A DNA stretch of 64,000 nucleotides from Streptomyces sp. V3I8. Its GTDB lineage: Bacteria > Actinomycetota > Actinomycetes > Streptomycetales > Streptomycetaceae. A program made the translations under genes and the position numbers. The DNA is taken from the NCBI RefSeq assembly GCF_030817535.1, contig NZ_JAUSZL010000002.1, positions 4,092,001 through 4,156,000 on the forward strand, written 5' to 3'. Under the pieces are notes generated by a model, which had not been told where the DNA came from, ran no database searches, and saw nothing but the letters and a program-made list of their open reading frames with translations. This document shows, piece by piece, positions 1 to 64,000 of the stretch (position 1 is the first letter of the stretch; each line of letters starts with the position of its first letter).

Positions 1-722
1 GCTCGGCCGCGTTCCCCGCCCAGGTCACCTCCGGGGTACGCACGGAGAAAGGCGGTCTGACCGTCGGCGCGGCCAGGGCGGGCGCCCTGCTGGAGCGCCA
101 GCTGACCCTCGCCCGGACGCGCGCCCACTCGGCCGCGCTACAGGCCCTGGGCTCCAGCCGCTTCCACGCCGTCGCCGACAACGTCGCCGTGCTGGCCAGC
201 GAGGTCCCGCTGTCCGCCGCCGCGACGGCGAGCGCGGCCACCGCCACCACGACCACCGCTGTCGCCACCGCCACCGCCACCGGACTCAAGCCGCTGGCCG
301 CCGCCGCGGAGGACCGCCTCTGCGACGCCGTCACCGGGCTGCCCCTGGTCACCGCGGGCCACCCCTACAACTCGCAGGCCCTCGTCCACGGCCTCTCCAC
401 CGACACGGCCCCGCAGCCCCAGGACGCCCCCTGGCACCAGGTACGCCTCCTGCTGCGCCTGCACCGGTACGCGCGCGAGGTGGTGTTCGGCGACGAAGTC
501 CGGGTGGATGTCCGCCTGCTGAACGCCGGACAGGCCCTGGACCGGCACCGTGACGCGTCGGAGGCGGCCGCGGCGGCCGCCGCCGCGGCCCGCACGCCGC
601 GCATCGCCCCCGCGACGGCGTACGCCCTCGGGGTGCTGCACGCGGACCAGCGGCACGAGGTGGAAGCGGCCAGGTTCACGTTTCAGCGGACCTGGACGAG
701 GGAGACGGTCGGCACTGCGTGA
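1..722 (+). CDS. CHAD domain protein, C-terminal part (5-prime end outside window)
   Basis: The reading frame is open from base 3 to a TGA at 720-722, so only the C-terminal 239 residues are present. They have the alternating basic-helix character of CHAD domains (conserved histidine alpha-helical domains, known to bind polyphosphate), including an SSRFHAVADNV helix. Alanine/threonine-rich runs around bases 210-285 and an alanine run near 565-595 are low-complexity expansions. The position before a Nudix hydrolase, in a region rich in phosphate genes, fits a polyphosphate-related role. That role is inference from family and context. Confidence 0.75.
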   Translation, partial: SAAFPAQVTSGVRTEKGGLTVGAARAGALLERQLTLARTRAHSAALQALGSSRFHAVADNVAVLASEVPLSAAATASAATATTTTAVATATATGLKPLAAAAEDRLCDAVTGLPLVTAGHPYNSQALVHGLSTDTAPQPQDAPWHQVRLLLRLHRYAREVVFGDEVRVDVRLLNAGQALDRHRDASEAAAAAAAAARTPRIAPATAYALGVLHADQRHEVEAARFTFQRTWTRETVGTA

Positions 723-756
723 CCGACGCAGACCGGTACTCGTGGAGGGAGGCCCC

Positions 757-1197
757 GTGCACGCGAACGGAGACCCCGTGCTCGTGGACGCAGATCCGGT
801 GCTCGCGGCGGGCTGCGTGCTGTGGCGGCGCTCGCCCGACGACGGCGAACTGCAGATCTGCCTGGTCCACCGGCCGAAGTACGACGACTGGTCGCACCCG
901 AAGGGGAAGCTGAAGCGCGGGGAGACCGCGCTCGCCGGTGCGCTCCGCGAGGTCGAGGAGGAGACCGGGCACCGTTGTGCCCCCGGGCCCGGCCTGTCGA
1001 CCCTTCGTTACGTGGCCAACGGGCGGCCGAAGCAGGTCAGCTACTGGACCGCCGAGGAGACCGGGGGCCGGTTCGTGCCCAACCGGGAGGTGGACCGGGT
1101 GCTGTGGCTGGCTCCCGCGGCGGCACGTGAGCGGGTGACGCAGCTCCGGGACCGGGAGCTGGTCGACGAGCTTCTCGCCGTGCTGAAGCGGGTCTAG
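757..1197 (+). CDS. Nudix hydrolase (MutT-like)
   Basis: A 146-residue Nudix protein that hydrolyses nucleoside diphosphates linked to another moiety. The Nudix box follows the pattern G-x5-E-x7-REVEEETG and is complete: GKLKRGET is followed by REVEEETGH. I chose the GTG at 757 because GGAGG at 744-748 sits eight bases upstream; a longer frame would run back into the CHAD gene. Substrate cannot be told from sequence. It lies 34 bases after the CHAD gene in the same direction, so the two are probably cotranscribed. The short N-terminus contains imperfect repeats (DPVLVDADPVL). Confidence 0.88.
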   Translation: MHANGDPVLVDADPVLAAGCVLWRRSPDDGELQICLVHRPKYDDWSHPKGKLKRGETALAGALREVEEETGHRCAPGPGLSTLRYVANGRPKQVSYWTAEETGGRFVPNREVDRVLWLAPAAARERVTQLRDRELVDELLAVLKRV

Positions 1198-1219
1198 CGC
1201 CGGGCGCCCCGCCGGAACG

Positions 1220-1322
1220 TGCCGGCGGCGCGGGTGCGGGTGCCGGCGCGGGTGCGGGCGCTGGCGCGGGTGCAGGTGCCGGCGCAGGTGCCGGTGCCGG
1301 TGCGGGTGCCGGTGCTGGTGCT
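1220..1322 (+). repeat. Degenerate hexamer tract (GCGGGTGCCGGT-like)
   Basis: About 100 bases made of imperfect 6-bp units such as GCGGGT and GCCGGT, just after the Nudix stop codon. Open frames across it encode only Val/Arg/Pro or Ala/Pro periodic peptides, which is a by-product of the repeat. The rest of the gap between 1198 and 1661 shows no supportable gene or site. Confidence 0.7.
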
Positions 1323-1661
1323 TGAGGGCTTGTCCAGCGGCTCCCGCGTGCCCGGAGGGCGTCCCTCAGAGGCCGCCTTCGGTCTCGTGGGTCTCCGCGT
1401 CCCGGCGGGCCGAGCTGCGGGCCCGGCGGGCCGGGCCTCTCCAGCCACAGGCGCAGCGGGCCACGCAGAAACGACCCTGCTCGGCCGTCGTCGTGCGGTG
1501 TTCCTGGGCGCTGGTCTCTTCCGGCTGTGCCACTCTCCCCACGGTACCGATGCCGGGTAAACGATTCCCCATGGCGCGTACCGGCGTGACAACACCTCCC
1601 ACCGGTCGTTAGGCGGGGCAAGAAGCCCGCCCAAGGACGTCCCGGCTGGGGGTAGCAGGCG

Positions 1662-2498
1662 ATGGTGGAGCGGCACCGAACACGCAAGGACGGCGCGGTC
1701 GCCCTGGCCGCCGCGGCGACGGGGCTGCTGCTCTGCGCCGTCGGCTGCTCGGGCGGCGGGGCCGCCTCCGACGACGCCCGGGCCGCCGACGAACCGGTCG
1801 GGGTGCTCCACGGGGCCGCCGGGAAGCTGGTCCGCGCCGGCACCTCCAAGGTCCGCACGTCGATGGAGATGGCCACCGGCGGCACCCGCGTGACCATCCG
1901 GGGCGAGGGCGTCTACGACTTCGGGGGCCGGGAGGGCCGGCTGAAGGTGCTCCTCCCGCAGGACCCGGCCGGCGTCGACCGCCGCCCGATCACCGAACTC
2001 CTCGCGCCGGGCGCCCTCTACATGAAGAATCGCGGTGCGGGCGTGCCCGCCGACAAGTGGGTGCGCGTCGACACGGCCACGCTCTCCGACGGGAACCTCG
2101 TCACGGGCGGCGCGACCGACCCGTCCGCCGCCGCCGAACTGCTGCTGGGCGCACAGCGGGCGACGTACCTGGGGCGGACGTCGGTCGCGGGCATCGCGGT
2201 ACGGCACTACCGGGGCACCGCCGACCTCACGGTGGCCGCGCGCGACGCCTCCCGGCACAACCGGGCGGTCCTGCGGGCGGCGGCGAAGGGCTTCGCGACG
2301 GCGGCGGTCCCCTTCGACGTCTACCTCGACGACCAGGGGCGCATCCGCAAGGTCCGCCACCGGTTCAGCTTCGTCAACGGGCAGCGGCAGGGCACCGTCG
2401 CGGTGTTCTCCACCACGCTGCTGTACGACTTCGGGGCCGCCGTGCACGTACGCCTGCCGAAGGCGCGGGACATCTACGCCGGGCGGATCGCGGAGTGA
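1662..2498 (+). CDS. Secreted lipoprotein, LolA/LppX-like
   Basis: A 278-residue protein with a basic N-terminus (RHRTRKD), a hydrophobic alanine/leucine core and a lipobox ending CAVGC, with the lipidated cysteine at residue 29. The mature part has alternating beta strands with phrases such as TRVTIRGEGVYDFGG and RKVRHRFSFVNG. These resemble actinobacterial lipoproteins with a LolA/LppX-like half-barrel fold that carry lipids or sense the envelope. The ATG at 1662 is the only sensible start before the signal peptide. Precise function is unknown. It is a single gene, and its upstream spacer of more than 400 bases suggests its own promoter. Confidence 0.75.
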   Translation: MVERHRTRKDGAVALAAAATGLLLCAVGCSGGGAASDDARAADEPVGVLHGAAGKLVRAGTSKVRTSMEMATGGTRVTIRGEGVYDFGGREGRLKVLLPQDPAGVDRRPITELLAPGALYMKNRGAGVPADKWVRVDTATLSDGNLVTGGATDPSAAAELLLGAQRATYLGRTSVAGIAVRHYRGTADLTVAARDASRHNRAVLRAAAKGFATAAVPFDVYLDDQGRIRKVRHRFSFVNGQRQGTVAVFSTTLLYDFGAAVHVRLPKARDIYAGRIAE

Positions 2499-2657
2499 GG
2501 GAACGGCGCAGGAGTACGGGAGATCCGGAGCGGACCACGGGCGGGACGGCGGAAGACCTGAACGTGCGGGGTCGGAAATGGTCCGTTGGTGCCATGCGCT
2601 GTCCGTCGGCCTCTCCCTACTCTAGGAAGTCGGTGACGGCAGGAAGAGGTGACGCAC

Positions 2658-2846
2658 GTGGCTCCGGCGCGCGGTACGGCAGTTCAGGACCACGTGGCCC
2701 TCGCCGAGATCGAGCTGTGCGGCGACCTGATCATCGCGGCCTCGGCCGCCCATGAGGACCGGCTCAGCCCCGACCGCATCGACGAGGTCCTGAAGGCGGC
2801 GGAGGAACGCTTCCTCGAGGAACACGGCGCCGACGCGGCCAGATGA
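2658..2846 (+). CDS. Small conserved hypothetical protein
   Basis: A 62-residue protein reading APARGTAVQDHVALAEIELC at the start, then helices rich in acidic residues ending EEHGADAAR. I recognise it as a common small Streptomyces protein without known function. The GTG at 2658 is preferred because AGGAAGAGG at 2641-2649 is eight bases upstream; the GTG at 2649 overlaps that site. No signal peptide or membrane segment is visible. Confidence 0.65.
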   Translation: MAPARGTAVQDHVALAEIELCGDLIIAASAAHEDRLSPDRIDEVLKAAEERFLEEHGADAAR

Positions 2847-2880
2847 CACGAGGCAGCGGCCGATACCCGGCGCCCCGCAA

Positions 2881-2910
2881 GGGGCGCGCGGAACTGCGCA
2901 CCCGGCCCCC
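2881..2910 (+). repeat. Copy of dispersed repeat GGGGCGCGGGGAACTGCGC
   Basis: This intergenic sequence, lying between convergent genes, matches the same element at 11653, 11719, 11785, 37769 and (reversed) 45931. It begins GGGGCGCGCGGAACTGCGC and is followed by a C-rich stretch. The element is familiar from Streptomyces intergenic regions; no function is established to my knowledge. Confidence 0.7.
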
Positions 2911-2969
2911 ACCGGCCGGCAACGGGACCGGCACACCGACCTCGACGTCTCCGCCCGCCCCCGGAGGGA

Positions 2970-3416
2970 TCACGTACGAAGCAGCCGCGCGATCGCCTTC
3001 GTCGCCTCCTCCACCTTGGCGTCGATCTCGGCTCCGCCCTTGACCGCGGCGTCCGCGACGCAGTGGCGCAGGTGCTCCTCCAGGAGCTGCAGGGCGAAGG
3101 ACTGCAGGGCCTTCGTGGAGGCCGAGACCTGGGTGAGTATGTCGATGCAGTAGACGTCCTCGTCGACCATGCGCTGCAGGCCGCGGACCTGGCCCTCGAT
3201 CCGCCGCAGCCGCTTGAGGTGCTCGTCCTTCTGCTGGTGGTAGCCGTGGATCCCGCGGTCGTGGTCGGTGACGATCCGCGCGGCACCCTCCACGTCGAAC
3301 CGGGCCGCCGCGCCGTCCGCCGCGCCGCCGTCCGTCTCGGTACCGGTATCCCGCGCGGTACTCGTCCGCGCGGTCCTGCCGGAGGGCGCCGTCGCGCCGG
3401 CCTCGGTGGTCGTCAT
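2970..3416 (-). CDS. csoR: CsoR-family copper-sensing repressor
   Basis: A 148-residue metal-sensing repressor of the CsoR/RcnR fold. The Cu(I) ligand set Cys-His-Cys is present as C90 (VYCIDIL), H115 and C119 (EEHLRHC). Family members are all-helical tetramers that leave DNA when Cu(I) binds. The ATG at 3416 is chosen because AGGAGG lies just upstream. The first 55 residues are a low-complexity Thr/Ala/Gly/Asp-rich extension that short CsoR proteins lack. An operator-like inverted repeat at 3436-3452 sits immediately upstream, implying autoregulation. No copper ATPase or chaperone is adjacent, so targets are probably elsewhere. Confidence 0.88.
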   Translation of the reverse strand: MTTTEAGATAPSGRTARTSTARDTGTETDGGAADGAAARFDVEGAARIVTDHDRGIHGYHQQKDEHLKRLRRIEGQVRGLQRMVDEDVYCIDILTQVSASTKALQSFALQLLEEHLRHCVADAAVKGGAEIDAKVEEATKAIARLLRT

Positions 3417-3435
3417 CGCGTCCTCCTGCTGACTG

Positions 3436-3452
3436 ATACCCCTACCGGGTAT
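3436..3452 (-). promoter_or_regulatory. CsoR-type operator
   Basis: The sequence ATACCCCTACCGGGTAT is an interrupted inverted repeat (ATACCC/GGGTAT) of the kind bound by CsoR proteins. It lies about 20 bases upstream of the csoR start. A second GGGTATAGGG half-site is at 3471-3480. Confidence 0.75.
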
Positions 3453-3618
3453 ATGGTAACGAACTTCGCTGGGTATAGGGCCCTTGGCCAAGGCCTTGCG
3501 GGACCCCGTGCTGATCACTGTGCACGATGGGCGACACTGGGGGGCGGCCGGTTAGCCGTGGCCGGATGATGCGCTTAGCATCAGCCTGACCTACACCGAA
3601 GCAATCCGAGGACCCCAC

Positions 3619-4239
3619 GTGCGATTTCGTCTGACCCCCAGGGAGACGAGTTTCTACGACATGTTCGCCGCTTCCGCGGACAACATCGTCACGGGCTCGA
3701 AGCTCCTGATGGAACTGCTCGGGGCGGACTCGTCCGGCCGAGCCGAGATCGCAGAGCGTATGCGGGCCGCGGAACACGCCGGTGACGACGCCACGCACGC
3801 GATCTTCCACCAGTTGAACTCCTCGTTCATCACGCCGTTCGACCGCGAGGACATCTACAACCTCGCCTCCTCCCTCGACGACATCATGGACTTCATGGAG
3901 GAGGCCGTCGACCTGGTCGTCCTCTACAACGTGGAGGAGCTGCCGAAGGGCGTCGAGCAGCAGATCGAGGTGCTGGCCCGGGCCGCGGAGCTCACCGCCG
4001 AGGCGATGCCGAACCTGCGCACGATGGACAACCTCACCGAGTACTGGATCGAGGTCAACCGGCTCGAGAACCAGGCCGACCAGATCCACCGCAAGCTGCT
4101 GGCCATGCTCTTCAACGGCAAGTACGAGGCCATCGAGGTGCTGAAGCTCAAGCAGATCGTGGACGTCCTCGAAGAGGCCGCCGACGCGTTCGAGCACGTG
4201 GCCAACACGGTGGAGACCATCGCGGTCAAGGAGTCCTGA
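3619..4239 (+). CDS. DUF47 (PhoU-like) Pit accessory protein
   Basis: A 206-residue all-helical PhoU-like protein of the DUF47 family, which almost always precedes a Pit phosphate transporter and is thought to modulate it. Sequence signs are FYDMFAASADNIV near the N-terminus, the acidic metal-binding patches DREDIYNLASSLDDIMDF, and ENQADQIHRKLL. The GTG at 3619 has CCGAGGAC upstream. The stop is seven bases before the Pit ATG, so the pair forms an operon. The leader contains a small inverted repeat TGATGCGCTTAGCATCA near 3566-3582. I saw no PHO box here. Confidence 0.9.
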   Translation: MRFRLTPRETSFYDMFAASADNIVTGSKLLMELLGADSSGRAEIAERMRAAEHAGDDATHAIFHQLNSSFITPFDREDIYNLASSLDDIMDFMEEAVDLVVLYNVEELPKGVEQQIEVLARAAELTAEAMPNLRTMDNLTEYWIEVNRLENQADQIHRKLLAMLFNGKYEAIEVLKLKQIVDVLEEAADAFEHVANTVETIAVKES

Positions 4240-4246
4240 CCCTTTC

Positions 4247-5245
4247 ATGGACACCTTCGCCTTGATCGTGACCATCGGCGTCGCGCTCGGATTCACCTAC
4301 ACCAACGGCTTCCACGACTCCGCCAACGCCATCGCCACCTCCGTCTCCACGCGGGCGCTGACCCCGCGGGCGGCGCTCGCGATGGCCGCGGTGATGAACC
4401 TCGCCGGCGCCTTCATGGGCAGCGGGGTCGCCAAGACCGTCAGCGAAGGCCTGATCGAGACACCGCACGGCAACCGGGGCATGTGGATCCTGTTCGCCGC
4501 CCTCGTCGGCGCCATCGTGTGGAACCTCGTCACCTGGTACTTCGGCCTCCCGTCCTCCTCCTCGCACGCGCTGTTCGGCGGCATGGTGGGCGCGGCCCTC
4601 GCGGGCGGCATCGACGTCATCTGGTCCGGCGTCCTGGAGAAGGTCGTCATCCCGATGTTCATCTCCCCCGTCGTCGGCCTGGTCGCCGGCTACCTGGTGA
4701 TGTGCGCGATCATGTGGCTCTTCCGCCGCTCCAACCCGCACAAGGCCAAGCGCGGCTTCCGTATCGCGCAGACCGTCTCGGCGGCCGGCATGGCGCTCGG
4801 CCACGGTCTGCAGGACGCCCAGAAGACGATGGGCATCGTGGTGATGGCCCTGGTCATCGCGGACGTCGAGGACGCGGGCGACCCGATTCCGGTCTGGGTC
4901 AAGATCGCGTGTGCGGTGATGCTGTCGCTGGGTACGTACGCCGGCGGCTGGCGGATCATGCGCACGCTGGGGCGGAAGATCATCGAGCTGGATCCTCCGC
5001 AGGGGTTCGCGGCGGAGACGACCGGGGCGTCGATCATGTTCTCCACGGCGTTCATCTTCCACGCGCCGATCTCCACGACGCATGTCATCACGTCGGCGAT
5101 CATGGGTGTCGGAGCGACGAAGCGGGTGAACGCGGTCCGCTGGGGCGTCGCGAAGAACATCATCCTCGGCTGGTTCATCACGATGCCGGCGGCCGGGCTG
5201 GTGGCGGCGGTCAGCTTCTACATCGTGAACGTGGCGTTCCTGTAG
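4247..5245 (+). CDS. pit: Low-affinity inorganic phosphate transporter, PiT family
   Basis: A 332-residue integral membrane permease that takes up metal-phosphate complexes with protons. It shows both inverted PiT signature repeats: GFTYTNGFHDSANAIATSVS near the N-terminus and a matching C-terminal half (FSTAFIFHAPISTTHVITSA), with about ten hydrophobic helices. The length is typical of the short actinobacterial Pit proteins. It is cotranscribed with the upstream DUF47 gene and is convergent with pstB, from which it is separated by a hairpin terminator. Confidence 0.93.
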   Translation: MDTFALIVTIGVALGFTYTNGFHDSANAIATSVSTRALTPRAALAMAAVMNLAGAFMGSGVAKTVSEGLIETPHGNRGMWILFAALVGAIVWNLVTWYFGLPSSSSHALFGGMVGAALAGGIDVIWSGVLEKVVIPMFISPVVGLVAGYLVMCAIMWLFRRSNPHKAKRGFRIAQTVSAAGMALGHGLQDAQKTMGIVVMALVIADVEDAGDPIPVWVKIACAVMLSLGTYAGGWRIMRTLGRKIIELDPPQGFAAETTGASIMFSTAFIFHAPISTTHVITSAIMGVGATKRVNAVRWGVAKNIILGWFITMPAAGLVAAVSFYIVNVAFL

Positions 5246-5309
5246 AAACCTCCTCGCGCCACTGCCCCCGCCCCCGAGGCAGCGGCAGAGGCGGAGGCGC
5301 GAGAAAAAC

Positions 5310-5349
5310 CAACGGGCCCACCCCCCGGCTGACCGGGAGGCGGGCCCTA
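5310..5349. terminator. Bidirectional terminator between pit and pstB
   Basis: An inverted repeat with GGGCCC and CCCCGG arms on the left and CCGGG and GGGCCC on the right lies between two convergent operons. It is GC-rich with no T-run, as is common in Streptomyces. Confidence 0.65.
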
Positions 5350-5417
5350 TCGGTCCCCGCGGTGGCACCGCCATGCAGCACCGCGAGGGGTCCGGAAGGT
5401 GTACGAAGGACGCCGGC

Positions 5418-6194
5418 TCAGCCGAAGCGCCCCGAGATGTAGTCCTCGGTGGCCTGCACGGACGGGTTGGAGAAGATCCGCTCGGTCTCGTCGATCTCGA
5501 TGAGCTTCCCGGGCTGCCCCACCGCCGAGAGGTTGAAGAAGGCGGTCCGGTCGGACACCCGCGCCGCCTGCTGCATGTTGTGCGTCACGATGACGATCGT
5601 GAAACGCTCCTTCAGCTCACCTATCAGGTCCTCGATGGCCAGGGTCGAGATCGGGTCGAGCGCCGAGCAGGGCTCGTCCATGAGCAGCACCTTCGGCTCG
5701 ACCGCGATCGCGCGGGCGATGCACAGCCGCTGCTGCTGACCACCGGAGAGACCGGAACCCGGCTTGTTCAGACGGTCCTTGACCTCGTTCCAGAGGTTCG
5801 CGCCCTTCAGCGACTTCTCGACGATGTCACCGAGCTCGGACTTCTTGTAGTTGCCGTTGAGCCGCAGACCCGCCGCCACGTTGTCGTAGACCGACATCGT
5901 GGGGAAGGGGTTCGGACGCTGGAAGACCATGCCGACCTCGCGTCGCACCGACACCGGGTCGATGCCGGCGCCGTACAGGTTCTCGTCGTCGAGCATGACC
6001 TTGCCCTCGACACGGCCGCCCGGCGTCACCTCGTGCATCCGGTTGAGGGTGCGCAGGAAGGTGGACTTGCCGCAGCCGGAAGGGCCGATGAAGGCCGTCA
6101 CCGAACGGGGCTCGATCGCCATCGAGATGTCCTCGATGGCACGGAACGAGCCGTAGTAGGCGTTGAGACCGCTGATGTCGATTCGCTTGGCCAT
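5418..6194 (-). CDS. pstB: Phosphate ABC transporter ATP-binding protein PstB
   Basis: A 258-residue ATPase that powers high-affinity phosphate import. Walker [10 protein letters not shown] is at 37-45, the Q-loop at 92, the ABC signature LSGGQQQR at 149-156 and Walker B VLLMDEP at 169-175, all intact. Length and motifs are typical of PstB. It is the last gene of the minus-strand pstSCAB operon, 49 bases after pstA. Confidence 0.97.
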
Positions 6195-6243
6195 GGGATC
6201 ACTGCTTCTTTCGGGGGGAACGACTGGTCGCCGGGTGGCCGCG

Positions 6244-7305
6244 TCAGCGACCGGTCTTGGGGGCCTTCCAGCGGGCGATGCCGCGGGCCGCCAGGTTCAG
6301 GATCATCACGAACGCGATCAGCGTGAGAGCCGCCGCCCAGGCCCGGTCGTACGCCGCACCGGAGCCACCGCTGTTCGTGTACTGCTGGTAGATGTACATC
6401 GGGAGTGAGGCCTGCGGGCCGTCGAAGGGGTCCGTGTTGATGAAGGTCGAACCCCACACCAGCAGCAGCACCGGCGCGGTCTCACCCGTGATGCGGGCGA
6501 TCGCGAGCATCACACCGGTCGTGATGCCGCCGATGGAGGTCGGCAGGACCACCTTCATGATGGTGCGCCACTTCGGCACACCGAGCGCCAGCGAGGCCTC
6601 GCGCAGCTCGTTCGGTACGAGCTTGAGCATCTCCTCGGTGGAGCGGACGACCACCGGCAGCATCAGGATCGTCAGGGCCATCGAGCCGGCGAAGCCGGAG
6701 GGGCCCATGTCCAGGATGAGGATCCAGAAGCTGAGGACGAACAGGCCCGCGACGATGGACGGGATGCCCGTCATGACGTCGACGAAGAAGGTGACGGCCT
6801 TGGCGAGCTTGCCGCGCCCGTACTCCACGAGGTAGATCGCGGTCAGGATGCCGATCGGCACCGAGATGACGCTGGCGATGGCGACCTGCTCGAGGGTGCC
6901 GAGGATCGCGTGGTAGATGCCGCCGCCGGGCTCGGTGTCGGTGATCAGACCCATCGAGTGGGTGAGGAAGTAGCCGTCGAGGACCTTCACACCGCGCTCG
7001 ACGGTCTCCCAGATGAGCGAGACCAGCGGGACGACGGCGAGCAGGAACGCGACCCAGACGAGGCTGGTCGCCACCCGGTCCTTGGCCTGCCGGCGGCCCT
7101 CGACGCGCGCGGCGAGGGCGTACGTCCCGCCGACGAAGAAGACCGCGGCCATCAGGCCCCACTGGATGTCGCTGTCCAGTCCGGCCGCGGCGCTGATACC
7201 GAGGCCGAGCGCGACCGAGCCGGCGGCGAGAGCCCACGGGGCCCACCTGGGCAGCGTCGCGCCCTGCAGGGAGCTGCGACGCGGCGCGTCCGTGATCTGG
7301 CTCAT
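6244..7305 (-). CDS. pstA: Phosphate ABC transporter permease PstA
   Basis: A 353-residue inner-membrane permease. The conserved cytoplasmic loop reads [20 protein letters not shown], the EAA motif that contacts PstB. It has an N-terminal pair of extra hydrophobic helices before the usual six, which is common in actinobacterial PstA. The ATG at 7305 overlaps the pstC stop as ATGA, so translation is coupled; the open frame continues far upstream but only as a shadow of pstC. Confidence 0.95.
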
Positions 7306-8309
7306 GCGTTGGCCCCCGAGTACTCCGCGCGACGGGCGATGATCATGCGGGCCGCGCCGTTGACCAGCAGGGTGATGACGAACAGCACCAGACCGGAGGC
7401 GATGAGCGCGTCCCGGCCCATCTCGCTGGCCTCGCTGAACTTGCTGGCGATGTTCTGTGCGAACGTGCCGCCGCCCGGGTCGAGCAGGCTGGCGTTGATC
7501 TCGAAGCTCGAGGAGAGCACCGTGGCCACGGCCATCGTCTCGCCGAGCGCGCGCCCGAGGCCGAGCATCGAGGCGGAGATGACGCCGGAGCGGCCGAAGG
7601 GCAGCACCGACATGCGGATGACCTCCCAGCGCGTGGCGCCGAGGGCCAGTGCGGCTTCCTGGTGCATCAGCGGAGCCTGCCGGAAGACCTCGCGGCTCAC
7701 GCTGGTGATGATGGGCAGGATCATGATGGCGAGCAGGACGCCCACGGTGAACAGCGAGCGCGGTGCGCCGCCCTGCCAGTCCAGGATGCCGGTCCAGCCG
7801 AAGTAGTCGTCCAGCCAGCCGTAGAGGCCGACCAGCTGCGGCGCGAGGACCAGGGCGCCCCACAGGCCGTACACGATGGACGGCACGGCGGCGAGCAGGT
7901 CGATCACGTAGGAGATGGTGCCGCCCAGCTTGCGCGGGGCGTAGTGCGTGATGAACAGGGCGATGCCGACCGCGATCGGGACCGCGATGACCATCGCGAT
8001 GATCGACGAGACGACGGTGCCGTAGACCAGGACCGCGATGCCGAAGCTCGGCTCGGCGGCGGTCGGGTTCCACTCGAGGGTGGTGAGGAAGTTGCTCTCG
8101 TCCTTGCTGATCGCGAGCACGGAGCGGTACGTGAGGAAGACCGCGATGGCGGCCATGACCACGAGCAGGAAGATGCCCGACCCGCGGGACAGGGCGAGGA
8201 AGACCCGGTCACCGGGACGGGTGGCCCCGCGGGCCGCACGCTTCTGGTCGGCCGTGGGGGGAGGAGGGGAGGAGGGGGGCGCGTCAGAGATTTTCGTTGA
8301 TATGTCCAT
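7302..8309 (-). CDS. pstC: Phosphate ABC transporter permease PstC
   Basis: A 335-residue permease partner of PstA. After a proline-rich cytoplasmic N-terminus (SSPPPPT) there are six or more hydrophobic helices and the EAA loop EAALALGATRWEVIRMSVLP. The ATG at 8309 is preferred because GGAGA lies seven bases upstream; a GTG-type start nine codons earlier lacks a site. A strong hairpin lies between pstS and this gene. Confidence 0.95.
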   Translation of the reverse strand: MDISTKISDAPPSSPPPPTADQKRAARGATRPGDRVFLALSRGSGIFLLVVMAAIAVFLTYRSVLAISKDESNFLTTLEWNPTAAEPSFGIAVLVYGTVVSSIIAMVIAVPIAVGIALFITHYAPRKLGGTISYVIDLLAAVPSIVYGLWGALVLAPQLVGLYGWLDDYFGWTGILDWQGGAPRSLFTVGVLLAIMILPIITSVSREVFRQAPLMHQEAALALGATRWEVIRMSVLPFGRSGVISASMLGLGRALGETMAVATVLSSSFEINASLLDPGGGTFAQNIASKFSEASEMGRDALIASGLVLFVITLLVNGAARMIIARRAEYSGANA

Positions 8310-8371
8310 GAGATTCTCCGGTCTGCGGAGCCGCACGCGACGTGCGGCTCCAGGCGGCGGTGCACCGGACG

Positions 8372-8410
8372 GCGCGCGGTCCGGCCCCGGGGCGGGGCCG
8401 GACCGCGCGC
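8372..8410 (-). promoter_or_regulatory. Intra-operon hairpin between pstS and pstC
   Basis: Perfect 17-bp arms (8372-8388 and 8394-8410) enclose a five-base loop. It starts five bases after the pstS stop codon. It should stabilise pstS mRNA or stop part of the transcripts, giving more binding protein than permease. The structure is seen directly; the role is inferred from similar operons. Confidence 0.8.
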
Positions 8411-8415
8411 TCAGG

Positions 8416-9543
8416 TCAGCTCAGGCTCGCGACGGTCGTACGGACCTTGGCGATGATCTCTTCGGGGATCGGGGCGTAGTCGTTCTCGGCAAGGATCTTC
8501 TGGCCCTCCTCGCTGGCGATGTAGGTGAGGAACGCCTTCGTGGCGGGCAGGGTCTCCGCCTTGTTGCCCTTGTCGCAGACGATCTCGTACGTGACCAGGG
8601 TGATCGGGTAGGCGCCGTCGGCCTTGGTCGCGCGGTTCAGTTCGAGCGCGAGGTCCGCGCCCGTGCCGACGACCTTGGCGTCCGCGATGGCCGTGGTGGC
8701 GTTCTCGACGGTGGCCTCGACCGGCTCGCTGGCACCGGTGTCCAGCTTGGCCGCGCCGATGCCGTCCTTGGCGTACGACAGCTCCATGTAGCTGATGGCG
8801 CCGGAGGTCTGCTTGACCTGCTGGGCGACACCGGAGGAGCCGGCCGCGGACTGGCCGCCCTTGGCCTGCCAGGCCTTGCCGCCCTCGTACTTCCACTGGT
8901 CGGGCGCGGCCGCGATCAGGTACTTGGTGAAGTTGTCCGTGGTGCCGGACTCGTCCGAGCGGTGGAACGCCTGGATCTTGAGGTCGGGAAGCTTCGCGTC
9001 CGGGTTCAGCTTCTTGATCGCCGCGTCGTTCCAGTTGGTGATCTTGCTGTCGAAGATGCCCGCGAGGGTCTTCGCGTCGAGGACCAGGCCCTCGACACCG
9101 GGGACGTTGTAGCCGACCGCGATCGGGCCGCCGACCATCGGCAGGTCGATGCCCTGGCCGTCCTTGCAGACCTCCTTGGAGGCCGTGACCTCTTCGGGCT
9201 TCAGCGCGGAGTCGGAACCGGCGAAGGCGACCTGGCCCTGGGTGAACGCGGTGACACCGGCGCCCGAACCCTCGGACTTGTAGTTGATCTGCACGCCCTT
9301 GCAGGCGGTCGCGAACGCCTTGACCCACGCGTCGATCGCGTTCTTCTGCGCGGAGGAGCCGTTGGCGAGCAGCTGGCCCTTGGCGTCGTCGCACTTGATG
9401 GAGCTGTTGGCCGCGGTCGTGCTCTCGCCGTTCCCACTGCTACCGGTGTCGTCGGAGCCGCACGCCGTCAGCGCCAGGGCGCCGGAGACGGCGACAGCAC
9501 CGAGGGAAAGGGCGCGAAGCCGGTTCTTGCGCTGAAGCTTCAC
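8416..9543 (-). CDS. pstS: Phosphate-binding lipoprotein PstS
   Basis: A 375-residue substrate-binding protein with an N-terminal signal RKNRLRALSLGAVAVSGALA and lipobox LTAC (Cys28). Phosphate-site phrases are present: NGSSAQKNAIDAWVKAF, SEGSGAGVTAF and FHRSDESGTTDNFTKY. The GTG at 9543 is chosen since GAAGGAAC lies just upstream and the signal peptide then begins directly; a longer frame adds 51 unrelated residues. It is the first gene of the pst operon and sits behind a PHO box at 9704-9727. Confidence 0.96.
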   Translation of the reverse strand: MKLQRKNRLRALSLGAVAVSGALALTACGSDDTGSSGNGESTTAANSSIKCDDAKGQLLANGSSAQKNAIDAWVKAFATACKGVQINYKSEGSGAGVTAFTQGQVAFAGSDSALKPEEVTASKEVCKDGQGIDLPMVGGPIAVGYNVPGVEGLVLDAKTLAGIFDSKITNWNDAAIKKLNPDAKLPDLKIQAFHRSDESGTTDNFTKYLIAAAPDQWKYEGGKAWQAKGGQSAAGSSGVAQQVKQTSGAISYMELSYAKDGIGAAKLDTGASEPVEATVENATTAIADAKVVGTGADLALELNRATKADGAYPITLVTYEIVCDKGNKAETLPATKAFLTYIASEEGQKILAENDYAPIPEEIIAKVRTTVASLS

Positions 9544-9703
9544 TTTCGGGTGTTCCTTCCAGAAGCCGCCGTTGCCGGCGGCGTGCGATGTAGTGGGTCC
9601 TGCTCGTCGTGCTGTCCGTCGACCGGCGTGGGCGCTCGCTTCCGTCCGCACCACGCACCGGGTAAGGCCGAAATTAGGCAGATGAGGTGAAGGCACCGAT
9701 TGC

Positions 9704-9727
9704 CATGAGTGAACGGAGGGTGAACCC
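9704..9727 (-). promoter_or_regulatory. PHO box (PhoP-binding direct repeats) of pstS
   Basis: Read on the minus strand there are two 11-base direct repeats, GTTCACCCTCC followed by GTTCACTCATG, which match the Streptomyces PHO-box unit. Weaker AGGTGAAG-type units at 9685 and 9740 (plus strand) keep the same 11-base phase. It lies about 165 bases upstream of the pstS start. Confidence 0.88.
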
Positions 9728-9967
9728 CTGCCGTCAGTGCGGTGAGGTCACGGAACGCTCACGGGGAGAACACGTGAGGGTACCGACGACCGGAAGCCTC
9801 CCCTACGCAACCGCGACGCCCCGGCATGCCCCGCTCCGTGCCCCCGCCCCCTCCCTGGCCGAAACGCGCCCTCGCCCTTTACGTCCTCGTGGGATTGCCG
9901 GCCGCCGCCGGTGGAACCCGCCGGGCGGTTGACCCGTCTCGTACCACGGGGGCAACGGGAGGCGCAC

Positions 9968-11548
9968 ATGCAACGGCGGACGTTCATCGGCGGCGGCGCC
10001 GCGGTCACGGTGACAGCGGCGGTCTCGGCGTGCGGCGGCGGGAACTCCGGGCCACGGCCGGCCGCCGGGACGGACGCGTCACGCACACCGCGCACACCGC
10101 GCACACCGACCGGCGCGAGCACGACGGCCAAGGGCACCGCGCCGGCCGACTGGCAGGCCCTCGCCAAGGACCTGGACGGGCCCCTGGTCCGCCCGGGCGA
10201 CACCGACTGGGCGGCGGCCCGCCAGCTCTACAACACCCGCTTCGACGCCCTGAAACCGGCGGCGGTCGCGTACGCGGCCCACCCCGACGACATCCGCACG
10301 ACGCTCGCGTACGCCCGCGACCACGGCGTCCGCGTCTCGATCCGCAACGGCGGCCACTCGTACGCCGGCTGGTCCTCCGGGGACGGCCGGCTGATCCTGG
10401 ACATGTCGAAGCTGTCCGGGGTACGGGCGTCCGGCGACGAGGCGGTGATCGGCGCGGGCGCCAAGCTCATCGACGTCTACCGCGGGCTCGCCGCGAAGGG
10501 CGTGACCGTCCCGGCGGGCTCCTGCCCGACGGTCGGCATCTCGGGACTGACGCTGGGCGGCGGCCACGGCGTGGTGTCGAGGGCGTACGGGCTGACGTGC
10601 GACAGCCTCACCCAGGCGACCCTGATCACGGCCGACGGCAAGCGGCTCACCGCGAGCGCGACCGAGCACAAGGACCTCTTCTGGGCGCTGCGCGGCGCGG
10701 GCAACGGCAACTTCGGCGTCGTCACCGAACTGCGCTTCAGGACCCGTCCGGCGCCGCAGGGCGTCTCGGCGAACATGTCCTGGCCGTGGCCGAGGGCGGC
10801 GGCGGTCCTCGCGGCCTGGCAGGAGTGGGGCCCCGACCAGCCCGACGAGATCTGGTCCTCGGTCCACGTCGAGAACGCGGACGGCGGCACTCCGACGGTC
10901 TCCGTCTCCGCGTTCTCGCTCGGCACGTACGGCGAACTGCAGAACGCCGTCGACCGCCTCGCCGACCGGATCGGCGCCCCGGCCCGCAGCGTCTCCCTCA
11001 GGCGCCGCTCCTACGAGGAGTCGATGGAGGTGTACGCGGGCTGCTCGAGCTTCTCCGAGGACGCCCAGTGCCACCTCCCGGGCGGGACCCCGGGCCGCTC
11101 GGCGCGGGGCGCGCTGGGCCGGGAGACGTACGCGGGCCGCTCGGACTTCTTCGACCGTTCGATATCGGCGGCGGGCATACGGACGCTGCTCTCCCGCATC
11201 TCCGGGGTACGCGGCGGTACGGGCAGCATCGCGCTCACGGCTCTGGGCGGCGCGGTCAACCGCGTCGACCCCACGGCGACGGCCTTCGTCCACCGCCGCT
11301 CGCGCATGCTGGCCCAGTACATAGCGGCCTGGCGCCCGGCCACCTCGGGCAGGGTGTCGGAATCCTGGCTGACGCAGACGCACACCGCGATGCGCCCCCA
11401 CGCCTCGGGATCCGCCTACCAGAACTACACGGACCCGACCCTCACCGACTGGCGCAAGGCGTACTACGGTTCAGCGGCCGCCCACCTGAAGTCCCTGAAG
11501 GCGAAGTACGACCCCAACGAATTCTTCAAGTCCCCCCAGTCGCTGTAA
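9968..11548 (+). CDS. Secreted FAD-linked oxidase, BBE type
   Basis: A 526-residue berberine-bridge-enzyme-type flavoprotein. The N-terminus has a Tat-like twin arginine (QRRTFIGGG) and a lipobox-like AVSAC with Cys22, so it is probably an exported lipoprotein. The PCMH FAD domain shows both covalent flavin ligands, H130 (RNGGHS) and C186 (GSCPTVG), followed by LTLGGGHG. The C-terminal BBE motif YQNYTDPTLTDW and FKSPQSL end the protein. Such enzymes oxidise sugars or secondary metabolites; the substrate is unknown. The ATG at 9968 follows GGGAGG. It appears monocistronic. Confidence 0.85.
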   Translation: MQRRTFIGGGAAVTVTAAVSACGGGNSGPRPAAGTDASRTPRTPRTPTGASTTAKGTAPADWQALAKDLDGPLVRPGDTDWAAARQLYNTRFDALKPAAVAYAAHPDDIRTTLAYARDHGVRVSIRNGGHSYAGWSSGDGRLILDMSKLSGVRASGDEAVIGAGAKLIDVYRGLAAKGVTVPAGSCPTVGISGLTLGGGHGVVSRAYGLTCDSLTQATLITADGKRLTASATEHKDLFWALRGAGNGNFGVVTELRFRTRPAPQGVSANMSWPWPRAAAVLAAWQEWGPDQPDEIWSSVHVENADGGTPTVSVSAFSLGTYGELQNAVDRLADRIGAPARSVSLRRRSYEESMEVYAGCSSFSEDAQCHLPGGTPGRSARGALGRETYAGRSDFFDRSISAAGIRTLLSRISGVRGGTGSIALTALGGAVNRVDPTATAFVHRRSRMLAQYIAAWRPATSGRVSESWLTQTHTAMRPHASGSAYQNYTDPTLTDWRKAYYGSAAAHLKSLKAKYDPNEFFKSPQSL

Positions 11549-11551
11549 CGA

Positions 11552-11815
11552 CCGAGGAACGCGACCTGAGGAACGCGACCTGAGAGGCGCGGCTTGAGGA
11601 ACGCGGCTGAAGAGGCGCGGCTTGGGAACGCGGCCTGAGGAGCACGGCCCAAGGGGCGCGGGGAACTGCGCGCTCGGCCCGATCCCACCCGCGGGAACCC
11701 ACAGCCGAAGCCCCCTCAGGGGCGCGGGGAACTGCGCGCTCGGCCCGATCCCACCCGCGGGAACCCACAGCAGAAGCCCCCTCAGGGGCGCGGGGAACTG
11801 CGCACCCAGCCCCCA
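11552..11815 (+). repeat. Short tandem repeats followed by a 66-bp tandem of the dispersed repeat
   Basis: From 11552 to 11645 there are degenerate 14-15 base units such as AGGAACGCGACCTG. Then three copies of a unit beginning GGGGCGCGGGGAACTGCGC start at 11653, 11719 and 11785, exactly 66 bases apart. The first two are nearly identical; the third diverges after the core. The rest of the gap, to 11895, shows small direct repeats (GAGCGACTACGCG) and no gene. Confidence 0.85.
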
Positions 11816-11895
11816 CCGCCCCGCACCCGACCACGAACGCCCCACCCCGCCACCCCACAAGCGGAGCGCCCACGCGGAGCGACTACGCGGAGCGA

Positions 11896-12597
11896 CTACG
11901 CGGCGAGATCCCGCTCCGCCGGATCACCCTCACTGCGCGCTCCCGGAATCACTTTCTCCCGCGCCCCGGCGGCCCGGGGGGACCGGACCAGCCACCCCAC
12001 CCGCGGCGACCTCTCCACGGCCTTCACCACGGGCGTCAGCAGACCGACGGCGAGCGGCGAGAGCAGCAGGACGACCGCGGTCCCGAGCGCGAATCCCCCC
12101 ACGACATCGGTCGGATAGTGCACGCCCATGTAGACCCGGCAGAACCCGCCGAGCAGCGCGAGCCCTATCCCGACGAGCCCGACCTTCCGGTTCGCCACGA
12201 ACAGCCCGACCGCCATGGCCATCATCAGGGTCGAGTGGTCGCTCACGAACGAGTAGTCGCTCTTGCCGCCGATGAGGACTTCCAGCCCCTCGTGGTCCAC
12301 GAAGGGCCGGGGCCGCTCCACGAAACCCCGTATCGGCACGTTCACGAGTACGGCGACCCCGGCGGCGAGCGGCGCCCAGATCAGGGAGGCGACGGAGGAC
12401 GCGGCGTCGTCACCGCCCCGCCGCCGCACGCCGAGCCAGCACCCGAGCACCAGCAGGACCATGACGAGCAGCAGCCCGTATTCGCCCGTGAACTCCATGA
12501 CGCGGTCGAACCAGTGCGGCGCGTCTTTGGCGAGACCATTGATGTCGTAAAGCAAGTCGACGTCTGGGTTCGACCCGGAATCGGCGAGTCCAGCCAT
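11896..12597 (-). CDS. PAP2-family membrane phosphatase
   Basis: A 233-residue integral membrane phosphatase of the PAP2/undecaprenyl pyrophosphate phosphatase type. The three motifs are VERPRPF (93-99, degenerate KxxxxxxRP), SDHS (119-122, the PSGH position) and CRVYMGVHYPTD (153-164, SRxxxxxHxxxD). About five hydrophobic helices are visible. It likely removes phosphate from a lipid carrier or phosphatidic acid outside the membrane. The start at 12597 is uncertain: an ATG eight codons upstream is possible and neither has a strong ribosome site. Confidence 0.83.
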   Translation of the reverse strand: MAGLADSGSNPDVDLLYDINGLAKDAPHWFDRVMEFTGEYGLLLVMVLLVLGCWLGVRRRGGDDAASSVASLIWAPLAAGVAVLVNVPIRGFVERPRPFVDHEGLEVLIGGKSDYSFVSDHSTLMMAMAVGLFVANRKVGLVGIGLALLGGFCRVYMGVHYPTDVVGGFALGTAVVLLLSPLAVGLLTPVVKAVERSPRVGWLVRSPRAAGAREKVIPGARSEGDPAERDLAA

Positions 12598-12780
12598 GGT
12601 GCTACGGCCCTTCGTCGTCATCTTTCCGACGCATCCCATCGGATGCGCCGCGCCATCAACCCCCGTCGTCGGCTACACGAACAGGAACGCACATTCCCCG
12701 TCCATACGTTCCGCCCTCCACCGAATGATCACGCAGACGTTATCGAAGAGAGATACATCGCCGCAGCTCAGGGGAGGGTT

Positions 12781-13788
12781 TCACAGAGCGGTGGGCAATG
12801 CTTTCGCGCCATCTTCGGTCACCCGGGTCGCCCCGAAGTAGTCGGGCGTGTCGATGGGGTCGAAGCGGATCACCGCGCCCGTCCGGGGCGCGTTGATCAT
12901 GTATCCGCCACCGACATAGACGCCCACGTGCCGAATCGCCCGGGAGTTGGTGAGGTCGTCCGAGAAGAAGACCAGGTCCCCGGGCAGCAGCTCACTGCGC
13001 GCGGGGTGCGGACCGGCGTTGTACTGGTCGTTGGCCACCCGGGGCAGGGTGATCCCCACGCTTTCGTACGCGGCCTTGGTCAGCCCCGAGCAGTCGAAGC
13101 GTCCGCCCTGCTCAGGGGTGCCGTTGCCGCCCCAGAGATACAGCGTGCCGAGCTTCTTCTGCGCGTAGTCGATGGCGCCCGCGGCCTGCTGGGAGGGCTG
13201 CACACGACCGACCGGAGCGGCGAAACTCTGCTCCAGCGTCGTGATCGTCTTCACGTAGTTCCGGGTTTCCCTGTAGGGCGGGACGCCCCCGTATTTGATG
13301 ACGGCGTACGCCCCCGCGTTGTACGCGGCGAGCATGTTCTCCGTCGGATCGCCGGGCGCGTCCTTGACGTACTTCGCGAGCGTGCAGTCGTACTTGGCGG
13401 CCGATGGAATCGCGTCATTCGGATCCCATACGTCGCGGTCGCCGTCCCCGTCACCGTCGATTCCGTGCGTGGCCCACGTTCCCGGGATAAATTGCGCTAT
13501 CCCCTGAGCGGCCGCCGGACTCTTCGCGTCGGGATTGAACCCGCTCTCCTGGTACAGCTGTGCGGCGAGAAGTGCGGGATTGATGGCGCTGCACAGATTG
13601 CCCCATTTCCGTACGAGCGCCTGGTAGCTCGCGGGCACGGCTCCCTTGGCCAGGCCGACGGCTCCCTGCCCCACCCCGTTGGCGAGGTTCCCGGCGACCA
13701 GATAGACGCCGACCACCAGCACCATGGCGAAGGCGAGCCCCGCCCCCACGGCGGCGGTCGCCAAGATCCAGGCCTTACGCACCGTCAA
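12781..13788 (-). CDS. Bifunctional lytic transglycosylase / NlpC-P60 peptidoglycan hydrolase
   Basis: A 335-residue exported wall hydrolase. After an N-terminal membrane anchor (about 7-34) comes an SLT-type transglycosylase domain with catalytic Glu81 in QLYQESGFNPDA and the usual AAQGIAQFIPGTW and MLAAYNAGAYAV. This is followed by an NlpC/P60 domain with Cys233 (FDCSG), His287 (IRHVGVYV) and a third position that is Asn299 rather than the usual His. An acidic GDGDGDRDVWDPNDA loop may bind calcium. This two-domain layout is that of VirB1/Tcp-like enzymes that open the wall for type IV secretion systems, and such a system lies 1.5 kb away. Confidence 0.88.
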   Translation of the reverse strand: MTVRKAWILATAAVGAGLAFAMVLVVGVYLVAGNLANGVGQGAVGLAKGAVPASYQALVRKWGNLCSAINPALLAAQLYQESGFNPDAKSPAAAQGIAQFIPGTWATHGIDGDGDGDRDVWDPNDAIPSAAKYDCTLAKYVKDAPGDPTENMLAAYNAGAYAVIKYGGVPPYRETRNYVKTITTLEQSFAAPVGRVQPSQQAAGAIDYAQKKLGTLYLWGGNGTPEQGGRFDCSGLTKAAYESVGITLPRVANDQYNAGPHPARSELLPGDLVFFSDDLTNSRAIRHVGVYVGGGYMINAPRTGAVIRFDPIDTPDYFGATRVTEDGAKALPTAL

Positions 13789-13959
13789 CCGCCCCTCGCC
13801 GCACGGTAATCCGAACGTCAGTGTAGAGGTGCCGCCCCCGGCACGGAACGATCACTCACCGACCTGCGACACTCGGCCGGAACCATCCCTGACCCCCGGA
13901 CATCCGGCACCCGGGAAGAACAAGAAGAACAAGCAAGAAGCACAAGAAGGAGACGCAGC

Positions 13960-14199
13960 GTGGCAGACGTGCCCCCCGACCTCGTCTGGACCCGCGCCGC
14001 CCCCGAGGGCGCGACGGGACCCGGCCCCTGGATCGAGCTCGCCTTCGGCGACGACGGCCTCGTCCACATCCGCGAGACCAGCGACCCGGAGACCGTCGTC
14101 ACGACCACCCAGAAGAAATGGGACGCCTTCGTGCTGGGCGTACAGGCAGGCGAGTTCGACCACTTCGTGGAAGGCGTCGAAGGCCTGGAGGAGTCCTAG
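13960..14199 (+). CDS. DUF397-like small protein
   Basis: A 79-residue protein with the DUF397 layout: WIELAFGDDGLVHIRETSDPE followed by KKWDAFVLGVQAGEFDHFV. DUF397 proteins are abundant in Streptomyces, often beside XRE regulators such as BldB/WhiJ partners; none is adjacent here. The GTG at 13960 has AGAAGGAGA upstream. Confidence 0.75.
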   Translation: MADVPPDLVWTRAAPEGATGPGPWIELAFGDDGLVHIRETSDPETVVTTTQKKWDAFVLGVQAGEFDHFVEGVEGLEES

Positions 14200-14233
14200 C
14201 CGCCCGCCCCGCCGACCCCGTCCCCATCCGCCC

Positions 14234-14602
14234 TCAGCCGCTTTCGGCCACCCGCCGCGCCCACAGCACCAGCGGCACCTGGAGCGGCAGCCGGGCCAGC
14301 GCCGCGGCCTTCTGGGGCGCCGGCCGGTGACGCCAGTCCACGGCCATCTGGACGTTGGCGGGGAACACCCCGACGAAGAACGCGGCGGTCGCCAGTGCGG
14401 CCACCCGCCGCGTACGGGGCACCGCCACCCCGGCCGCCAGCGCCAGCTCGACGACACCGCTCGCGTACGTCCAGGTCCGGGGCTCGCCCGGCAGCGCACG
14501 CGGGACGGTCGCGTCGAACTGCCGCGGCACCGCGAAGTGGGCGACCGCGGCGGAGGCCAGCAGGCCCGCGAGCAACAGGGGTGAGCGTTCCGACCGGGGC
14601 AC
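14234..14602 (-). CDS. DoxX-like small membrane protein
   Basis: A 122-residue protein with four hydrophobic helices, including LLLAGLLASAAVAHFAV, YASGVVELALAAGVAV and ATAAFFVGVFPANVQMAVDW, which fits the DoxX/DUF4267 family. The function of the family is not well defined. The GTG at 14602 is supported by AGGAGGA six bases upstream; the longer open frame contains only repeat-derived Arg/Leu residues. A palindrome at 14681-14692 upstream could be an operator. Confidence 0.75.
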   Translation of the reverse strand: MPRSERSPLLLAGLLASAAVAHFAVPRQFDATVPRALPGEPRTWTYASGVVELALAAGVAVPRTRRVAALATAAFFVGVFPANVQMAVDWRHRPAPQKAAALARLPLQVPLVLWARRVAESG

Positions 14603-14637
14603 GGGTTCCTCCTCATGGGGTCCCTGAGGACCGGCGG

Positions 14638-14675
14638 GGCTGCGGAGTCTGCGGAGTCTGCGGAGTCTGCGGAGC
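14638..14675. repeat. Nine-base tandem repeat TGCGGAGTC
   Basis: Almost four copies of TGCGGAGTC in a row lie between the DoxX-like gene and its likely promoter. Copy number may vary between strains. Confidence 0.85.
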
Positions 14676-14680
14676 GAGGT

Positions 14681-14692
14681 TACTGGACAGTA
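14681..14692. promoter_or_regulatory. Palindrome TACTGGACAGTA
   Basis: TACTG and CAGTA arms separated by two bases lie 79 bases upstream of the DoxX-like start. This looks like a TetR/MarR/PadR-type operator, but the cognate regulator is unknown. Confidence 0.4.
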
Positions 14693-15023
14693 GCCGCAGC
14701 CGCCAGGAAGGCGCCTCGACACCGAACGGGCACCGCGGACCACCGCACCCCACCGACCGCCCGCTACCCACCGTCCGCACCCGCCCCTCCCCTCCCCGGC
14801 ACCCCCGTCACCCCACCACCCCGTCCGGGATAGCCTTCACCAAGCACAAAAGGGATGACGTCTACCCACCAGGAGACGTACGACCGGAGGACATCGGCAC
14901 GACGGACCGGCGCACACGGGACGGAGTCGGGCTCGATGGACGGGCGGAGTCGGCCATCATCGGGCGGCAGGCGCGCAAGAGGGGTTAACGACGGAACAAA
15001 CCACAGGTTCCGGTTCCACTTCA

Positions 15024-15052
15024 TTGCCCGGCGTGACCTGCCGTGATACACA
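15024..15052 (+). promoter_or_regulatory. Candidate sigma-70-type promoter of the secretion operon
   Basis: TTGCCC at 15024-15029 and TACACA at 15047-15052 are separated by exactly 17 bases. Transcription from here would give a leader of about 195 bases before the start at 15255. The remaining gap from 14693 to 15023 shows no supportable gene. Confidence 0.45.
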
Positions 15053-15125
15053 GAGTGACGATGACCCTCCTCGTATACCGTCCCTGCGCCCCCCGAGGGG
15101 TACCGCGGACGCCGGTGACAAGGGA

Positions 15126-15192
15126 TTCGTACGAAATCCGCCAACCAATGACGCCAAGTCGACATGCGAGAGCGTCATTGTCAGCGACAATG
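15126..15192. promoter_or_regulatory. Two palindromes in the secretion-operon leader
   Basis: TTCGTACGAA (15126-15135) is a perfect 10-base palindrome and CATTGTCAGCGACAATG (15176-15192) has perfect 7-base arms. Both lie between the candidate promoter and the first gene, where they could be operators or an RNA hairpin. Confidence 0.5.
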
Positions 15193-15254
15193 GCGGTGAC
15201 CTCTGCGCAGAGTGGCAGGGGAGGCAGAACAACCCACTAGGGGCGGTGACTTAC

Positions 15255-15563
15255 ATGCTTTTCGCAGCCGAAAAGGGCGACATCAACACGATCATCGGCG
15301 GGATCGCTCCGGACTGGGGCCCGTTCGGCACCCTGGGCAACGAGGCCCGGGTGATGATCGAGGTCGTGATGGCGGTCGCCATCCTCCTGTGTCTCGGCAT
15401 CGCGATCTGGGGAGCGGCGAAGCAACGCATCGGCGCCACTGCCCTGCGGGACACCTTCAGCGCGGAACAGGGCAAGGGCCTGATCATCGCGGGCCTCACC
15501 GGAGTCTTCATCATCGGCTCACTGGGCACGCTCTTCACCATCGTGTACGGCATGGCCGTGTAG
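15255..15563 (+). CDS. Small two-helix membrane protein, first gene of the type IV secretion-like operon
   Basis: A 102-residue protein with a short polar N-terminus (AAEKGDINTIIGGIAPDWGP), a first hydrophobic helix VMIEVVMAVAILLCLGIAIW, a basic loop AAKQRIGATALR and a second helix GLIIAGLTGVFIIGSLGTLF. The size and two-helix topology match VirB2/TrbC- or VirB3-like subunits of type IV secretion systems, though I cannot assign it by signature. The ATG at 15255 begins the conserved-looking part; a longer frame back to 15024 would pass through the palindromes and looks non-coding. Confidence 0.72.
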   Translation: MLFAAEKGDINTIIGGIAPDWGPFGTLGNEARVMIEVVMAVAILLCLGIAIWGAAKQRIGATALRDTFSAEQGKGLIIAGLTGVFIIGSLGTLFTIVYGMAV

Positions 15564-15755
15564 ACGGCCGCCGGCCCGGTGCCCTCGGATCCGGCCGGGC
15601 ACGTCCGATCCCCCGTCCACCCATCCGTCCGTCGCGCCCACCGGCTGAGGTTGCGTTTCCCTGATGTCGAGTCACCACACCGTGCCTGCGCGGAAACCAG
15701 CGGAGCTACCGTCGTACGAGGCGGTTCAGCAAGAGGTCGAGGGGGCGTACGCGGC

Positions 15756-16595
15756 ATGAGTCTCGGTGACGAGCACGGAGCGCGCGGCGAGGACCGCGGG
15801 TACGGAGGCACCGGCCAGACCCGCACCCGGCTCCCCGACAGCACCGGTGACGTCCACGGCGGGCCACGACGCGGCGGCCGTTCGTCCTCCCGCAGCCTCG
15901 TCACGGTGGTGGGTGTCGTGGTCCTCCTCATCGCGGCCATCGCCTTCGCGAACCGCGGCGACAGCGACTCCGCGTCGGACACCGGCACGGGCGACAAACC
16001 GGAAACGGCCTCGACGGCGGCGTCCGGCGACGCCCCGGTGAAGTCGAAGGCAGCCGGCATCCCGACCGGATACGCACACACCGAGCAGGGTGCGCAGAGC
16101 GCGGCGGCCAACTACGCCGTGGCACTGGGGTCCGACGGCATGTTTAACGCCGCCAAACGGCACGAGATCGTGCAGACCGTCGCCGACCGCAGCACGGTGG
16201 AACGACTCCAGTCCGGCTTCGACGCGGACTACTCGGCAGGGCTTCTGAAGAACATCGGACTCGGCGAGGACGGCGGCGCGCCTTCCGGCAGCACCTTCGT
16301 CAACCGCACGCTGCCGGTGGGCACCAGGATCACGTCCAGCAGCGCGGACGCGGCCACGATCGAAGTGTGGTGCAACAGCCTCTTCGGGCTCACTGGGGAA
16401 ACATCCACCAAGCCCGTGACCAACGGCTGGTTCACCGTGACCATGAAACTGAACTGGGCCGATGGAGACTGGAAGGTCCTGGAGACCAGCCAGAAGACCG
16501 GCCCGACCCCCGTCAATGGAGACAACCCGGTCTCCGGGACCGAGGAGATCGGCAAGGCGGTCGACGAGTTCGGAGGGTTCACGTATGCCCGGTAG
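15756..16595 (+). CDS. Membrane-anchored extracytoplasmic protein, VirB8/TcpC-like candidate
   Basis: A 279-residue bitopic protein: a Gly/Arg-rich cytoplasmic N-terminus, one membrane helix (LVTVVGVVVLLIAAIAFA), a low-complexity Ser/Thr/Gly linker and an external domain of about 180 residues. The external domain ends with beta strands such as NGWFTVTMKLNWADGDWKVL, the curved-sheet pattern of NTF2-like folds used by VirB8 and TcpC in secretion channels. That match is structural inference, not a recognised signature. It overlaps the next gene by 11 bases. Confidence 0.68.
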   Translation: MSLGDEHGARGEDRGYGGTGQTRTRLPDSTGDVHGGPRRGGRSSSRSLVTVVGVVVLLIAAIAFANRGDSDSASDTGTGDKPETASTAASGDAPVKSKAAGIPTGYAHTEQGAQSAAANYAVALGSDGMFNAAKRHEIVQTVADRSTVERLQSGFDADYSAGLLKNIGLGEDGGAPSGSTFVNRTLPVGTRITSSSADAATIEVWCNSLFGLTGETSTKPVTNGWFTVTMKLNWADGDWKVLETSQKTGPTPVNGDNPVSGTEEIGKAVDEFGGFTYAR

Positions 16596-17925
16596 CCCGC
16601 AGCGCGCACTCAAGCTCACCGGCGCCGTAGCAGCCGTACAGACCACGGTCGTACTGCTGGCTTCGCAGGCCCACGCAGCTCCGACGCCGACACCGACGCC
16701 CTCCGAGAACAACTGCTCACAGATCTCGGGCCCCGCCAGGGACTACTGCGAACAGAACACCGGCAAGAGCAACCGCAACGGCCCCTCCCTGGACGACCCC
16801 ACCACCGCCCTGGACCCCCTCGCCTCCCTCGCCAAGGGATGCGCGAAAGCCGCCTCCTGGACCATCGACAAGCTCAGCGACGCGGTCCAGAGCACGGCGA
16901 CCGTCGACTTCACGAACACCACGTTCCTGCAGCAGTACGCCGTGGTCTTCGCCGCGTCGACGATCCTCACCCTCCTCCTGTGGCTGCTCGCGGTCGCCAA
17001 GCGCGCCGTGCGGGGCGTCCCCCTCGGCACGGCCATCGGCGAAGCCATCGGCTTCCTCTGGCTGACGGTCCTCGCCTCGGCCTTCACCCCCCTCATCCTC
17101 TACACCGTCGTGTCGGCCACCGACGGCGTCGCCGAGGTCCTCGCCAAGACGACCGGCAACCAGACCGACACCTTCTTCGGCAACTTCTCCGGCGCCCTGA
17201 ACAAGGGCACGGACATCGGCGGCGGCCCGATCATGCTGATCGTGGTCTCCCTCGTGTCGATCCTCGCCGCCGGCGTCCTCTGGCTCGAACTGGTGATCCG
17301 CGCCGCCCTCCTCTACGTCGGCGCGCTCCTCGGCACGGTCGTCTACGCAGGCCTGGTCGACAAGAACCTCTGGGGCCACGTCCGCCGCTGGGCGGGCATC
17401 ATGATCGCCGTCATCCTCGTCAAACCGGTCATCGTGATCGTGCTGGGCCTCGCGGGCGCCCTGTCCGCGGAGGACGGCCCGGACGCCTTCTCCGCCGTCG
17501 TCTCCGGCCTCGCCATCATCCTGCTCGCCATCTTCGCCAGCGCGATGATCTACCGCTTCGTCCCCGGCTTCGGCGACGAGATCGCCGGCGGCCGCAACAA
17601 CCGCATCATGCAGGGCGCCGAGGGCAAGGCCGCGGCCGTCATCAGCTCCCCCGCCACCCTCGTCGCCCAGGGCATCAAGACCCACAGCAGCAGGGCCGAG
17701 AACGGCGGAGGAGGCGGCGGCGGAGGCGGCGGCGGCGGAGGCGGCGGACGCCCGTCCAACCCCCTCTCCGGGGGCGTCGCGGCCCACAGTTCACGCGGCA
17801 ACCAGGGCGGCGGCGGATCCGTCCCCCCCGCCGCACCCCCGCCCCGCTCCAGCCCCGTGAACACCCCCCACGCCGGAAACAACCGCACCAGCAGCAACAA
17901 CCGCACGGGAGGTGAAGGGCGTTGA
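16585..17925 (+). CDS. Polytopic membrane protein, TrbL/VirB6-like
   Basis: A 446-residue protein with a cleavable-looking signal peptide (LTGAVAAVQTTVVLLASQAHA), an external segment, then about six long hydrophobic helices arranged as in TrbL/VirB6 channel proteins. A cytoplasmic tail follows, containing an unbroken run of about 16 glycines and a Pro/Ser/Asn-rich end. The ATG at 16585 has GGAGGG at 16572-16577. Its stop overlaps the next start as TTGA, giving tight translational coupling. It probably forms the inner-membrane pore. Confidence 0.75.
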   Translation: MPGSPQRALKLTGAVAAVQTTVVLLASQAHAAPTPTPTPSENNCSQISGPARDYCEQNTGKSNRNGPSLDDPTTALDPLASLAKGCAKAASWTIDKLSDAVQSTATVDFTNTTFLQQYAVVFAASTILTLLLWLLAVAKRAVRGVPLGTAIGEAIGFLWLTVLASAFTPLILYTVVSATDGVAEVLAKTTGNQTDTFFGNFSGALNKGTDIGGGPIMLIVVSLVSILAAGVLWLELVIRAALLYVGALLGTVVYAGLVDKNLWGHVRRWAGIMIAVILVKPVIVIVLGLAGALSAEDGPDAFSAVVSGLAIILLAIFASAMIYRFVPGFGDEIAGGRNNRIMQGAEGKAAAVISSPATLVAQGIKTHSSRAENGGGGGGGGGGGGGGGRPSNPLSGGVAAHSSRGNQGGGGSVPPAAPPPRSSPVNTPHAGNNRTSSNNRTGGEGR

Positions 17926-19490
17926 CGACTGATTCCCATGTGGCCCATACGTCCCATCCGGTCACGCCCCGCCGTACATATCTGATCGGCCGCGCCCGGC
18001 CGAACGCGATCGTCGGCCGGAACCGCGAGTCCGGCGAGATCGGCCTGATCATCGTGGGCGCGTTCCTCGGCATGATGTGCGGCCTGATCGTCCCCGTGCT
18101 CTCCCTGCGCATCGTGCTGCTCATGGGCTTCCCGATGCTCGCGCTCGCCGCGGTCTACGTGCCGTACAAGCGGCGAACCTTCTACAAGTGGTTCGAGATC
18201 AACCGCAGTTACAAGCGCAGCCTGCGCCGCGGCACCGCCTACCGCAGCAACGTCATGGAGTCGGGCACCCATGCCGACGGCCGCGAGGTCGAGGTCGGCC
18301 CGCCCCCGGGCATCGGCCGCATCACCTGGCTCGCCGCGCCGTTCGGCCCGGACGAGATCGCCGTACTCCTGCACGCCGACCGCAAGACCGTCACCGCCGC
18401 CATCGAGATCGAGGGCCCCGGCGTCGGTCTGCGCGACAGCGAGGACCAGGAAGCCCTCGTCGACCGCTTCGGCACGCTCCTCAAGCACGTCGCCAACGGC
18501 GACGGCTTCGTCACCCGCATCCAGATGCTCGCCCGCACCCTCCCCGCCGACCCGGACGCCCACGCCAAGGACGTCTCCGTACGCGGCGACGAACGGGCCC
18601 CCGGCTGGCTCCAGGGATCGTACGAGCAGCTCCAGTCCATGGTGTCGACGAGCAGCGAACAGCACCGCGCCTACCTCGTCGCCTGCATGCACTACTCCCG
18701 CGAACTGGCCGCCGAGGGCCAGGCGATGGCCCGCGCCGCCCGCCCCAAGGGCGGCAAGAAGCTCGACAAGGACGCCGGCCTCGCCGTCGTCATGGCCCGC
18801 GAGCTCACCGACATCTGCTCACGCCTCCAGGAGGCCGACATCCGGGTCCGCCAGCCCCTCGGCCAGGGCCGGCTCTCCTCCCTCGTGCACTCCATGTACG
18901 ACCCGGACCACCCCATCGACCACATCCAGGCGATGACCAAGCGCAACGCCTGGCCGGCCGAGCTCGACGCCATGGAGCCGACCTACCTCCAGGCCAAGAC
19001 CCGCGAATCGTCCACCCGCGCCCCCTGGTGCCACTCCACGGCCTGGGTGAAGGAATGGCCGATGACCCCGGTCGGCGTCAACTTCCTCGCCCCGCTGCTC
19101 GTCCACACCCCGGACGTCATCCGCACGGTCGCCGTCACCATGGACCTCGAACCCACCGAGATCGCCATCGAGCGGATGCTGACCGAGAAGACGAACGACG
19201 AGGCCGAGGCCAACCGCCAGGCCAAGATGAACCGCACCGTCGACCCCCGCGACGTCGCCTCCCACAACCGCGTCGACCAGCGCGGCCAGGACCTCGCCAG
19301 CGGCGCCGCCGGCGTCAACCTCGTCGGGTACATCACCGTCTCGTCCCGCAACCCCGAGGCACTCGCCCGCGACAAGCGGACGATCAGGGCCTCGGCCGGA
19401 AAGTCGTACCTGAAGCTGGAGTGGTGCGACCGCGAGCACCACCGCGCCTTCGTCAACACACTCCCGTTCGCGACCGGCATCCGGAGGTAG
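17922..19490 (+). CDS. SCO6880-family membrane protein of type IV secretion-like systems
   Basis: A 522-residue protein with two adjacent membrane helices near the N-terminus (IGLIIVGAFLGMMCGLIVPV and LLMGFPMLALAAVYVPY) and a long cytoplasmic region containing RRTYLIGRARPN and LPFATGIRR. I recognise it as the SCO6880 type, found beside VirB4-like ATPases in Streptomyces. The helix pair resembles PrgI/VirB3 fused to the N-terminal part of VirB4, so this gene and the next may be a split VirB3-VirB4; that is inference. It starts with TTG at 17922, behind GGAGGTGAAGG. Confidence 0.75.
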   Translation: MTTDSHVAHTSHPVTPRRTYLIGRARPNAIVGRNRESGEIGLIIVGAFLGMMCGLIVPVLSLRIVLLMGFPMLALAAVYVPYKRRTFYKWFEINRSYKRSLRRGTAYRSNVMESGTHADGREVEVGPPPGIGRITWLAAPFGPDEIAVLLHADRKTVTAAIEIEGPGVGLRDSEDQEALVDRFGTLLKHVANGDGFVTRIQMLARTLPADPDAHAKDVSVRGDERAPGWLQGSYEQLQSMVSTSSEQHRAYLVACMHYSRELAAEGQAMARAARPKGGKKLDKDAGLAVVMARELTDICSRLQEADIRVRQPLGQGRLSSLVHSMYDPDHPIDHIQAMTKRNAWPAELDAMEPTYLQAKTRESSTRAPWCHSTAWVKEWPMTPVGVNFLAPLLVHTPDVIRTVAVTMDLEPTEIAIERMLTEKTNDEAEANRQAKMNRTVDPRDVASHNRVDQRGQDLASGAAGVNLVGYITVSSRNPEALARDKRTIRASAGKSYLKLEWCDREHHRAFVNTLPFATGIRR

Positions 19491-19496
19491 GACTCT

Positions 19497-20921
19497 ATGC
19501 GGGATCCGCTGTCCGTCCTCACGGAGGGCTTCACCTCCTTCCTCTTCGGCAAGGTCGAGACGACCCGCCCGCCGGTACGCACCTCCACCGGCCAGGCCCA
19601 GGCCGTCTACCTGCCGACCGCGGCCCCCGGCCTCGGCGACTCCGGCGTCATCATCGGCCGCGAGGTCTACTCGGGGAAGGGCTACATCTACGACCCCTTC
19701 CAGCTGTACGGACAACAGCTCCCCGCGCCGCACTGGCTGGTCCTCGGCGAGTCCGGCAACGGCAAGTCGGCGCTCGAGAAGACGTACGTCATGCGGCAGC
19801 TGCGGTTCAAGGACCGCCAGGTCGTCGTCCTGGACGCCCAGGGCGAGGACGGGGTCGGCGAGTGGAACCTCATCGCCCAGGCGCTGGGACTCACCCCCAT
19901 CCGCCTCGACCCGACCGCCGCCCTGGACATGGGCATCCGGCTCAACCCGCTCGACCCGGCGATCACCACGACCGGCCAGCTCGCGCTGCTCCGGACGATC
20001 ATCGAGGTCGCCATGGGCCACGGCCTGGACGAACGCTCCGGCTTCGCCCTGAAGGTCGCCCACGCCTACGTCAACGAGACGATCGTCGACCGCCAGCCCG
20101 TCCTCACCGACATCGTCGAGCAGCTGCGCCACCCCGAACCGGAGTCGGCGGAGGCGATGAACGTCGCCATAGACGACGTACGCGCCTGGGGCCTCGACGT
20201 CGCCCTGGTCATCGACCGCCTCGTCGACGGTGACCTGCGCGGCATGTTCGACGGCCCGACGACCGTCGGCATCGACCTCGACGCCCCCCTCATCGTCTTC
20301 GACCTGTCCCACATCGACCGCAACTCCATCGCCATGCCCATCCTCATGGCGATCGTCGGCGTGTGGCTGGAGCACACCTGGATCCGCCCCGACCGGAAGA
20401 AGCGCATCTTCCTCGTCGAGGAGGCCTGGCACATCATCAACAGCCCGTTCGTCGCCCAGCTCTTCCAGCGCCTGCTGAAGTTCGGCCGACGGCTCGGCCT
20501 GTCGTTCGTGGCGGTGGTCCACCACCTGTCCGACGTGGTGGACGGAGCAGCCGCAAAAGAGGCCGCGGCGATCCTCAAGATGGCCTCGACCAGGACGATC
20601 TACGCCCAGAAGGCCGACGAGGCCAGAATGACGGGCCGGGTCCTCGGCCTGCCCCGGTGGGCGGTGGAGATCATCCCCTCCCTCACCCCGGGCATCGCCG
20701 TGTGGGACGTCAACGGCAACGTCCAGGTCGTCAAACACCTGATCACCGAGACCGAACGGCCGCTCGTCTTCACCGACCGCGCCATGACGGAGTCGTCGGC
20801 CGACCACCTCGCCGACGACGCCCTGCGCGCCGCCGAACTGGAGGCCGAGGAGCGGGCCGCGGCCTTCATGGAGCACCACCTGAGCGACCTCGACGACTCG
20901 TCCGAGTCCACGGTGGCGTAG
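19497..20921 (+). CDS. VirB4-like secretion ATPase
   Basis: A 474-residue P-loop ATPase with Walker A GESGNGKS (84-91) preceded by PAPHWLVL, a VVVLDAQGEDGVGEWN strand, and Walker B IFLVEEAWHI near residue 303-312, the usual VirB4/TraC arrangement (EEAW). It ends with the typical FGRRLGLSFVAVVHHLSDV sensor segment. It lacks the large N-terminal part of classic VirB4, which seems to be supplied by the gene before. It would energise assembly or substrate transport at the inner membrane. Start ATG 19497, six bases after the previous stop, with GGAGG at 19482. Confidence 0.85.
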   Translation: MRDPLSVLTEGFTSFLFGKVETTRPPVRTSTGQAQAVYLPTAAPGLGDSGVIIGREVYSGKGYIYDPFQLYGQQLPAPHWLVLGESGNGKSALEKTYVMRQLRFKDRQVVVLDAQGEDGVGEWNLIAQALGLTPIRLDPTAALDMGIRLNPLDPAITTTGQLALLRTIIEVAMGHGLDERSGFALKVAHAYVNETIVDRQPVLTDIVEQLRHPEPESAEAMNVAIDDVRAWGLDVALVIDRLVDGDLRGMFDGPTTVGIDLDAPLIVFDLSHIDRNSIAMPILMAIVGVWLEHTWIRPDRKKRIFLVEEAWHIINSPFVAQLFQRLLKFGRRLGLSFVAVVHHLSDVVDGAAAKEAAAILKMASTRTIYAQKADEARMTGRVLGLPRWAVEIIPSLTPGIAVWDVNGNVQVVKHLITETERPLVFTDRAMTESSADHLADDALRAAELEAEERAAAFMEHHLSDLDDSSESTVA

Positions 20922-20935
20922 AGGAGCGGACCGAG

Positions 20936-22531
20936 ATGAGACCGGACGATCGCGACCGCCACCACGGCGGCGGCAGCGGCCAGGGGGGCGTCCCCGACGG
21001 CCTGCTGCTGGGCCTGCTGGCCTTCGGCCTCGGCATGACCGTCATGGTATGGACGGCGACCGGCCTCGCCGGTCTCTTCTCCCACGGCTCCTGGCCCGAC
21101 GGGATCACCTTCCGCCGTACGCCCCTGGCCATACGCCAGCTCGTCGCCGCTCCCCACGACCTGCCGGCCGCCTGGCCCGACACCCCACCGGACCAGCTCT
21201 CCGGGTACGGGCTCTTCTGGGGCCTGTTCATCGGCCAGCTCATGGTGCTGGTGGTGCTCACGGTGTTCGTGCTGGGCACGGTGGCGAGATGGCGGGCGGG
21301 AAGGGCGAGACGCAGGGAGCTCGCGCCGCCCGCGTCCCCCGCCCAGGAGCCCGCGCCTGCTCCCGTACAGGAGCAGGCGCCGGAACCGGAAGCAGCGCCC
21401 CGGCCCCGTCCGCGGCCCGAACCGGTCCCCCGCGAGCAGGCCCCGCACCCCGTGGTCGAACAGGTACCGGCGGCCCAGCCGGTCGTCCCGGCGCATTCGC
21501 TCCCGCAGCCGGTTCCCGCGTCGTCCGCCGGTGAAGGGACGGGCACGGCGGGGACGGGCACGGCGGGCGGGTGGGAAAGCCCCGTGCCGGCCCCGCGGGG
21601 CCCGGTCGTCCTCGGCCCGCCCGAGACCCGCCATCCCCTCGCCGTCCAGGCGATCCGGGACGCGGACGGCCCCGCCCTGGTCATCACCTCCGACCCGGGC
21701 CTCTGGTCGAACACGAAGGACGCCCGGGCCAAACTGGGCCCCGTCCTCCTCTACGACCCCTCCCACCTCTGCGACACCCCGGCCCGCCTCCACTGGTCCC
21801 CCTCCGCGGGCTGCGAGTCCAAGGACACCGCCAGGGCCCGCGCGGCGGCGCTGCTCGCCCCGGTCCGGCCCACGGCCCGGATCGACCAGGCGGTCGCCGA
21901 CACCGCCGAAACACTCCTGCGCAGCTACCTCCACGCCGCCGCGGTCGACGGCCGCACCATCCGGCACGTCCACCGCTGGGCACAGGGCACGCAGGTCCAG
22001 GAAGCCGTACGCATCCTCCGTACGAACCCGAAGGCCGCCGCCGGCTCCGCGGGCGAACTGGAAGCCGCCCTCACCTCATACCCGGAACGGCGGGACATCG
22101 CCCAGGAGCTGACGGCCCGGGCGCTCTCCGCGCTCTTCACGGTCAACATCCGGGAAGCGTGCACTCCCAACCGAACCGACACCCTCACCTTGGATTCCTT
22201 CGTCAACGAGGGGGGCACACTTTATGTGGTGGGTGAACCCATCGAGGACCCGAGGTCGAATCCCGGCGCCATGCCGCTCCTGACGGCCCTCGCCTCAAGC
22301 GTGGTCGAGCGCGGCCGGCGCATGGCCGAACGGTCATCCTCCGGTCGCCTCGACCCACCACTCACCCTGGTCCTGGACGACGTCGCCGCGGTGGCCCCGC
22401 TACCCCAGCTCCCGGACCTGCTCACGACGAGCGCGGACACGTCCTCGGACCGCGGTCTCCCTACACTGGCGCTGCTGCGCTCCCGTGAACAGGCCCGCTC
22501 CCGCTGGCCCCACCACGACCTCCCGGTGTGA
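20936..22531 (+). CDS. TraG/VirD4-like membrane protein lacking a Walker A motif
   Basis: A 531-residue protein with an N-terminal helix (GLLLGLLAFGLGMTVMVWTA), a second helix near 107-125 and a Pro/Glu/Ala-rich linker of about 80 residues. The C-terminal domain resembles the end of TraG/VirD4 coupling proteins: YVVGEP, then Walker B LTLVLDDVAAVAPLPQLPDLL and a final LALLRSREQARSRW. No GxxxxGKS is visible at the expected position (VITSDPGLW), so it may not hydrolyse ATP by itself. Homologues are often labelled type VI secretion protein, which looks wrong. ATG 20936 follows GAGGAG. It is the last gene of the operon. Confidence 0.72.
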   Translation: MRPDDRDRHHGGGSGQGGVPDGLLLGLLAFGLGMTVMVWTATGLAGLFSHGSWPDGITFRRTPLAIRQLVAAPHDLPAAWPDTPPDQLSGYGLFWGLFIGQLMVLVVLTVFVLGTVARWRAGRARRRELAPPASPAQEPAPAPVQEQAPEPEAAPRPRPRPEPVPREQAPHPVVEQVPAAQPVVPAHSLPQPVPASSAGEGTGTAGTGTAGGWESPVPAPRGPVVLGPPETRHPLAVQAIRDADGPALVITSDPGLWSNTKDARAKLGPVLLYDPSHLCDTPARLHWSPSAGCESKDTARARAAALLAPVRPTARIDQAVADTAETLLRSYLHAAAVDGRTIRHVHRWAQGTQVQEAVRILRTNPKAAAGSAGELEAALTSYPERRDIAQELTARALSALFTVNIREACTPNRTDTLTLDSFVNEGGTLYVVGEPIEDPRSNPGAMPLLTALASSVVERGRRMAERSSSGRLDPPLTLVLDDVAAVAPLPQLPDLLTTSADTSSDRGLPTLALLRSREQARSRWPHHDLPV

Positions 22532-22541
22532 CTCCCACCGC

Positions 22542-23096
22542 TCAGGGCCGCTCGAACACGAACTCCAGCTCCCGCGCGCCCGAGTCCCCGGGCGCGGGAA
22601 CGCTCTTCCCCGTGGGCAGGAACCCGAACTTCCGGTAGAAGGCTTCGGCCCGCCCGTTCCGCTCGTCCACGAACAACCGCACCCGGTCCACCCCGGCGAC
22701 GTCCCAGGCCCACCGCAGTCCGGACGCGAACAGCCGCTCGGTCAGTCCCTGCCCCCGCGCCTCGGGCCGCACGAACACACCGACGAAGTGCCCCTGCCGT
22801 ACGTCGCTGACGACCCCCAGCGCCCCCACGGCCCCGGGCTCCTCCACCAGCACGACAAGAGTCCCCACCCACCGCCCGCCGGCCTCCTCGGCCACGATCT
22901 GCTGCCGCTCGAGCACCCCTTCGGCAGCGCCGGCAGCCCGGTCCTGCCAGAAACGATCGGGCTGGCCCGAGGCGTTCTCGAAGGTGTCCAGGAAGGCCAC
23001 ATCCGCCACCGGATCCTGCAGCGAGGCCAACCGGATTTCTTTGACCGCGGGCCATTCATCGGCCTGTATCGACCGGAACACGTAGTCAGGACTCAT
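22542..23096 (-). CDS. GNAT-family N-acetyltransferase
   Basis: A 184-residue acetyltransferase. The acetyl-CoA loop reads VFVRPEARGQGLTERLF (motif A, R/Q-x-x-G-x-G/A), followed by LFVDERNGRAEAFYRKFGF, the usual motif B. The substrate is unknown. It is convergent with the secretion operon, ten bases from its stop. The start at 23096 begins the GNAT fold directly (SPDYVFRSIQADEW). Confidence 0.88.
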   Translation of the reverse strand: MSPDYVFRSIQADEWPAVKEIRLASLQDPVADVAFLDTFENASGQPDRFWQDRAAGAAEGVLERQQIVAEEAGGRWVGTLVVLVEEPGAVGALGVVSDVRQGHFVGVFVRPEARGQGLTERLFASGLRWAWDVAGVDRVRLFVDERNGRAEAFYRKFGFLPTGKSVPAPGDSGARELEFVFERP

Positions 23097-23151
23097 GAAG
23101 GCAACCGTAATACGCACACAGCAACCGCACCCGAAACTGCTCCCGAAACGC

Positions 23152-23187
23152 GAGAAAGCCCCCGCACCGAAGTGCGGGGGCTTTCTC
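23152..23187. terminator. rRNA operon terminator
   Basis: Arms GAGAAAGCCCCCGCAC and GTGCGGGGGCTTTCTC surround a four-base loop immediately after the 5S gene on the minus strand. T-rich sides make it a strong, possibly bidirectional, terminator. Confidence 0.9.
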
Positions 23188-23196
23188 GTAATATTT

Positions 23197-23315
23197 GTTC
23201 GGCGGCGTCCTACTCTCCCACAGGGTCCCCCCTGCAGTACCATCGGCGCTGTGAGGCTTAGCTTCCGGGTTCGGAATGTAACCGGGCGTTTCCCTCACGC
23301 TATGACCACCGAAAC
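23197..23315 (-). rRNA. rrf: 5S ribosomal RNA
   Basis: Read on the minus strand it begins GTTTCGGTGGTCATAGCG and ends GGACGCCGCCGAAC, with complementary ends and the conserved CCCGGTTACATTCCGAACC segment. The length of 119 bases is normal. Ends are estimated to within a few bases. Confidence 0.95.
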
Positions 23316-23403
23316 ACTTTGAAACTCTGATTCAAACACCCGCACCACACCCCCCGTGGCCACACTAAAAGGGGTATGGGGTTGTTCGTGGTTTCAGAAC
23401 CAA

Positions 23404-23420
23404 CACAGTGGACGCGAGCA
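23404..23420 (-). other. 23S processing stem, 3-prime arm
   Basis: On the plus strand CACAGTGGACGCGAGCA here is the exact reverse complement of 26552-26568. The two flank 23S and should pair in the precursor to form a 17-bp RNase III processing stem. Confidence 0.8.
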
Positions 23421-23422
23421 AC

Positions 23423-26545
<3,123 letters not shown>

Positions 26546-26551
26546 CACAGA

Positions 26552-26568
26552 TGCTCGCGTCCACTGTG
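26552..26568 (-). other. 23S processing stem, 5-prime arm, with boxA-like antiterminator
   Basis: TGCTCGCGTCCACTGTG (plus strand) pairs with 23404-23420. Next to it the minus strand reads TTGTTTGAGAACTGCACAG, a boxA-like antitermination element in the 16S-23S spacer. The spacer (26569-26861) has no tRNA gene, as is normal for Streptomyces. Confidence 0.75.
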
Positions 26569-26857
26569 CAGTTCTCAAACAACGACCAACCACCCATCAC
26601 CCCACCCTTACAGGCGAGTGCACTGGGGCCGGCACCGAAGGACGACCATGTACGGCCGTACCTTCAGACACCCAACAGCGTGCCCGACACCCCCGACCCC
26701 CAGATCAGCTTTCCACGCCCCGAAGGACAGTACTTGCAGCCTGAGCAGACTGAGAATGCCGAATAATCAACGTTCCACCCTTGAGCAACCAGCACCGGAC
26801 ATTCGCCGATGAACTGGCCTCTGGACCGTCAGGTAAACCTGCCGGCCAAGAAATGCT

Positions 26858-28389
<1,532 letters not shown>

Positions 28390-28550
28390 AATGTTTTCCC
28401 GTAATCGGGACAACACCATGAGAGCGGAACAGTCGACCGGAATAAGGAAGACTGTTCACAGCGTCCTCGCTGATGCGCCTACCAGGCGTTAACCCGGCAG
28501 GACTTTTTCAAAGGAACCTCCACCCGCCACCAAACGGTGACGGACGGGGT

Positions 28551-28598
28551 ATCAACATATCTGGCGTTGATTTTTGGCACGCTGTTGAGTTCTCAAGG
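28551..28598 (-). promoter_or_regulatory. rRNA leader antitermination/processing element
   Basis: The minus strand reads CCTTGAGAACTCAACAGCGTG followed by an inverted repeat (ATCAACGCCAGATATGTTGAT). This resembles the boxA-box leader of actinobacterial rRNA operons and the matching element in the 16S-23S spacer. Confidence 0.7.
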
Positions 28599-28676
28599 AA
28601 CGGACGCTTCCTTCGTACTCACCCTCTCGGGCTTTCCTCCGGGCTTTTCCTTTCGGTCTTGCTGTCTTGCGTCTCC

Positions 28677-28844
28677 GACTCTATCAGACCGTTTCCGGTT
28701 CCGATTTCCTCGGCGCTTTCCAGGTTTTCGCTTTCGCGTTTCCCTTTCCGGCGATGTTGACTGTATCAGATCCTTTCGGGCCTGACCCCGGTCAACCGGG
28801 CTTGTCTTCGCAGCTGTTGGGCCGTTCCGACGTCCAAAACTTTA
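28677..28844 (-). promoter_or_regulatory. Tandem rRNA promoter region
   Basis: On the minus strand two related -10 regions, TCTGATAGAGTC (28677-28688) and TCTGATACAGTC (28759-28770), lie 82 bases apart, and a TAAAGT box is at 28839-28844. A TTGACC sequence is at 28790-28795. Streptomyces rrn operons normally have several tandem promoters. Exact start sites cannot be fixed by eye. The rest of the gap (28845-29072) shows a GC-rich hairpin near 29030-29070 and no gene. Confidence 0.5.
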
Positions 28845-29072
28845 GCGGATCCGCCCGGCAGTTCCTAATCGGAGCCGTCGGCCCAAATCGAAATGAATTC
28901 GGGCGTGCCGAAATCAATCCCGTTCGGGGGATGTTGCTGGTGGTTTGGTGTGCCGCTACCGCGGCGGATGGCTGTCGCAGAACCGTTACGGCCCCGCGGC
29001 AACTCGAAGAACCTTACGGATCCACCGGGGGAGTGTCAAGTCTCCCCCGGCCGGCCCTCCGGCAAACCCGGC

Positions 29073-29618
29073 TCAGTCGAGATCGGTGAGCCGCCCGCCG
29101 GCGTCCGGCTGGGCGTCCTCCACCCGGCGCAGCAGTCTGGTGAGCACCTCGCCGAGGACGCCGCGCTCCTCCTGGGAGAGGTCCTGGAGCAGGTCCTCCT
29201 CGAAGACGGTGGCCATGCGCATGGCCTCCAGCCACTTGTCGCGGCCCTCGTGCGTGAGCTCCACGATGACGCGGACCCGGTTGGACTCGTCGCGCTCCCG
29301 GGTGACGAGCCCTTCCGCCACCATCCGGTCGATCCGGTGGGTCATGGCGGCCGGGGTCAGACCGAGTCTCTTCGCCAGGTCGCTCGGGCCCAGGCAGTAG
29401 GGCGCCCCCGCCAGGACGAGTGCCTTGAGGACCTCCCACTCGGCGTTGCTGATGCCGAGGGCCGAGGTCTGGCGGCCGTACGCGACGTTCATCCGGCGGT
29501 TGAGGCGGCCGAGCGCCGAGACGATCTTCTCGACCTGGGGGTCGAGGTCCTGGAACTCGCGCTGGTAGGCGGCGATCTGCTCGTCCAGCGTCGGCTCGTT
29601 CACGGGGGTGTCACCCAT
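29073..29618 (-). CDS. MarR-family transcriptional regulator
   Basis: A 181-residue winged-helix repressor. The HTH region includes ISNAEWEVLKALVLAG, LGPSDLAKRLGLTPAAMTHRIDRM and the wing LVTRERDESNRVRVIVELT, all classic MarR features. It is divergent from an MFS transporter, and the shared 135-base region carries TTCGAA palindromes that look like its operator. It probably controls itself and the transporter in response to a small molecule. Confidence 0.9.
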   Translation of the reverse strand: MGDTPVNEPTLDEQIAAYQREFQDLDPQVEKIVSALGRLNRRMNVAYGRQTSALGISNAEWEVLKALVLAGAPYCLGPSDLAKRLGLTPAAMTHRIDRMVAEGLVTRERDESNRVRVIVELTHEGRDKWLEAMRMATVFEEDLLQDLSQEERGVLGEVLTRLLRRVEDAQPDAGGRLTDLD

Positions 29619-29648
29619 GGCCGCAGTATGGCACGCCCCCGCTTGGCG

Positions 29649-29696
29649 TCGAAGTCCTTCGAGATGTACAGTTTAGCTTCGAACTTTAGCTTCGAA
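29649..29696. promoter_or_regulatory. MarR operators between marR and the MFS gene
   Basis: Two exact copies of TTTAGCTTCGAA start at 29672 and 29685, 13 bases apart, and a third related inverted repeat TCGAAGTCCTTCGA lies at 29649-29662. All contain TTCGAA or its split form. Confidence 0.65.
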
Positions 29697-29753
29697 GTCT
29701 TCACGTCTGACTCCTTAGGTCGGCGTAGGACTTCTCTCACAAGGCAGGTGAAA

Positions 29754-31037
29754 GTGACCAGGGCAAGGGGCGCGGAGATGCGCCGGATCCATGTGGGCAA
29801 CGCACTCAGCGCGTTCGGGCTCGGCTTCACCGTCCCCTATCTGTACGTCTACGTGGCGCAGGTACGGGATCTGGGTGCCATGACGGCGAGTCTCGTGCTC
29901 GCCGTCTTCGCCGTGGCGGCGCTCGTGGTGCTGCCGTTCGCCGGGCGGGCCATCGTCCGGCGGGGCCCGCTGCCGGTGCTGCTCATCGCCCTGGGCACGG
30001 CCGCCGTCGGATCACTGAGCCTGGGCCTGGCGGCCGGCTCCACGGCCGTACTGCTGTCCGCGGCGGCGCTCGGTGCCGGGCAGGCCGTGATGCAGCCCGC
30101 GCTGGCCACGATGATCGTCGACTGCTCGACCGCCGACACCCGCTCGCGGGCCTTCGCCACCCAGTTCTTCCTGCAGAACCTCGGACTCGGGGTGGGCGGG
30201 CTCATCGGCGGTCACCTCGTCGATCCCTCCCGGGCCGGCTCCTTCACACTGCTGTTCGCGGTCGAGGCGGCGATGTTCCTGCTGCTCGTGGTGGTCATGG
30301 CGACCGTACGGATGCCGCGCGCCCCCAAGGTCGAGGGTGCGCCGGCGCAGGCCAGGGGCAGCTGGAAGCAGTTGCTCGGCAACCGGGCCATGGTGCAGCT
30401 GTGCGTACTGGGCTTCGTGCTCTTCTTCGCCTGCTACGGGCAGTTCGAGTCGGGGCTGAGCGCGTACGGCGTCGAGGCGGCCGGTATCTCCACCTCCGCG
30501 CTCGGGACGGCCCTGGCCGCGAACACGGCGATGATCGTCGTCGCGCAGTTCGCCGTGCTGAAGTTCGTCGAGCGCCGCAAGCGGTCCCGGGTGATCGCCG
30601 CGGTGGGGCTGATCTGGGCCCTCGCCTGGGTCACCGCCGGTTACGCGGGGCTCGGACACGGCAGCCAGACCATGGCGACCGCCGCGTTCGTGTCGACGTA
30701 CGCGCTGTTCGGGCTCGGTGAGGCGATGCTGTCGCCGACCGTGGCCCCGCTGGTCGCGGACCTGGCGCCGAGCGGCATGGCGGGACAGTACAACTCGGCC
30801 TTCGCCCTGGTGAAGCAGCTGGCCCTCGCGATCGGTCCGGCGGTGGGCGGTCCGATGGGTGCCTCGCTGCACACCCCGTACATCGTGACGTTCCTGCTGT
30901 TCTCGCTGGGCATCACGTTCCTGGCGGTGCGGCTGGGGCGGCAGCTCACTCCGGTGCAGAACCAGCCCTCGGTGGCGAGGAGCCGGGTCGTGGTGCGGGG
31001 CGGGGCCTCGACGGAATCGGTGCGGAGCGCGGCCTGA
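29754..31037 (+). CDS. MFS transporter (efflux type)
   Basis: A 427-residue twelve-helix permease with MFS features: GRAIVRRGPLPVLL after helix 2, a central cytoplasmic loop and a second six-helix half ending SLGITFLAVRLG. It most resembles drug or metabolite exporters, and the divergent MarR regulator supports inducible efflux. Two GTG codons (29748 and 29754) are possible starts; 29754 gives better spacing to AGGCAGG. Confidence 0.85.
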   Translation: MTRARGAEMRRIHVGNALSAFGLGFTVPYLYVYVAQVRDLGAMTASLVLAVFAVAALVVLPFAGRAIVRRGPLPVLLIALGTAAVGSLSLGLAAGSTAVLLSAAALGAGQAVMQPALATMIVDCSTADTRSRAFATQFFLQNLGLGVGGLIGGHLVDPSRAGSFTLLFAVEAAMFLLLVVVMATVRMPRAPKVEGAPAQARGSWKQLLGNRAMVQLCVLGFVLFFACYGQFESGLSAYGVEAAGISTSALGTALAANTAMIVVAQFAVLKFVERRKRSRVIAAVGLIWALAWVTAGYAGLGHGSQTMATAAFVSTYALFGLGEAMLSPTVAPLVADLAPSGMAGQYNSAFALVKQLALAIGPAVGGPMGASLHTPYIVTFLLFSLGITFLAVRLGRQLTPVQNQPSVARSRVVVRGGASTESVRSAA

Positions 31038-31068
31038 CGGGACGCGCGGCCGGTGCCCCCGGGCGGTG

Positions 31069-31096
31069 CGCACCCCGTCCGTTCAGGCGGGGTGCG
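31069..31096. terminator. Bidirectional terminator hairpin
   Basis: CGCACCCCG and CGGGGTGCG arms lie between the convergent MFS and phosphatase genes, overlapping the last codons of the phosphatase. Confidence 0.7.
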
Positions 31097-32744
31097 GGAG
31101 TGCGAACTCGCACCACACCGCCTTGCCGCCCCCGGGGGTGCGGCGGGAGCCCCAGTTCGAGGCGATGGCGTGGATGATCGCGATCCCGCGGCCGGACTCG
31201 TCGGCCGGTTCGGCGCGGCGGCGGCGCGGGAGGTGGTCGTCGCCGTCGGTGACCTCGACGATCAGGCGGCGGTCGGTGCGGCGCAGCCGCAGACGCATCG
31301 GCGGGGTGCCGTGCTGGAGGGAGTTGGCGACGAGTTCGCTGGCGGCCAGCACCCCGAGGTCGTGCAGCTCGGGCGGGAAACGCCAGCTGGTGAGGACGCC
31401 GGAGGCGAAGGCACGCGCGCGTGGGGTCGCTTCCACGCCGCCGAGCAGCTCCAGGGCGGCGTTGCGGAAGAGGTCGCCGTCGGGGCCCGTACGCGCCGGG
31501 TGCTGGAGGACCAGGACGGCGACGTCGTCGTCGTGGTCGGCCGTCACGCCCGCCGAGCGGACCAGGCGGTCGCAGACCACCTGGGGGGTGCCCGTGGCGC
31601 CGGCGAGGGCGCCCGCGAGGGAGGCGATGCCCTCGTCGAGGTCCGCGTCCCGGCGCTCGACCAGGCCGTCGGTGTAGAGCACGGCGGTGGAGCCCGGGCC
31701 GAGCGGCACCGTGCCGGAGGCGTGCATCCAGCCGCCCGTGCCGAGCGGGGGTCCGGTGGGTTCGTCGGCGCGCAGGACGGTGCCGCTCTCGTCGCGGACC
31801 AGGATCGGGAGGTGGCCGGCGGAGGCGTACACCAGCCGTCCCTCGTTCGGGTCGTGGACCGCGTACACACAGGTGGCGATCTGGTTGGGGTCGATCTCCA
31901 TGGCGAGGCCGTCGAGGAGCTGGAGGACCTCGTGCGGGGGCAGGTCGAGGCGGGCGTACGCGCGGACGGCCGTGCGGAGCTGGCCCATGACGGCCGCCGC
32001 GCGGACCCCGCGGCCCATGACGTCCCCGATGACGAGGGCGGTGCGGCCGCCGCCGAGGATGATCACGTCGTACCAGTCGCCGCCGACCGCGGCCTCGGTG
32101 CCGCCGGGGTGGTAGGTCGCGGCGACGCGCAGGTCGTCCGGTTCCTCGAGCTCCTGGGGCAGCAGGGAGCGCTGCAGGGTGACGGCGGTCTCGCGCTGCC
32201 GGCGCTCGCTGGCCCGCAGCCGCTCGGCGGCCTCGGCGTGGTCGGTGACGTCCGCGGCGAAGATCAGGACGCCGCCCTGCGCGGGGGCCGACACCTCGAC
32301 GGGGACCGGGGTGCACGTGAACGTGTAGGAGCGGCCGCCGGGGACCTTGCGGGACTTGACCGTGCGCGGCCTGGAGCTGCGCAGGACCTGGTCGAGCAGC
32401 GGCAGCAGGCCGACCTCGGCCAGCTCCGGCAGCGCGTCGCGCGCGGGTTCGCCGACCGGACGGTCCCCGAAGGCGGCCGCATAGGCGTCGTTCACGTACG
32501 CGAGGCGGTGCTCCGGGCCGTGGACGAGGGCGACGAGGGCCGGGATGCGGTCCAGGACCTCGCGGACCGGCAGTTCGTCCACGGCGGGGGCGAGCGCGAC
32601 CGAGGTGCCGTCGCCGGCCGTCCGTTCGGCGCGTGCCGCGGGCACGGAGCTCTCCGGAGGGAGCGCCGTCGGTAGTCCGTCGGCCCGCGCGGCCGCGCGG
32701 CGCTGCGTTCCGGGGAGCCGGGCGCTCCAGCGCGTGAAGTTCAC
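31083..32744 (-). CDS. PAS - PP2C phosphatase (SpoIIE/RsbU) - HATPase regulator
   Basis: A 553-residue signalling protein. An N-terminal PAS domain (about 65-160, with LAYVNDAYAAAFG) leads to a SpoIIE-type PP2C domain with metal ligands in GGDWYDVI, VIGDVMGRG and a late DHDDDVAVLVL. A C-terminal HATPase/anti-sigma-factor kinase domain follows, with ELVANSLQHGTPP (N-box) and DESGRGIAIIHAIASNWG (G-box). Such proteins both phosphorylate and dephosphorylate anti-sigma antagonists in stress and sporulation cascades. No sigma or antagonist gene is adjacent. The GTG at 32744 is chosen since upstream codons look non-coding. Confidence 0.88.
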   Translation of the reverse strand: MNFTRWSARLPGTQRRAAARADGLPTALPPESSVPAARAERTAGDGTSVALAPAVDELPVREVLDRIPALVALVHGPEHRLAYVNDAYAAAFGDRPVGEPARDALPELAEVGLLPLLDQVLRSSRPRTVKSRKVPGGRSYTFTCTPVPVEVSAPAQGGVLIFAADVTDHAEAAERLRASERRQRETAVTLQRSLLPQELEEPDDLRVAATYHPGGTEAAVGGDWYDVIILGGGRTALVIGDVMGRGVRAAAVMGQLRTAVRAYARLDLPPHEVLQLLDGLAMEIDPNQIATCVYAVHDPNEGRLVYASAGHLPILVRDESGTVLRADEPTGPPLGTGGWMHASGTVPLGPGSTAVLYTDGLVERRDADLDEGIASLAGALAGATGTPQVVCDRLVRSAGVTADHDDDVAVLVLQHPARTGPDGDLFRNAALELLGGVEATPRARAFASGVLTSWRFPPELHDLGVLAASELVANSLQHGTPPMRLRLRRTDRRLIVEVTDGDDHLPRRRRAEPADESGRGIAIIHAIASNWGSRRTPGGGKAVWCEFALPHPA

Positions 32745-32868
32745 TGTGGGACAGGCCTCGTGGGGTCGAAGGGCGAGCGGTCGGCCCGCCCATGGTCGTG
32801 GACCAGTGTGTCCGACCGGACCGGCATTCGTCAGACGCCGGTCGGATGTGCGGAGTTCCTGGCTCCGG

Positions 32869-34233
32869 TCAGGACGACCCCTTCGGGTCCTCCGGGGCCT
32901 TTCCACCGGCCGCCAGTTCGAACTCCGCACGGGGATGTTCGAGCGAACCGAGGGAGACGATCTCTCTCTTGAAGAGCCCCGCCAGGGTCCATTCGGCGAG
33001 CACGCGGGCCTTGCGGTTGAAGGTGGGCACCCGGCTCAGGTGGTACACGCGGTGCATGAACCAGGCAGGGTATCCCTTCAGCCTGCGCCCGTAGACGTAC
33101 GCGACGCCCTTGTGCAGTCCCAGGGAGGCGACCGAGCCCACGTACCGGTGGGAGTACGTCTCCAGCGGCTCGCCGCGCAGGGAGTGGGCGATGTTGTCGC
33201 CGAGGACCTTGGCCTGCCGTACCGCGTGCTGGGCGTTCGGGGCCGTCTCCCTGCCGGGCTCCTCGGCGGTCACGTCGGGCACGGCGGCCGCGTCGCCCGC
33301 CGCCCACGCGTGCGCGGCGCCGTCCACCGTCAGCCGGGGGGTGCACTTCAGCCGGCCGCGTTCGTTCAGCGGCAGGTCGGTGGCCGCGAGGACCGGATGG
33401 GGTTTCACGCCGGCGGTCCACACGACCGTGCGGGTCGGGAAGCGCGCCCCGTCGCTGAGGACGGCGACACGGTCGGTGCACGAGTCGAGGCGGGTCTCCA
33501 GGCGCACGTCGATGTTGCGGCGGCGCAGCTGGGTGACGGTGTACCTGCCCATCTCCTCGCCGACCTCGGGGAGGATGCGGCCGGAGGCCTCGACGAGGAT
33601 CCACCTCATGTCGTCGGGCTTCACGTTGTGGTAGTAGCGGGAGGCGTAGCGGGCCATGTCCTCGAGCTCGCCGAGCGCCTCCACCCCGGCGTAACCGCCA
33701 CCCACGAAGACGAAGGTCAGGGCGGCGTCGCGGATCGCGGGGTCGCGGGTGGAGGAGGCGATGTCCATCTGTTCGAGGACGTGGTTGCGCAGGCCGATGG
33801 CCTCCTCTACGGTCTTGAAGCCGATGGCGTACTCGGCGAGACCGGGGATCGGCAGGGTGCGCGAGACGGAGCCGGGGGCCAGGACCAGTTCGTCGTACGC
33901 GAGCTGGTCGGGACCCGTGCCCTCCTCCTCGGTGGCGAGGGTCGCGACGGTCGCGGTGCGCTTCGCGTGGTCGACGGACGTGACCTCGCCGATGACGACC
34001 CGGCAGCGGTCCAGGACGCGGCGCAGCGGCACGACGACATGGCGCGGGGAGATCGAGCCCGCGGCGGCCTCGGGGAGGAACGGCTGGTAGGTCATGTACG
34101 GGTCGGGGGTGACCACGGTGATCTCCACGTCGCCCCGTCTCAGCTCCGGTTTGAGCCTCTGCTGCAGACGCAGGGCGGTGTACATCCCGACGTAGCCGCC
34201 GCCGACAACGAGAATGCGCGCACGTTCCTTCAC
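32869..34233 (-). CDS. Type II NADH dehydrogenase (NDH-2)
   Basis: A 454-residue single-subunit NADH:quinone oxidoreductase. The FAD motif ILVVGGGYVGMYTA starts at residue 7 and the NADH motif FVFVGGGYAGVEA is near 174-186. HAWAAGDAAAVPD is the second FAD contact, followed by AQHAVRQAKVLGDNI. The C-terminal amphipathic part (YPAWFMHRVYHLSRVP) probably attaches it to the inner face of the membrane. It feeds electrons to menaquinone without pumping protons. Start GTG 34233. It is divergent from the AtrA-like gene. Confidence 0.9.
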   Translation of the reverse strand: MKERARILVVGGGYVGMYTALRLQQRLKPELRRGDVEITVVTPDPYMTYQPFLPEAAAGSISPRHVVVPLRRVLDRCRVVIGEVTSVDHAKRTATVATLATEEEGTGPDQLAYDELVLAPGSVSRTLPIPGLAEYAIGFKTVEEAIGLRNHVLEQMDIASSTRDPAIRDAALTFVFVGGGYAGVEALGELEDMARYASRYYHNVKPDDMRWILVEASGRILPEVGEEMGRYTVTQLRRRNIDVRLETRLDSCTDRVAVLSDGARFPTRTVVWTAGVKPHPVLAATDLPLNERGRLKCTPRLTVDGAAHAWAAGDAAAVPDVTAEEPGRETAPNAQHAVRQAKVLGDNIAHSLRGEPLETYSHRYVGSVASLGLHKGVAYVYGRRLKGYPAWFMHRVYHLSRVPTFNRKARVLAEWTLAGLFKREIVSLGSLEHPRAEFELAAGGKAPEDPKGSS

Positions 34234-34612
34234 TCACCCATGACGCAACGGCTCCCGGCGTTTGTCCACAGGCCCGTCAATTTGTGTGACCGGACGCCGA
34301 AGCGGCCGGGGCCCGTCCGATTCGCCGCAGAGCGGGCAAGGTGCGCAGGTCAGCGGGGGTGATCGGGACGGCTTTAGGGGGCGCAACCGGGACGTAAGCG
34401 GTCCGTACTCCGATCGGGGGGCGCTCCGTGCGGAACCTCCCCCTTCTGAATTGACCCCCACTCAACTATGTTCGTCTGTCATCGGGGTGTAGGGGGATGC
34501 GCTCGACGGGGCCCGAACGGCGGGGTCCCACGGCGAAGGCCGTTCCACTGACTCCGGCTGTCGATGGCGGGGAGAGTCTCCGGGGGGAGACGTCATTACC
34601 GGGGGAACACAC
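34234..34612. other. Divergent intergenic region between ndh and atrA-like gene
   Basis: This 379-base region must hold the promoters of both flanking genes. A TTGACC at 34456-34461 is a possible -35 toward the right, but I find no convincing -10 at 17-18 bases. No gene is supported here. Confidence 0.5.
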
Positions 34613-35404
34613 ATGCATATTCAGGACACTCAGTGGACATCCGCGTCCGTTCTCACGAACGGCGGCGCGGTCGGTGCGGTGGCGGGCAACGGACGCGCGG
34701 GAGACGTATCGCGCACCACGCCACTGCGGGTGGACGCACAGCGCAACCTGGAACACGTACTGCGCGCGGCGCGCGAGGTCTTCGGCGAGCTGGGGTACGG
34801 CGCTCCGATGGAGGACGTGGCCCGCCGCGCGCGGGTCGGCGTCGGCACGGTGTACCGGCGCTTCCCGAGCAAGGACGTCCTGGTCCGGCGCATCGCCGAG
34901 GAGGAGACCTCCCGGCTGACCGACCAGGCACGGTCCGCGCTCGGGCAGGAGGACGAGCCGTGGTCGGCGCTCTCGCGCTTCCTGCGGACGTCGGTGGCCT
35001 CGGGCGCCGGACGGCTGCTTCCGCCGCAGGTCCTGCGGGTGGGGGTCGCCGAGGACGGTACGGACACGGGCCTCGACGGGACCGCCGCGCTGGACGGGGC
35101 GACGCGGGTCCCGCAGCAGCGGTCGCAGTCCGGCGGGGCCGAACTGCGGCTCGTGGAACAGCGGTCGGTGTCCTTCGGGGAGCCGGACGACGACGCCGGG
35201 GCGGCGCAGCTCCTGGAGGTCGTGGGCCGGCTCGTGGACCGGGCGCGGGCGGCCGGTGAGCTGCGTACGGACGTGACGGTGTCGGACGTGCTGCTGGTCA
35301 TCGCCACGGCGGCGCCGTCGCTGCCGGACGCCGCGCAGCAGGCCGCGGCGTCGGCGCGGTTGCTGGACATCCTGCTGGAGGGGCTGCGGTCGCGTCCCTC
35401 GTAG
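34613..35404 (+). CDS. atrA: TetR-family regulator, AtrA-like
   Basis: A 263-residue TetR protein. The DNA-binding domain spans about 42-92 (VLRAAREVFGELGY, MEDVARRARVGVGTVYRRFP), preceded by a 35-residue Gly/Ala/Thr-rich tail. It is followed by a ligand domain with a low-complexity insertion. The HTH text and the neighbours (NDH-2 on one side, a large fused sigma factor on the other) match my memory of AtrA of S. coelicolor, which activates antibiotic genes and nagE2 for N-acetylglucosamine uptake. The symbol rests on recollection, not on a search. ATG 34613 follows GGGGGAA. Confidence 0.72.
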   Translation: MHIQDTQWTSASVLTNGGAVGAVAGNGRAGDVSRTTPLRVDAQRNLEHVLRAAREVFGELGYGAPMEDVARRARVGVGTVYRRFPSKDVLVRRIAEEETSRLTDQARSALGQEDEPWSALSRFLRTSVASGAGRLLPPQVLRVGVAEDGTDTGLDGTAALDGATRVPQQRSQSGGAELRLVEQRSVSFGEPDDDAGAAQLLEVVGRLVDRARAAGELRTDVTVSDVLLVIATAAPSLPDAAQQAAASARLLDILLEGLRSRPS

Positions 35405-35635
35405 GCCGTTTCGGCCCGGAGCCCTGTGCGCCGGTGGCGTGACCACCTGTGCACGGGTACCTCCGGGGCCGGCGCGCGATGTTCCGCGCTGCTCGCCGGG
35501 CCCGGGTTCGTCAAGCTCCGTTCGGGTGATCCCCACGTATGAGTGGTTGATTGGTTCCCGTGAGTAACGCCTGTGGCTCCGTGTGGCACTGTTTCCGGTG
35601 TTCGGATCCGACTGTGCAGGCGGGGGCTTTCCGCG

Positions 35636-37621
35636 ATGAGCGTTGACGGTCGGGACGGGGCGTCCGGCGACGGGGGCACGGAGACCGGAGCGGAGACCGG
35701 AGCGGAAACCGGCACGGAAGCCGACGTCGAAGCCGAAGCCGAAGCCGAAGCCGAAGCCGAAGGCAGTGTTCCGGCTCAGCGTGAGTGGCGCGACAGCGGG
35801 GTGCTGCCTCCTCCCGTCGAACCGTTCTCCGCTGAACCACCGACCTCCGACGCCGAGTTGGTCGAGTGGATGCGGTCGGGCGACGACACGGCGTACGAGG
35901 AGCTGTTCCGGCGCCACTCGGACGCCGTCCGCCGGTACGCGCGCACCTGCTGCCAGGACACCCACACGGCGGACGACCTCACCGCCGAGGTCTTCGCCCG
36001 TACGCTGCAGGCCGTGCGCGGCGGCAGCGGCCCCCGGCACTCCGTACGCGCCTACCTGCTGACGACCGTACGGCGCGTCGCGGCGGGCTGGACCAGGTCG
36101 GCGCGGCGGGAACACCTCGTCGACGACTTCGCCGTGTTCGCGGCCCGGGCCGCCCGCGGCTCCGACCTGCCGGACGACACCGCGCCCCCCGGCTCCTTCG
36201 GCGCAGGCCATGAACTGGGCGCCGACGTACGGGCCATGCACGAGGCCGAGCAGTCGCTGGCCATGCAGGCGTTCCGTTCGCTGCCCGAGCGCTGGCAGGC
36301 CGTGCTGTGGCACACCGAGGTCGAGGACGAGTCGCCCAGCGAGGTCGCCACGCTCTTCGGCCTGGATGCCAACGGCACGCGCGTCCTGGCCAGCCGGGCC
36401 CGCGAGGGCCTCAAGCAGGCCTATCTGCAGGCCCACGTGAGTGCCGCGCTCGCCCTGGACGAGGAGTGCGCGCGCCACGCCGACCGGCTCGGCGCGTACG
36501 CACGCGGCGGGCTGCGCACGCGGGCCGAGCGCGGGCTGCGCAAGCACCTGGAGGAGTGCGCCAGGTGCCGGCTCGCGGCCGGTCAGATCAAGGAGGTCGC
36601 GAACGGCATCCCCGCGGTCGTGCCGGTCGCGGTCATCGGCTGGTTCGGTGCCGCCGGGTACGCGAAGGCGGCCGCGCTCATCGCCGGCGGGACCGGCGTG
36701 GGCGCGGCCGGTGCCGCCGGGGCCGCGTCCGCGGCGGGTGGTGGCGCGGGGGGCGCGGGGGCCGGTGGCGGGGCGGCGGCGGAAGGGTTCGGCGCGCCCG
36801 TGAAGGCCGGGATCGCGGCCGGGGTCGTCGCGGTGGCCGTCGCCGCGGTCGTGTTCGCGCTGGCGGGCGACGACATCCCCGCGAAGAGGTCCGGGGCCGG
36901 GCCGCGCCCGCCCGGTCCGGTCGTCGGACCGAGCGTGCCGTCGCCGTCCCCGGAGCCGCCGGGGGCGGCGAAAGCGGCGCCCGGGCCGGTGGTGGCGCTG
37001 AAGCGGACGCCGACGCCGGAACCGAAGCCGTCCCGGCCGGTCGGGCCCGCCCCGGAGCCGAGGCCGGCATCGATGCCGGAGCCGAAGCCGGCGCCGACCG
37101 TGGCACCCGCTCCCGGGCCCACGCCCTCCCCCGCCCCTCCCGCGCCCGCTCCTGCTCCGCCACCCCCGCCGGCTCCCGCGCCCGCCCCCGCCGTCTTCCG
37201 GTGGAACGCGCTCGAGTACGGCATCACCGGGGACGGCACCCGGCCCGAGATGCGGCTCGGGGAGAGCACCTGGGTCTGGCAGCGGTACGGCATGTCGGTC
37301 GCCGGCAAGCCGTACGCGAACGGTGTCACCGTGCACGGCGCGTCCTCGGTCACCATCGATCTGAACCGCGCGTGTTCCTCGTACGACGCGATGGCCGGCG
37401 TGGACGATCTGACGAGGGGGCTCGGGCAGGTGCGGTTCTCCGTGTTCGCGGACGGGGTGCGGGTGTGGCGGTCGGAGGTGGTGCGGGGTGGGCAGGCGGC
37501 GGTGCCCGTGCGGGTGGATCTGACGGGCCAAAGGACGATCCGGCTGGTCGTGGAACCGCGGTCCGCCTTCGACACGGTGTCCCTGGCGGACTGGGCCGAC
37601 TCCCGGTTCCGCTGCGGCTGA
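35636..37621 (+). CDS. ECF-like sigma factor fused to zinc-finger, membrane helix and NPCBM-like domain
   Basis: A 661-residue multi-domain protein. Residues 1-45 are Thr/Glu/Ala low complexity. Sigma region 2 is about 72-140 (ELVEWMRSGDDTAYEELFRR, DDLTAEVFARTLQ) and region 4 about 195-265 (LPERWQAVLWHTEVEDESPSE). A zinc finger of the anti-sigma (ZAS) type follows, with H304-x3-C308-x2-C311. One membrane helix is near 394-416. A proline-rich linker leads to a C-terminal NPCBM/galactose-binding-like beta domain from about 520. Tethering sigma, anti-sigma-like finger and external sugar-binding module in one chain suggests direct sensing of wall sugars. The ATG at 35636 begins the fold. Confidence 0.85.
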   Translation: MSVDGRDGASGDGGTETGAETGAETGTEADVEAEAEAEAEAEGSVPAQREWRDSGVLPPPVEPFSAEPPTSDAELVEWMRSGDDTAYEELFRRHSDAVRRYARTCCQDTHTADDLTAEVFARTLQAVRGGSGPRHSVRAYLLTTVRRVAAGWTRSARREHLVDDFAVFAARAARGSDLPDDTAPPGSFGAGHELGADVRAMHEAEQSLAMQAFRSLPERWQAVLWHTEVEDESPSEVATLFGLDANGTRVLASRAREGLKQAYLQAHVSAALALDEECARHADRLGAYARGGLRTRAERGLRKHLEECARCRLAAGQIKEVANGIPAVVPVAVIGWFGAAGYAKAAALIAGGTGVGAAGAAGAASAAGGGAGGAGAGGGAAAEGFGAPVKAGIAAGVVAVAVAAVVFALAGDDIPAKRSGAGPRPPGPVVGPSVPSPSPEPPGAAKAAPGPVVALKRTPTPEPKPSRPVGPAPEPRPASMPEPKPAPTVAPAPGPTPSPAPPAPAPAPPPPPAPAPAPAVFRWNALEYGITGDGTRPEMRLGESTWVWQRYGMSVAGKPYANGVTVHGASSVTIDLNRACSSYDAMAGVDDLTRGLGQVRFSVFADGVRVWRSEVVRGGQAAVPVRVDLTGQRTIRLVVEPRSAFDTVSLADWADSRFRCG

Positions 37622-37700
37622 CCTCACCCTGTTCTCGCCCCCGCCGCCCCTTCCCGACCCGACCTGAGGGCTGCCGCCCCCAGCCCCCCGCGATCGCGCT

Positions 37701-37803
37701 ACGCGCTCGTCCTCGAACGCCGGACGGGCTGGAACACCCGGGGATTCGGGGCACCTCCCCCTCCCCGGCGGCGCGAGGAACTGCGCGCCCAGGCCCCACC
37801 GGA
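37701..37803 (+). repeat. Two dispersed Streptomyces intergenic repeats
   Basis: CGAACGCCGGACGGGCTG (37714-37731) and GGCGCGAGGAACTGCGCGCC (37771-37790) are both short sequences that recur in Streptomyces intergenic DNA; the second is the same element as at 2881 and 11653. They lie between two convergent genes, where no other feature is visible from 37622 to 37871. Confidence 0.65.
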
Positions 37804-37871
37804 CCCGCGGACGGAATCCGGGACGGAGTCCGGGGCAGGGTTCGGGGCGGAATCCGGGACCCGTTCCGGAC

Positions 37872-39973
37872 TCAGTGGTGGGAATGCGTGGGCGCGGCCC
37901 CCAGCGCCCCCCGCTGCGGCCGGATCCCCGCCGGCACGGCCCGCTGCCGCGCCGGCGTGCCCGTCCAGCACGTCCCCCGGCGGTCCAGGAGGCGCCGGAG
38001 CCACAGTTCGAGGGAGACCAGGTCCGCGAGGCCCTCCAGGGGGAAGGGTTCGCCGTCGGCCGCCGCCCGGAGGGCCTTGCGGACGACGCGCGCCTCGACC
38101 AGGCCCGCCTCGGCGAGCAGGGGCGTGTCGAAGAGGGCCACCAGGTCGTCCACGGCGACCCGCAGCCCCGTACGCGCGGCGGCGTTCGAGGACGCGTGGG
38201 AGGGGGCGCCCCAGCCCGGCGGCAGGTCGGCCACGCCGGCGCCTTCGAGGACCGTACGCAGGATCGCGGCCCGCGCCCCGGGCCGGACGCGCAGCGCCTC
38301 GGGGAGCGCACGGCAGGCGCGTACGACCTGGTTGTCGAGGAAGGGGGCGTGCAGGCGCTGGAAGCGGATCTCGGCGGCCTGCTCGAGGATGCGGAGGTCC
38401 GCGGCGTGCCGGGTGAGCGCCGAGCGGGCCCGGAAGTCGCCCGGCCGCTGACCGGGTCCGACGCTCGCACGGGTCGTCGCACCCGTCAGGCGAACCGATA
38501 CTTCAGCGAGGGCCTCGCCGGTCAGCCAGCGCGCGGCGGGGCCGGGTCTGGCCCACGTGAGCGCGGCGAGGGACGCCCCGGCGGCACCTTCGGGCTCGTC
38601 GAACCGCTTGCGCAGCAGCCGGTCCGCCAGTCCCTCGACGCCGGTCAGGTACGGCGTACGGGAGAGTTTGCGCGCCGCGCCGTACACGCGCGCGGGGACC
38701 ATGACGGATCCGTCGGCCTTGGTCAGTGCCGCGACGGGACGCACGAGGTGGCGTCGTCTGCGGTCCATGAGCAGATCGGCGAGGCGGGCCGGGTGGGCGT
38801 CCAGGACCTGCCGGGCGCCGTGTCCCGTGAAGTGGTCCGCGCTGCCGGCGGCCAGGCGGACCCGATGGCGGGCGGCCGTCACCAGGGACGGGCCCGGCTC
38901 GTCGGTGAGCGGGCCCTCCAGCTCGGCGTAGGGGAGGGTCTCCTCGCCGCCGGCGACCACCACGTGGTGCAGCCGCGGGTTGGCGGCGAGGGTCCCGGCC
39001 CGTTCCAGCTCGGCCTCGCGGCCCTTGACCGCCAGGTCGTTGAAGGTGACCGCGACGAGGCGTTCGCCGGCGCCCGTGCCGTGCCCGAGGACGGTGCCGG
39101 GGGCGCCGGGCAGACCGGCGGCGAGGAGGGCGAGCGTGCCGGAGGCTGGTCCTCCGGAGAGGTCGGCGCCGATGCCGGCCACCGGCATGCCGCGGGCGGC
39201 GCGCCGCTCGGCGGGTCCCATCCCGGGGACGGGCCCGGGGTCCATGTCGGTTCCCGGTACGTGCCGGGGGGCGGCGAGCCGCGTGCGGACGGCTTCCACC
39301 AGGGCGTCCCGGACGCCGTCCACCGCGCTGTCGGCGTCGGCGGTGGGCGCCGCGACGGCGAGCGAGGCCACCGGCTCGTACCCGGCGATCTCCCGTGCGC
39401 CGGCGCGCAGGATCAGCGCGTGCCCGGGCGGAATGCGTCGCACTCCCTCGTACGGGGTGGAGTCGTGCAGGGCGCGGCCGGTACGTCGGGGGCCGCGAGC
39501 AGGGCGGCCAGGTGCCCGAAGTCGAGGTTGGCCTCGATGAGGTCGGCGAGGGGCAGGGCGGCGGTGGCGTAGGCCGTGCCACCGGCCCACGGGGTGTGGA
39601 ACACGGGCCGCACGCCCGCGAGATCGCCGCAGACCATGACACGGCGGCCCACCTGGACGACGGCCGTGTAGCTGCCGGACCAGGCCGTCAGGTGCCGCAG
39701 TGCCCCGCCGCGCGCGGCGACCAGGCCGAGGCGCAGCTCCTCGTCGGAGGCCCCGCAGGTGCCGAGCACCGCGATGCGGTTCTGGTCGTCGGCGCTGACG
39801 ACACGCACCTCGTCGGGACGCCAGTCGCCGACCGCCCAGAGCGGGTCGGGGTCGCCCCACAGGAGCTGGGAGCCGACCGGGTGCACGGTCTCCCCGTCGC
39901 TGCCGGTCGCGCCCGCCGAACCGATCTCGCGCGCGCGAGCGGCGGCACTGCTCCATCCCACCAACCACCGCAT
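37872..39973 (-). pseudogene. Asparagine synthase-like gene interrupted by a one-base frameshift
   Basis: The 5-prime part (39973 to about 39475) encodes MRWLVGW and a glutaminase-like N-terminal domain, ending correctly at LAALLAAPDVPAA. The remainder continues in another frame as LHDSTPYEGVRRIPPGHALIL and the asparagine synthase ATPase domain (GADLSGGPASGTLALLA, the PP-loop), to 37872. Restoring one G near 39470-39479 joins the two into about 700 residues. The N-terminal Cys nucleophile is absent, so the enzyme would be an amide-forming asparagine synthase-like protein as in lasso-peptide cyclases or unknown pathways. The start at 39973 has GGAGG six bases upstream. The frameshift may be a sequencing error. 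Confidence 0.75.
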
Positions 39974-40247
39974 CGCCGCCTCCACAGGCCGTGGACAACC
40001 AGGGCACCGCACGAACCGGTCCCCATGCTGCCACGAAGCGAGCGCGCCGGAGGGCCCGCGGGTCCGCTTGTGCTCCCCCGGTGCGCCCCTGAGGAGATGC
40101 CCCCTCGGCGGTGAACTCACGCGCGCCGAAAGGCGATCGCGGGGAATTGACCTGCGGACCACGATGCGGGCTACGACGTGAATGCGCCCCCGAAACGCTC
40201 CCCCAGAACACCCAACGCGCCCTTAAGTACCGTGGTAGACGCGGTTT

Positions 40248-40276
40248 TTGACTGCGGGAGGCGGGGGCGATATTCA
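40248..40276 (+). promoter_or_regulatory. Sigma-70-type promoter with no gene directly downstream
   Basis: TTGACT at 40248-40253 and TATTCA at 40271-40276 are separated by exactly 17 bases. The next start codon is about 480 bases away at 40760, so this promoter drives either a long leader or a small RNA. Confidence 0.6.
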
Positions 40277-40282
40277 GCCAAA

Positions 40283-40370
40283 TCGGGGATGGACAGACAG
40301 CTCCGCACACGCTCCGTGCAGGCTGTGCGCAACGCACAGTCCGGGAGGCGGATGGCGCCTCCCGGACCGG
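40283..40370 (+). ncRNA. Candidate small RNA or structured leader
   Basis: Downstream of the promoter at 40248 are two adjacent perfect hairpins: CTGTGCG-CAA-CGCACAG (40323-40339) and CCGGGAGGCG-GATGG-CGCCTCCCGG (40341-40365). The second is strong enough to stop transcription, though it has no T-run. A further GCACGG/CCGTGC pair lies at 40515-40535. No peptide frame fits. The function is unknown; this is a structural call only. Confidence 0.4.
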
Positions 40371-40609
40371 TCCGCCGCCCGCGGGGATGTAGGCGGCGGT
40401 GTCCCCCAGCCCACTGGATCCAGTACAGCGGGCCGACCCACGCACCATCCATCGAAGCGCTCCACCGGTGGCCGGAGAAGAGCGCACGGACGGGCGCACT
40501 GCCACACACAGGGAGCACGGTACGACGCTCCGTGCTTGCCCGCGGACCACATTCCCGCCATCCGGAACAATGCCCCTTAACGCTTGGGATGCGGCGAACT
40601 ACCCTGTGT

Positions 40610-40639
40610 TTGCCTGTGTTTTCGCGGGAGGCATATTCC
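40610..40639 (+). promoter_or_regulatory. Second candidate promoter of the sporulation-associated gene
   Basis: TTGCCT (40610-40615) and TATTCC (40634-40639) are separated by 18 bases. Both this and the promoter at 40248 carry GCGGGAGGC just before the -10, hinting at a shared regulator. The rest of the 39974-40759 gap holds no gene. Confidence 0.45.
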
Positions 40640-40759
40640 TGAGGGCTCAGCCACGTGCTTGTGCGGGTGAGGTTCCAGGGACCGGCCCCCCGGGAGGATG
40701 CAGCACGAATGCCGCAGGGTCACACCCGCGCGGCAGCCGTCTGTGTCGAGGGGTGGCGC

Positions 40760-42185
40760 ATGTCCAGGGAGCAACGCGGGCCGAACGAAAAACTCGGCGC
40801 CGTTCTCGCCCTCGCGGGAATCAGCAACGCAGGACTCGCGCGTCGCGTCAACGACCTTGGCGCACAACGCGGGTTGACTCTTCGCTACGACAAGACGTCG
40901 GTGGCGCGCTGGGTGTCGAAAGGCATGGTGCCGCAAGGTGCCGCGCCGCACCTCATCGCCGCCGCCATCGGCCAGAAGCTCGGCCGCCCGGTGCCGCTGC
41001 ACGAGATCGGCCTGGCGGACGCGGACCCCGCGCCGGAGGTGGGCCTCGCCTTCCCCCGCGACGTGGGACAGGCCGTGCGGTCGGCGACCGACCTCTACCG
41101 CCTCGACCTCGCCGGGCGCCGGGCCGGCTCCGGCGGCATCTGGCAGTCGCTCGCCGGTTCCTTCGCGGTGAGCGCGTACGCGACGCCCGCCTCACGGTGG
41201 CTGATAACCCCGGCCGACAGCACGGTGGCACGGGACGCCGGCCCGCTGGAGGGTTCCGGGGTGCCGCCGAAAGTCGGCCACAGCGACGTGGTGAAGCTGC
41301 GGGAGGCCGCCGAGGACGCCAGGCGCTGGGACTCCAAGTACGGCGGCGGCGACTGGCGTTCGTCCATGGTCCCGGAGTGCTTACGGGTCGAGGCGGCGCC
41401 GCTGCTCCTCGCCTCGTACTCGGACGAGGTGGGCCGGGCCCTCTTCGGAGCGAGCGCCGAGCTCACCCGCCTGGCCGGCTGGATGGCCTTCGACACCGGC
41501 CAGCAGGAAGCCGCCCAGCGCTACTACATCCAGGCGCTGCGCCTGGCCCGCGCGGCGGCCGACGTACCGCTCGGAGGCTACGTACTGGCCTCCATGTCCC
41601 TCCAGGCGACCTACCGCGGCTTCGGCGACGAGGGTGTGGACCTCGCGCAGGCCGCCCTCGAACGCAACCGGGGCCTGGCCACCGCCCGCACGATGAGCTT
41701 CTTCCGCCTGGTCGAGGCCCGGGCCCACGCGCGCGCGGGGGACGCCCACGCGGCCGGCGGCGCCCTGAAGGCCGCCGAGGGCTGGCTGGAGCGGGCCCGC
41801 GAGGGTGACCAGGACCCGTCCTGGCTCGGCTTCTACTCGTACGACCGTTTCGCGGCCGACGCGGCGGAGTGCTACCGCGACCTGAAGGCTCCGCGGCAGG
41901 TGCGCCGCTTCACCGAACAGGCCCTGTCCAAACCGACGGAGGAGTTCGTGCGGTCGCACGGGCTGCGCCTGGTGGGTGTCGGCGGTCGCCGAACTCGAGT
42001 CGGGCAACCTCGACGCGGCGTGCGAGCAGGGGGTGCGGGCGGTGGAGGTCGCCGGGCGGATCTCGTCGGCCCGCACGACGGAGTACGTGAAGGACCTCCT
42101 GCACCGGCTGGAGCCGTACGGGGACGAGCCGCGGGTCGTCGAGCTGCGGGAGCGGGCCCGGCCGCTGCTCATGGCGCCGGCCTAG
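40760..42185 (+). pseudogene. Sporulation-associated NsdA-type protein gene with a one-base frameshift
   Basis: The N-terminal part has an XRE-like region ([39 protein letters not shown]) and then TPR-like helical repeats, the layout of NsdA-type regulators that affect sporulation and antibiotic production. The frame is correct to HGLRLV at about 41970. One extra G in GTGGGTG (41972-41978) then shifts it; the next frame continues as [20 protein letters not shown] to a stop at 42185. Without that base the product would be about 475 residues. An in-frame ATG at 40709 could give a longer N-terminus. Whether the shift is real or an error is open. Confidence 0.78.
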
Positions 42186-42385
42186 TGGCCCAGGCCCCCT
42201 TCGTGTCCGCGTGGCCCGCGCCGTCGGAGGGTGCGGGTGCGCCGGGGCCGGTCGCGCGGCTCCCCGCCCTCCTGAAGGCACGCCCCCTGCCCCCTGGACC
42301 GGACCCCGCTGCGCTGGTGGTTTAACCGGGTTGTCAGTGGTGCAGGGCAGTATCGGGGGCGGGAGCCGGGAGGATGGGCGGGCTG

Positions 42386-43597
42386 ATGGTGCGGGCAGGC
42401 GGTTATGACTGTGATGTCGTCGTGGTCGGTGGGGGGATAGTCGGGCTGTCCACCGCCCACGCGGTGACGCGCGCGGCGCCGGGGACGCGCGTGACCGTGC
42501 TGGAGAAGGAGCCCGGCCCGGCCCGCCACCAGACCGGGCGCAACAGCGGGGTCATCCACAGCGGGATCTACTACCGGCCGGGCTCGCTGAAGGCACGGTT
42601 CGCTGCGCGGGGCGGCGCCGAGCTGGTGAAGTTCTGCGCCGAGTACGGGATCGCCCACGAGGTGACCGGCAAGCTGATCGTCGCCACGGAGCGGGACGAG
42701 CTCCCGCGTCTGCACGCCCTGGTCCAGCGGGGCCGGGAGAACGGCATCCCGGTCCGGGAGCTGGGCCCCACCCAGATCGCCGAGTACGAGCCCGGGGTGC
42801 GGGGCCTCGCCGCGATCCACGTCGCCACGACCGGCGTGTGCGACTTCGTGGGTGTGGCGCGCCGGCTCGCGGACGCCTCCGGGGCCCACCTCAGGTACGG
42901 CACGAAGGCCGTGTACATCGACCGCCGCCCCGACCGCGGCGTGGCGGTCCGCACGGACGACGGCACGGTCGTGCGCGCCCGTGTCCTGGTGAACTGCGCC
43001 GGCCTGCACTGCGACGAGATCGCCCGCCTCACGGGCGACGAACCGCAGATGCGGATCGTCCCCTTCCGCGGCGAGTACTTCACCCTCGCCCGCCCCGACC
43101 TGGTCCGCGGCCTCGTCTATCCCGTCCCGGACCCCGCCTTCCCCTTCCTCGGCGTCCACCTCACCCGCGGCATCGACGGCAGCGTCCACGTCGGCCCGAA
43201 CGCGGTCCCCGCCCTGGCCCGGGAGGGCTACGACTGGCGGACGGTCCGCGCCCGCGACCTGTACTCGTCCCTCAGCTGGCCCGGCTCCTGGCACATGGCC
43301 CGCCGCCACTGGCGCTACGGCACCGGCGAGATCAGCCGTTCGGTCAGCAAGGCCGTCTTCGTCCGTTCCGTCCGCCGCCTGCTCCCCGCGGCGACGGCGG
43401 ACGACCTGGTCCCCGCCCCCGCGGGTGTCCGCGCCCAGGCGGTCCTGCGCGACGGCACCCTGGTGGACGACTTCCTGATCCAGGAGGGCCCCCGCACGGT
43501 CCACGTCCTGAACGCCCCCTCCCCCGCGGCGACCGCCTCCCTCCCCATCGGCCGGGAGGTCGCCCGAAGAGCCCTCACCGCCCTCAGAACCGGCTGA
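42386..43597 (+). CDS. lhgO: L-2-hydroxyglutarate oxidase (LhgO-like)
   Basis: A 403-residue FAD-dependent oxidase of the DAO family that oxidises L-2-hydroxyglutarate to 2-oxoglutarate. The Rossmann motif VVVVGGGIVGLSTA is at the N-terminus, followed by the family segment QTGRNSGVIHSGIYY that lies over the flavin. Further blocks are LVNCAGLHCDEIARLTG, FRGEYFTL and YPVPDP. Starts at 42374 and 42386 are both possible; GGGAGG overlaps the first and is twelve bases from the second. Confidence 0.88.
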   Translation: MVRAGGYDCDVVVVGGGIVGLSTAHAVTRAAPGTRVTVLEKEPGPARHQTGRNSGVIHSGIYYRPGSLKARFAARGGAELVKFCAEYGIAHEVTGKLIVATERDELPRLHALVQRGRENGIPVRELGPTQIAEYEPGVRGLAAIHVATTGVCDFVGVARRLADASGAHLRYGTKAVYIDRRPDRGVAVRTDDGTVVRARVLVNCAGLHCDEIARLTGDEPQMRIVPFRGEYFTLARPDLVRGLVYPVPDPAFPFLGVHLTRGIDGSVHVGPNAVPALAREGYDWRTVRARDLYSSLSWPGSWHMARRHWRYGTGEISRSVSKAVFVRSVRRLLPAATADDLVPAPAGVRAQAVLRDGTLVDDFLIQEGPRTVHVLNAPSPAATASLPIGREVARRALTALRTG

Positions 43598-43672
43598 CCG
43601 CGCCGCCACCGGCGCCCGGGCCCGGCCCCACGGCCCCGGCCCACGTCACGGCGGACGTAAAATCGACCCACT

Positions 43673-44500
43673 GTGTCTGACTCACCCCGCACCCCCGATG
43701 CGCGGTCCCCGCGCCCCAGGAGCGAACCCCGCTTCCCCGACGGCCCCCAGCCCGACCCGGCCGGTTCGCACTTCGAGCGCCGGATCCGCAGCTTCCAGCC
43801 CCGCCGCAGCCGGGTGACCGCCGGCCAGGCGGACGCGCTGCGACGGCTGTGGCCCAAGTGGGGCCTGGACATCGACGGCAGCCGGACGCTCGATCTCCCC
43901 GCCCTGTTCGCGGCGGACATCCCGGTCGTCCTCGAGATCGGTTTCGGCATGGGCGAGACGACCGCCCGCATGGCCGCCGCCGACCCCGGCACCGGCATCC
44001 TCGCCGCGGACGTCCACACCCCGGGCCAGGGCAACCTGCTGAACCTCGCGGACCAGGCCGGCCTGTCCAACATCCGCGTGGCCAACGGCGACGCCATCAT
44101 CCTGCTCCGCGAGATGCTCGCCCCGCACACCCTCGCCGGCCTGCGCGTCTACTTCCCGGACCCCTGGCCCAAGAAGCGCCACCACAAGCGCCGCCTGATC
44201 CAGCCGGAGTTCCTCACCCTCGCGGCCTCCCGCCTGCGCCCCGGCGCACTGCTGCACTGCGCGACGGACTGGGAACCGTACGCCGAGGTCATGCTCGACG
44301 TCCTGACCGCGCACCCGGACTTCGAGAACACGCAGCCCCCGGACGGCGACGGCTACGCGCCCCGCCCCGACTTCCGTCCCCGGACCCGTTTCGAGGGCCA
44401 GGGCCTGGACAAGGGCCACGTGGTGAACGATCTCCTGTTCCGCCGCGTACCGCTGGGTGCGGATGCGGACACCACGGGCAGCGGCAGCACGGACACCTGA
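43673..44500 (+). CDS. trmB: tRNA (guanine-N7)-methyltransferase TrmB
   Basis: A 275-residue enzyme that methylates G46 of tRNA with S-adenosylmethionine. The SAM motif EIGFGMGE is at 88-95 and the TrmB signature YFPDPWPKKRHHKRRL at 160-175; the C-terminal TxFE-type segment reads TRFEGQG. The first 35 residues are a polar extension. The GTG at 43673 has no ribosome site, but a TAAAAT box lies at 43658-43663, about ten bases before it, so the mRNA is probably leaderless. Confidence 0.93.
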   Translation: MSDSPRTPDARSPRPRSEPRFPDGPQPDPAGSHFERRIRSFQPRRSRVTAGQADALRRLWPKWGLDIDGSRTLDLPALFAADIPVVLEIGFGMGETTARMAAADPGTGILAADVHTPGQGNLLNLADQAGLSNIRVANGDAIILLREMLAPHTLAGLRVYFPDPWPKKRHHKRRLIQPEFLTLAASRLRPGALLHCATDWEPYAEVMLDVLTAHPDFENTQPPDGDGYAPRPDFRPRTRFEGQGLDKGHVVNDLLFRRVPLGADADTTGSGSTDT

Positions 44501-44502
44501 GG

Positions 44503-44520
44503 GCGCCCCCGACGGGGCGC
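44503..44520 (+). terminator. Hairpin after trmB
   Basis: GCGCCCC and GGGGCGC arms with a four-base loop start three bases after the trmB stop codon. Confidence 0.6.
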
Positions 44521-44559
44521 TCTCGCGGGCCGCGCCCCGACCTCGTTAGGGTTTTTGTC

Positions 44560-45861
44560 ATGGCCACCAGCCCCCCACCCCCGGCACCTCCCGGCCTTCC
44601 CGGCCTTCCCGCCGAAGGCGCCCGCCAGCACGCCCCCTGGTGGCAGCGCACGTGGGTGCGTTACACCGCGCCGACCACCCTGCTCGCCCTGTCCGGCCTG
44701 GTCATCCTTCTGCTGGTCCGCAGACAGACCGGCACGGAGGGCTTCCTGGTGGGCCTCGGCCTCGCCGTGCTGCCCGTCCCGCTGCTCGTCGCCGCGTTCC
44801 GCTGGCTGGACCGGGTCGACCCGGGGCCCTGGCGGAACCTTGTCTTCTCCTTCGCCTGGGGCGCCTGCGCGGCCGCGCTGATGGCCATCGTCGCGAACAG
44901 TTTCGCGACGCGGTGGATAGCGACGGCCACCGCGGACCCGTCCCACGCGGACACCCTCGGCGCGACGGTGATAGCGCCGGTCGTCGAGGAGTCGGCGAAG
45001 GCGGCGGCGGTCCTGCTCGTGTTCCTGTTCCGCAGACGGGACTTCACGGGGATCGTCGACGGCGTGGTGATAGCGGGCGTCACGGCGACCGGCTTCGCGT
45101 TCACCGAGAACATCCTCTACCTGGGTACGGCGTTCGGCACCGACCGGCTGACCGGCGACACCGGCATCTTCTCCGTCACGGCGGCGACCTTCTTCGTACG
45201 GGTGATCATGTCGCCGTTCGCGCATCCGCTGTTCACGGTGCTGACGGGCATCGGCTTCGGCGTCGCGGCGCTCTCTGCGGACCGCCGGCGGCTGCGCCGC
45301 GTGCTGTTCCCCCTCGTCGGGCTGCTGCTCGCGATCGGGACGCACGCGATGTGGAACGGCTCGTCGACGTTCGGGGAGTACGGCTTCTTCGCGGTGTACG
45401 CGGTCTTCATGGTCCCGGTGTTCGGGCTGCTGACCTGGCTCGCGGTCTGGACCCGCCAGCGCGCACTCGGGACGGTCCGCGCGGAGCTGCCGTCGTACGC
45501 GGTCGCCGGCTGGCTGGCCGCGCCGGAGCCGTTCGTGCTGGGCTCGATGAGGGCGAGGCGGCTGGCCCGCGAGTACGCCACCCGGCACGGCGGGCGGGAC
45601 GCGGGCCGGGCGGTCGCGGAGTACGAGGCGTACGCGACGTCGCTGGCGTTCCTGCGGCACCGGGGCCGGCGTGGCCGGGTGGGGGCCGACTTCGCCGTGC
45701 GGGAACGGGAACTGCTGCAGGAGCTGTGGGCGCGCCGCGAGCCGGCCCGCCCCGCCCTGGCGTACGCGGCCAGGGCGACGGCCCCGCCCCCGGCGCCGTC
45801 GCCCTGGCCGGGGTACGGGTACCCGCAGGGTTACCCGGCATACAACCCGTACCGCTCCTGA
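44560..45861 (+). CDS. PrsW-family intramembrane protease
   Basis: A 433-residue membrane protein with about eight helices and all PrsW family motifs: EESAK at 143-147, FTEN with Glu183, SPFAHPL with His222 and THAMWN with His262. Such glutamic-type proteases cut anti-sigma factors or other membrane proteins. A Pro-rich N-terminus and a Tyr/Pro/Gly-rich tail (YGYPQGYPAYNPY) are cytoplasmic. ATG 44560 lacks a ribosome site; TTAGGGT nearby may be the -10 of a leaderless transcript. Confidence 0.88.
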   Translation: MATSPPPPAPPGLPGLPAEGARQHAPWWQRTWVRYTAPTTLLALSGLVILLLVRRQTGTEGFLVGLGLAVLPVPLLVAAFRWLDRVDPGPWRNLVFSFAWGACAAALMAIVANSFATRWIATATADPSHADTLGATVIAPVVEESAKAAAVLLVFLFRRRDFTGIVDGVVIAGVTATGFAFTENILYLGTAFGTDRLTGDTGIFSVTAATFFVRVIMSPFAHPLFTVLTGIGFGVAALSADRRRLRRVLFPLVGLLLAIGTHAMWNGSSTFGEYGFFAVYAVFMVPVFGLLTWLAVWTRQRALGTVRAELPSYAVAGWLAAPEPFVLGSMRARRLAREYATRHGGRDAGRAVAEYEAYATSLAFLRHRGRRGRVGADFAVRERELLQELWARREPARPALAYAARATAPPPAPSPWPGYGYPQGYPAYNPYRS

Positions 45862-45930
45862 CACCCGCGGCCGCGGGCACCCGGCCGCCGGCATCCGGTG
45901 CCGGTATCCGGTGCCGGCCCGTCCGTGGCT

Positions 45931-46021
45931 GAGCGCGCAGTTCCGCGCGCCCCTGAACGGACCCGCGCGCTCGCCACGGTGCCCGAACGCCGGAGATCCG
46001 TGCCCGACGCCGGAGATCCGT
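45931..46021 (-). repeat. Reversed dispersed repeat and a 20-base tandem repeat
   Basis: 45931-45955 is the reverse complement of the GGGGCGCGCGGAACTGCGC element. Directly after it, GCCCGACGCCGGAGATCCGT-like units lie at 45981 and 46002 in tandem. ATCCGGTGCCGGT is also duplicated at 45894-45919. Confidence 0.7.
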
Positions 46022-46037
46022 GGCCGGCACCGTCGTG

Positions 46038-46982
46038 TCACTCGGAGGCGAGCGTCAGCTTCGTGAGGTCCGTGTCCGTGAGTTCCAGGTCCGCCACCGC
46101 CAGCAGCGCGGGAAGCTGCGCCACCGTGCGGGCGCTGGCGAGCGGTACGGCGACGGTGGGGCGGGACGCCAGCCAGGCCAGGGCCACGGTCGTGATCTCG
46201 GCCCCCCGCTCCTGGGCGACCTCGTCGAGCGCGGCCAGCACCCGCTGCCCGCGCGCCGACTCCAGGTGCCTGCCCGCCGCCCCGGCCCGGGCGCTGTCGA
46301 CCTCGGTGCCGGGCCGGTACTTGCCGGTGAGGAAGCCGGAGGCGAGCCCGTAGTAGGGGATGCCGGCCAGACCGTTCCGCGAGGCGACGTCCCGCAGCGG
46401 ACCCTCGTACGTGTCACGGGAGACGAGGCTGTACTGGGCCTGCAGCGCCACGTACCGGACGAGGCCCTCGCGGTCGGAGGCGTCCAGGGACTCCTGGAGC
46501 CGCTCGGGCGTGATGTTGGACGCGGCGACCGCCCGCACCGTGCCGGCGCGCACGAGCTCGTCCAGGGTCCCGAGAATCTCCTCGACCGGCACGGACGGGT
46601 CGTCGTAGTGCGTGTAGTAGAGGTCGATGTAGTCCGTCCCCAGACGGCGCAGCGACGCCTCGGCGGCGGCCTTGAGGGTGCCGGGGGCCAGCCCCTTGTA
46701 CCGGGGGTGGGCGCCGGCCTTCGTCGCGACCAGGACGTCGGCGCGGTTGCCGCGCGCGGCCAGCCACTCGCCGATGACGGTCTCGGACTCGCCGCCCTCG
46801 TTGCCCGGCGCCCAGGACGAGTACGTGTCGGCGGTGTCCACGAAGTTGCCGCCGGCGGCGGTGTACGCGTCGAGGACGGCGAAGGACCCGGCCCGGTCGG
46901 CGGTCCAGCCGAAGACGTTGCCCCCGAGAGCGAGCGGGAAGACCTCGAGGTCGGACGAACCCAGCGTGCGGAGAGAAGTCAT
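46038..46982 (-). CDS. Aldo/keto reductase
   Basis: A 314-residue NADPH-dependent reductase of the AKR superfamily. It shows FVDTADTYSSW (catalytic Asp and Tyr), VLVATKAGAH (Lys), YIDLYYTHYDD (His position), AASNITPERL and the C-terminal nucleotide site VAVPLASARTVAQL. Substrate unknown. The ATG at 46982 begins the fold; a GTG 15 codons upstream overlaps a GGAGG and is less likely. Confidence 0.88.
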   Translation of the reverse strand: MTSLRTLGSSDLEVFPLALGGNVFGWTADRAGSFAVLDAYTAAGGNFVDTADTYSSWAPGNEGGESETVIGEWLAARGNRADVLVATKAGAHPRYKGLAPGTLKAAAEASLRRLGTDYIDLYYTHYDDPSVPVEEILGTLDELVRAGTVRAVAASNITPERLQESLDASDREGLVRYVALQAQYSLVSRDTYEGPLRDVASRNGLAGIPYYGLASGFLTGKYRPGTEVDSARAGAAGRHLESARGQRVLAALDEVAQERGAEITTVALAWLASRPTVAVPLASARTVAQLPALLAVADLELTDTDLTKLTLASE

Positions 46983-47094
46983 GCGTACGGCAACGGCCGT
47001 GACGGACGGCCGTATTCCATTCCGCACCTCCGGGCGTTTCGCGGAGAGACGCCCCTCACGAGTCTCCGCGAGTCCCCGCGAGCCCTCCGGGATC

Positions 47095-48156
47095 CTACGG
47101 AGTGAGCCCGTTGCCCCGCAGCCAGGCCATCGGGTCGATCCCGCTGCCGCCGCTGGTGTGGACCTCGAGGTGCAGGTGCGCCCCGGTGACGTTGCCGGTC
47201 GCGCCCACGCGACCGATGACGTCGCCCGTGCTGACCTTCTGCCCGACGCTGACGCCGATCGACGACTGGTGGGCGTACCAGAGCTCCGTGCCGTCGTCGA
47301 GCGTGAGGACCGTGCGGTAGCCGTACGAACCGCTCCAGCCGGCCTCCGTGATCGTGCCGCTGTGGATCGCCTTGAGCGGGGTACCCGTGGGAGCGGCGAA
47401 GTCCAGACCCGTGTGCTGGCCGGAGGACCACAGCGAGCCGGACTGCCCGAAGGTCGAGGTGATCGTGTACGAGGAGGTGGGCAGCGTGAACTGCTTGGCG
47501 AGCTCGGCGAGGCGCGCGGCCTCCGCCTTCGCCGCGGCCTCCTCCTTCTTCTTCTTCTCGGCCGCGGCGGCCTTGGCCTTCGCCGCGTCCTGCTCCTTGG
47601 CCGCCAGCGTGGCGGCCTTCTTCGCGGCGGCGGCCTCGGCGACCTGCTGGGCCTCGCGGTCCACCTGGTCCTGCTGGAGCTCGGCCTGGAGCATGATGCG
47701 GGCGCGCAGTGCCTCGCCGGCGTCCGCGTTGCCCTGCTCGGCGTCGGCGGTGGTGAGACCGGCGGCGGTGAGCGGGGTGCTGGAGCCCTCGGGGGCCTTG
47801 TCGTCCTCGTCCGAGATCAGCGAGCCGACGTTCGGCAGGTCGGGGATCGAGATCGACACCGGCGGCTTGCCGGTCTGCGCGGAGGCCATGCCGCCCGCGC
47901 CGACGGCGGCTATGACACCGACGCCCAGAACGGTGGAGCTGCGGGCGAGCCCTCCGCCGCGCTGCTTGGAGACACGGTGCTTGCCGCGGACGGGAACGAC
48001 GGTCTCCGCGCTGGGGTTCCAGACCTCGAAGGTCTCGTCGTCCCTGCGGGCGCCGTAGGCGAAGGTGTAGGTGTCGGGCTTCTTGTCGCCCGAGGTCTCC
48101 CCCGTCACCTCGTCCGGTATGAACGTGGGCATGGGGGCAGGCCGGTTTGACGCCAC
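47095..48156 (-). CDS. M23 family peptidoglycan endopeptidase
   Basis: A 353-residue exported wall hydrolase. After a cytoplasmic-looking N-terminus comes a hydrophobic segment ending GGMASAQT, a long Ala/Lys/Glu coiled coil (about 140-235) and a LytM/M23 domain. The zinc ligands are H248 and D252 (HTGLDFA) and the HxH at 327-329 (HLHLEVH). The GTG at 48156 has AGGAG nine bases upstream. The c-di-AMP riboswitch in the leader links wall cutting to c-di-AMP level, as known for resuscitation and M23 genes in Streptomyces. Confidence 0.9.
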   Translation of the reverse strand: MASNRPAPMPTFIPDEVTGETSGDKKPDTYTFAYGARRDDETFEVWNPSAETVVPVRGKHRVSKQRGGGLARSSTVLGVGVIAAVGAGGMASAQTGKPPVSISIPDLPNVGSLISDEDDKAPEGSSTPLTAAGLTTADAEQGNADAGEALRARIMLQAELQQDQVDREAQQVAEAAAAKKAATLAAKEQDAAKAKAAAAEKKKKEEAAAKAEAARLAELAKQFTLPTSSYTITSTFGQSGSLWSSGQHTGLDFAAPTGTPLKAIHSGTITEAGWSGSYGYRTVLTLDDGTELWYAHQSSIGVSVGQKVSTGDVIGRVGATGNVTGAHLHLEVHTSGGSGIDPMAWLRGNGLTP

Positions 48157-48180
48157 GTGGGCGCGCTCCTTTCCTTCCTT

Positions 48181-48325
48181 CTCGCCTACCGGGTTAGCTG
48201 ACGGGTTTGGAGCAGGAAGGTCTCCTACGCGCGTCAACCACGGTGTCTCCACCGCGAAAGACGAGCGATTCACCCCATGTAGGTGGTTCCCCGGTTCCCT
48301 TGCGGGATTCGGCACGTGCGCACGG
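48181..48325 (-). promoter_or_regulatory. ydaO-type c-di-AMP riboswitch
   Basis: The minus-strand leader reads GCCGAATCCCGC, GGGGAACCACC, GGGTGAATCGC, then GACCTTCC and AACCCGTCAGCTAACCCGGT ending GTAGGCG. These are the conserved blocks of the ydaO/yuaA aptamer in order. It lies 25 bases before the M23 start codon. In known cases c-di-AMP binding turns the gene off. Confidence 0.9.
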
Positions 48326-48588
48326 AGCCGTCTCTTGTGACGGCTGGGACGACCGCGCTGCGTTATCGAACGTTAATAGACCCGGGCACCTGATTCCAAG
48401 CTGTTCTTGATGATCGTTACGGCTCCCGGCCTGGACGTACGGGACATGAGAGGTTCAAACCGGGCGAGTCGATCGGGTTTCACAGGTACCACTTTTATTG
48501 ATGGTGCGTCAGTTGTTATGCGCAGGGGTGCCGTTCGACTACCGCGGGTGATATGGCGTCTGCGGCCTGCGGACCGCACGAAAACACC

Positions 48589-48619
48589 TGAGGCCGGAAT
48601 CCATTGGATTCCGGCCTCA
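48589..48619 (-). terminator. Terminator of the tRNA-fMet gene
   Basis: TGAGGCCGGAATCC and GGATTCCGGCCTCA arms with a three-base loop are followed on the minus strand by GGTGTTTTC. It begins ten bases after the tRNA 3-prime end. Confidence 0.9.
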
Positions 48620-48628
48620 GGCCTTCAG

Positions 48629-48702
48629 TAGCGGGGACAGGATTTGAACCTGCGACCTCTGGGTTATGAGCCCAGCGAGCTACCGAGCTGCTCCACCCCG
48701 CG
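48629..48702 (-). tRNA. Initiator tRNA-Met (CAT)
   Basis: The minus strand folds as a complete tRNA: acceptor CGCGGGG with CCCCGC, D arm AGCTCGGTAGCT, anticodon loop CTCATAA and T arm with GTTCAAATC. Initiator marks are the unpaired 1-72 position (C1 opposite T72) and three G-C pairs in the anticodon stem (TGGG/CCCA). CCA is not encoded. Confidence 0.95.
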
Positions 48703-48781
48703 TCGTTGAAACCAGTGTACGCCATCCGCGGGGTCCGGAGCACACGGGTGGATCCCGGGTGGATCCGCGGTGGACACCGGC

Positions 48782-49921
48782 TCAGCCGAGGTGCCGGTTG
48801 GGCGCCTTCGCCGCGGCCTCGTACGCGGACAGCACGAGGACGTCGGCGCCCGCCGCGGCCAGCAGGCCGTTCCCGTCCGCCGCCGCCACGAAGGTGTCGG
48901 GCTCGCGCCAGGCGGTGACGACCCGGCGCACGCCCGCGTCGAGGATCAGCCGGGCGCAGGGGGAGGGCCGTGAGGCGCGGCGGGCGCAGGGTTCCAGGCT
49001 GCTGTAGACCGTGGCGTCCGGGAGCCGCGGGTCGCCGGGGGCGATCTTGGCGAGCGCGGCCTCCTCGGCATGCTCGACGGGGTCGGACTCACGGGAGTAC
49101 CCGCGGGCCAGCTCCGTGCCGTCGGCCGCGACGACGACCGCGCCGACGCTGAACGCGGTCCGCGAGGGCGGGCACTCGGCGGCGAGTTCGCAGGCGAGCC
49201 GCAGCCAGCGGTGGTCGGCGGCGGCGGGGACGGGTCCGGTGCCGGGTGCGGTGGGCACGTACCGCATGAGCACCACGTCCCCCACCGGCCGGGTCTCGAC
49301 CAGGCGCATACGGCTGCGGGGGCCGCCGGGGTACGCGCCGGACCCGAACAGCTTCGGCGCGTGCGGCTGCCCCACCACGAGGGGCGCGAGGGCGAGCTGC
49401 AGTTCGTCGGCGAGCCCCTGCTGGAGGAGCTGGGTGTGCACCCGGCCGCCGCCCTCGACCATGAGCCGGCGGACGCCGCGGACGTCGTGGAGGTGGCTGA
49501 GCACGGCGCGCCAGTCCAGGCCGGGACCGACGGGTACGACGTCGACGTCCAGCCCGCGCAGCGCGTCGGCGGCCGCCACGGCACCCTCCTCGGTGGTGTA
49601 GACGATCTTCTCGCCGCCGGTGGACCAGAAGTTGGCGTCGGGGTCGAGGTCGCCGGTGCCGCTGACGGTGACCTTCAGCGGGTACTCCGGGCGGCCGGCG
49701 GCGACGCGGGCGGCGCGGCGCTCGGCGGAGTTGACGAGGAGGCGGGGGTTGTCGGCGCGCAGGGTGCCGGCGCCGACCAGGATGGCGTCGGAGTCGGCCC
49801 GCACCTCGTCGACCCGGTCGAAGTCCGCCGGGCCGGAGAGCAGCAGCCGTTCGGGGCCGGTGTCGTCCAGGCGGCCGTCGAGGGAGACGGCGGCGGACAA
49901 CAGGACGTAGGGGTGGGGCAT
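48782..49921 (-). CDS. RibD-like fusion: reductase domain followed by cytidine-deaminase-like domain
   Basis: A 379-residue protein. Residues 1-230 are a RibD-C/dihydrofolate-reductase-like domain (VLLSAAVSLDGRLDDT, AILVGAGTLRADNP, LMVEGGGRVHTQLL). Residues 240-379 are a zinc deaminase domain with HAEEAAL (His284) and PCARRASRPSPC. Canonical RibD has these in the opposite order. It would reduce and deaminate riboflavin-pathway pyrimidines. ATG 49921 follows GAAGGAGAG. It is divergent from a MarR gene with a shared operator, and GTP cyclohydrolase II is nearby, so a role in riboflavin or a flavin-like metabolite is likely. Confidence 0.85.
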   Translation of the reverse strand: MPHPYVLLSAAVSLDGRLDDTGPERLLLSGPADFDRVDEVRADSDAILVGAGTLRADNPRLLVNSAERRAARVAAGRPEYPLKVTVSGTGDLDPDANFWSTGGEKIVYTTEEGAVAAADALRGLDVDVVPVGPGLDWRAVLSHLHDVRGVRRLMVEGGGRVHTQLLQQGLADELQLALAPLVVGQPHAPKLFGSGAYPGGPRSRMRLVETRPVGDVVLMRYVPTAPGTGPVPAAADHRWLRLACELAAECPPSRTAFSVGAVVVAADGTELARGYSRESDPVEHAEEAALAKIAPGDPRLPDATVYSSLEPCARRASRPSPCARLILDAGVRRVVTAWREPDTFVAAADGNGLLAAAGADVLVLSAYEAAAKAPNRHLG

Positions 49922-49962
49922 GGACTCGCTCTCCTTCTCACGGGCCGCGGGCCCGCGATTGG

Positions 49963-49974
49963 TTCAAGTTTGAA
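49963..49974. promoter_or_regulatory. MarR operator, site 1
   Basis: TTCAAGTTTGAA (TTCAA/TTGAA arms) lies between the divergent ribD-like and marR genes. Related 12-base sites are at 50561 and 50604 before ribA. Confidence 0.7.
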
Positions 49975-49993
49975 ACAAACCTACACTGGAGGC

Positions 49994-50512
49994 ATGACGA
50001 CCCGCTGGCTCACCCCCGAGGAGCAGCGCGCCTGGCGCGCCTACATCGCCGCCTCCCACCTCCTGGAGGACGCGATCGACCGGCAGCTCCAGCAGGAGGC
50101 CGGCATGCCGCACCTGTACTACTCCATCCTGGCCAACCTCTCCGAGGCACCGGACCGCCGGCTGCGCATGACCGACCTGGCCGAGCGGACGAAGATCACC
50201 CGCAGCCGTCTCACGTACGCGGTGACCCGTCTGGAGAAGGACGGGGCGGTACGCCGTGAAGGATGCCCCGGTGACAAGCGCGGCAGCATCGCCGTCCTGA
50301 CCGACGAGGGCATGACGCTGCTGGAGCGCACGGCGCCCGGCCACGTCGAGACCGTCCGCGCGACGCTCTTCGACCACCTCACGCCGGAGCAGGTCGGGCA
50401 GCTGGAGGAGATGTTCACGGGTGTGGCGCGCGGCCTGCAGGGCGAGGAACCGGGAGCGACGGCCCCGGACGACCTCCCCTGGCGCCGCCGCTCGTCGGGC
50501 CCCTGCGCATAG
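49994..50512 (+). CDS. MarR-family regulator of the riboflavin-type cluster
   Basis: A 172-residue MarR repressor with HTH text LRMTDLAERTKITRSRLTYAVTRLEKDGAV and wing RREGCPGDKRGSIAVLTDEG. A ribosome site GGAGG is three bases before ATG 49994. It sits between a RibD-like gene and ribA, and the same inverted repeat type occurs before all three, so it probably controls the whole cluster. The inducer is unknown. Confidence 0.9.
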   Translation: MTTRWLTPEEQRAWRAYIAASHLLEDAIDRQLQQEAGMPHLYYSILANLSEAPDRRLRMTDLAERTKITRSRLTYAVTRLEKDGAVRREGCPGDKRGSIAVLTDEGMTLLERTAPGHVETVRATLFDHLTPEQVGQLEEMFTGVARGLQGEEPGATAPDDLPWRRRSSGPCA

Positions 50513-50560
50513 CGGCAGCCACCGCACCGGGCGACTCCCTGCTTCCCCCGTCACCATTGC

Positions 50561-50621
50561 TTTAACTTTAAAACATGAGTAGGGTCCCGACTCGAGGATC
50601 TGCTTCAAATCTGAAGCAGAT
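50561..50621. promoter_or_regulatory. MarR operators, sites 2 and 3, upstream of ribA
   Basis: TTTAACTTTAAA (50561-50572) and TTCAAATCTGAA (50604-50615) match the pattern TTYAA-NY-TTRAA of site 1. Site 3 is the centre of a larger palindrome whose perfect 10-base arms ATCTGCTTCA/TGAAGCAGAT span 50598-50621. Confidence 0.75.
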
Positions 50622-50645
50622 GAGGACCGTGGACCGGAGAGCCGC

Positions 50646-51275
50646 ATGCCCGACCATCCCGCCGCCACCCAGCGCTCACGCGTCCGGGTGCCCCTGCGCT
50701 TCCATGACGGTTACGGCGTCGACGCCGAACTGGTCACCTTCCACGGTCTGACCGACGGCCAGGAACACGTGGCGGTGATCCTCGGCGACCCGGCCGGCGC
50801 GACGCCCCTGGTGCGCCTGCACTCCGAGTGCCTGACGGGCGACGCCTTCGGCTCGTCCCGCTGCGACTGCGGCCCGCAACTGCGCGAGGCCGTCGAGCAG
50901 ATCGCCGAGCACGGCGGCGTGCTCCTCTACCTCCGCCAGGAGGGCCGCGGCATAGGCCTCTACAACAAGCTCGACGCGTACGCGCTGCAGGACGGAGGCC
51001 TCGACACGTACGCCGCCAACGCGGCCCTGGGCCTGCCCGAGGACGCCCGGGACTACACGGCGGCGGCCCAGATGCTCACAGCCCTCGGCATCGGGGAGCT
51101 GGACCTCCTGTCCAACAACCCGGACAAGGCGGAGCAGCTCCGCACCCTCGGCATCGACGTGCGGCGCCGGGTCCCGACGGGCGTGTTCACCACGGCCCAC
51201 AACGTCCTCTACCTCCGCGCGAAGGTCCTCCAGACCCAGCACACGCTGCCCCTGGCGAAGCTGACGGTGGGCTGA
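50646..51275 (+). CDS. ribA: GTP cyclohydrolase II
   Basis: A 209-residue stand-alone RibA, which opens GTP to the first riboflavin intermediate. Zinc cysteines are C62, C73 and C75 (HSECLTGD, SRCDCG). The catalytic block RQEGRGIGL is at 97-105, with LDTYAANAALGLPEDARDY and LLSNNPDKAEQL after it. ATG 50646 follows GGAGA. It lacks the RibB half present in the usual RibAB, so it may be a duplicate used for a special pathway. Confidence 0.93.
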   Translation: MPDHPAATQRSRVRVPLRFHDGYGVDAELVTFHGLTDGQEHVAVILGDPAGATPLVRLHSECLTGDAFGSSRCDCGPQLREAVEQIAEHGGVLLYLRQEGRGIGLYNKLDAYALQDGGLDTYAANAALGLPEDARDYTAAAQMLTALGIGELDLLSNNPDKAEQLRTLGIDVRRRVPTGVFTTAHNVLYLRAKVLQTQHTLPLAKLTVG

Positions 51276-51324
51276 GGGCGTCGCCGGCCCGCCGCAGACG
51301 GTGCGGTAGGCGCTCGTGCTGCGC

Positions 51325-51429
51325 TCACTCACCCCGCGCCGGCGTCTCCCTCATGACGTCCTCGACCGGGACACCGGCAGCCGGGTTCGCCATACGTTCG
51401 TCGATGATCCGGTTGATCTCGCGCTCTTC
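51325..51429 (-). pseudogene. Possible antitoxin C-terminal remnant
   Basis: The minus strand encodes EEREINRIIDERMANPAAGV followed by PVEDVMRETPARGE and a stop, with no start codon. The phrase resembles C-terminal ends of RelB/Phd-like antitoxins. It begins directly after the stop of the next gene. The assignment is weak. Confidence 0.25.
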
Positions 51430-51747
51430 CTACTTCTGGTACCTGCGTAGAACCTCGATCAGCATGACAGCGACCACTCCCCTGCCCGTCCGGTGATCAC
51501 CGCGGGGGTGTCGTCCCGGTCGTGGGCGGGGACGCCGGGTCGTCCAGCAGGGGGCGGGCGAGGGCGAGCCGAGCCCGTACGGGGAGCGGAGGCGGGGCAG
51601 GGCCGGCGCCGGAGGTGCCGGGGCGTGACGTACGGCGGTGACGTGGAGGCAGAGACAGGGGCGATGGCGGGTACGGCGCCGTTTACCCGTACCCGAGGAG
51701 AAGAGGAGCCGCATCCATTCGAGGGTGCGACGGATAAGGTCGTACAT
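51430..51747 (-). CDS. Small conserved Streptomyces protein (MYDLIRRTLEW type), possibly degraded at the C-terminus
   Basis: The N-terminus MYDLIRRTLEWMRLLFSSGT followed by GKRR is one I recognise from a widespread small Streptomyces family of unknown function. AAGGAGCG lies seven bases before ATG 51747. After the first third the protein becomes Arg/Pro-rich and lacks the usual PYL-type ending, so an old frameshift or degeneration is possible. No function can be given. Confidence 0.55.
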   Translation of the reverse strand: MYDLIRRTLEWMRLLFSSGTGKRRRTRHRPCLCLHVTAVRHAPAPPAPALPRLRSPYGLGSPSPAPCWTTRRPRPRPGRHPRGDHRTGRGVVAVMLIEVLRRYQK

Positions 51748-51996
51748 GTTGACGCTCCTTCAGCAGCGTTGACCATGCCCCGGGAGGTCTGGCCACCTCG
51801 CCGGGGCCTTGTCGCGACCTTGCCCGCGAAGGGCACGTACGTCATCGCGATGCCGGAGCCGACCGGCGACGAGCCCGCCGGAGGCGAACCCCGCCAGGCG
51901 CGAGCGTGACGAGGGCGGAGCCCCGGGTGTCCGCGGTGTCCGGGCAAGCGGGTGACATGGGCGTTGCCCGTCGGGGCGACGGTCGTTGGGGCAGGC

Positions 51997-52206
51997 ATGA
52001 TCAAAAAGATTGCCTGTGTCTCCGTCATGGCCGTCGCCCTCCTGACGGCCGCTCCGGCCGCCCAGGCGGCAGCCGCGGCTCCTCCTGCCCCGTCCGCCGG
52101 CGCACCCGGCGCCGACCTCCTCAACGGCCTCCTCGGGTCGCTGGAGATCGGAAACCCGGCCAGGTCGCCTTCGACGCTGCTCCCGACGGGCATTCTCGGC
52201 GGCTGA
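51997..52206 (+). CDS. Small secreted peptide
   Basis: A 69-residue frame with a clear signal peptide, MIKKIACVSVMAVALLTAAP followed by AAQA, and a mature part of about 45 residues rich in Ala/Pro/Gly ending LLNGLLGSLEIGNPARSPST. The mature part is somewhat like the Gly/Leu-rich parts of chaplins or small secreted Streptomyces peptides, but has no cysteines or recognised motif. It is followed by a strong terminator, which supports it being transcribed. Confidence 0.5.
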   Translation: MIKKIACVSVMAVALLTAAPAAQAAAAAPPAPSAGAPGADLLNGLLGSLEIGNPARSPSTLLPTGILGG

Positions 52207-52223
52207 GGCGGCACCGCACGACG

Positions 52224-52258
52224 ACGCCCCCTGAGAGGTCTGCACCTCTCAAGGGGCG
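52224..52258. terminator. Strong terminator at chromosome-element boundary
   Basis: CGCCCCCTGAGAGGT and ACCTCTCAAGGGGCG arms with one bulge enclose a four-base loop and are followed by TTCGT. It is the last chromosomal feature before the attachment site and probably originally ended the tRNA-Lys transcript too. Confidence 0.85.
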
Positions 52259-52298
52259 TTCGTGCTGATCAACACCTAGTTGGATTCCCCAACTCGCG

Positions 52299-52342
52299 TA
52301 GACCCTGTGGGACTCGAACCCACAACCAATGGATTAAAAGTC
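52299..52342 (-). other. Attachment site: 3-prime half of a tRNA-Lys gene
   Basis: The minus strand reads GACTTTTAATCC, containing the anticodon loop CTTTTAA (TTT, lysine), then a T arm GTGGGTTCGAGTCCCAC and an acceptor end AGGGTCTA. No D arm or 5-prime acceptor is present upstream, so this is not a whole tRNA. A tRNA 3-prime half next to an integrase is the typical att junction of an integrated element. Its orientation places the element on the higher-coordinate side and the intact tRNA-Lys beyond the right edge. Confidence 0.8.
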
Positions 52343-52562
52343 TGCGGCCCACTCATCGTGTCTCGTATCGCGCCGTTCCGCCGAGAGCCGCGCCGAACCG
52401 TCCGGTGCTGGTCAGGGGCGTTTATCGTCTGTTCATCGCGCTCACTTCACACCGTCTCATATCGCCCCGTATCGCGCTGTTGCGTGGCCTTCGGGCCAGC
52501 ACGGGGCCAGCAGGAAGGGCCCCCGACCCGCAGGTCAGAGGCCCTTTCGCTGAGTGCCGATT

Positions 52563-54251
52563 CTACGCGGTCGCCTGCCCGTTGTCAGTGCGCGGGCGTA
52601 CGGTGGCTTCATCATCCGCGCTCGCTGGCTGCGACGCGGCAGGCCCCGCCTCCGGCGCAGCATCCGGCGCAGCATCCGGCGGCGGGGCCTTGCTCTGTCC
52701 CCGCCGCGCACGGGGCACGGCCGCCGCCGCCTTCTCCGTCAGTTCGTCCTCGTACTCCTCGAACAGCTCCATGTAGGTGTCGACCGTGAGCACGTAGGTC
52801 GAGTGGCGAAGCTTCACCTTCGCGTCGTTCATGTCGCCCCCGCCGGCCTTCACGAGCGCCGCTGCTCCGTGTCGGAGGTCCCGCAAGTTGATGGGCGGAA
52901 GGTCGGCCGCTTCCATGATCCGCTTGAACGTCTTGGAGACGACGTCCGGGTGCAGCCACTCACCCGACTCGGTCGTGAACATCTTGCCCGTGTCCGCCCA
53001 GTCCGCCGTGCCCTTGCCCTGTTCGCGTTCTGCGGCGGCTCGTGCGTTCCAGGCGTCGCGCTCGGCCCTCTGCTGGGCGCGGTGCTCTTCCAGGACGGCG
53101 ACCGTGCCGGCGTCCAGCTTCACCGTGGATGCAGAGTCCTGCGTCTTGGGAGTCGTCTCGATCGGCGTCCACCCGTCGACCACGATCTCGGTCGCCACGA
53201 GGATCGTCTTCTTGGCCGCGCTGAAGTTTTCCCATGCCTGGCCCACGCCCTCGCCGCGGCGCAGGCCGTGATGGGCGATCAGGTGGAAGAAGGCGTACAG
53301 GCGGTCCCCCTCAGCGGCGTCGAGGAACGCGCCGAGCTGAGCCGGGTTCCACACCATCACCGGCGACGGCTTCTCGCCCGTCTGCCGCCAACGGGCCACC
53401 CGCTCAGCAGTCCACAGCAGTCCCTTGGGCCGGGCTGCCGGGTCGAGCTCGACGTGTTGCGCCGCGTTGAAGGTGATGAGCTGCTTGGCGATGGCCTTGT
53501 TCAACGCCATGCGGAGCGTGCGCCGGATGGCCTGCTTCGTGGCAGGTCCGGTAATCCGGCGGAAGGGTGGCATGGCCGCGAGCTTCTCTCGCTCTGCAGC
53601 GAGCTGGGCACGCTCCGCCGCCTTCGGCGCTCCCGGCTTGCCCCTCTTGCAGCGGGCGGCCTGCTCACGACGGGCGGCGTTCTCCGCGCGAGTCACGTCG
53701 TTGCGGTCGTCGATGGCGTTGAACATGTCTTCGACGTGGCCGACGCTGAGCCGGTCCAGGCGCAGGTGTTCGAGGGCTGGCTTCAGGTGCACGCGGATAT
53801 GGCTGTTGTATCCGTGGTTCGTGGTGGTGCGGGTCTTCTTGTTGGCCATGACCTTGTCGAGCCACTCGCCCACGGTCGTCTTCCCGTCGAGCGGGACGCC
53901 GACGCCCAACTTGCGCTGCACCTCAGCGGGGTCCGGGATGAGGGCGCGTCGCGTCATGACGTCAGCCAGCAGGTCACCGACCCGACGCTGTTCATCGAGG
54001 TCGTCGCCGGGAAGATCGAGGAGCGCCTGTAGCCGGGAGAGGTCGGCCGAGGCGTCCTTCACGCTGCCGTATCCAGTGCGCCGGAAAATTCGGCGCTTCC
54101 CTTCCGCGTCGGGCGGCAGCTCCTGGCGCAGGGATAGGGATCCGTGACTCTTCTTGCTGAGCTGGGGGCACTTCTTGCCCAGCAGCTTTCCGTCTGCCCC
54201 ACGGCACTCGCACCGCTTGGTGATGCCTCCGGCCCGGCGTGCAGACGGCAT
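52563..54251 (-). CDS. Tyrosine-type site-specific integrase
   Basis: A 562-residue recombinase. An N-terminal zinc-finger-like segment (ITKRCECRGADGKLLGKKCP) and arm-binding part precede the SAM-like core-binding domain (TVGEWLDKVMANKKT, SHIRVHLKPALEHLRL). The catalytic domain has the first Arg in AHHGLRRGEG (about 328), LRDLRHGAAALV (RHxR box variant) and the nucleophile Tyr493 in LTVDTYMEL. The C-terminal 50 residues are Pro/Ala-rich. It lies 220 bases from the att site. AAAGGAG precedes ATG 54251. Confidence 0.93.
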   Translation of the reverse strand: MPSARRAGGITKRCECRGADGKLLGKKCPQLSKKSHGSLSLRQELPPDAEGKRRIFRRTGYGSVKDASADLSRLQALLDLPGDDLDEQRRVGDLLADVMTRRALIPDPAEVQRKLGVGVPLDGKTTVGEWLDKVMANKKTRTTTNHGYNSHIRVHLKPALEHLRLDRLSVGHVEDMFNAIDDRNDVTRAENAARREQAARCKRGKPGAPKAAERAQLAAEREKLAAMPPFRRITGPATKQAIRRTLRMALNKAIAKQLITFNAAQHVELDPAARPKGLLWTAERVARWRQTGEKPSPVMVWNPAQLGAFLDAAEGDRLYAFFHLIAHHGLRRGEGVGQAWENFSAAKKTILVATEIVVDGWTPIETTPKTQDSASTVKLDAGTVAVLEEHRAQQRAERDAWNARAAAEREQGKGTADWADTGKMFTTESGEWLHPDVVSKTFKRIMEAADLPPINLRDLRHGAAALVKAGGGDMNDAKVKLRHSTYVLTVDTYMELFEEYEDELTEKAAAAVPRARRGQSKAPPPDAAPDAAPEAGPAASQPASADDEATVRPRTDNGQATA

Positions 54252-54254
54252 GCG

Positions 54255-54488
54255 CTACTCCTTTCGCTCGGGAGGCTTCTCCGCACGTCCGGTATCGAGG
54301 TGCGCGAGACCTACGTTCAGCACGTGGTCCGCGGCCTCGTTCAGCCGATCGAGCATCTCCGGTTCCATCTTGCCGGGACGCACCGCAAATGCCAGCCCGT
54401 ACTCGTTCTCGATGGGCACCAGAAGTTCGTCTTCTGGTACGGCTGAGCTGAAGAAATACCAGACTCGTGGACTGCGCGGTGACTCCAT
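54255..54488 (-). CDS. Small hypothetical protein upstream of integrase
   Basis: A 77-residue acidic protein (PRVWYFFSSAVPEDELLVPI, then EMLDRLNEAADHVLNVGL) whose stop is three bases before the integrase ATG, so they are cotranscribed. The second ATG (54488) is preferred because GGGGG lies at the right distance. No family recognised. Confidence 0.6.
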   Translation of the reverse strand: MESPRSPRVWYFFSSAVPEDELLVPIENEYGLAFAVRPGKMEPEMLDRLNEAADHVLNVGLAHLDTGRAEKPPERKE

Positions 54489-54644
54489 ACAGTCATCCCC
54501 CATCTCCCGCTCACGCGTTCGATTTCCAGCTTAGACCTGCGCCTCTATGGGGGAGGCGTTCAGAGATGATCGCACCACGCACCCCTTCTGGCTACACCAA
54601 GCTCGGGATACTCACTCAGAGTGATGCAGTGGGGAACGGCTGAG

Positions 54645-55073
54645 CTAGTCGCTTTCACCCTTCTCCGGTGGAACCAGCGTGTCAATCAGGCTGAGTAGTC
54701 GTTCCCGCTGGTCAGCCGGGAGGCGATCGAGCTTGTGGACGTAGGCCCTTGCCTCGCTCGACCCGGACCTGAGGGGGTCGACCCCATGGAACTGACTGCC
54801 AGCCGCGTCCTGCAGTCGCTGTACGGGCAGTTCGGCGGCCTCCGCGAGGGCCCGCAGCTCGGCGAACACTGGCGGCGTAACCGGCTCCCCAGTCTCCAGC
54901 CGGTAGATCCAACCGCGCGTGACCCTCGCGCCGGAGACGGGGTCAACCGCCTTCGAGGCGAACGTGTCCAGGCTCTCCTTCAACTCGGCCCGCCGGTCGC
55001 GGATGAGGTCCGCGAAATCCGTCCTGTGCTCAGGGTCACGAGTGCTGTCGTCCTTGGCCGCCATGGGGCTCAT
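54645..55073 (-). CDS. XRE-family repressor-like regulator
   Basis: A 142-residue protein with an atypical XRE helix-turn-helix domain at about 20-90: FADLIRDRRAELKESLDTFA, then SGARVTRGWIYRLETGEPVTP and FAELRALAEAAELP. A C-terminal helical segment (ARAYVHKLDRLPADQRERLL) could dimerise. It is divergent from the 55342 gene across a region full of repeated operators, the position of an immunity repressor. GGAG is seven bases before ATG 55073. Confidence 0.75.
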   Translation of the reverse strand: MSPMAAKDDSTRDPEHRTDFADLIRDRRAELKESLDTFASKAVDPVSGARVTRGWIYRLETGEPVTPPVFAELRALAEAAELPVQRLQDAAGSQFHGVDPLRSGSSEARAYVHKLDRLPADQRERLLSLIDTLVPPEKGESD

Positions 55074-55158
55074 CCTGCCACTCCTGATTCGTATGGGGGC
55101 GTGGGGGTGTTCAGGGGGTTCACGGGCTATTGAGCCTTACGGGCAGGTCACGTACAGC

Positions 55159-55341
55159 GTTCAGCGCACGTACTGAACGGATTGTTCAGCACGTTGGACG
55201 TTGACGCCAGGTCGCACGGAGTCATTGACCGATTCCTTACACACGCCCGCTCATTCAACACGCTGGACAAACCGTTCAGGCCATGGAATGCTCACACGCA
55301 CACCGTTCAACGAGATGAATGATCTCTTCAACGAGGTGAAC
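55159..55341. promoter_or_regulatory. Operator array of the element switch region
   Basis: Four 16-base sites fit the partial palindrome NTTCARC-NN-GNTGRAN: GTTCAGCACGTTGGAC (55184), ATTCAACACGCTGGAC (55253), GTTCAACGAGATGAAT (55305) and CTTCAACGAGGTGAAC (55326). A further perfect repeat GTTCAG-8-CTGAAC is at 55159-55178, and CTGAAC-5-GTTCAG at 55173-55189. They fill the region between two divergent HTH genes, as in phage lysogeny switches. Confidence 0.75.
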
Positions 55342-55638
55342 GTGAGCAAGTACAAGCCCGAGCTACCGCCCACCATGTACGCGGTCCTGAACGCGGACCG
55401 GCTGAAGATCCTCATGGAACGCACCGGCACTGGTGAGTCCGTCACCGGCCGCGAACTGGCTGCCGCCGCTGGCGTCGCCACCGGGACGATCGGCGCCCTC
55501 ATGTCTGGCGCGCAAAGGACCGTTTCCGAGGACAAGGCCAAGGCGATCGCTGCGGTCCTCGGCATCGACCTGCTCGTGCTGTTCGTCCCGATGGAACGCG
55601 CCGGCCGCGTCTTCATCCCTTCTCAGGCGGCGTCATGA
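55342..55638 (+). CDS. Cro-like XRE regulator
   Basis: A 98-residue protein with an HTH of the XRE type: ESVTGRELAAAAGVATGTIG, LMSGAQRTVSEDKAKAIAAVL, then LLVLFVPMERAGRVFIPS. It starts at GTG 55342 right after the last operator copy. Its stop overlaps the next ATG (ATGA), beginning a tightly coupled early operon. Confidence 0.75.
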   Translation: MSKYKPELPPTMYAVLNADRLKILMERTGTGESVTGRELAAAAGVATGTIGALMSGAQRTVSEDKAKAIAAVLGIDLLVLFVPMERAGRVFIPSQAAS

Positions 55639-55949
55639 CGATCGCCGCCTACAGCCCCGAGCAGGTTCTGGCCCTGCCCGCCCTGCCGTCCGTGCAGCAG
55701 GCATTCGCCGCGCTGAACATCGGCAAGACCCTGGGCTACCGATTGATCCGCGAGGACGAGTTCCCCGTCGAGGTCGTGCCGCTCGGTCGTGCCCTGCACG
55801 TACGCCGAGCCGACCTTCTCCAGTTCCTCGGCCTCGCCGAGTCCGCGGATGCCGAGGTCCAGTCGGCATCCGCCACCGAAGACGACGACGCCCCCGGGGT
55901 CCAGCCGGGAGCGCCGTCCGAGCAGTCCGCACCCACAAGCGCCAGCTAG
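55635..55949 (+). CDS. Excisionase-like HTH protein
   Basis: A 104-residue protein. Residues 18-70 (VQQAFAALNIGKTLGYRLIR, EDEFPVEVVPLGRALHVRRADLL) are the winged HTH of helix-turn-helix-17/excisionase proteins. The rest is a polar Ala/Ser/Glu tail. In actinomycete elements such proteins help the integrase to excise the element. ATGA overlap with the gene before. Confidence 0.72.
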   Translation: MTIAAYSPEQVLALPALPSVQQAFAALNIGKTLGYRLIREDEFPVEVVPLGRALHVRRADLLQFLGLAESADAEVQSASATEDDDAPGVQPGAPSEQSAPTSAS

Positions 55950-55968
55950 CAGAGAACGGGGTCCGCTC

Positions 55969-56451
55969 ATGGCTGAGCTTCCCACGGCCGCCGCGCCGTC
56001 CACCAAGCCCGAGGTCGCCCGCGCACTGGCCGCCATCGAGGCGAGCACGCTGCTCGCCGAGGCCGACGTCGCCGAGTGCCTCACCGCCATCGGGGACCTG
56101 ATCAGGATCACCGGAGCGCCGGAGACCATCTTCGACTGGGTGCTGCACGTCCTGGGTCGCGAGTCGCTCCGGCAGTTCGCCGCCCAGCACCACATCACCC
56201 TGCACGAGTCGAGGGCCACCGACGAGGAGCAGCTGCCCAGGGCGGCCGTCATCTGGACTGCCGGCGGGGACGGGATGGCCATCATCCCGCAGGGCCAGCG
56301 GCCCACCACCGCGCTTCTCCAGCTCCGCGAAGAGGTCGCTCTCCGCGCGGAAGAGCTGCAGCGCGCGGCCGACTTCCAGGCGTCCCTCAGGGACGGCCAC
56401 GTCGAGACCGTCGGCGCCTGGCACGCCCGCACCTCGACGGCGGGCCGATGA
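55969..56451 (+). CDS. Hypothetical element protein
   Basis: A 160-residue mostly helical protein beginning MAELPTAAAPSTKPEVARAL with text such as ETIFDWVLHVLGRESLRQF and LQLREEVALRAEELQRAADF, the last probably a coiled coil. No family recognised. It overlaps the next gene by ATGA. Confidence 0.6.
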   Translation: MAELPTAAAPSTKPEVARALAAIEASTLLAEADVAECLTAIGDLIRITGAPETIFDWVLHVLGRESLRQFAAQHHITLHESRATDEEQLPRAAVIWTAGGDGMAIIPQGQRPTTALLQLREEVALRAEELQRAADFQASLRDGHVETVGAWHARTSTAGR

Positions 56452-56681
56452 CCAGCCCCGCCGTGCGCGCCCGGGACACCCCGGACCGCACGGTCCCCCA
56501 GCAGATCGACGGCCTGCTGATCGTCGACACGGACAAGGTCCGCGCTCGCTACGAGTGCTACCGCCCCGACTGCCCCCAGCGCCGCGAAGGACCGGCCTTC
56601 GGGCCGGACGCCGTCCTGGAGTTCGTCCGCGCCATCAAGACCGAGCACCTCGCCCGGCACCACTACGGGGAGAAGCCTTGA
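56448..56681 (+). CDS. Small hypothetical protein
   Basis: A 77-residue protein with one Cys pair six residues apart (YECYRPDCPQ) and FVRAIKTEHLARHHYGEKP at the end; a C-x-x-x-x-C and late His-His could bind zinc. Its stop overlaps the TTG start of the prim-pol gene. No family recognised. Confidence 0.6.
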   Translation: MTSPAVRARDTPDRTVPQQIDGLLIVDTDKVRARYECYRPDCPQRREGPAFGPDAVLEFVRAIKTEHLARHHYGEKP

Positions 56682-59335
56682 CCGACGCGCAGACCACCGA
56701 TCTCCGGGCAGCCGCCCGCGACCTGCACGAAGCAGGCCTGTGCGTCCTGCCCATCAAGGCCGACGGCAGCAAGAAGCCCGCCGTGTCCTGGCTCCGGTAC
56801 AAGGTCACCCGCAGCACCCCCGAAGAGCACGACGACTGGTTCGACGGCGACCGCCCGCGCGGCATCGCCGTGGTCTACGGCGGTGTCTCGGGGAACGTCG
56901 AGATGCTGGAGTTCGAGGGCCTCGCCGTTCGTGACGGCGTCCTCGACGAGGTCACCGAGATCATGGAGGGCTCCGGCCTCGGCGAGGTGTGGCAGAGCAT
57001 CACCACCGGGTGGTCGAGCCAGTCCCCTTCCGGCGGCGTGCACTACCGGGTCCGTGTCGAGGACGGCGTCGCCGGCAACAAGAAGCTGGCCAGTCGTCTC
57101 GCCCGTGAGGACGAGTACACCGCGGAAGAACGGCAGCGCGTCGCCGAGAAACCCAACTCGAAGATCGTGCGAGTCCTCATCGAGACGCGCGGTGAGGGCG
57201 GCTACGGGCTGGTCGAGCCGTCCGACGGCCCGGTCCACGCCTCCGGGCGTCCGTACGTCCGCCTGGCCGGCGGGCCCGGCAGCATCCCGACCCTCGACGC
57301 GGACACGCTCGAAGCGGTGCACGCCGTCTGCCAGATGGTCGACGCGATGCCCCGCGAGGAGAAGGCGAAGACCGCGCCGCGTCCGAAGCGTGAGCTTCCC
57401 GAGGGCGGCGTCCGGCCGGGTGACGACTTCGAGGCCCGCACGGATTGGCCGCAGATCATCGGCGACGAGTTCGATCCGATCTTCACGCGCGGTAGCACCA
57501 CGTACTGGCGCCGCAAGGGGAAGAGCCAGGGGTTTTCGGCGACGACCGGCCACGCTGCGGACCGCGACCGCCTGTACGTCTTCACCACCTCGACGACGTT
57601 CGAGTCCGAGACGCCCTACGACAAGTTCGCTGCGTACACCCACCTCACGCAGGGCGGCACCGGCGCGGAGCATTTCAAGCGCGCCGCTGCCGAACTGCGC
57701 GGTCGCGGGTACGGCACCGAGTCTCCTCGGCGGCGTCTGTCCTCCGTCCCCGCGCAGCACTTCGCCGACGGCTCATCGGCGCTCGACGCCGAGCACGCCC
57801 CCGATACACAGGAGGGGTTCGAGGGCGGGCCGCAGCTGCGCTCCGTCTCTTCCCGCCCCGAGCTGGACATCACCAACGAGGCCGACGGCATCGACGGCGT
57901 CCTGCAGCTCATGAAGGACGGCCGTCTGCCCGACCTGTACACCCGGTCCGGCGGCCCCTGCTGGGTCTACCGCGACGACAACGACGACCCGATCGTCCAG
58001 CAGCTCGGCGCCGACAACCTCCGCGCCTACCTCGCCGACCACGTGTCCAGCTTCACGCTGAAGCGGAACCCGCTCACCGAGCAGCTGGAGGAAGAGCGGG
58101 AGCTGCTCATGCCCAAGAGCTGCTCGACGATCCTGGGTCGGAAGACGTGGCCGCTGCCGATCCTGCGCGGCATCGTCACCTCGCCCGTGGTCCGTCCGGA
58201 CGGGTCTCTGCTCGACGCCCTCGGCTACGACCGCGCCACGGGCCTGTACCTCGAACCACGCGTGCCGCTGCGCCGCCTCGCTCCGCAGGTGACCCGCGAC
58301 AGCCTCGACCGGGCGAAGGCCATCGTCCTGGACCAGGTGCTGAAGGACTTCCCGTGGGTCGGCCCGAGCGACCGCGCGCACTTCCTCGGCGCCCTGCTGA
58401 CCCCGATTCTCCGCCCCTACTTCCACGGCGCGACTCCGATGTTCGTGCTCACCGCGACCGCCGCAGGGTCCGGAAAGAGCCTGCTCAAGGACATCTTTCG
58501 ATACTGCTACGGCATCGCTGACACGGCCTGGCCCGAGAACGACACCGAGCTGCGCAAGAGCATCACCACCCAGCTGTACGGCACAGGCCAGCCCGTCGTC
58601 GTCCTCGACAACCTGCCCAACGGATACGTCATCAAGAGCCCGGTCCTGTCCGCACTGCTGACCTCCGAGGTGTGGGGGGACCGCGTCCTCGGATCCACAT
58701 CCAAGGTCACGATGCCCAACGACAGGCTGTGGATCGTCACCGGCAACGCGCTGCGCACCGGCGGCGACAACCGGCGCCGCGTCTTCTGGGTCCGCCTGGA
58801 TCCCGACTGCCCGGATCCCGACCAGCGCGACAACTTCACCGTCGGCGACCTCCGCCCGTGGCTGCGCCAGCACGCCTCAACTCTGGTCGCTGCCCTGGTG
58901 ACGTTGGTGCGGGCCTGGATCGCCGCGGGGGCGCCCCAAGTCCGCGTCCGTAAAGGCGACTACAGCCACTGGGCCAGCCTCATCGCCGGCCTTCTCCACT
59001 TCCTCGGGGTCGAAGGCTGGAATGCCGACCGTGAGGAGGCCCGCGACCAGGACGACGAGCTGCAGGAATGGGCCCTCTTCCTGGAGATGTGGCGCGAGAC
59101 CTACGGCTCGGAACCCCTGGCCACAGGCGCTCTCATCAAGGGCTTGCCCCTCCACGTACCTCGCAAGGGCGACGACCCGCCGAGCGCGAACCAGCTGGGC
59201 ATCTGGCTGAAGGCTCGGCAGGGCCGCTACTTCGGCACGCACAAGGTCGTGATGGTCGTCGACAGCCACCGGAAGCAAAACCTGTGGCGCGTCGAGGTCC
59301 ATGCCGACCGCGGCGCCGGAAGGCACGAATCGTGA
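56678..59335 (+). CDS. Bifunctional primase-polymerase / ATPase replication protein
   Basis: An 885-residue replication protein. The N-terminal part (about 5-230) is a prim-pol domain: LHEAGLCVLPIKADGSKKPA, GIAVVYGG, WQSITTGWSSQSPSGGVHYR. The C-terminal part has a P-loop, ATAAGSGKS near 592-600, VVVLDNLPNG near 640 and DRLWIVTGNALRTGGDNRRR (sensor/arginine finger), like primase-associated helicases of plasmids and phages. It should start replication of the excised element at the adjacent repeats. TTG 56678 overlaps the previous stop (TTGA) and follows GGGGAG. Confidence 0.85.
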   Translation: MTDAQTTDLRAAARDLHEAGLCVLPIKADGSKKPAVSWLRYKVTRSTPEEHDDWFDGDRPRGIAVVYGGVSGNVEMLEFEGLAVRDGVLDEVTEIMEGSGLGEVWQSITTGWSSQSPSGGVHYRVRVEDGVAGNKKLASRLAREDEYTAEERQRVAEKPNSKIVRVLIETRGEGGYGLVEPSDGPVHASGRPYVRLAGGPGSIPTLDADTLEAVHAVCQMVDAMPREEKAKTAPRPKRELPEGGVRPGDDFEARTDWPQIIGDEFDPIFTRGSTTYWRRKGKSQGFSATTGHAADRDRLYVFTTSTTFESETPYDKFAAYTHLTQGGTGAEHFKRAAAELRGRGYGTESPRRRLSSVPAQHFADGSSALDAEHAPDTQEGFEGGPQLRSVSSRPELDITNEADGIDGVLQLMKDGRLPDLYTRSGGPCWVYRDDNDDPIVQQLGADNLRAYLADHVSSFTLKRNPLTEQLEEERELLMPKSCSTILGRKTWPLPILRGIVTSPVVRPDGSLLDALGYDRATGLYLEPRVPLRRLAPQVTRDSLDRAKAIVLDQVLKDFPWVGPSDRAHFLGALLTPILRPYFHGATPMFVLTATAAGSGKSLLKDIFRYCYGIADTAWPENDTELRKSITTQLYGTGQPVVVLDNLPNGYVIKSPVLSALLTSEVWGDRVLGSTSKVTMPNDRLWIVTGNALRTGGDNRRRVFWVRLDPDCPDPDQRDNFTVGDLRPWLRQHASTLVAALVTLVRAWIAAGAPQVRVRKGDYSHWASLIAGLLHFLGVEGWNADREEARDQDDELQEWALFLEMWRETYGSEPLATGALIKGLPLHVPRKGDDPPSANQLGIWLKARQGRYFGTHKVVMVVDSHRKQNLWRVEVHADRGAGRHES

Positions 59336-59345
59336 CCGGCCGTTC

Positions 59346-59670
59346 TGCGGGGAGTGCGGGGACTCTGCGGGGACCTGTGCGGGGACTCCGACCGGCCTCC
59401 GCACCCGGCCCGGCCTGCACGGACGCGGGGACGCGGGGACTTGCGGGGACTTGCACCGCTCCCCTGTATGGCGCACGCGTCCCACATGCATCGCGTATCG
59501 CACATTCCGCCGGTCGTCACGGATCAGTTCTGAAGCTCTCCGTCATCAAGGGCTTTCTCAAGTCCCCGCAAGTCCCCGCATCCCCGCAAAACCCCTGATC
59601 AGACCGGATGGAGAGGCCCTCCCGACTCCCCGCAGCGACTCCCCGGAGTCCCCGCAGTCCCCGCAAAGAC
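59346..59670. repeat. Iteron-like array of TGCGGGGACT in both orientations (candidate origin)
   Basis: Between the prim-pol and helicase genes, TGCGGGGACT-type units begin at about 59346, 59355, 59366, 59378, 59425, 59433 and 59443. AGTCCCCGCA-type units in reverse occur at 59561, 59571, about 59579, 59624 and 59635-59665. The two clusters face each other across about 110 bases of unrelated, less GC-rich sequence. The whole gap (59336-59693) has no gene. This is the expected place and form for a replication origin of the element. Confidence 0.75.
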
Positions 59671-59693
59671 CCAGCAAACGAAACGAGGTGACC

Positions 59694-61313
59694 ATGACCA
59701 CGACCGCCTTCACACCCCGCCCGTACCAGCTCGACGCCATCGAGGCGCTCCGCAAGGGATGGGCCGCCGGTCAGAACCGCGTGGCCGTCGTTCTCCCGAC
59801 CGGCGCCGGTAAGACCGTCGTCTTCTCCCACCTGGCTCACCAGATGCTCGAAGGCCTCGGCCACCGCCGCGTCCTCGTCATCGCCCACAGGGAAGAGTTG
59901 ATCGAGCAGGCCGCTTCCAAGCTGCTCGCCGTGGACCCGATGCTGCGGGTCGGCATCGTCAAGGCTCAGCGCGACGACCACGCCGAAGCGGACGTGATCG
60001 TGGCCAGCGTCCAGACCCTGGCGGTAGCCCGGCGCCGCGAGGCGATCAAGGACATCGGCCTGATCATCGTGGACGAGTGCCACCACGCCGCCGCCCGTAC
60101 CTACATGGAGGTGCTCAAGCACTTCGGTGCCTGGGACGGCGTGCCGGTGGCCGGCTTCACCGCGACGATGACGAGGACCGACGGCGGCCTGGCCGAGGTC
60201 TGGCAGGACGTCGTGATGCGGCTCGACATCCTCGACATGATCTCCGACGGATACCTGTGCGACGTCCGTGGGAAGTCGATCACGGTCGACACGTTGGACC
60301 TGAACCGAGTGAAGACCCGCGGCGGCGACCTGGTCGATGGCCAGCTCGGCAAGGAACTTGAGGACTCCGGCGCCATCGACGCGATCGCCAAGGCGTATGC
60401 CGAGCTGGCGGCGGACCGAGCCGGGGTCGTCTTCACCCCGACCGTGGCGACCGCCCAGTCCGCCGCCGCCGCGCTCACCGCGGTCGGCATCACGGCGGCC
60501 CCGGTCTGGGGCGCCATGGGCAAGGACGAGCGCCGCTCGACCCTCGCCCGGTACGCGTCCGGTGACGTGCAGGTGCTCACCAACTGCATGGTGCTCACCG
60601 AGGGGTTCGACGCCCCGCACACCAGCTGCATCGTGGTCGCCCGGCCGACCAAGAGCCCCGGCCTGTACGTGCAGATGGTCGGCCGCGGCCTGCGTCCGGC
60701 GCCCGGCAAGCGGGACGCGCTGCTGCTCGACGTGATGGGCGCCGCGTCCCGGCACAAGCTCGCCTCGATGGTCGACCTGACCGAGCGCGAGGTGGGCGAG
60801 GCGGAGGAGGGCAAGTCGCTCCGGCAGGTCGCCGAGGAGCACGTCGCCAGCGAGAAGCGGCGCGCGCTCGCCGCTCGGGTGACCACCGAGGAGATCAACC
60901 TGTTCGGCCAGTCCGCGATCCGGTGGCTGCGGACCGAAGACGGTACGTGGTTCATCCGTCTCACCGGCTCGATGTTCCTGTTCCTGGTCCGGGACCCCGG
61001 GACCCGGATGTACCGGATGCGCCGGTACTCGCAGTCGGACGGTGTGCACCCGCCGAAGGACGACATCGCCCGCCCGCTCCCGGAGGCACTGGCCTGGTTG
61101 GAGCAGCAGGCCAAGGTGCTCGCTCCCGGGGCGTTCGTCGCACGCGAGGCCTCGTGGCGCCGCGGTGCGGCCAGCGCCAAGCAGGTGGGTCTGTGCCGCC
61201 GGCTCGGCATCAAGGTGCCGCGCGGCAGCACGTCGGGCGAGGTCGCCGACCTGATCGACCAGGACCGCGTGGGCCGCGTGCTCGGCCAACTGATCCTTCC
61301 CGCCGCTGCATGA
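59694..61313 (+). CDS. DEAD/DEAH-box superfamily II helicase
   Basis: A 539-residue helicase. Motifs are Q-motif-like FTPRPYQLDAIEAL, Walker A LPTGAGKT (34-41), VLVIAHREELIEQA (Ia), DECHH (II, about 125), GFTATMTR (III), VLTEGFDAP (V) and QMVGRGLRPAPGK (VI). The C-terminal 150 residues carry an extra domain. It is like phage and plasmid helicases and probably works with the prim-pol. CGAGGTGACC precedes ATG 59694. Confidence 0.93.
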   Translation: MTTTAFTPRPYQLDAIEALRKGWAAGQNRVAVVLPTGAGKTVVFSHLAHQMLEGLGHRRVLVIAHREELIEQAASKLLAVDPMLRVGIVKAQRDDHAEADVIVASVQTLAVARRREAIKDIGLIIVDECHHAAARTYMEVLKHFGAWDGVPVAGFTATMTRTDGGLAEVWQDVVMRLDILDMISDGYLCDVRGKSITVDTLDLNRVKTRGGDLVDGQLGKELEDSGAIDAIAKAYAELAADRAGVVFTPTVATAQSAAAALTAVGITAAPVWGAMGKDERRSTLARYASGDVQVLTNCMVLTEGFDAPHTSCIVVARPTKSPGLYVQMVGRGLRPAPGKRDALLLDVMGAASRHKLASMVDLTEREVGEAEEGKSLRQVAEEHVASEKRRALAARVTTEEINLFGQSAIRWLRTEDGTWFIRLTGSMFLFLVRDPGTRMYRMRRYSQSDGVHPPKDDIARPLPEALAWLEQQAKVLAPGAFVAREASWRRGAASAKQVGLCRRLGIKVPRGSTSGEVADLIDQDRVGRVLGQLILPAAA

Positions 61314-61314
61314 C

Positions 61315-61343
61315 GGCCGGGCCTGTTGCTACCAGGCCCGGCC
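61315..61343 (+). terminator. Hairpin after helicase gene
   Basis: GGCCGGGCCTG and CAGGCCCGGCC arms with a seven-base loop start two bases after the helicase stop. Confidence 0.65.
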
Positions 61344-61371
61344 CTCCACCCATCACACCACGGAGGACCAC

Positions 61372-61896
61372 ATGACCAAGATCGAACCCAACCCGCACAG
61401 CCCGTACGCCGACGCCGCCCCGGACGCGCGCCACATCTTCCCCACCCCGGTCTTCTTCTCGCCCGCGGCCCCCGGCGTCCTCGCCCTGACGGCCTGCGAG
61501 GGCATGGCCGTCGTCCCCGAAACCCTCGTCGAGACCGGGCCGGACGCCGGACTGCCCGAGGGGCTGTGCGCGGCCTGCGTGACCGTCATGCAGGGCGGCG
61601 CCCCGCCGGAGCGGACATCGTCAGCATGCGGCGAGTGCGGGAGCGCGACCTACCACGACACCCTGTGCGCCCTGTGCCGGCAGGAGAAGCACGAGGCATG
61701 GTGGCCGACCCGCGGAGAGGCCCCGGCCGCCGAGGGACCGGCCGCGCCGTGCGGCAAGTGCAAGCAGCCCTTCGACCCGGCCGACCGACGCTTCGCCGGG
61801 CGGGCCCGGTACGGCGAGTCCCCGTACTGCCGCGGCTGCGTCGGCCGCTGCCACGACAGCGAGATCGCCGACCACCGGTGCGTCATCTGCGCCTGA
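61372..61896 (+). CDS. CxxC-rich zinc-ribbon protein
   Basis: A 174-residue protein with several cysteine pairs: CAAC, CGEC with CALC, CGKC with CRGC, and a final CHDSEIADHRCVIC. This suggests two or three zinc ribbons. Proteins of this kind are common in actinomycete elements and phages, without known function. GGAGG is six bases before ATG 61372. Confidence 0.7.
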   Translation: MTKIEPNPHSPYADAAPDARHIFPTPVFFSPAAPGVLALTACEGMAVVPETLVETGPDAGLPEGLCAACVTVMQGGAPPERTSSACGECGSATYHDTLCALCRQEKHEAWWPTRGEAPAAEGPAAPCGKCKQPFDPADRRFAGRARYGESPYCRGCVGRCHDSEIADHRCVICA

Positions 61897-61903
61897 CCAC
61901 GCC

Positions 61904-61930
61904 GGGGCCCGCAGTCGACCTGCGGGCCCC
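61904..61930 (+). terminator. Hairpin after zinc-ribbon gene
   Basis: GGGGCCCGCAG and CTGCGGGCCCC arms with a five-base loop start eight bases after the stop codon. Confidence 0.65.
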
Positions 61931-61959
61931 GGGCCCGGCCGCCCACCACGGAGGAACCC

Positions 61960-62157
61960 ATGCACGTCACACCCTGCCGCTGCGGACGGACCCGCCAGCG
62001 TGGCCAGTACCTGTGCCGCGGCTGCTGGTACCGCCTGTCCGCCATCACCCGCAAGCGCCTGAGCACTCGCGACAGCAAAGCCTTCCTGCGCCTGCGCGAG
62101 CTGAACCGACAGCTCGACGAAGGCAAGCCCCTGCCCGACATGGAGGTCAGCGCATGA
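61960..62157 (+). CDS. Small basic zinc-finger-like protein
   Basis: A 65-residue basic protein with two Cys pairs (CRC near the start and CRGC) followed by a helix RLSAITRKRLSTRDSKAFLR. It may bind nucleic acid. GGAGGAA lies six bases before ATG 61960. It overlaps the next gene (ATGA). Confidence 0.65.
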   Translation: MHVTPCRCGRTRQRGQYLCRGCWYRLSAITRKRLSTRDSKAFLRLRELNRQLDEGKPLPDMEVSA

Positions 62158-62504
62158 CCCGAACCGCGTGCATCCTGTGCTGGGCGTACCTGCTCGGCTC
62201 CGGACTCACCACCTACTGCGCCGCCGCCAGCGCCGAGAACCACGCCCCCGAATACGCGGCTGGCCTCGGCACGGTCACCGTCCTGCTCGTCACCGCCGCC
62301 GTCCGCGAGTACATCGCCGCCGACGAACGACGCGCCGAAGCCGTCCGCGCCGAGCGAGCTGCACGCCTCCACGGCCAGGTCGCCACACGGGGCATGCGCG
62401 CCACCCTGGCCAACCTGCACCAGGACGCGTGCTGTGACCTCTGGTGGCCGAGCTGCGGTCTCCAGCACGCCAGCACCTGCAAGACCCAGCGGAGGTCTGT
62501 ATGA
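62154..62504 (+). CDS. Small membrane-associated element protein
   Basis: A 116-residue protein with two hydrophobic segments (ACILCWAYLLGSGLTTYCAA and YAAGLGTVTVLLVTAAV), a basic/acidic helix, and a late CCDLWWPSCGLQHASTC cluster. No family recognised. ATGA overlaps on both sides couple it to its neighbours. Confidence 0.6.
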   Translation: MTRTACILCWAYLLGSGLTTYCAAASAENHAPEYAAGLGTVTVLLVTAAVREYIAADERRAEAVRAERAARLHGQVATRGMRATLANLHQDACCDLWWPSCGLQHASTCKTQRRSV

Positions 62505-62746
62505 CCGGGCCGCGGCGGCACACCGCCAGCACCATCACGGACGACGACCTCGACGCGCTGTACGACAACGCGACCCGCGGGTGGCGCCGCGGCGACGACT
62601 GGAAGAAGCGCGCCCTCGCCGCCGAGGCCGCCGTCCAGCGCGCCGACCGGCTCGCCCGCCGGTGGGCCATCTTCCGTACGCACGGCGGCGCCGCCGTCGA
62701 ACTGCGCGCAGCCCTCGCCGAGCCGAAGGAACAGAGCGACAAGTGA
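62501..62746 (+). CDS. Small hypothetical protein
   Basis: An 81-residue charged helical protein (DDDLDALYDNATRGWRRGDD, then KKRALAAEAAVQRADRLARR), probably a coiled coil. GGAGG lies before ATG 62501, which overlaps the previous stop. No family recognised. Confidence 0.6.
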   Translation: MTGPRRHTASTITDDDLDALYDNATRGWRRGDDWKKRALAAEAAVQRADRLARRWAIFRTHGGAAVELRAALAEPKEQSDK

Positions 62747-63366
62747 CCACGTGCGGACTGTGCGAGCGCCAGCTGGAACACGGCTACCTGTGCCCCGGCT
62801 GCGCTCGCGCCCTGGCCGAACGGCTGGAGCAGCTGCCCACCCTGTACGCCGAGGTCGCCGAGTGCCTCGTGCCTCGGCGCTCCGGGTGGGGCGACATCAT
62901 CGCGACCAAGGGCGCGGCCGGCCCCCGCAGCCCGCTCGACGAGGACGTGCTCGACACCGTGAACGGGGTCCGCGCCGCCGAGGTGATCCACCTGTGGCGC
63001 GTGGACGTCCAGCGGGAGCGCTGGCCCGACCACGGGGAGCCGCCGCCGGCCCGGCTCGCCGCAGACTGCCGGTGGCTGGTCATGGAGATGGAGTGGACCA
63101 CCGAGCACTACCCGGCCGTCGGCGACTTGGCGCGGGAGGTCCGGGAGCTGGAGAAGCAGGCCCGGTCCATCGTCGGCGACCCGGTGCCGAGGCGGCAGCG
63201 GATCGGCACGTGCATCGCGGCCACCGACAGCGAGGGCGGCGTGTGCGGGGCGGTCCTGTCCCGTCTTCCTGGCGAGGAACTGCGGTGCCGCTGGTGTGGG
63301 ACGGCGTACCGGACACAGCAGGAAATCCTTTTGCTGCACCACTTCCAGCCGGAGCAGTCGGCATGA
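62743..63366 (+). CDS. Zinc-ribbon hypothetical protein
   Basis: A 207-residue protein with an N-terminal ribbon (CGLCERQLEHGYLCPGC), a helical middle (PTLYAEVAECLVPRRSGWGD) and a C-terminal CxnC pair ending CRWCGTAYRTQQEI. The last part is like the ribbon-HTH end of small phage proteins. GTG 62743 overlaps the previous stop (GTGA). Confidence 0.68.
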   Translation: MTTCGLCERQLEHGYLCPGCARALAERLEQLPTLYAEVAECLVPRRSGWGDIIATKGAAGPRSPLDEDVLDTVNGVRAAEVIHLWRVDVQRERWPDHGEPPPARLAADCRWLVMEMEWTTEHYPAVGDLAREVRELEKQARSIVGDPVPRRQRIGTCIAATDSEGGVCGAVLSRLPGEELRCRWCGTAYRTQQEILLLHHFQPEQSA

Positions 63367-63371
63367 CCCAC

Positions 63372-63401
63372 TTGCCCGTGACACTAGTGTCACGCTAAGG
63401 T
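63372..63401 (+). promoter_or_regulatory. Promoter with a perfect 16-base palindrome
   Basis: TTGCCC (63372-63377) and TAAGGT (63396-63401) are 18 bases apart. Between them lies the perfect palindrome GTGACACTAGTGTCAC (63378-63393). A repressor dimer bound there would block transcription. The likely start point is close to GTG 63409, implying a leaderless mRNA. Confidence 0.65.
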
Positions 63402-63408
63402 GGTGGAC

Positions 63409-63654
63409 GTGCCAACACCTGATTGGCGCGAACGAGTTGTGGCCGAGGACCGAGAGCAAGAGCGGCTGCTGAACCTGATCTCAGGCAGTGCCCGGAGGCG
63501 AGCGGCAGCGCTCGAAGACGGAGTGCGCGAGCTGGGAACCAGAGAGGCAGTCGCCGAGGACCTCGGCATCGACTCCAGCGCAGTAAGAAGATCCATCCTC
63601 CGGTACGGCACGGGCACCCTACGCCCAGGCCGGACCCCGAAGACAACCGAATAG
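63409..63654 (+). CDS. Small HTH protein
   Basis: An 81-residue protein with a helix-turn-helix-like segment ELGTREAVAEDLGIDSSAVR preceded by a helical region (EDREQERLLNLISGSARRRA). An in-frame GTG at 63400 is an alternative start but lies inside the -10 region. It may bind the palindrome in its own promoter. Confidence 0.65.
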   Translation: MPTPDWRERVVAEDREQERLLNLISGSARRRAAALEDGVRELGTREAVAEDLGIDSSAVRRSILRYGTGTLRPGRTPKTTE

Positions 63655-63737
63655 GCCCGGAAAGCGGGCAACCCCGGCAAGCCGACCCTACCGGCCGCCG
63701 GGGCACCACTTGATCACGAGAGAGATGGAAGCTCCTC

Positions 63738-63887
63738 ATGACCCAGCCGAACCCTAGCGCGCCCCCGCCGGCACAGATCACCCCCGTCGCCGACGACGCC
63801 AACGCGACCGCCGTGCAGCTCATCGAGCGCGCCAATGCCGACTACACCGACGCCGAAGCCCGCCGCCAGCGGGGCGGTGGCCACTGA
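63738..63887 (+). CDS. Very small hypothetical protein
   Basis: A 49-residue frame: MTQPNPSAPPPAQITPVADD, then ATAVQLIERANADYTDAEAR and a Gly/His end. The Shine-Dalgarno is weak (GATGGAAG). Its stop overlaps the next ATG (TGATG), which supports it being translated. Confidence 0.5.
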   Translation: MTQPNPSAPPPAQITPVADDANATAVQLIERANADYTDAEARRQRGGGH

Positions 63888-64000
63888 TGGGTAACCAGCC
63901 GCTCCCCGAGCCCGTCCGCGACTTGCTCAACGCGGTCCTCGAAGCAATCGACCTCCCGTATCCGGCGACCACCGGCGGCGCCGAGGCGCACGACCTGCTC
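63887..64000 (+). CDS. Hypothetical protein, 3-prime end outside window
   Basis: The frame MGNQPLPEPVRDLLNAVLEA followed by IDLPYPATTGGAEAHDLL is open to the edge. It starts within the stop of the gene before. Its first 38 residues give no family assignment. Confidence 0.55.
   Translation, partial: MGNQPLPEPVRDLLNAVLEAIDLPYPATTGGAEAHDLL

Follow-up and report, generated by a model that had tools for sequence, protein, structure and literature searches.

Known systems

Conjugation-type machines are the membrane apparatus that bacteria normally use for passing DNA between cells, and that of R388 also carries a relaxase, a coupling protein and an outer-membrane part. To judge by the titles of its structure entries, VirB4 of R388 is one chain, VirB3 is a separate protein and VirB10 is present as well.

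The operon treated here is already known in Streptomyces coelicolor as cmdABCDEF, and its published mutants have defects in sporulation, septation and chromosome segregation (PMC2782261). Sporulation is impaired by single deletions of cmdB to cmdF or by deletion of cmdA-F, deletion of cmdA makes no apparent difference to sporulation, and a deletion phenotype has been seen in three species, S. coelicolor, S. lividans and S. avermitilis. The mutants show delayed aerial growth, aberrant branches and collapsed aerial hyphae, and anucleate spores make up 8% (cmdB) and 6% (cmdA-F), against 0.1% in the wild type. CmdB is located in the membrane, and changes of its Lys fail to complement. Deletion had no significant effect on the transfer of an SLP2-derived plasmid (data not shown in that paper). 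The authors of this 2009 study already noted the likeness of CmdB to VirB4 and raised a type IV-like channel, described CmdA and CmdC-F simply as membrane proteins, and reported that SLP2.21-23 resemble SCO4127-4129 (PMC2782261). Mutants of the neighbouring tgdA overproduce actinorhodin, as do cmdBCDEF mutants, according to a further account (PMC6585502), and SCO4130 is listed as a glycoprotein in another (PMC6593405).

Conjugative-type relatives occur on Rothia amarae p1, Paenarthrobacter pTC1 and an Iamia plasmid, in the same order as in cmd: a small protein, two genes at the positions of VirB8 and VirB6, an SCO6880-type protein, an ATPase and then a coupling protein. On two of the three, an SLT or M23 wall-hydrolase gene lies nearby. 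These plasmids have a coupling protein with the Walker A GK and, in the same stretch, a MobF/TraA-type relaxase, whereas cmd is without both. On SLP2 and pSglau1, an SLT/C40 hydrolase (a fused SLT + NlpC/P60-type enzyme), a small protein and a CmdB-like ATPase stand in a row as in cmd, and no MobF or coupling protein was found in the stretch; unlike cmd, both have a gene for an FtsK-like TraB next to the cluster.

The locus and its surroundings

The window, that is, the whole stretch of 64,000 nucleotides of Streptomyces sp. V3I8 that was analysed, contains the following features.

12781 to 13788, minus strand: tgdA (SCO4132 orthologue), one N-terminal transmembrane (TM) stretch, SLT lytic transglycosylase and NlpC/P60 peptidase; VirB1-like
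15255 to 15563, plus strand: cmdF (SCO4131), 102 amino acids, two TM stretches; VirB2-like by position only
15756 to 16595, plus strand: cmdE (SCO4130), bitopic, one TM stretch followed by an NTF2-like outer domain; predicted VirB8/DotI type
16585 to 17925, plus strand: cmdD (SCO4129), polytopic and channel-like, several TM segments; weakly TrbL/VirB6-like, SCO6881-related
17922 to 19490, plus strand: cmdC (SCO4128), two-helix VirB3-like membrane pair apparently fused to the N-terminal half of VirB4; SCO6880 family
19497 to 20921, plus strand: cmdB (SCO4127), C-terminal ATPase half of VirB4; Walker A GESGNGKS, with Lys90
20936 to 22531, plus strand: cmdA (SCO4126), relative of type IV coupling proteins; Walker A lost, the site reading GPPETRHP; Walker-B-like LVLDD retained, but not the C-terminal part beyond it

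The reading of the open reading frames thus bears out the layout claimed by the first-pass annotation, namely six tightly packed co-directional genes (15255-22531) with a hydrolase gene upstream on the opposite strand; cmdF is the first of the six and cmdA the last. The left-hand coordinates of the six plus-strand genes are their likely starts, that of cmdC being a TTG, and cmdD shares its last 4 bases with cmdC. A scan of the tgdA-cmdF gap for promoter and terminator consensus sequences found none.

The locus is the orthologue of S. coelicolor cmdABCDEF (SCO4126-4131) and tgdA (SCO4132), since it has the same six genes by their published description, the Walker A Lys of CmdB falls at residue 90, the position given in the published work, and the 31-base primers used for mutagenesis of S. 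coelicolor cmdB align to cmdB of the window with 4 and 2 mismatches; the window being from another Streptomyces species, the assignment is based on gene descriptions and primer sites. The tgdA neighbour is likewise shared by published description. What is added here is the apparent division of VirB4 between CmdC and CmdB, the fold of CmdE, a weak likeness for CmdD, the loss of the Walker A motif in CmdA, and the distribution of the system.

The flanks are core genes, as had been stated from the sequence: phosphate-transport genes on one side, and a GNAT gene followed by 5S, 23S and 16S rRNA genes on the other. Phosphate-transport genes also lie nearby in S. coelicolor, where SCO4141 encodes a phosphate permease and pstS is SCO4142. 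A low-GC stretch at 23.2-28.4 kb was considered as the flank of an element and rejected; it is the rRNA operon (5S by Rfam, 23S and 16S read from the sequence).

Envelope proteins

TgdA matches SLT (4.2e-16) and NLPC_P60 (5.1e-23) in Pfam, so that both domains of the VirB1-like hydrolase read from the sequence were recovered. Its link to cmd is looser than the window suggests. Of the 97 cmd loci with a cmdF gene, 74 have tgdA upstream of it, in every case on the other strand and at a gap of 223-5342 bases; tgdA was not found in 20 of the 97, which reach at least 5.6 kb upstream, nor in three that reach less.

CmdF was tested as a VirB2-type subunit. It has two TM stretches and is nearly invariant (dN/dS at most 0.05 against seven relatives), it is 40-44% identical to three homologues from non-cmd loci, and the gene in its slot on the Iamia plasmid is annotated DUF6112. 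In Pfam and NCBIfam, no significant match was obtained for CmdF, CmdE or CmdA of the window. CmdD reaches NCBIfam SCO6881_fam at 1.2e-4, far below the family cut-off, and Pfam TrbL_4 is matched by 7 of 23 CmdD homologues (best 9e-5), the window CmdD itself not among them; these profile matches weakly suggest a TrbL/VirB6-like protein. The assignments of CmdF and CmdD are both weak.

For CmdE, the AlphaFold model has a core pLDDT of 90-98. Among the 50 Foldseek matches listed, the best target-normalised TM-scores belong to an IcmL-like T4SS protein (5cnl, 0.72) and then to CagV/VirB8 (6iqt, 0.61); ranked by E-value, the same list has NTF2-like proteins from outside T4SS (ARC6) on top. Searches with Pfam, NCBIfam and alignments of homologues gave no sequence-profile match. 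The model points to a VirB8/DotI-type fold, by fold only, and structure prediction in this way favours the VirB8-like bitopic protein suggested earlier.

A proposed division of VirB4 between two genes

CmdC matches NCBIfam SCO6880_fam at E 2e-53, above the family cut-off, and CmdB matches AAA_10 (1.1e-12) together with the TraC and VirB4 families. Profile searches had been proposed as a check by the first-pass annotation, which listed an SCO6880 protein and a VirB4-like ATPase as separate parts. Both identifications hold, but the two proteins look like halves of one.

In Foldseek against the PDB, all 14 CmdC matches with E at or below 0.001 belong to chains in entries of the R388 T4SS, four named TrwK/VirB4 (best 7.5e-10) and ten from inner-membrane-complex entries with VirB4-like lengths. 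The model has a mean pLDDT of 66 and a TM-score to VirB4 of about 0.46, and two helices, at residues 37-56 and 60-79, precede the VirB4-like part and have no VirB3 profile match. CmdC thus resembles a VirB4 N-terminal half preceded by two membrane helices, and because of its likeness to TrwK/VirB4 of the R388 Trw inner-membrane complex we propose that VirB4 is divided here, the N-terminal half being CmdC (by model) and the C-terminal half CmdB (by profile). In R388, by contrast, VirB4 and VirB3 are an undivided chain and a separate protein. The unnamed "SCO6880 family" would thereby gain a likely role, as VirB3 plus the N-terminal half of VirB4, a help in annotating the conjugation systems of actinobacteria.

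Against the sequences of solved structures, profile searches with the CmdC, CmdE and CmdD alignments and with CmdB alone gave nothing at E at or below 1, and no T4SS family was found in an NCBIfam scan of CmdE homologues or a Pfam scan of CmdC homologues.

All 143 loci share an identical CmdB Walker A motif (the own genome being counted twice), and the dN/dS of CmdB is at most 0.08. The CmdB relatives of SLP2 and pSglau1 are only 33-34% identical to that of the window, and the SLP2 gene in the CmdC slot matched CmdC only over residues 458-522.

Distribution

CmdB orthologues were found in 148 of 150 Streptomyces genomes, in 121 of 121 of the family and in 80 of 80 of the order, these samples overlapping and including the own genome. 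The check across Streptomyces that had been suggested thus returns a universal rather than a patchy distribution. In one of the two exceptions, G124, CmdC sits at the end of a contig, and a gap in the assembly probably accounts for the missing CmdB; in the other, G136 (about 1010 contigs), neither CmdB nor CmdC was found. A few CmdB matches span one stop codon (four are listed as examples).

In a tree of 27 rows from non-cmd relatives, 30 cmd loci and the window, CmdB of cmd forms one clade (99/98), with a long-branch warning that chiefly concerns the non-cmd rows. On the explanation favoured below, a conjugation-type T4SS core would have become a fixed part of the chromosome before the families sampled in the order split from one another.

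The genes cmdE-D-C-B stand together in all fetched stretches that reach them, in 16 of the 17 sampled genera of the family, except in one of the two genomes of one genus, so that the arrangement is more than chance. In that genome (G166, locus L131) cmdE and cmdD are absent at the locus, tgdA was not found there, and CmdD homologues lie elsewhere. At a further locus, L129, neither cmdF nor tgdA was seen, and the stretch holds 10 N bases.

Relaxase and coupling protein

No relaxase or integrase family turned up among 38 open reading frames of the window scanned with Pfam, a set that covers part of its genes and includes several overlapping or unlikely frames. Among open reading frames of at least 150 amino acids in 142 cmd loci (L001 and L149-L153 left out), neither a MobF homologue nor an SLP2-type TraB was found. 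The earlier reading that relaxase and integrase are missing nearby agrees with this; of the marks of a conjugative element, no integrase was seen in the frames scanned and the distribution is not patchy. MobF absence alone does not mark cmd, however, since a MobF homologue is likewise missing from 12 of the 17 non-cmd stretches that have a coupling protein; in 10 of the 27 non-cmd relatives, the stretch holds no coupling protein.

In tblastn searches against plasmids, CmdA finds TraM-recognition and TraG proteins over about residues 224-533, with 29-37% identity among the 30 matches listed, and the first-pass annotation was right as to the relationship when it called the protein coupling-protein-like. 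The ATP-binding motif, however, has been lost, as the alignments show. Walker A was scored as GK at the aligned column, a count that replaced a regular expression because the latter missed most proteins of the "element" loci (our label for non-cmd relatives, mobility not being established for all), whose motifs deviate at either end. By this count GK is present in 1 of 113 cmd loci, against all 17 coupling proteins from the related non-cmd loci; in the remaining 112 the active coupling ATPase (VirD4) would thus be lost. The 113 are the 148 non-element loci less 34 without a row and less the own-genome locus L084; named and unnamed loci among them may repeat a species, and some end before the C-terminus of CmdA. 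Of the 34, L001 and 13 others end within 1 kb after CmdB, five (L149-L153) are not cmd-operon stretches, and 15, which extend at least 5 kb past cmdB, show no coupling ATPase domain.

The Walker-B-like stretch is kept in most aligned CmdA rows. For the C-terminal part (residue 226 on, counted from base 20918), dN/dS is 0.11-0.21 in seven Streptomyces pairs, a range that indicates purifying selection still acting on CmdA in Streptomyces, and CmdA diverges faster than CmdB or CmdC. We take CmdA to be, on these alignments, a coupling-protein relative that lost its ATP-binding motif.

Proposed function and alternatives

The explanation that we find best, and hold with slightly better than even confidence, is that cmd and tgdA form the membrane core of an actinobacterial conjugation-type T4SS, domesticated as a fixed CmdB-powered envelope machine in aerial hyphae. 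The absence of a relaxase from the frames scanned beside the locus, the universal distribution and the VirB8-type fold support the view, already expressed in the first-pass annotation, of a domesticated, relaxase-less T4SS-like machine on the core chromosome. Having lost the selection of substrates by relaxase and coupling protein, the CmdB-powered core would no longer move DNA between cells. CmdB would instead drive a fixed envelope complex in aerial hyphae, probably together with TgdA. The complex and TgdA may open or remodel the wall, and the complex may assemble or export a component that orderly septation requires; chromosome mis-segregation and the overproduction of actinorhodin would then be downstream effects.

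It is tempting to go further, though this extension is rather doubtful: a T4SS core free of a coupling protein, its relaxase lost and its coupling ATPase dead, would be a universal organ of hyphal development in the whole order, building or feeding a conduit at aerial-hyphal septa with a wall hydrolase, and perhaps with FtsK on intact chromosomes, by analogy with the SLP2-type module found beside its FtsK-like TraB. The domesticated envelope machine, for its part, would offer a clear example of conjugation machinery taken over for multicellular development instead of effector secretion. Given the strong published phenotype of cmd, naming its parts after T4SS, finding the ATP-binding motif of the coupling ATPase lost but the VirB4 motor kept, and tracing the locus to the base of the order turn a question of Streptomyces development into direct tests.

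The segregation defect suggests that CmdB could act on DNA, against the envelope reading. Cmd would then move or anchor chromosomal DNA at sporulation septa, with CmdB as a DNA-directed motor beside FtsK and the segregation defect primary. The raised proportion of anucleate spores in both mutants fits such a role, the authors themselves suggest a channel through which chromosomes or plasmids would be translocated (PMC2782261), and the arrangement on SLP2 and pSglau1, where the CmdB relative and the SLT/C40 enzyme adjoin TraB, indicates that the module can accompany a dsDNA translocase. However, the coupling protein, which is the DNA handler of T4SS, has lost its ATP-binding motif or is missing, SLP2-type TraB and MobF were absent from the 142 loci searched, and the delayed aerial growth, aberrant branches and collapsed hyphae (PMC2782261) would not be predicted; we consider this role unlikely.

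It is less probable still that CmdA is a non-catalytic cargo receptor, a dead ATPase that picks substrates while CmdB alone supplies the energy. Purifying selection on its C-terminal part and the kept Walker-B-like stretch would suit a receptor; its faster divergence, the 15 loci in which the domain was not found, and sporulation without apparent difference after cmdA deletion (PMC2782261) would not. In view of the conjugative-type relatives, the locus might also be a defective ICE in decay near the chromosome centre, which persists by chance or because it serves DNA transfer. This reading is already disfavoured, and we regard it as very improbable: no integrase was found among the window frames scanned, CmdB is universal in the order, forms one clade and has a dN/dS of at most 0.08, and deletion mutants of three species show a phenotype, transfer of the SLP2-derived plasmid not being significantly affected (PMC2782261).

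The cmd locus and its surroundings

The window lies at 4.09-4.16 Mb of the contig within a 9.3-Mb genome; among the matches listed, the closest named relative is S. apricus, with a CmdB 100% identical, and the named relatives are Streptomyces. The first-pass annotation had described a six-gene locus resembling a type IV secretion system (T4SS), with a wall hydrolase gene just upstream on the opposite strand. The locus is real and was well described, its operon and phenotype having already been published, and the hydrolase gene is confirmed:

15255-22531, + strand: the cmd genes, six in one direction (ORF calls)
12781-13788, - strand: tgdA, an enzyme with one transmembrane (TM) segment, SLT and NlpC/P60 domains (ORF, Pfam and TM prediction)

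Among the ORFs scanned in the window, one flank carries PAP2, FAD-oxidoreductase and phosphate-transport genes, and the other a GNAT gene followed by an rRNA operon. Of the 175 loci fetched, many of them short, 56 gave a 5S match, 10 of these in Streptomycetaceae outside Streptomyces; the rRNA operon has therefore probably long been a neighbour of the locus. Elsewhere in the window, a 926-aa Prim-Pol-domain protein adjoins a DEAD/ResIII helicase (56555-61313) and might belong to a mobile-type element or a defence system, and one protein joins sigma-70 region 2 to a C-terminal NPCBM domain (35573-37621), an unusual combination.

Components of the cmd locus

CmdC belongs to the NCBIfam SCO6880 family (E 2e-53). 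Its predicted model (mean pLDDT 66, pTM 0.59) has two N-terminal helices preceding a VirB4-like fold, and its PDB matches at E ≤ 0.001, 14 in number, all fall in entries of the R388 T4SS. Four carry the name TrwK/VirB4; the remaining ten belong to inner-membrane-complex entries and, going by their length, are taken to be that protein too. On the CD1110 VirB4 profile, residues 296-517 of CmdC align to positions 138-362 (E 0.26, alone not significant) and residues 28-379 of CmdB to positions 370-701 (E 2e-10), a collinear arrangement that fits the expectation for a split VirB4. The Walker A motif of CmdB is GESGNGKS in 143/143 loci. The genome holds a single SCO6880-family gene, so Cmd is not a surplus copy from a conjugative element of that type resident in the same genome.

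CmdE is bitopic, with an outer domain confidently modelled. The best E-values in a fold search went to ARC6 and other NTF2-like proteins, while the top target-normalised TM-scores among the 50 rows listed were those of an IcmL-like T4SS protein (0.72) and CagV/VirB8 (0.61, 0.60). The listing of its orthologue SCO4130 as a membrane glycoprotein in PMC6593405 fits such an outer domain. CmdD matches SCO6881_fam at 1e-4, and TrbL_4 was detected in 7 of 23 homologues; CmdF is small, with two TM stretches, and near-unchanged across species.

Of the 97 cmd loci holding cmdF, 74 have tgdA upstream of it in the opposite orientation; tgdA was not found in 20 others whose sequence extends at least 5.6 kb upstream (e.g. 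L048, L060, L061). These absences, and a gap that ranges from 223 to 5342 bases where tgdA is found, make the stretch look like an insertion site. At one locus (L131, genome G166, 6262-9719), the stretch between cmdF and cmdC lacks cmdE and cmdD, and two CmdD homologues lie elsewhere in the genome.

CmdA as a degenerate coupling protein

CmdA matches coupling proteins in 99 plasmid records, the 30 rows listed being mostly annotated TraM-recognition/TraG. At the Walker A site, however, the window CmdA reads GPPETRHP, as against PPREGKTS, PPRSGKT and similar in relatives outside cmd; GK occupies the aligned column in 17/17 non-cmd coupling proteins, but of the 113 cmd loci just one has it: L136 (GPARSGKAT), whose genome (G530) belongs to a different family of the order. 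Absence of a coupling protein is not special to cmd, since none was found in the fetched stretch of 10 of the 27 non-cmd loci. What is special to cmd in this sample, judging by the motif, is a coupling protein kept but apparently dead.

In aligned loci reaching the protein end, Streptomyces CmdA stops about 50 residues past a Walker-B-like LVLDD. Its C-terminal part remains under constraint (dN/dS 0.11-0.21, seven pairs), which shows that the gene is not a mere pseudogene. In 15 loci with at least 5 kb of sequence past cmdB, the ATPase domain of CmdA was not found; nine of these loci belong to a single other family of the order and the remaining six to four Streptomycetaceae genera, and in three of the six the TM part still gives a match. 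L136 branches first within cmd in the CmdB tree, as would fit a coupling protein that was active at the outset and decayed gradually, the following fork being weakly supported (83/21).

Distribution, origin and plasmid relatives

CmdB orthologues occur in 148/150 Streptomyces genomes, in 121/121 Streptomycetaceae genomes of 17 genera (best match at least 82%; in one, cmdB is in two pieces at 90-91%) and in 80/80 genomes of the order (at least 79%). These samples overlap and include the genome under study, the order sample adding 15 genomes from two other families. Across the class, 38/296 genomes gave a match at E ≤ 1e-50: 31 of these are Streptomyces, a genome from another family matches at 78%, and the remaining six show 32-37%. 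In an IQ-TREE phylogeny of CmdB, one branch separates the 31 cmd rows from plasmid and other non-cmd sequences (support 99/98; present in 98% of 200 bootstrap trees). This grouping points to a single, order-wide origin of cmd.

On conjugative-type plasmids, as in cmd, the SCO6880 slot is followed by the ATPase and then the coupling protein, and these plasmids encode MobF/TraA relaxases. Of the 27 non-cmd stretches, 5 hold a MobF homologue (one being the query); the 142 cmd loci searched yielded none. Taken by itself this is weak evidence, because 12 of the 17 non-cmd stretches that have a coupling protein likewise show no MobF homologue in the fetched bases.

Transfer by a T4SS and transfer of the FtsK type are usually presented as alternative routes. 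In SLP2 (L083, 4501-12205) and pSglau1 (L175, 4465-12127), an FtsK-like TraB adjoins T4SS-like genes for an SLT/C40 enzyme and a CmdB-type ATPase, and no coupling protein was found in either fetched stretch. A second T4SS-like cluster of Streptomycetaceae (L161-L165, L170), its CmdB homologue at about 32%, is, going by published descriptions, probably of the SCO6871-6884 kind; the 20 kb fetched around it yielded neither a coupling protein nor MobF nor an SLP2-type TraB.

Proposed function

We propose that Cmd has lost the components by which DNA is selected and delivered, namely the relaxase and an active coupling protein, and has retained the motor, the VirB8-type, TrbL-like and two-helix parts, usually with a wall hydrolase close by. 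Its likeliest job, we infer, would be that of a fixed envelope complex powered by CmdB, acting together with TgdA in the aerial hyphae ahead of septation and building or exporting something that septation requires. Since there are T4SSs that export proteins in the absence of a coupling protein, losing it would leave transport feasible. It is also possible that Cmd acts directly on DNA, as the segregation defect of cmd mutants and the FtsK-like partner (TraB) of the SLP2 module may suggest.

As described in PMC2782261, cmdABCDEF (SCO4126-4131) are co-transcribed; single nulls of cmdB to cmdF and the whole-set null seemingly lower spore yield; branching, septation and chromosome-segregation defects were seen in cmdB and cmdA-F mutants; and cmdB, cmdD, cmdE and whole-set mutants overproduce blue pigment. 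That account reports no apparent difference in sporulation on cmdA deletion and, as data not shown, no significant change in transfer of an SLP2-derived plasmid on deletion. It describes CmdB as membrane-located and its Lys mutants as failing to complement, with the caution that the mutations might destabilise the protein; its authors noted the VirB4 likeness and raised a type IV-like channel as a question. In the actinorhodin phenotype, tgdA (SCO4132) mutants equal cmdBCDEF mutants, according to PMC6585502. Our literature search, with most subscription journals outside its coverage, found no publication giving Cmd proteins these T4SS assignments; as far as it shows, the division of VirB4 between CmdC and CmdB, the VirB8 fold of CmdE, the degeneration of the coupling protein CmdA and the single origin across the order are new.

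The Walker A Lys of the window CmdB is residue 90, the number given in PMC2782261, and the mutagenesis primers printed there align to the window cmdB with 2 and 4 mismatches. Their labels in the methods look swapped when compared with window positions 19749 and 20719: the primer named K404A spans the Walker A Lys90 and encodes a Lys-to-Glu change, and that named K90A spans window residue 413 and encodes Lys-to-Arg.
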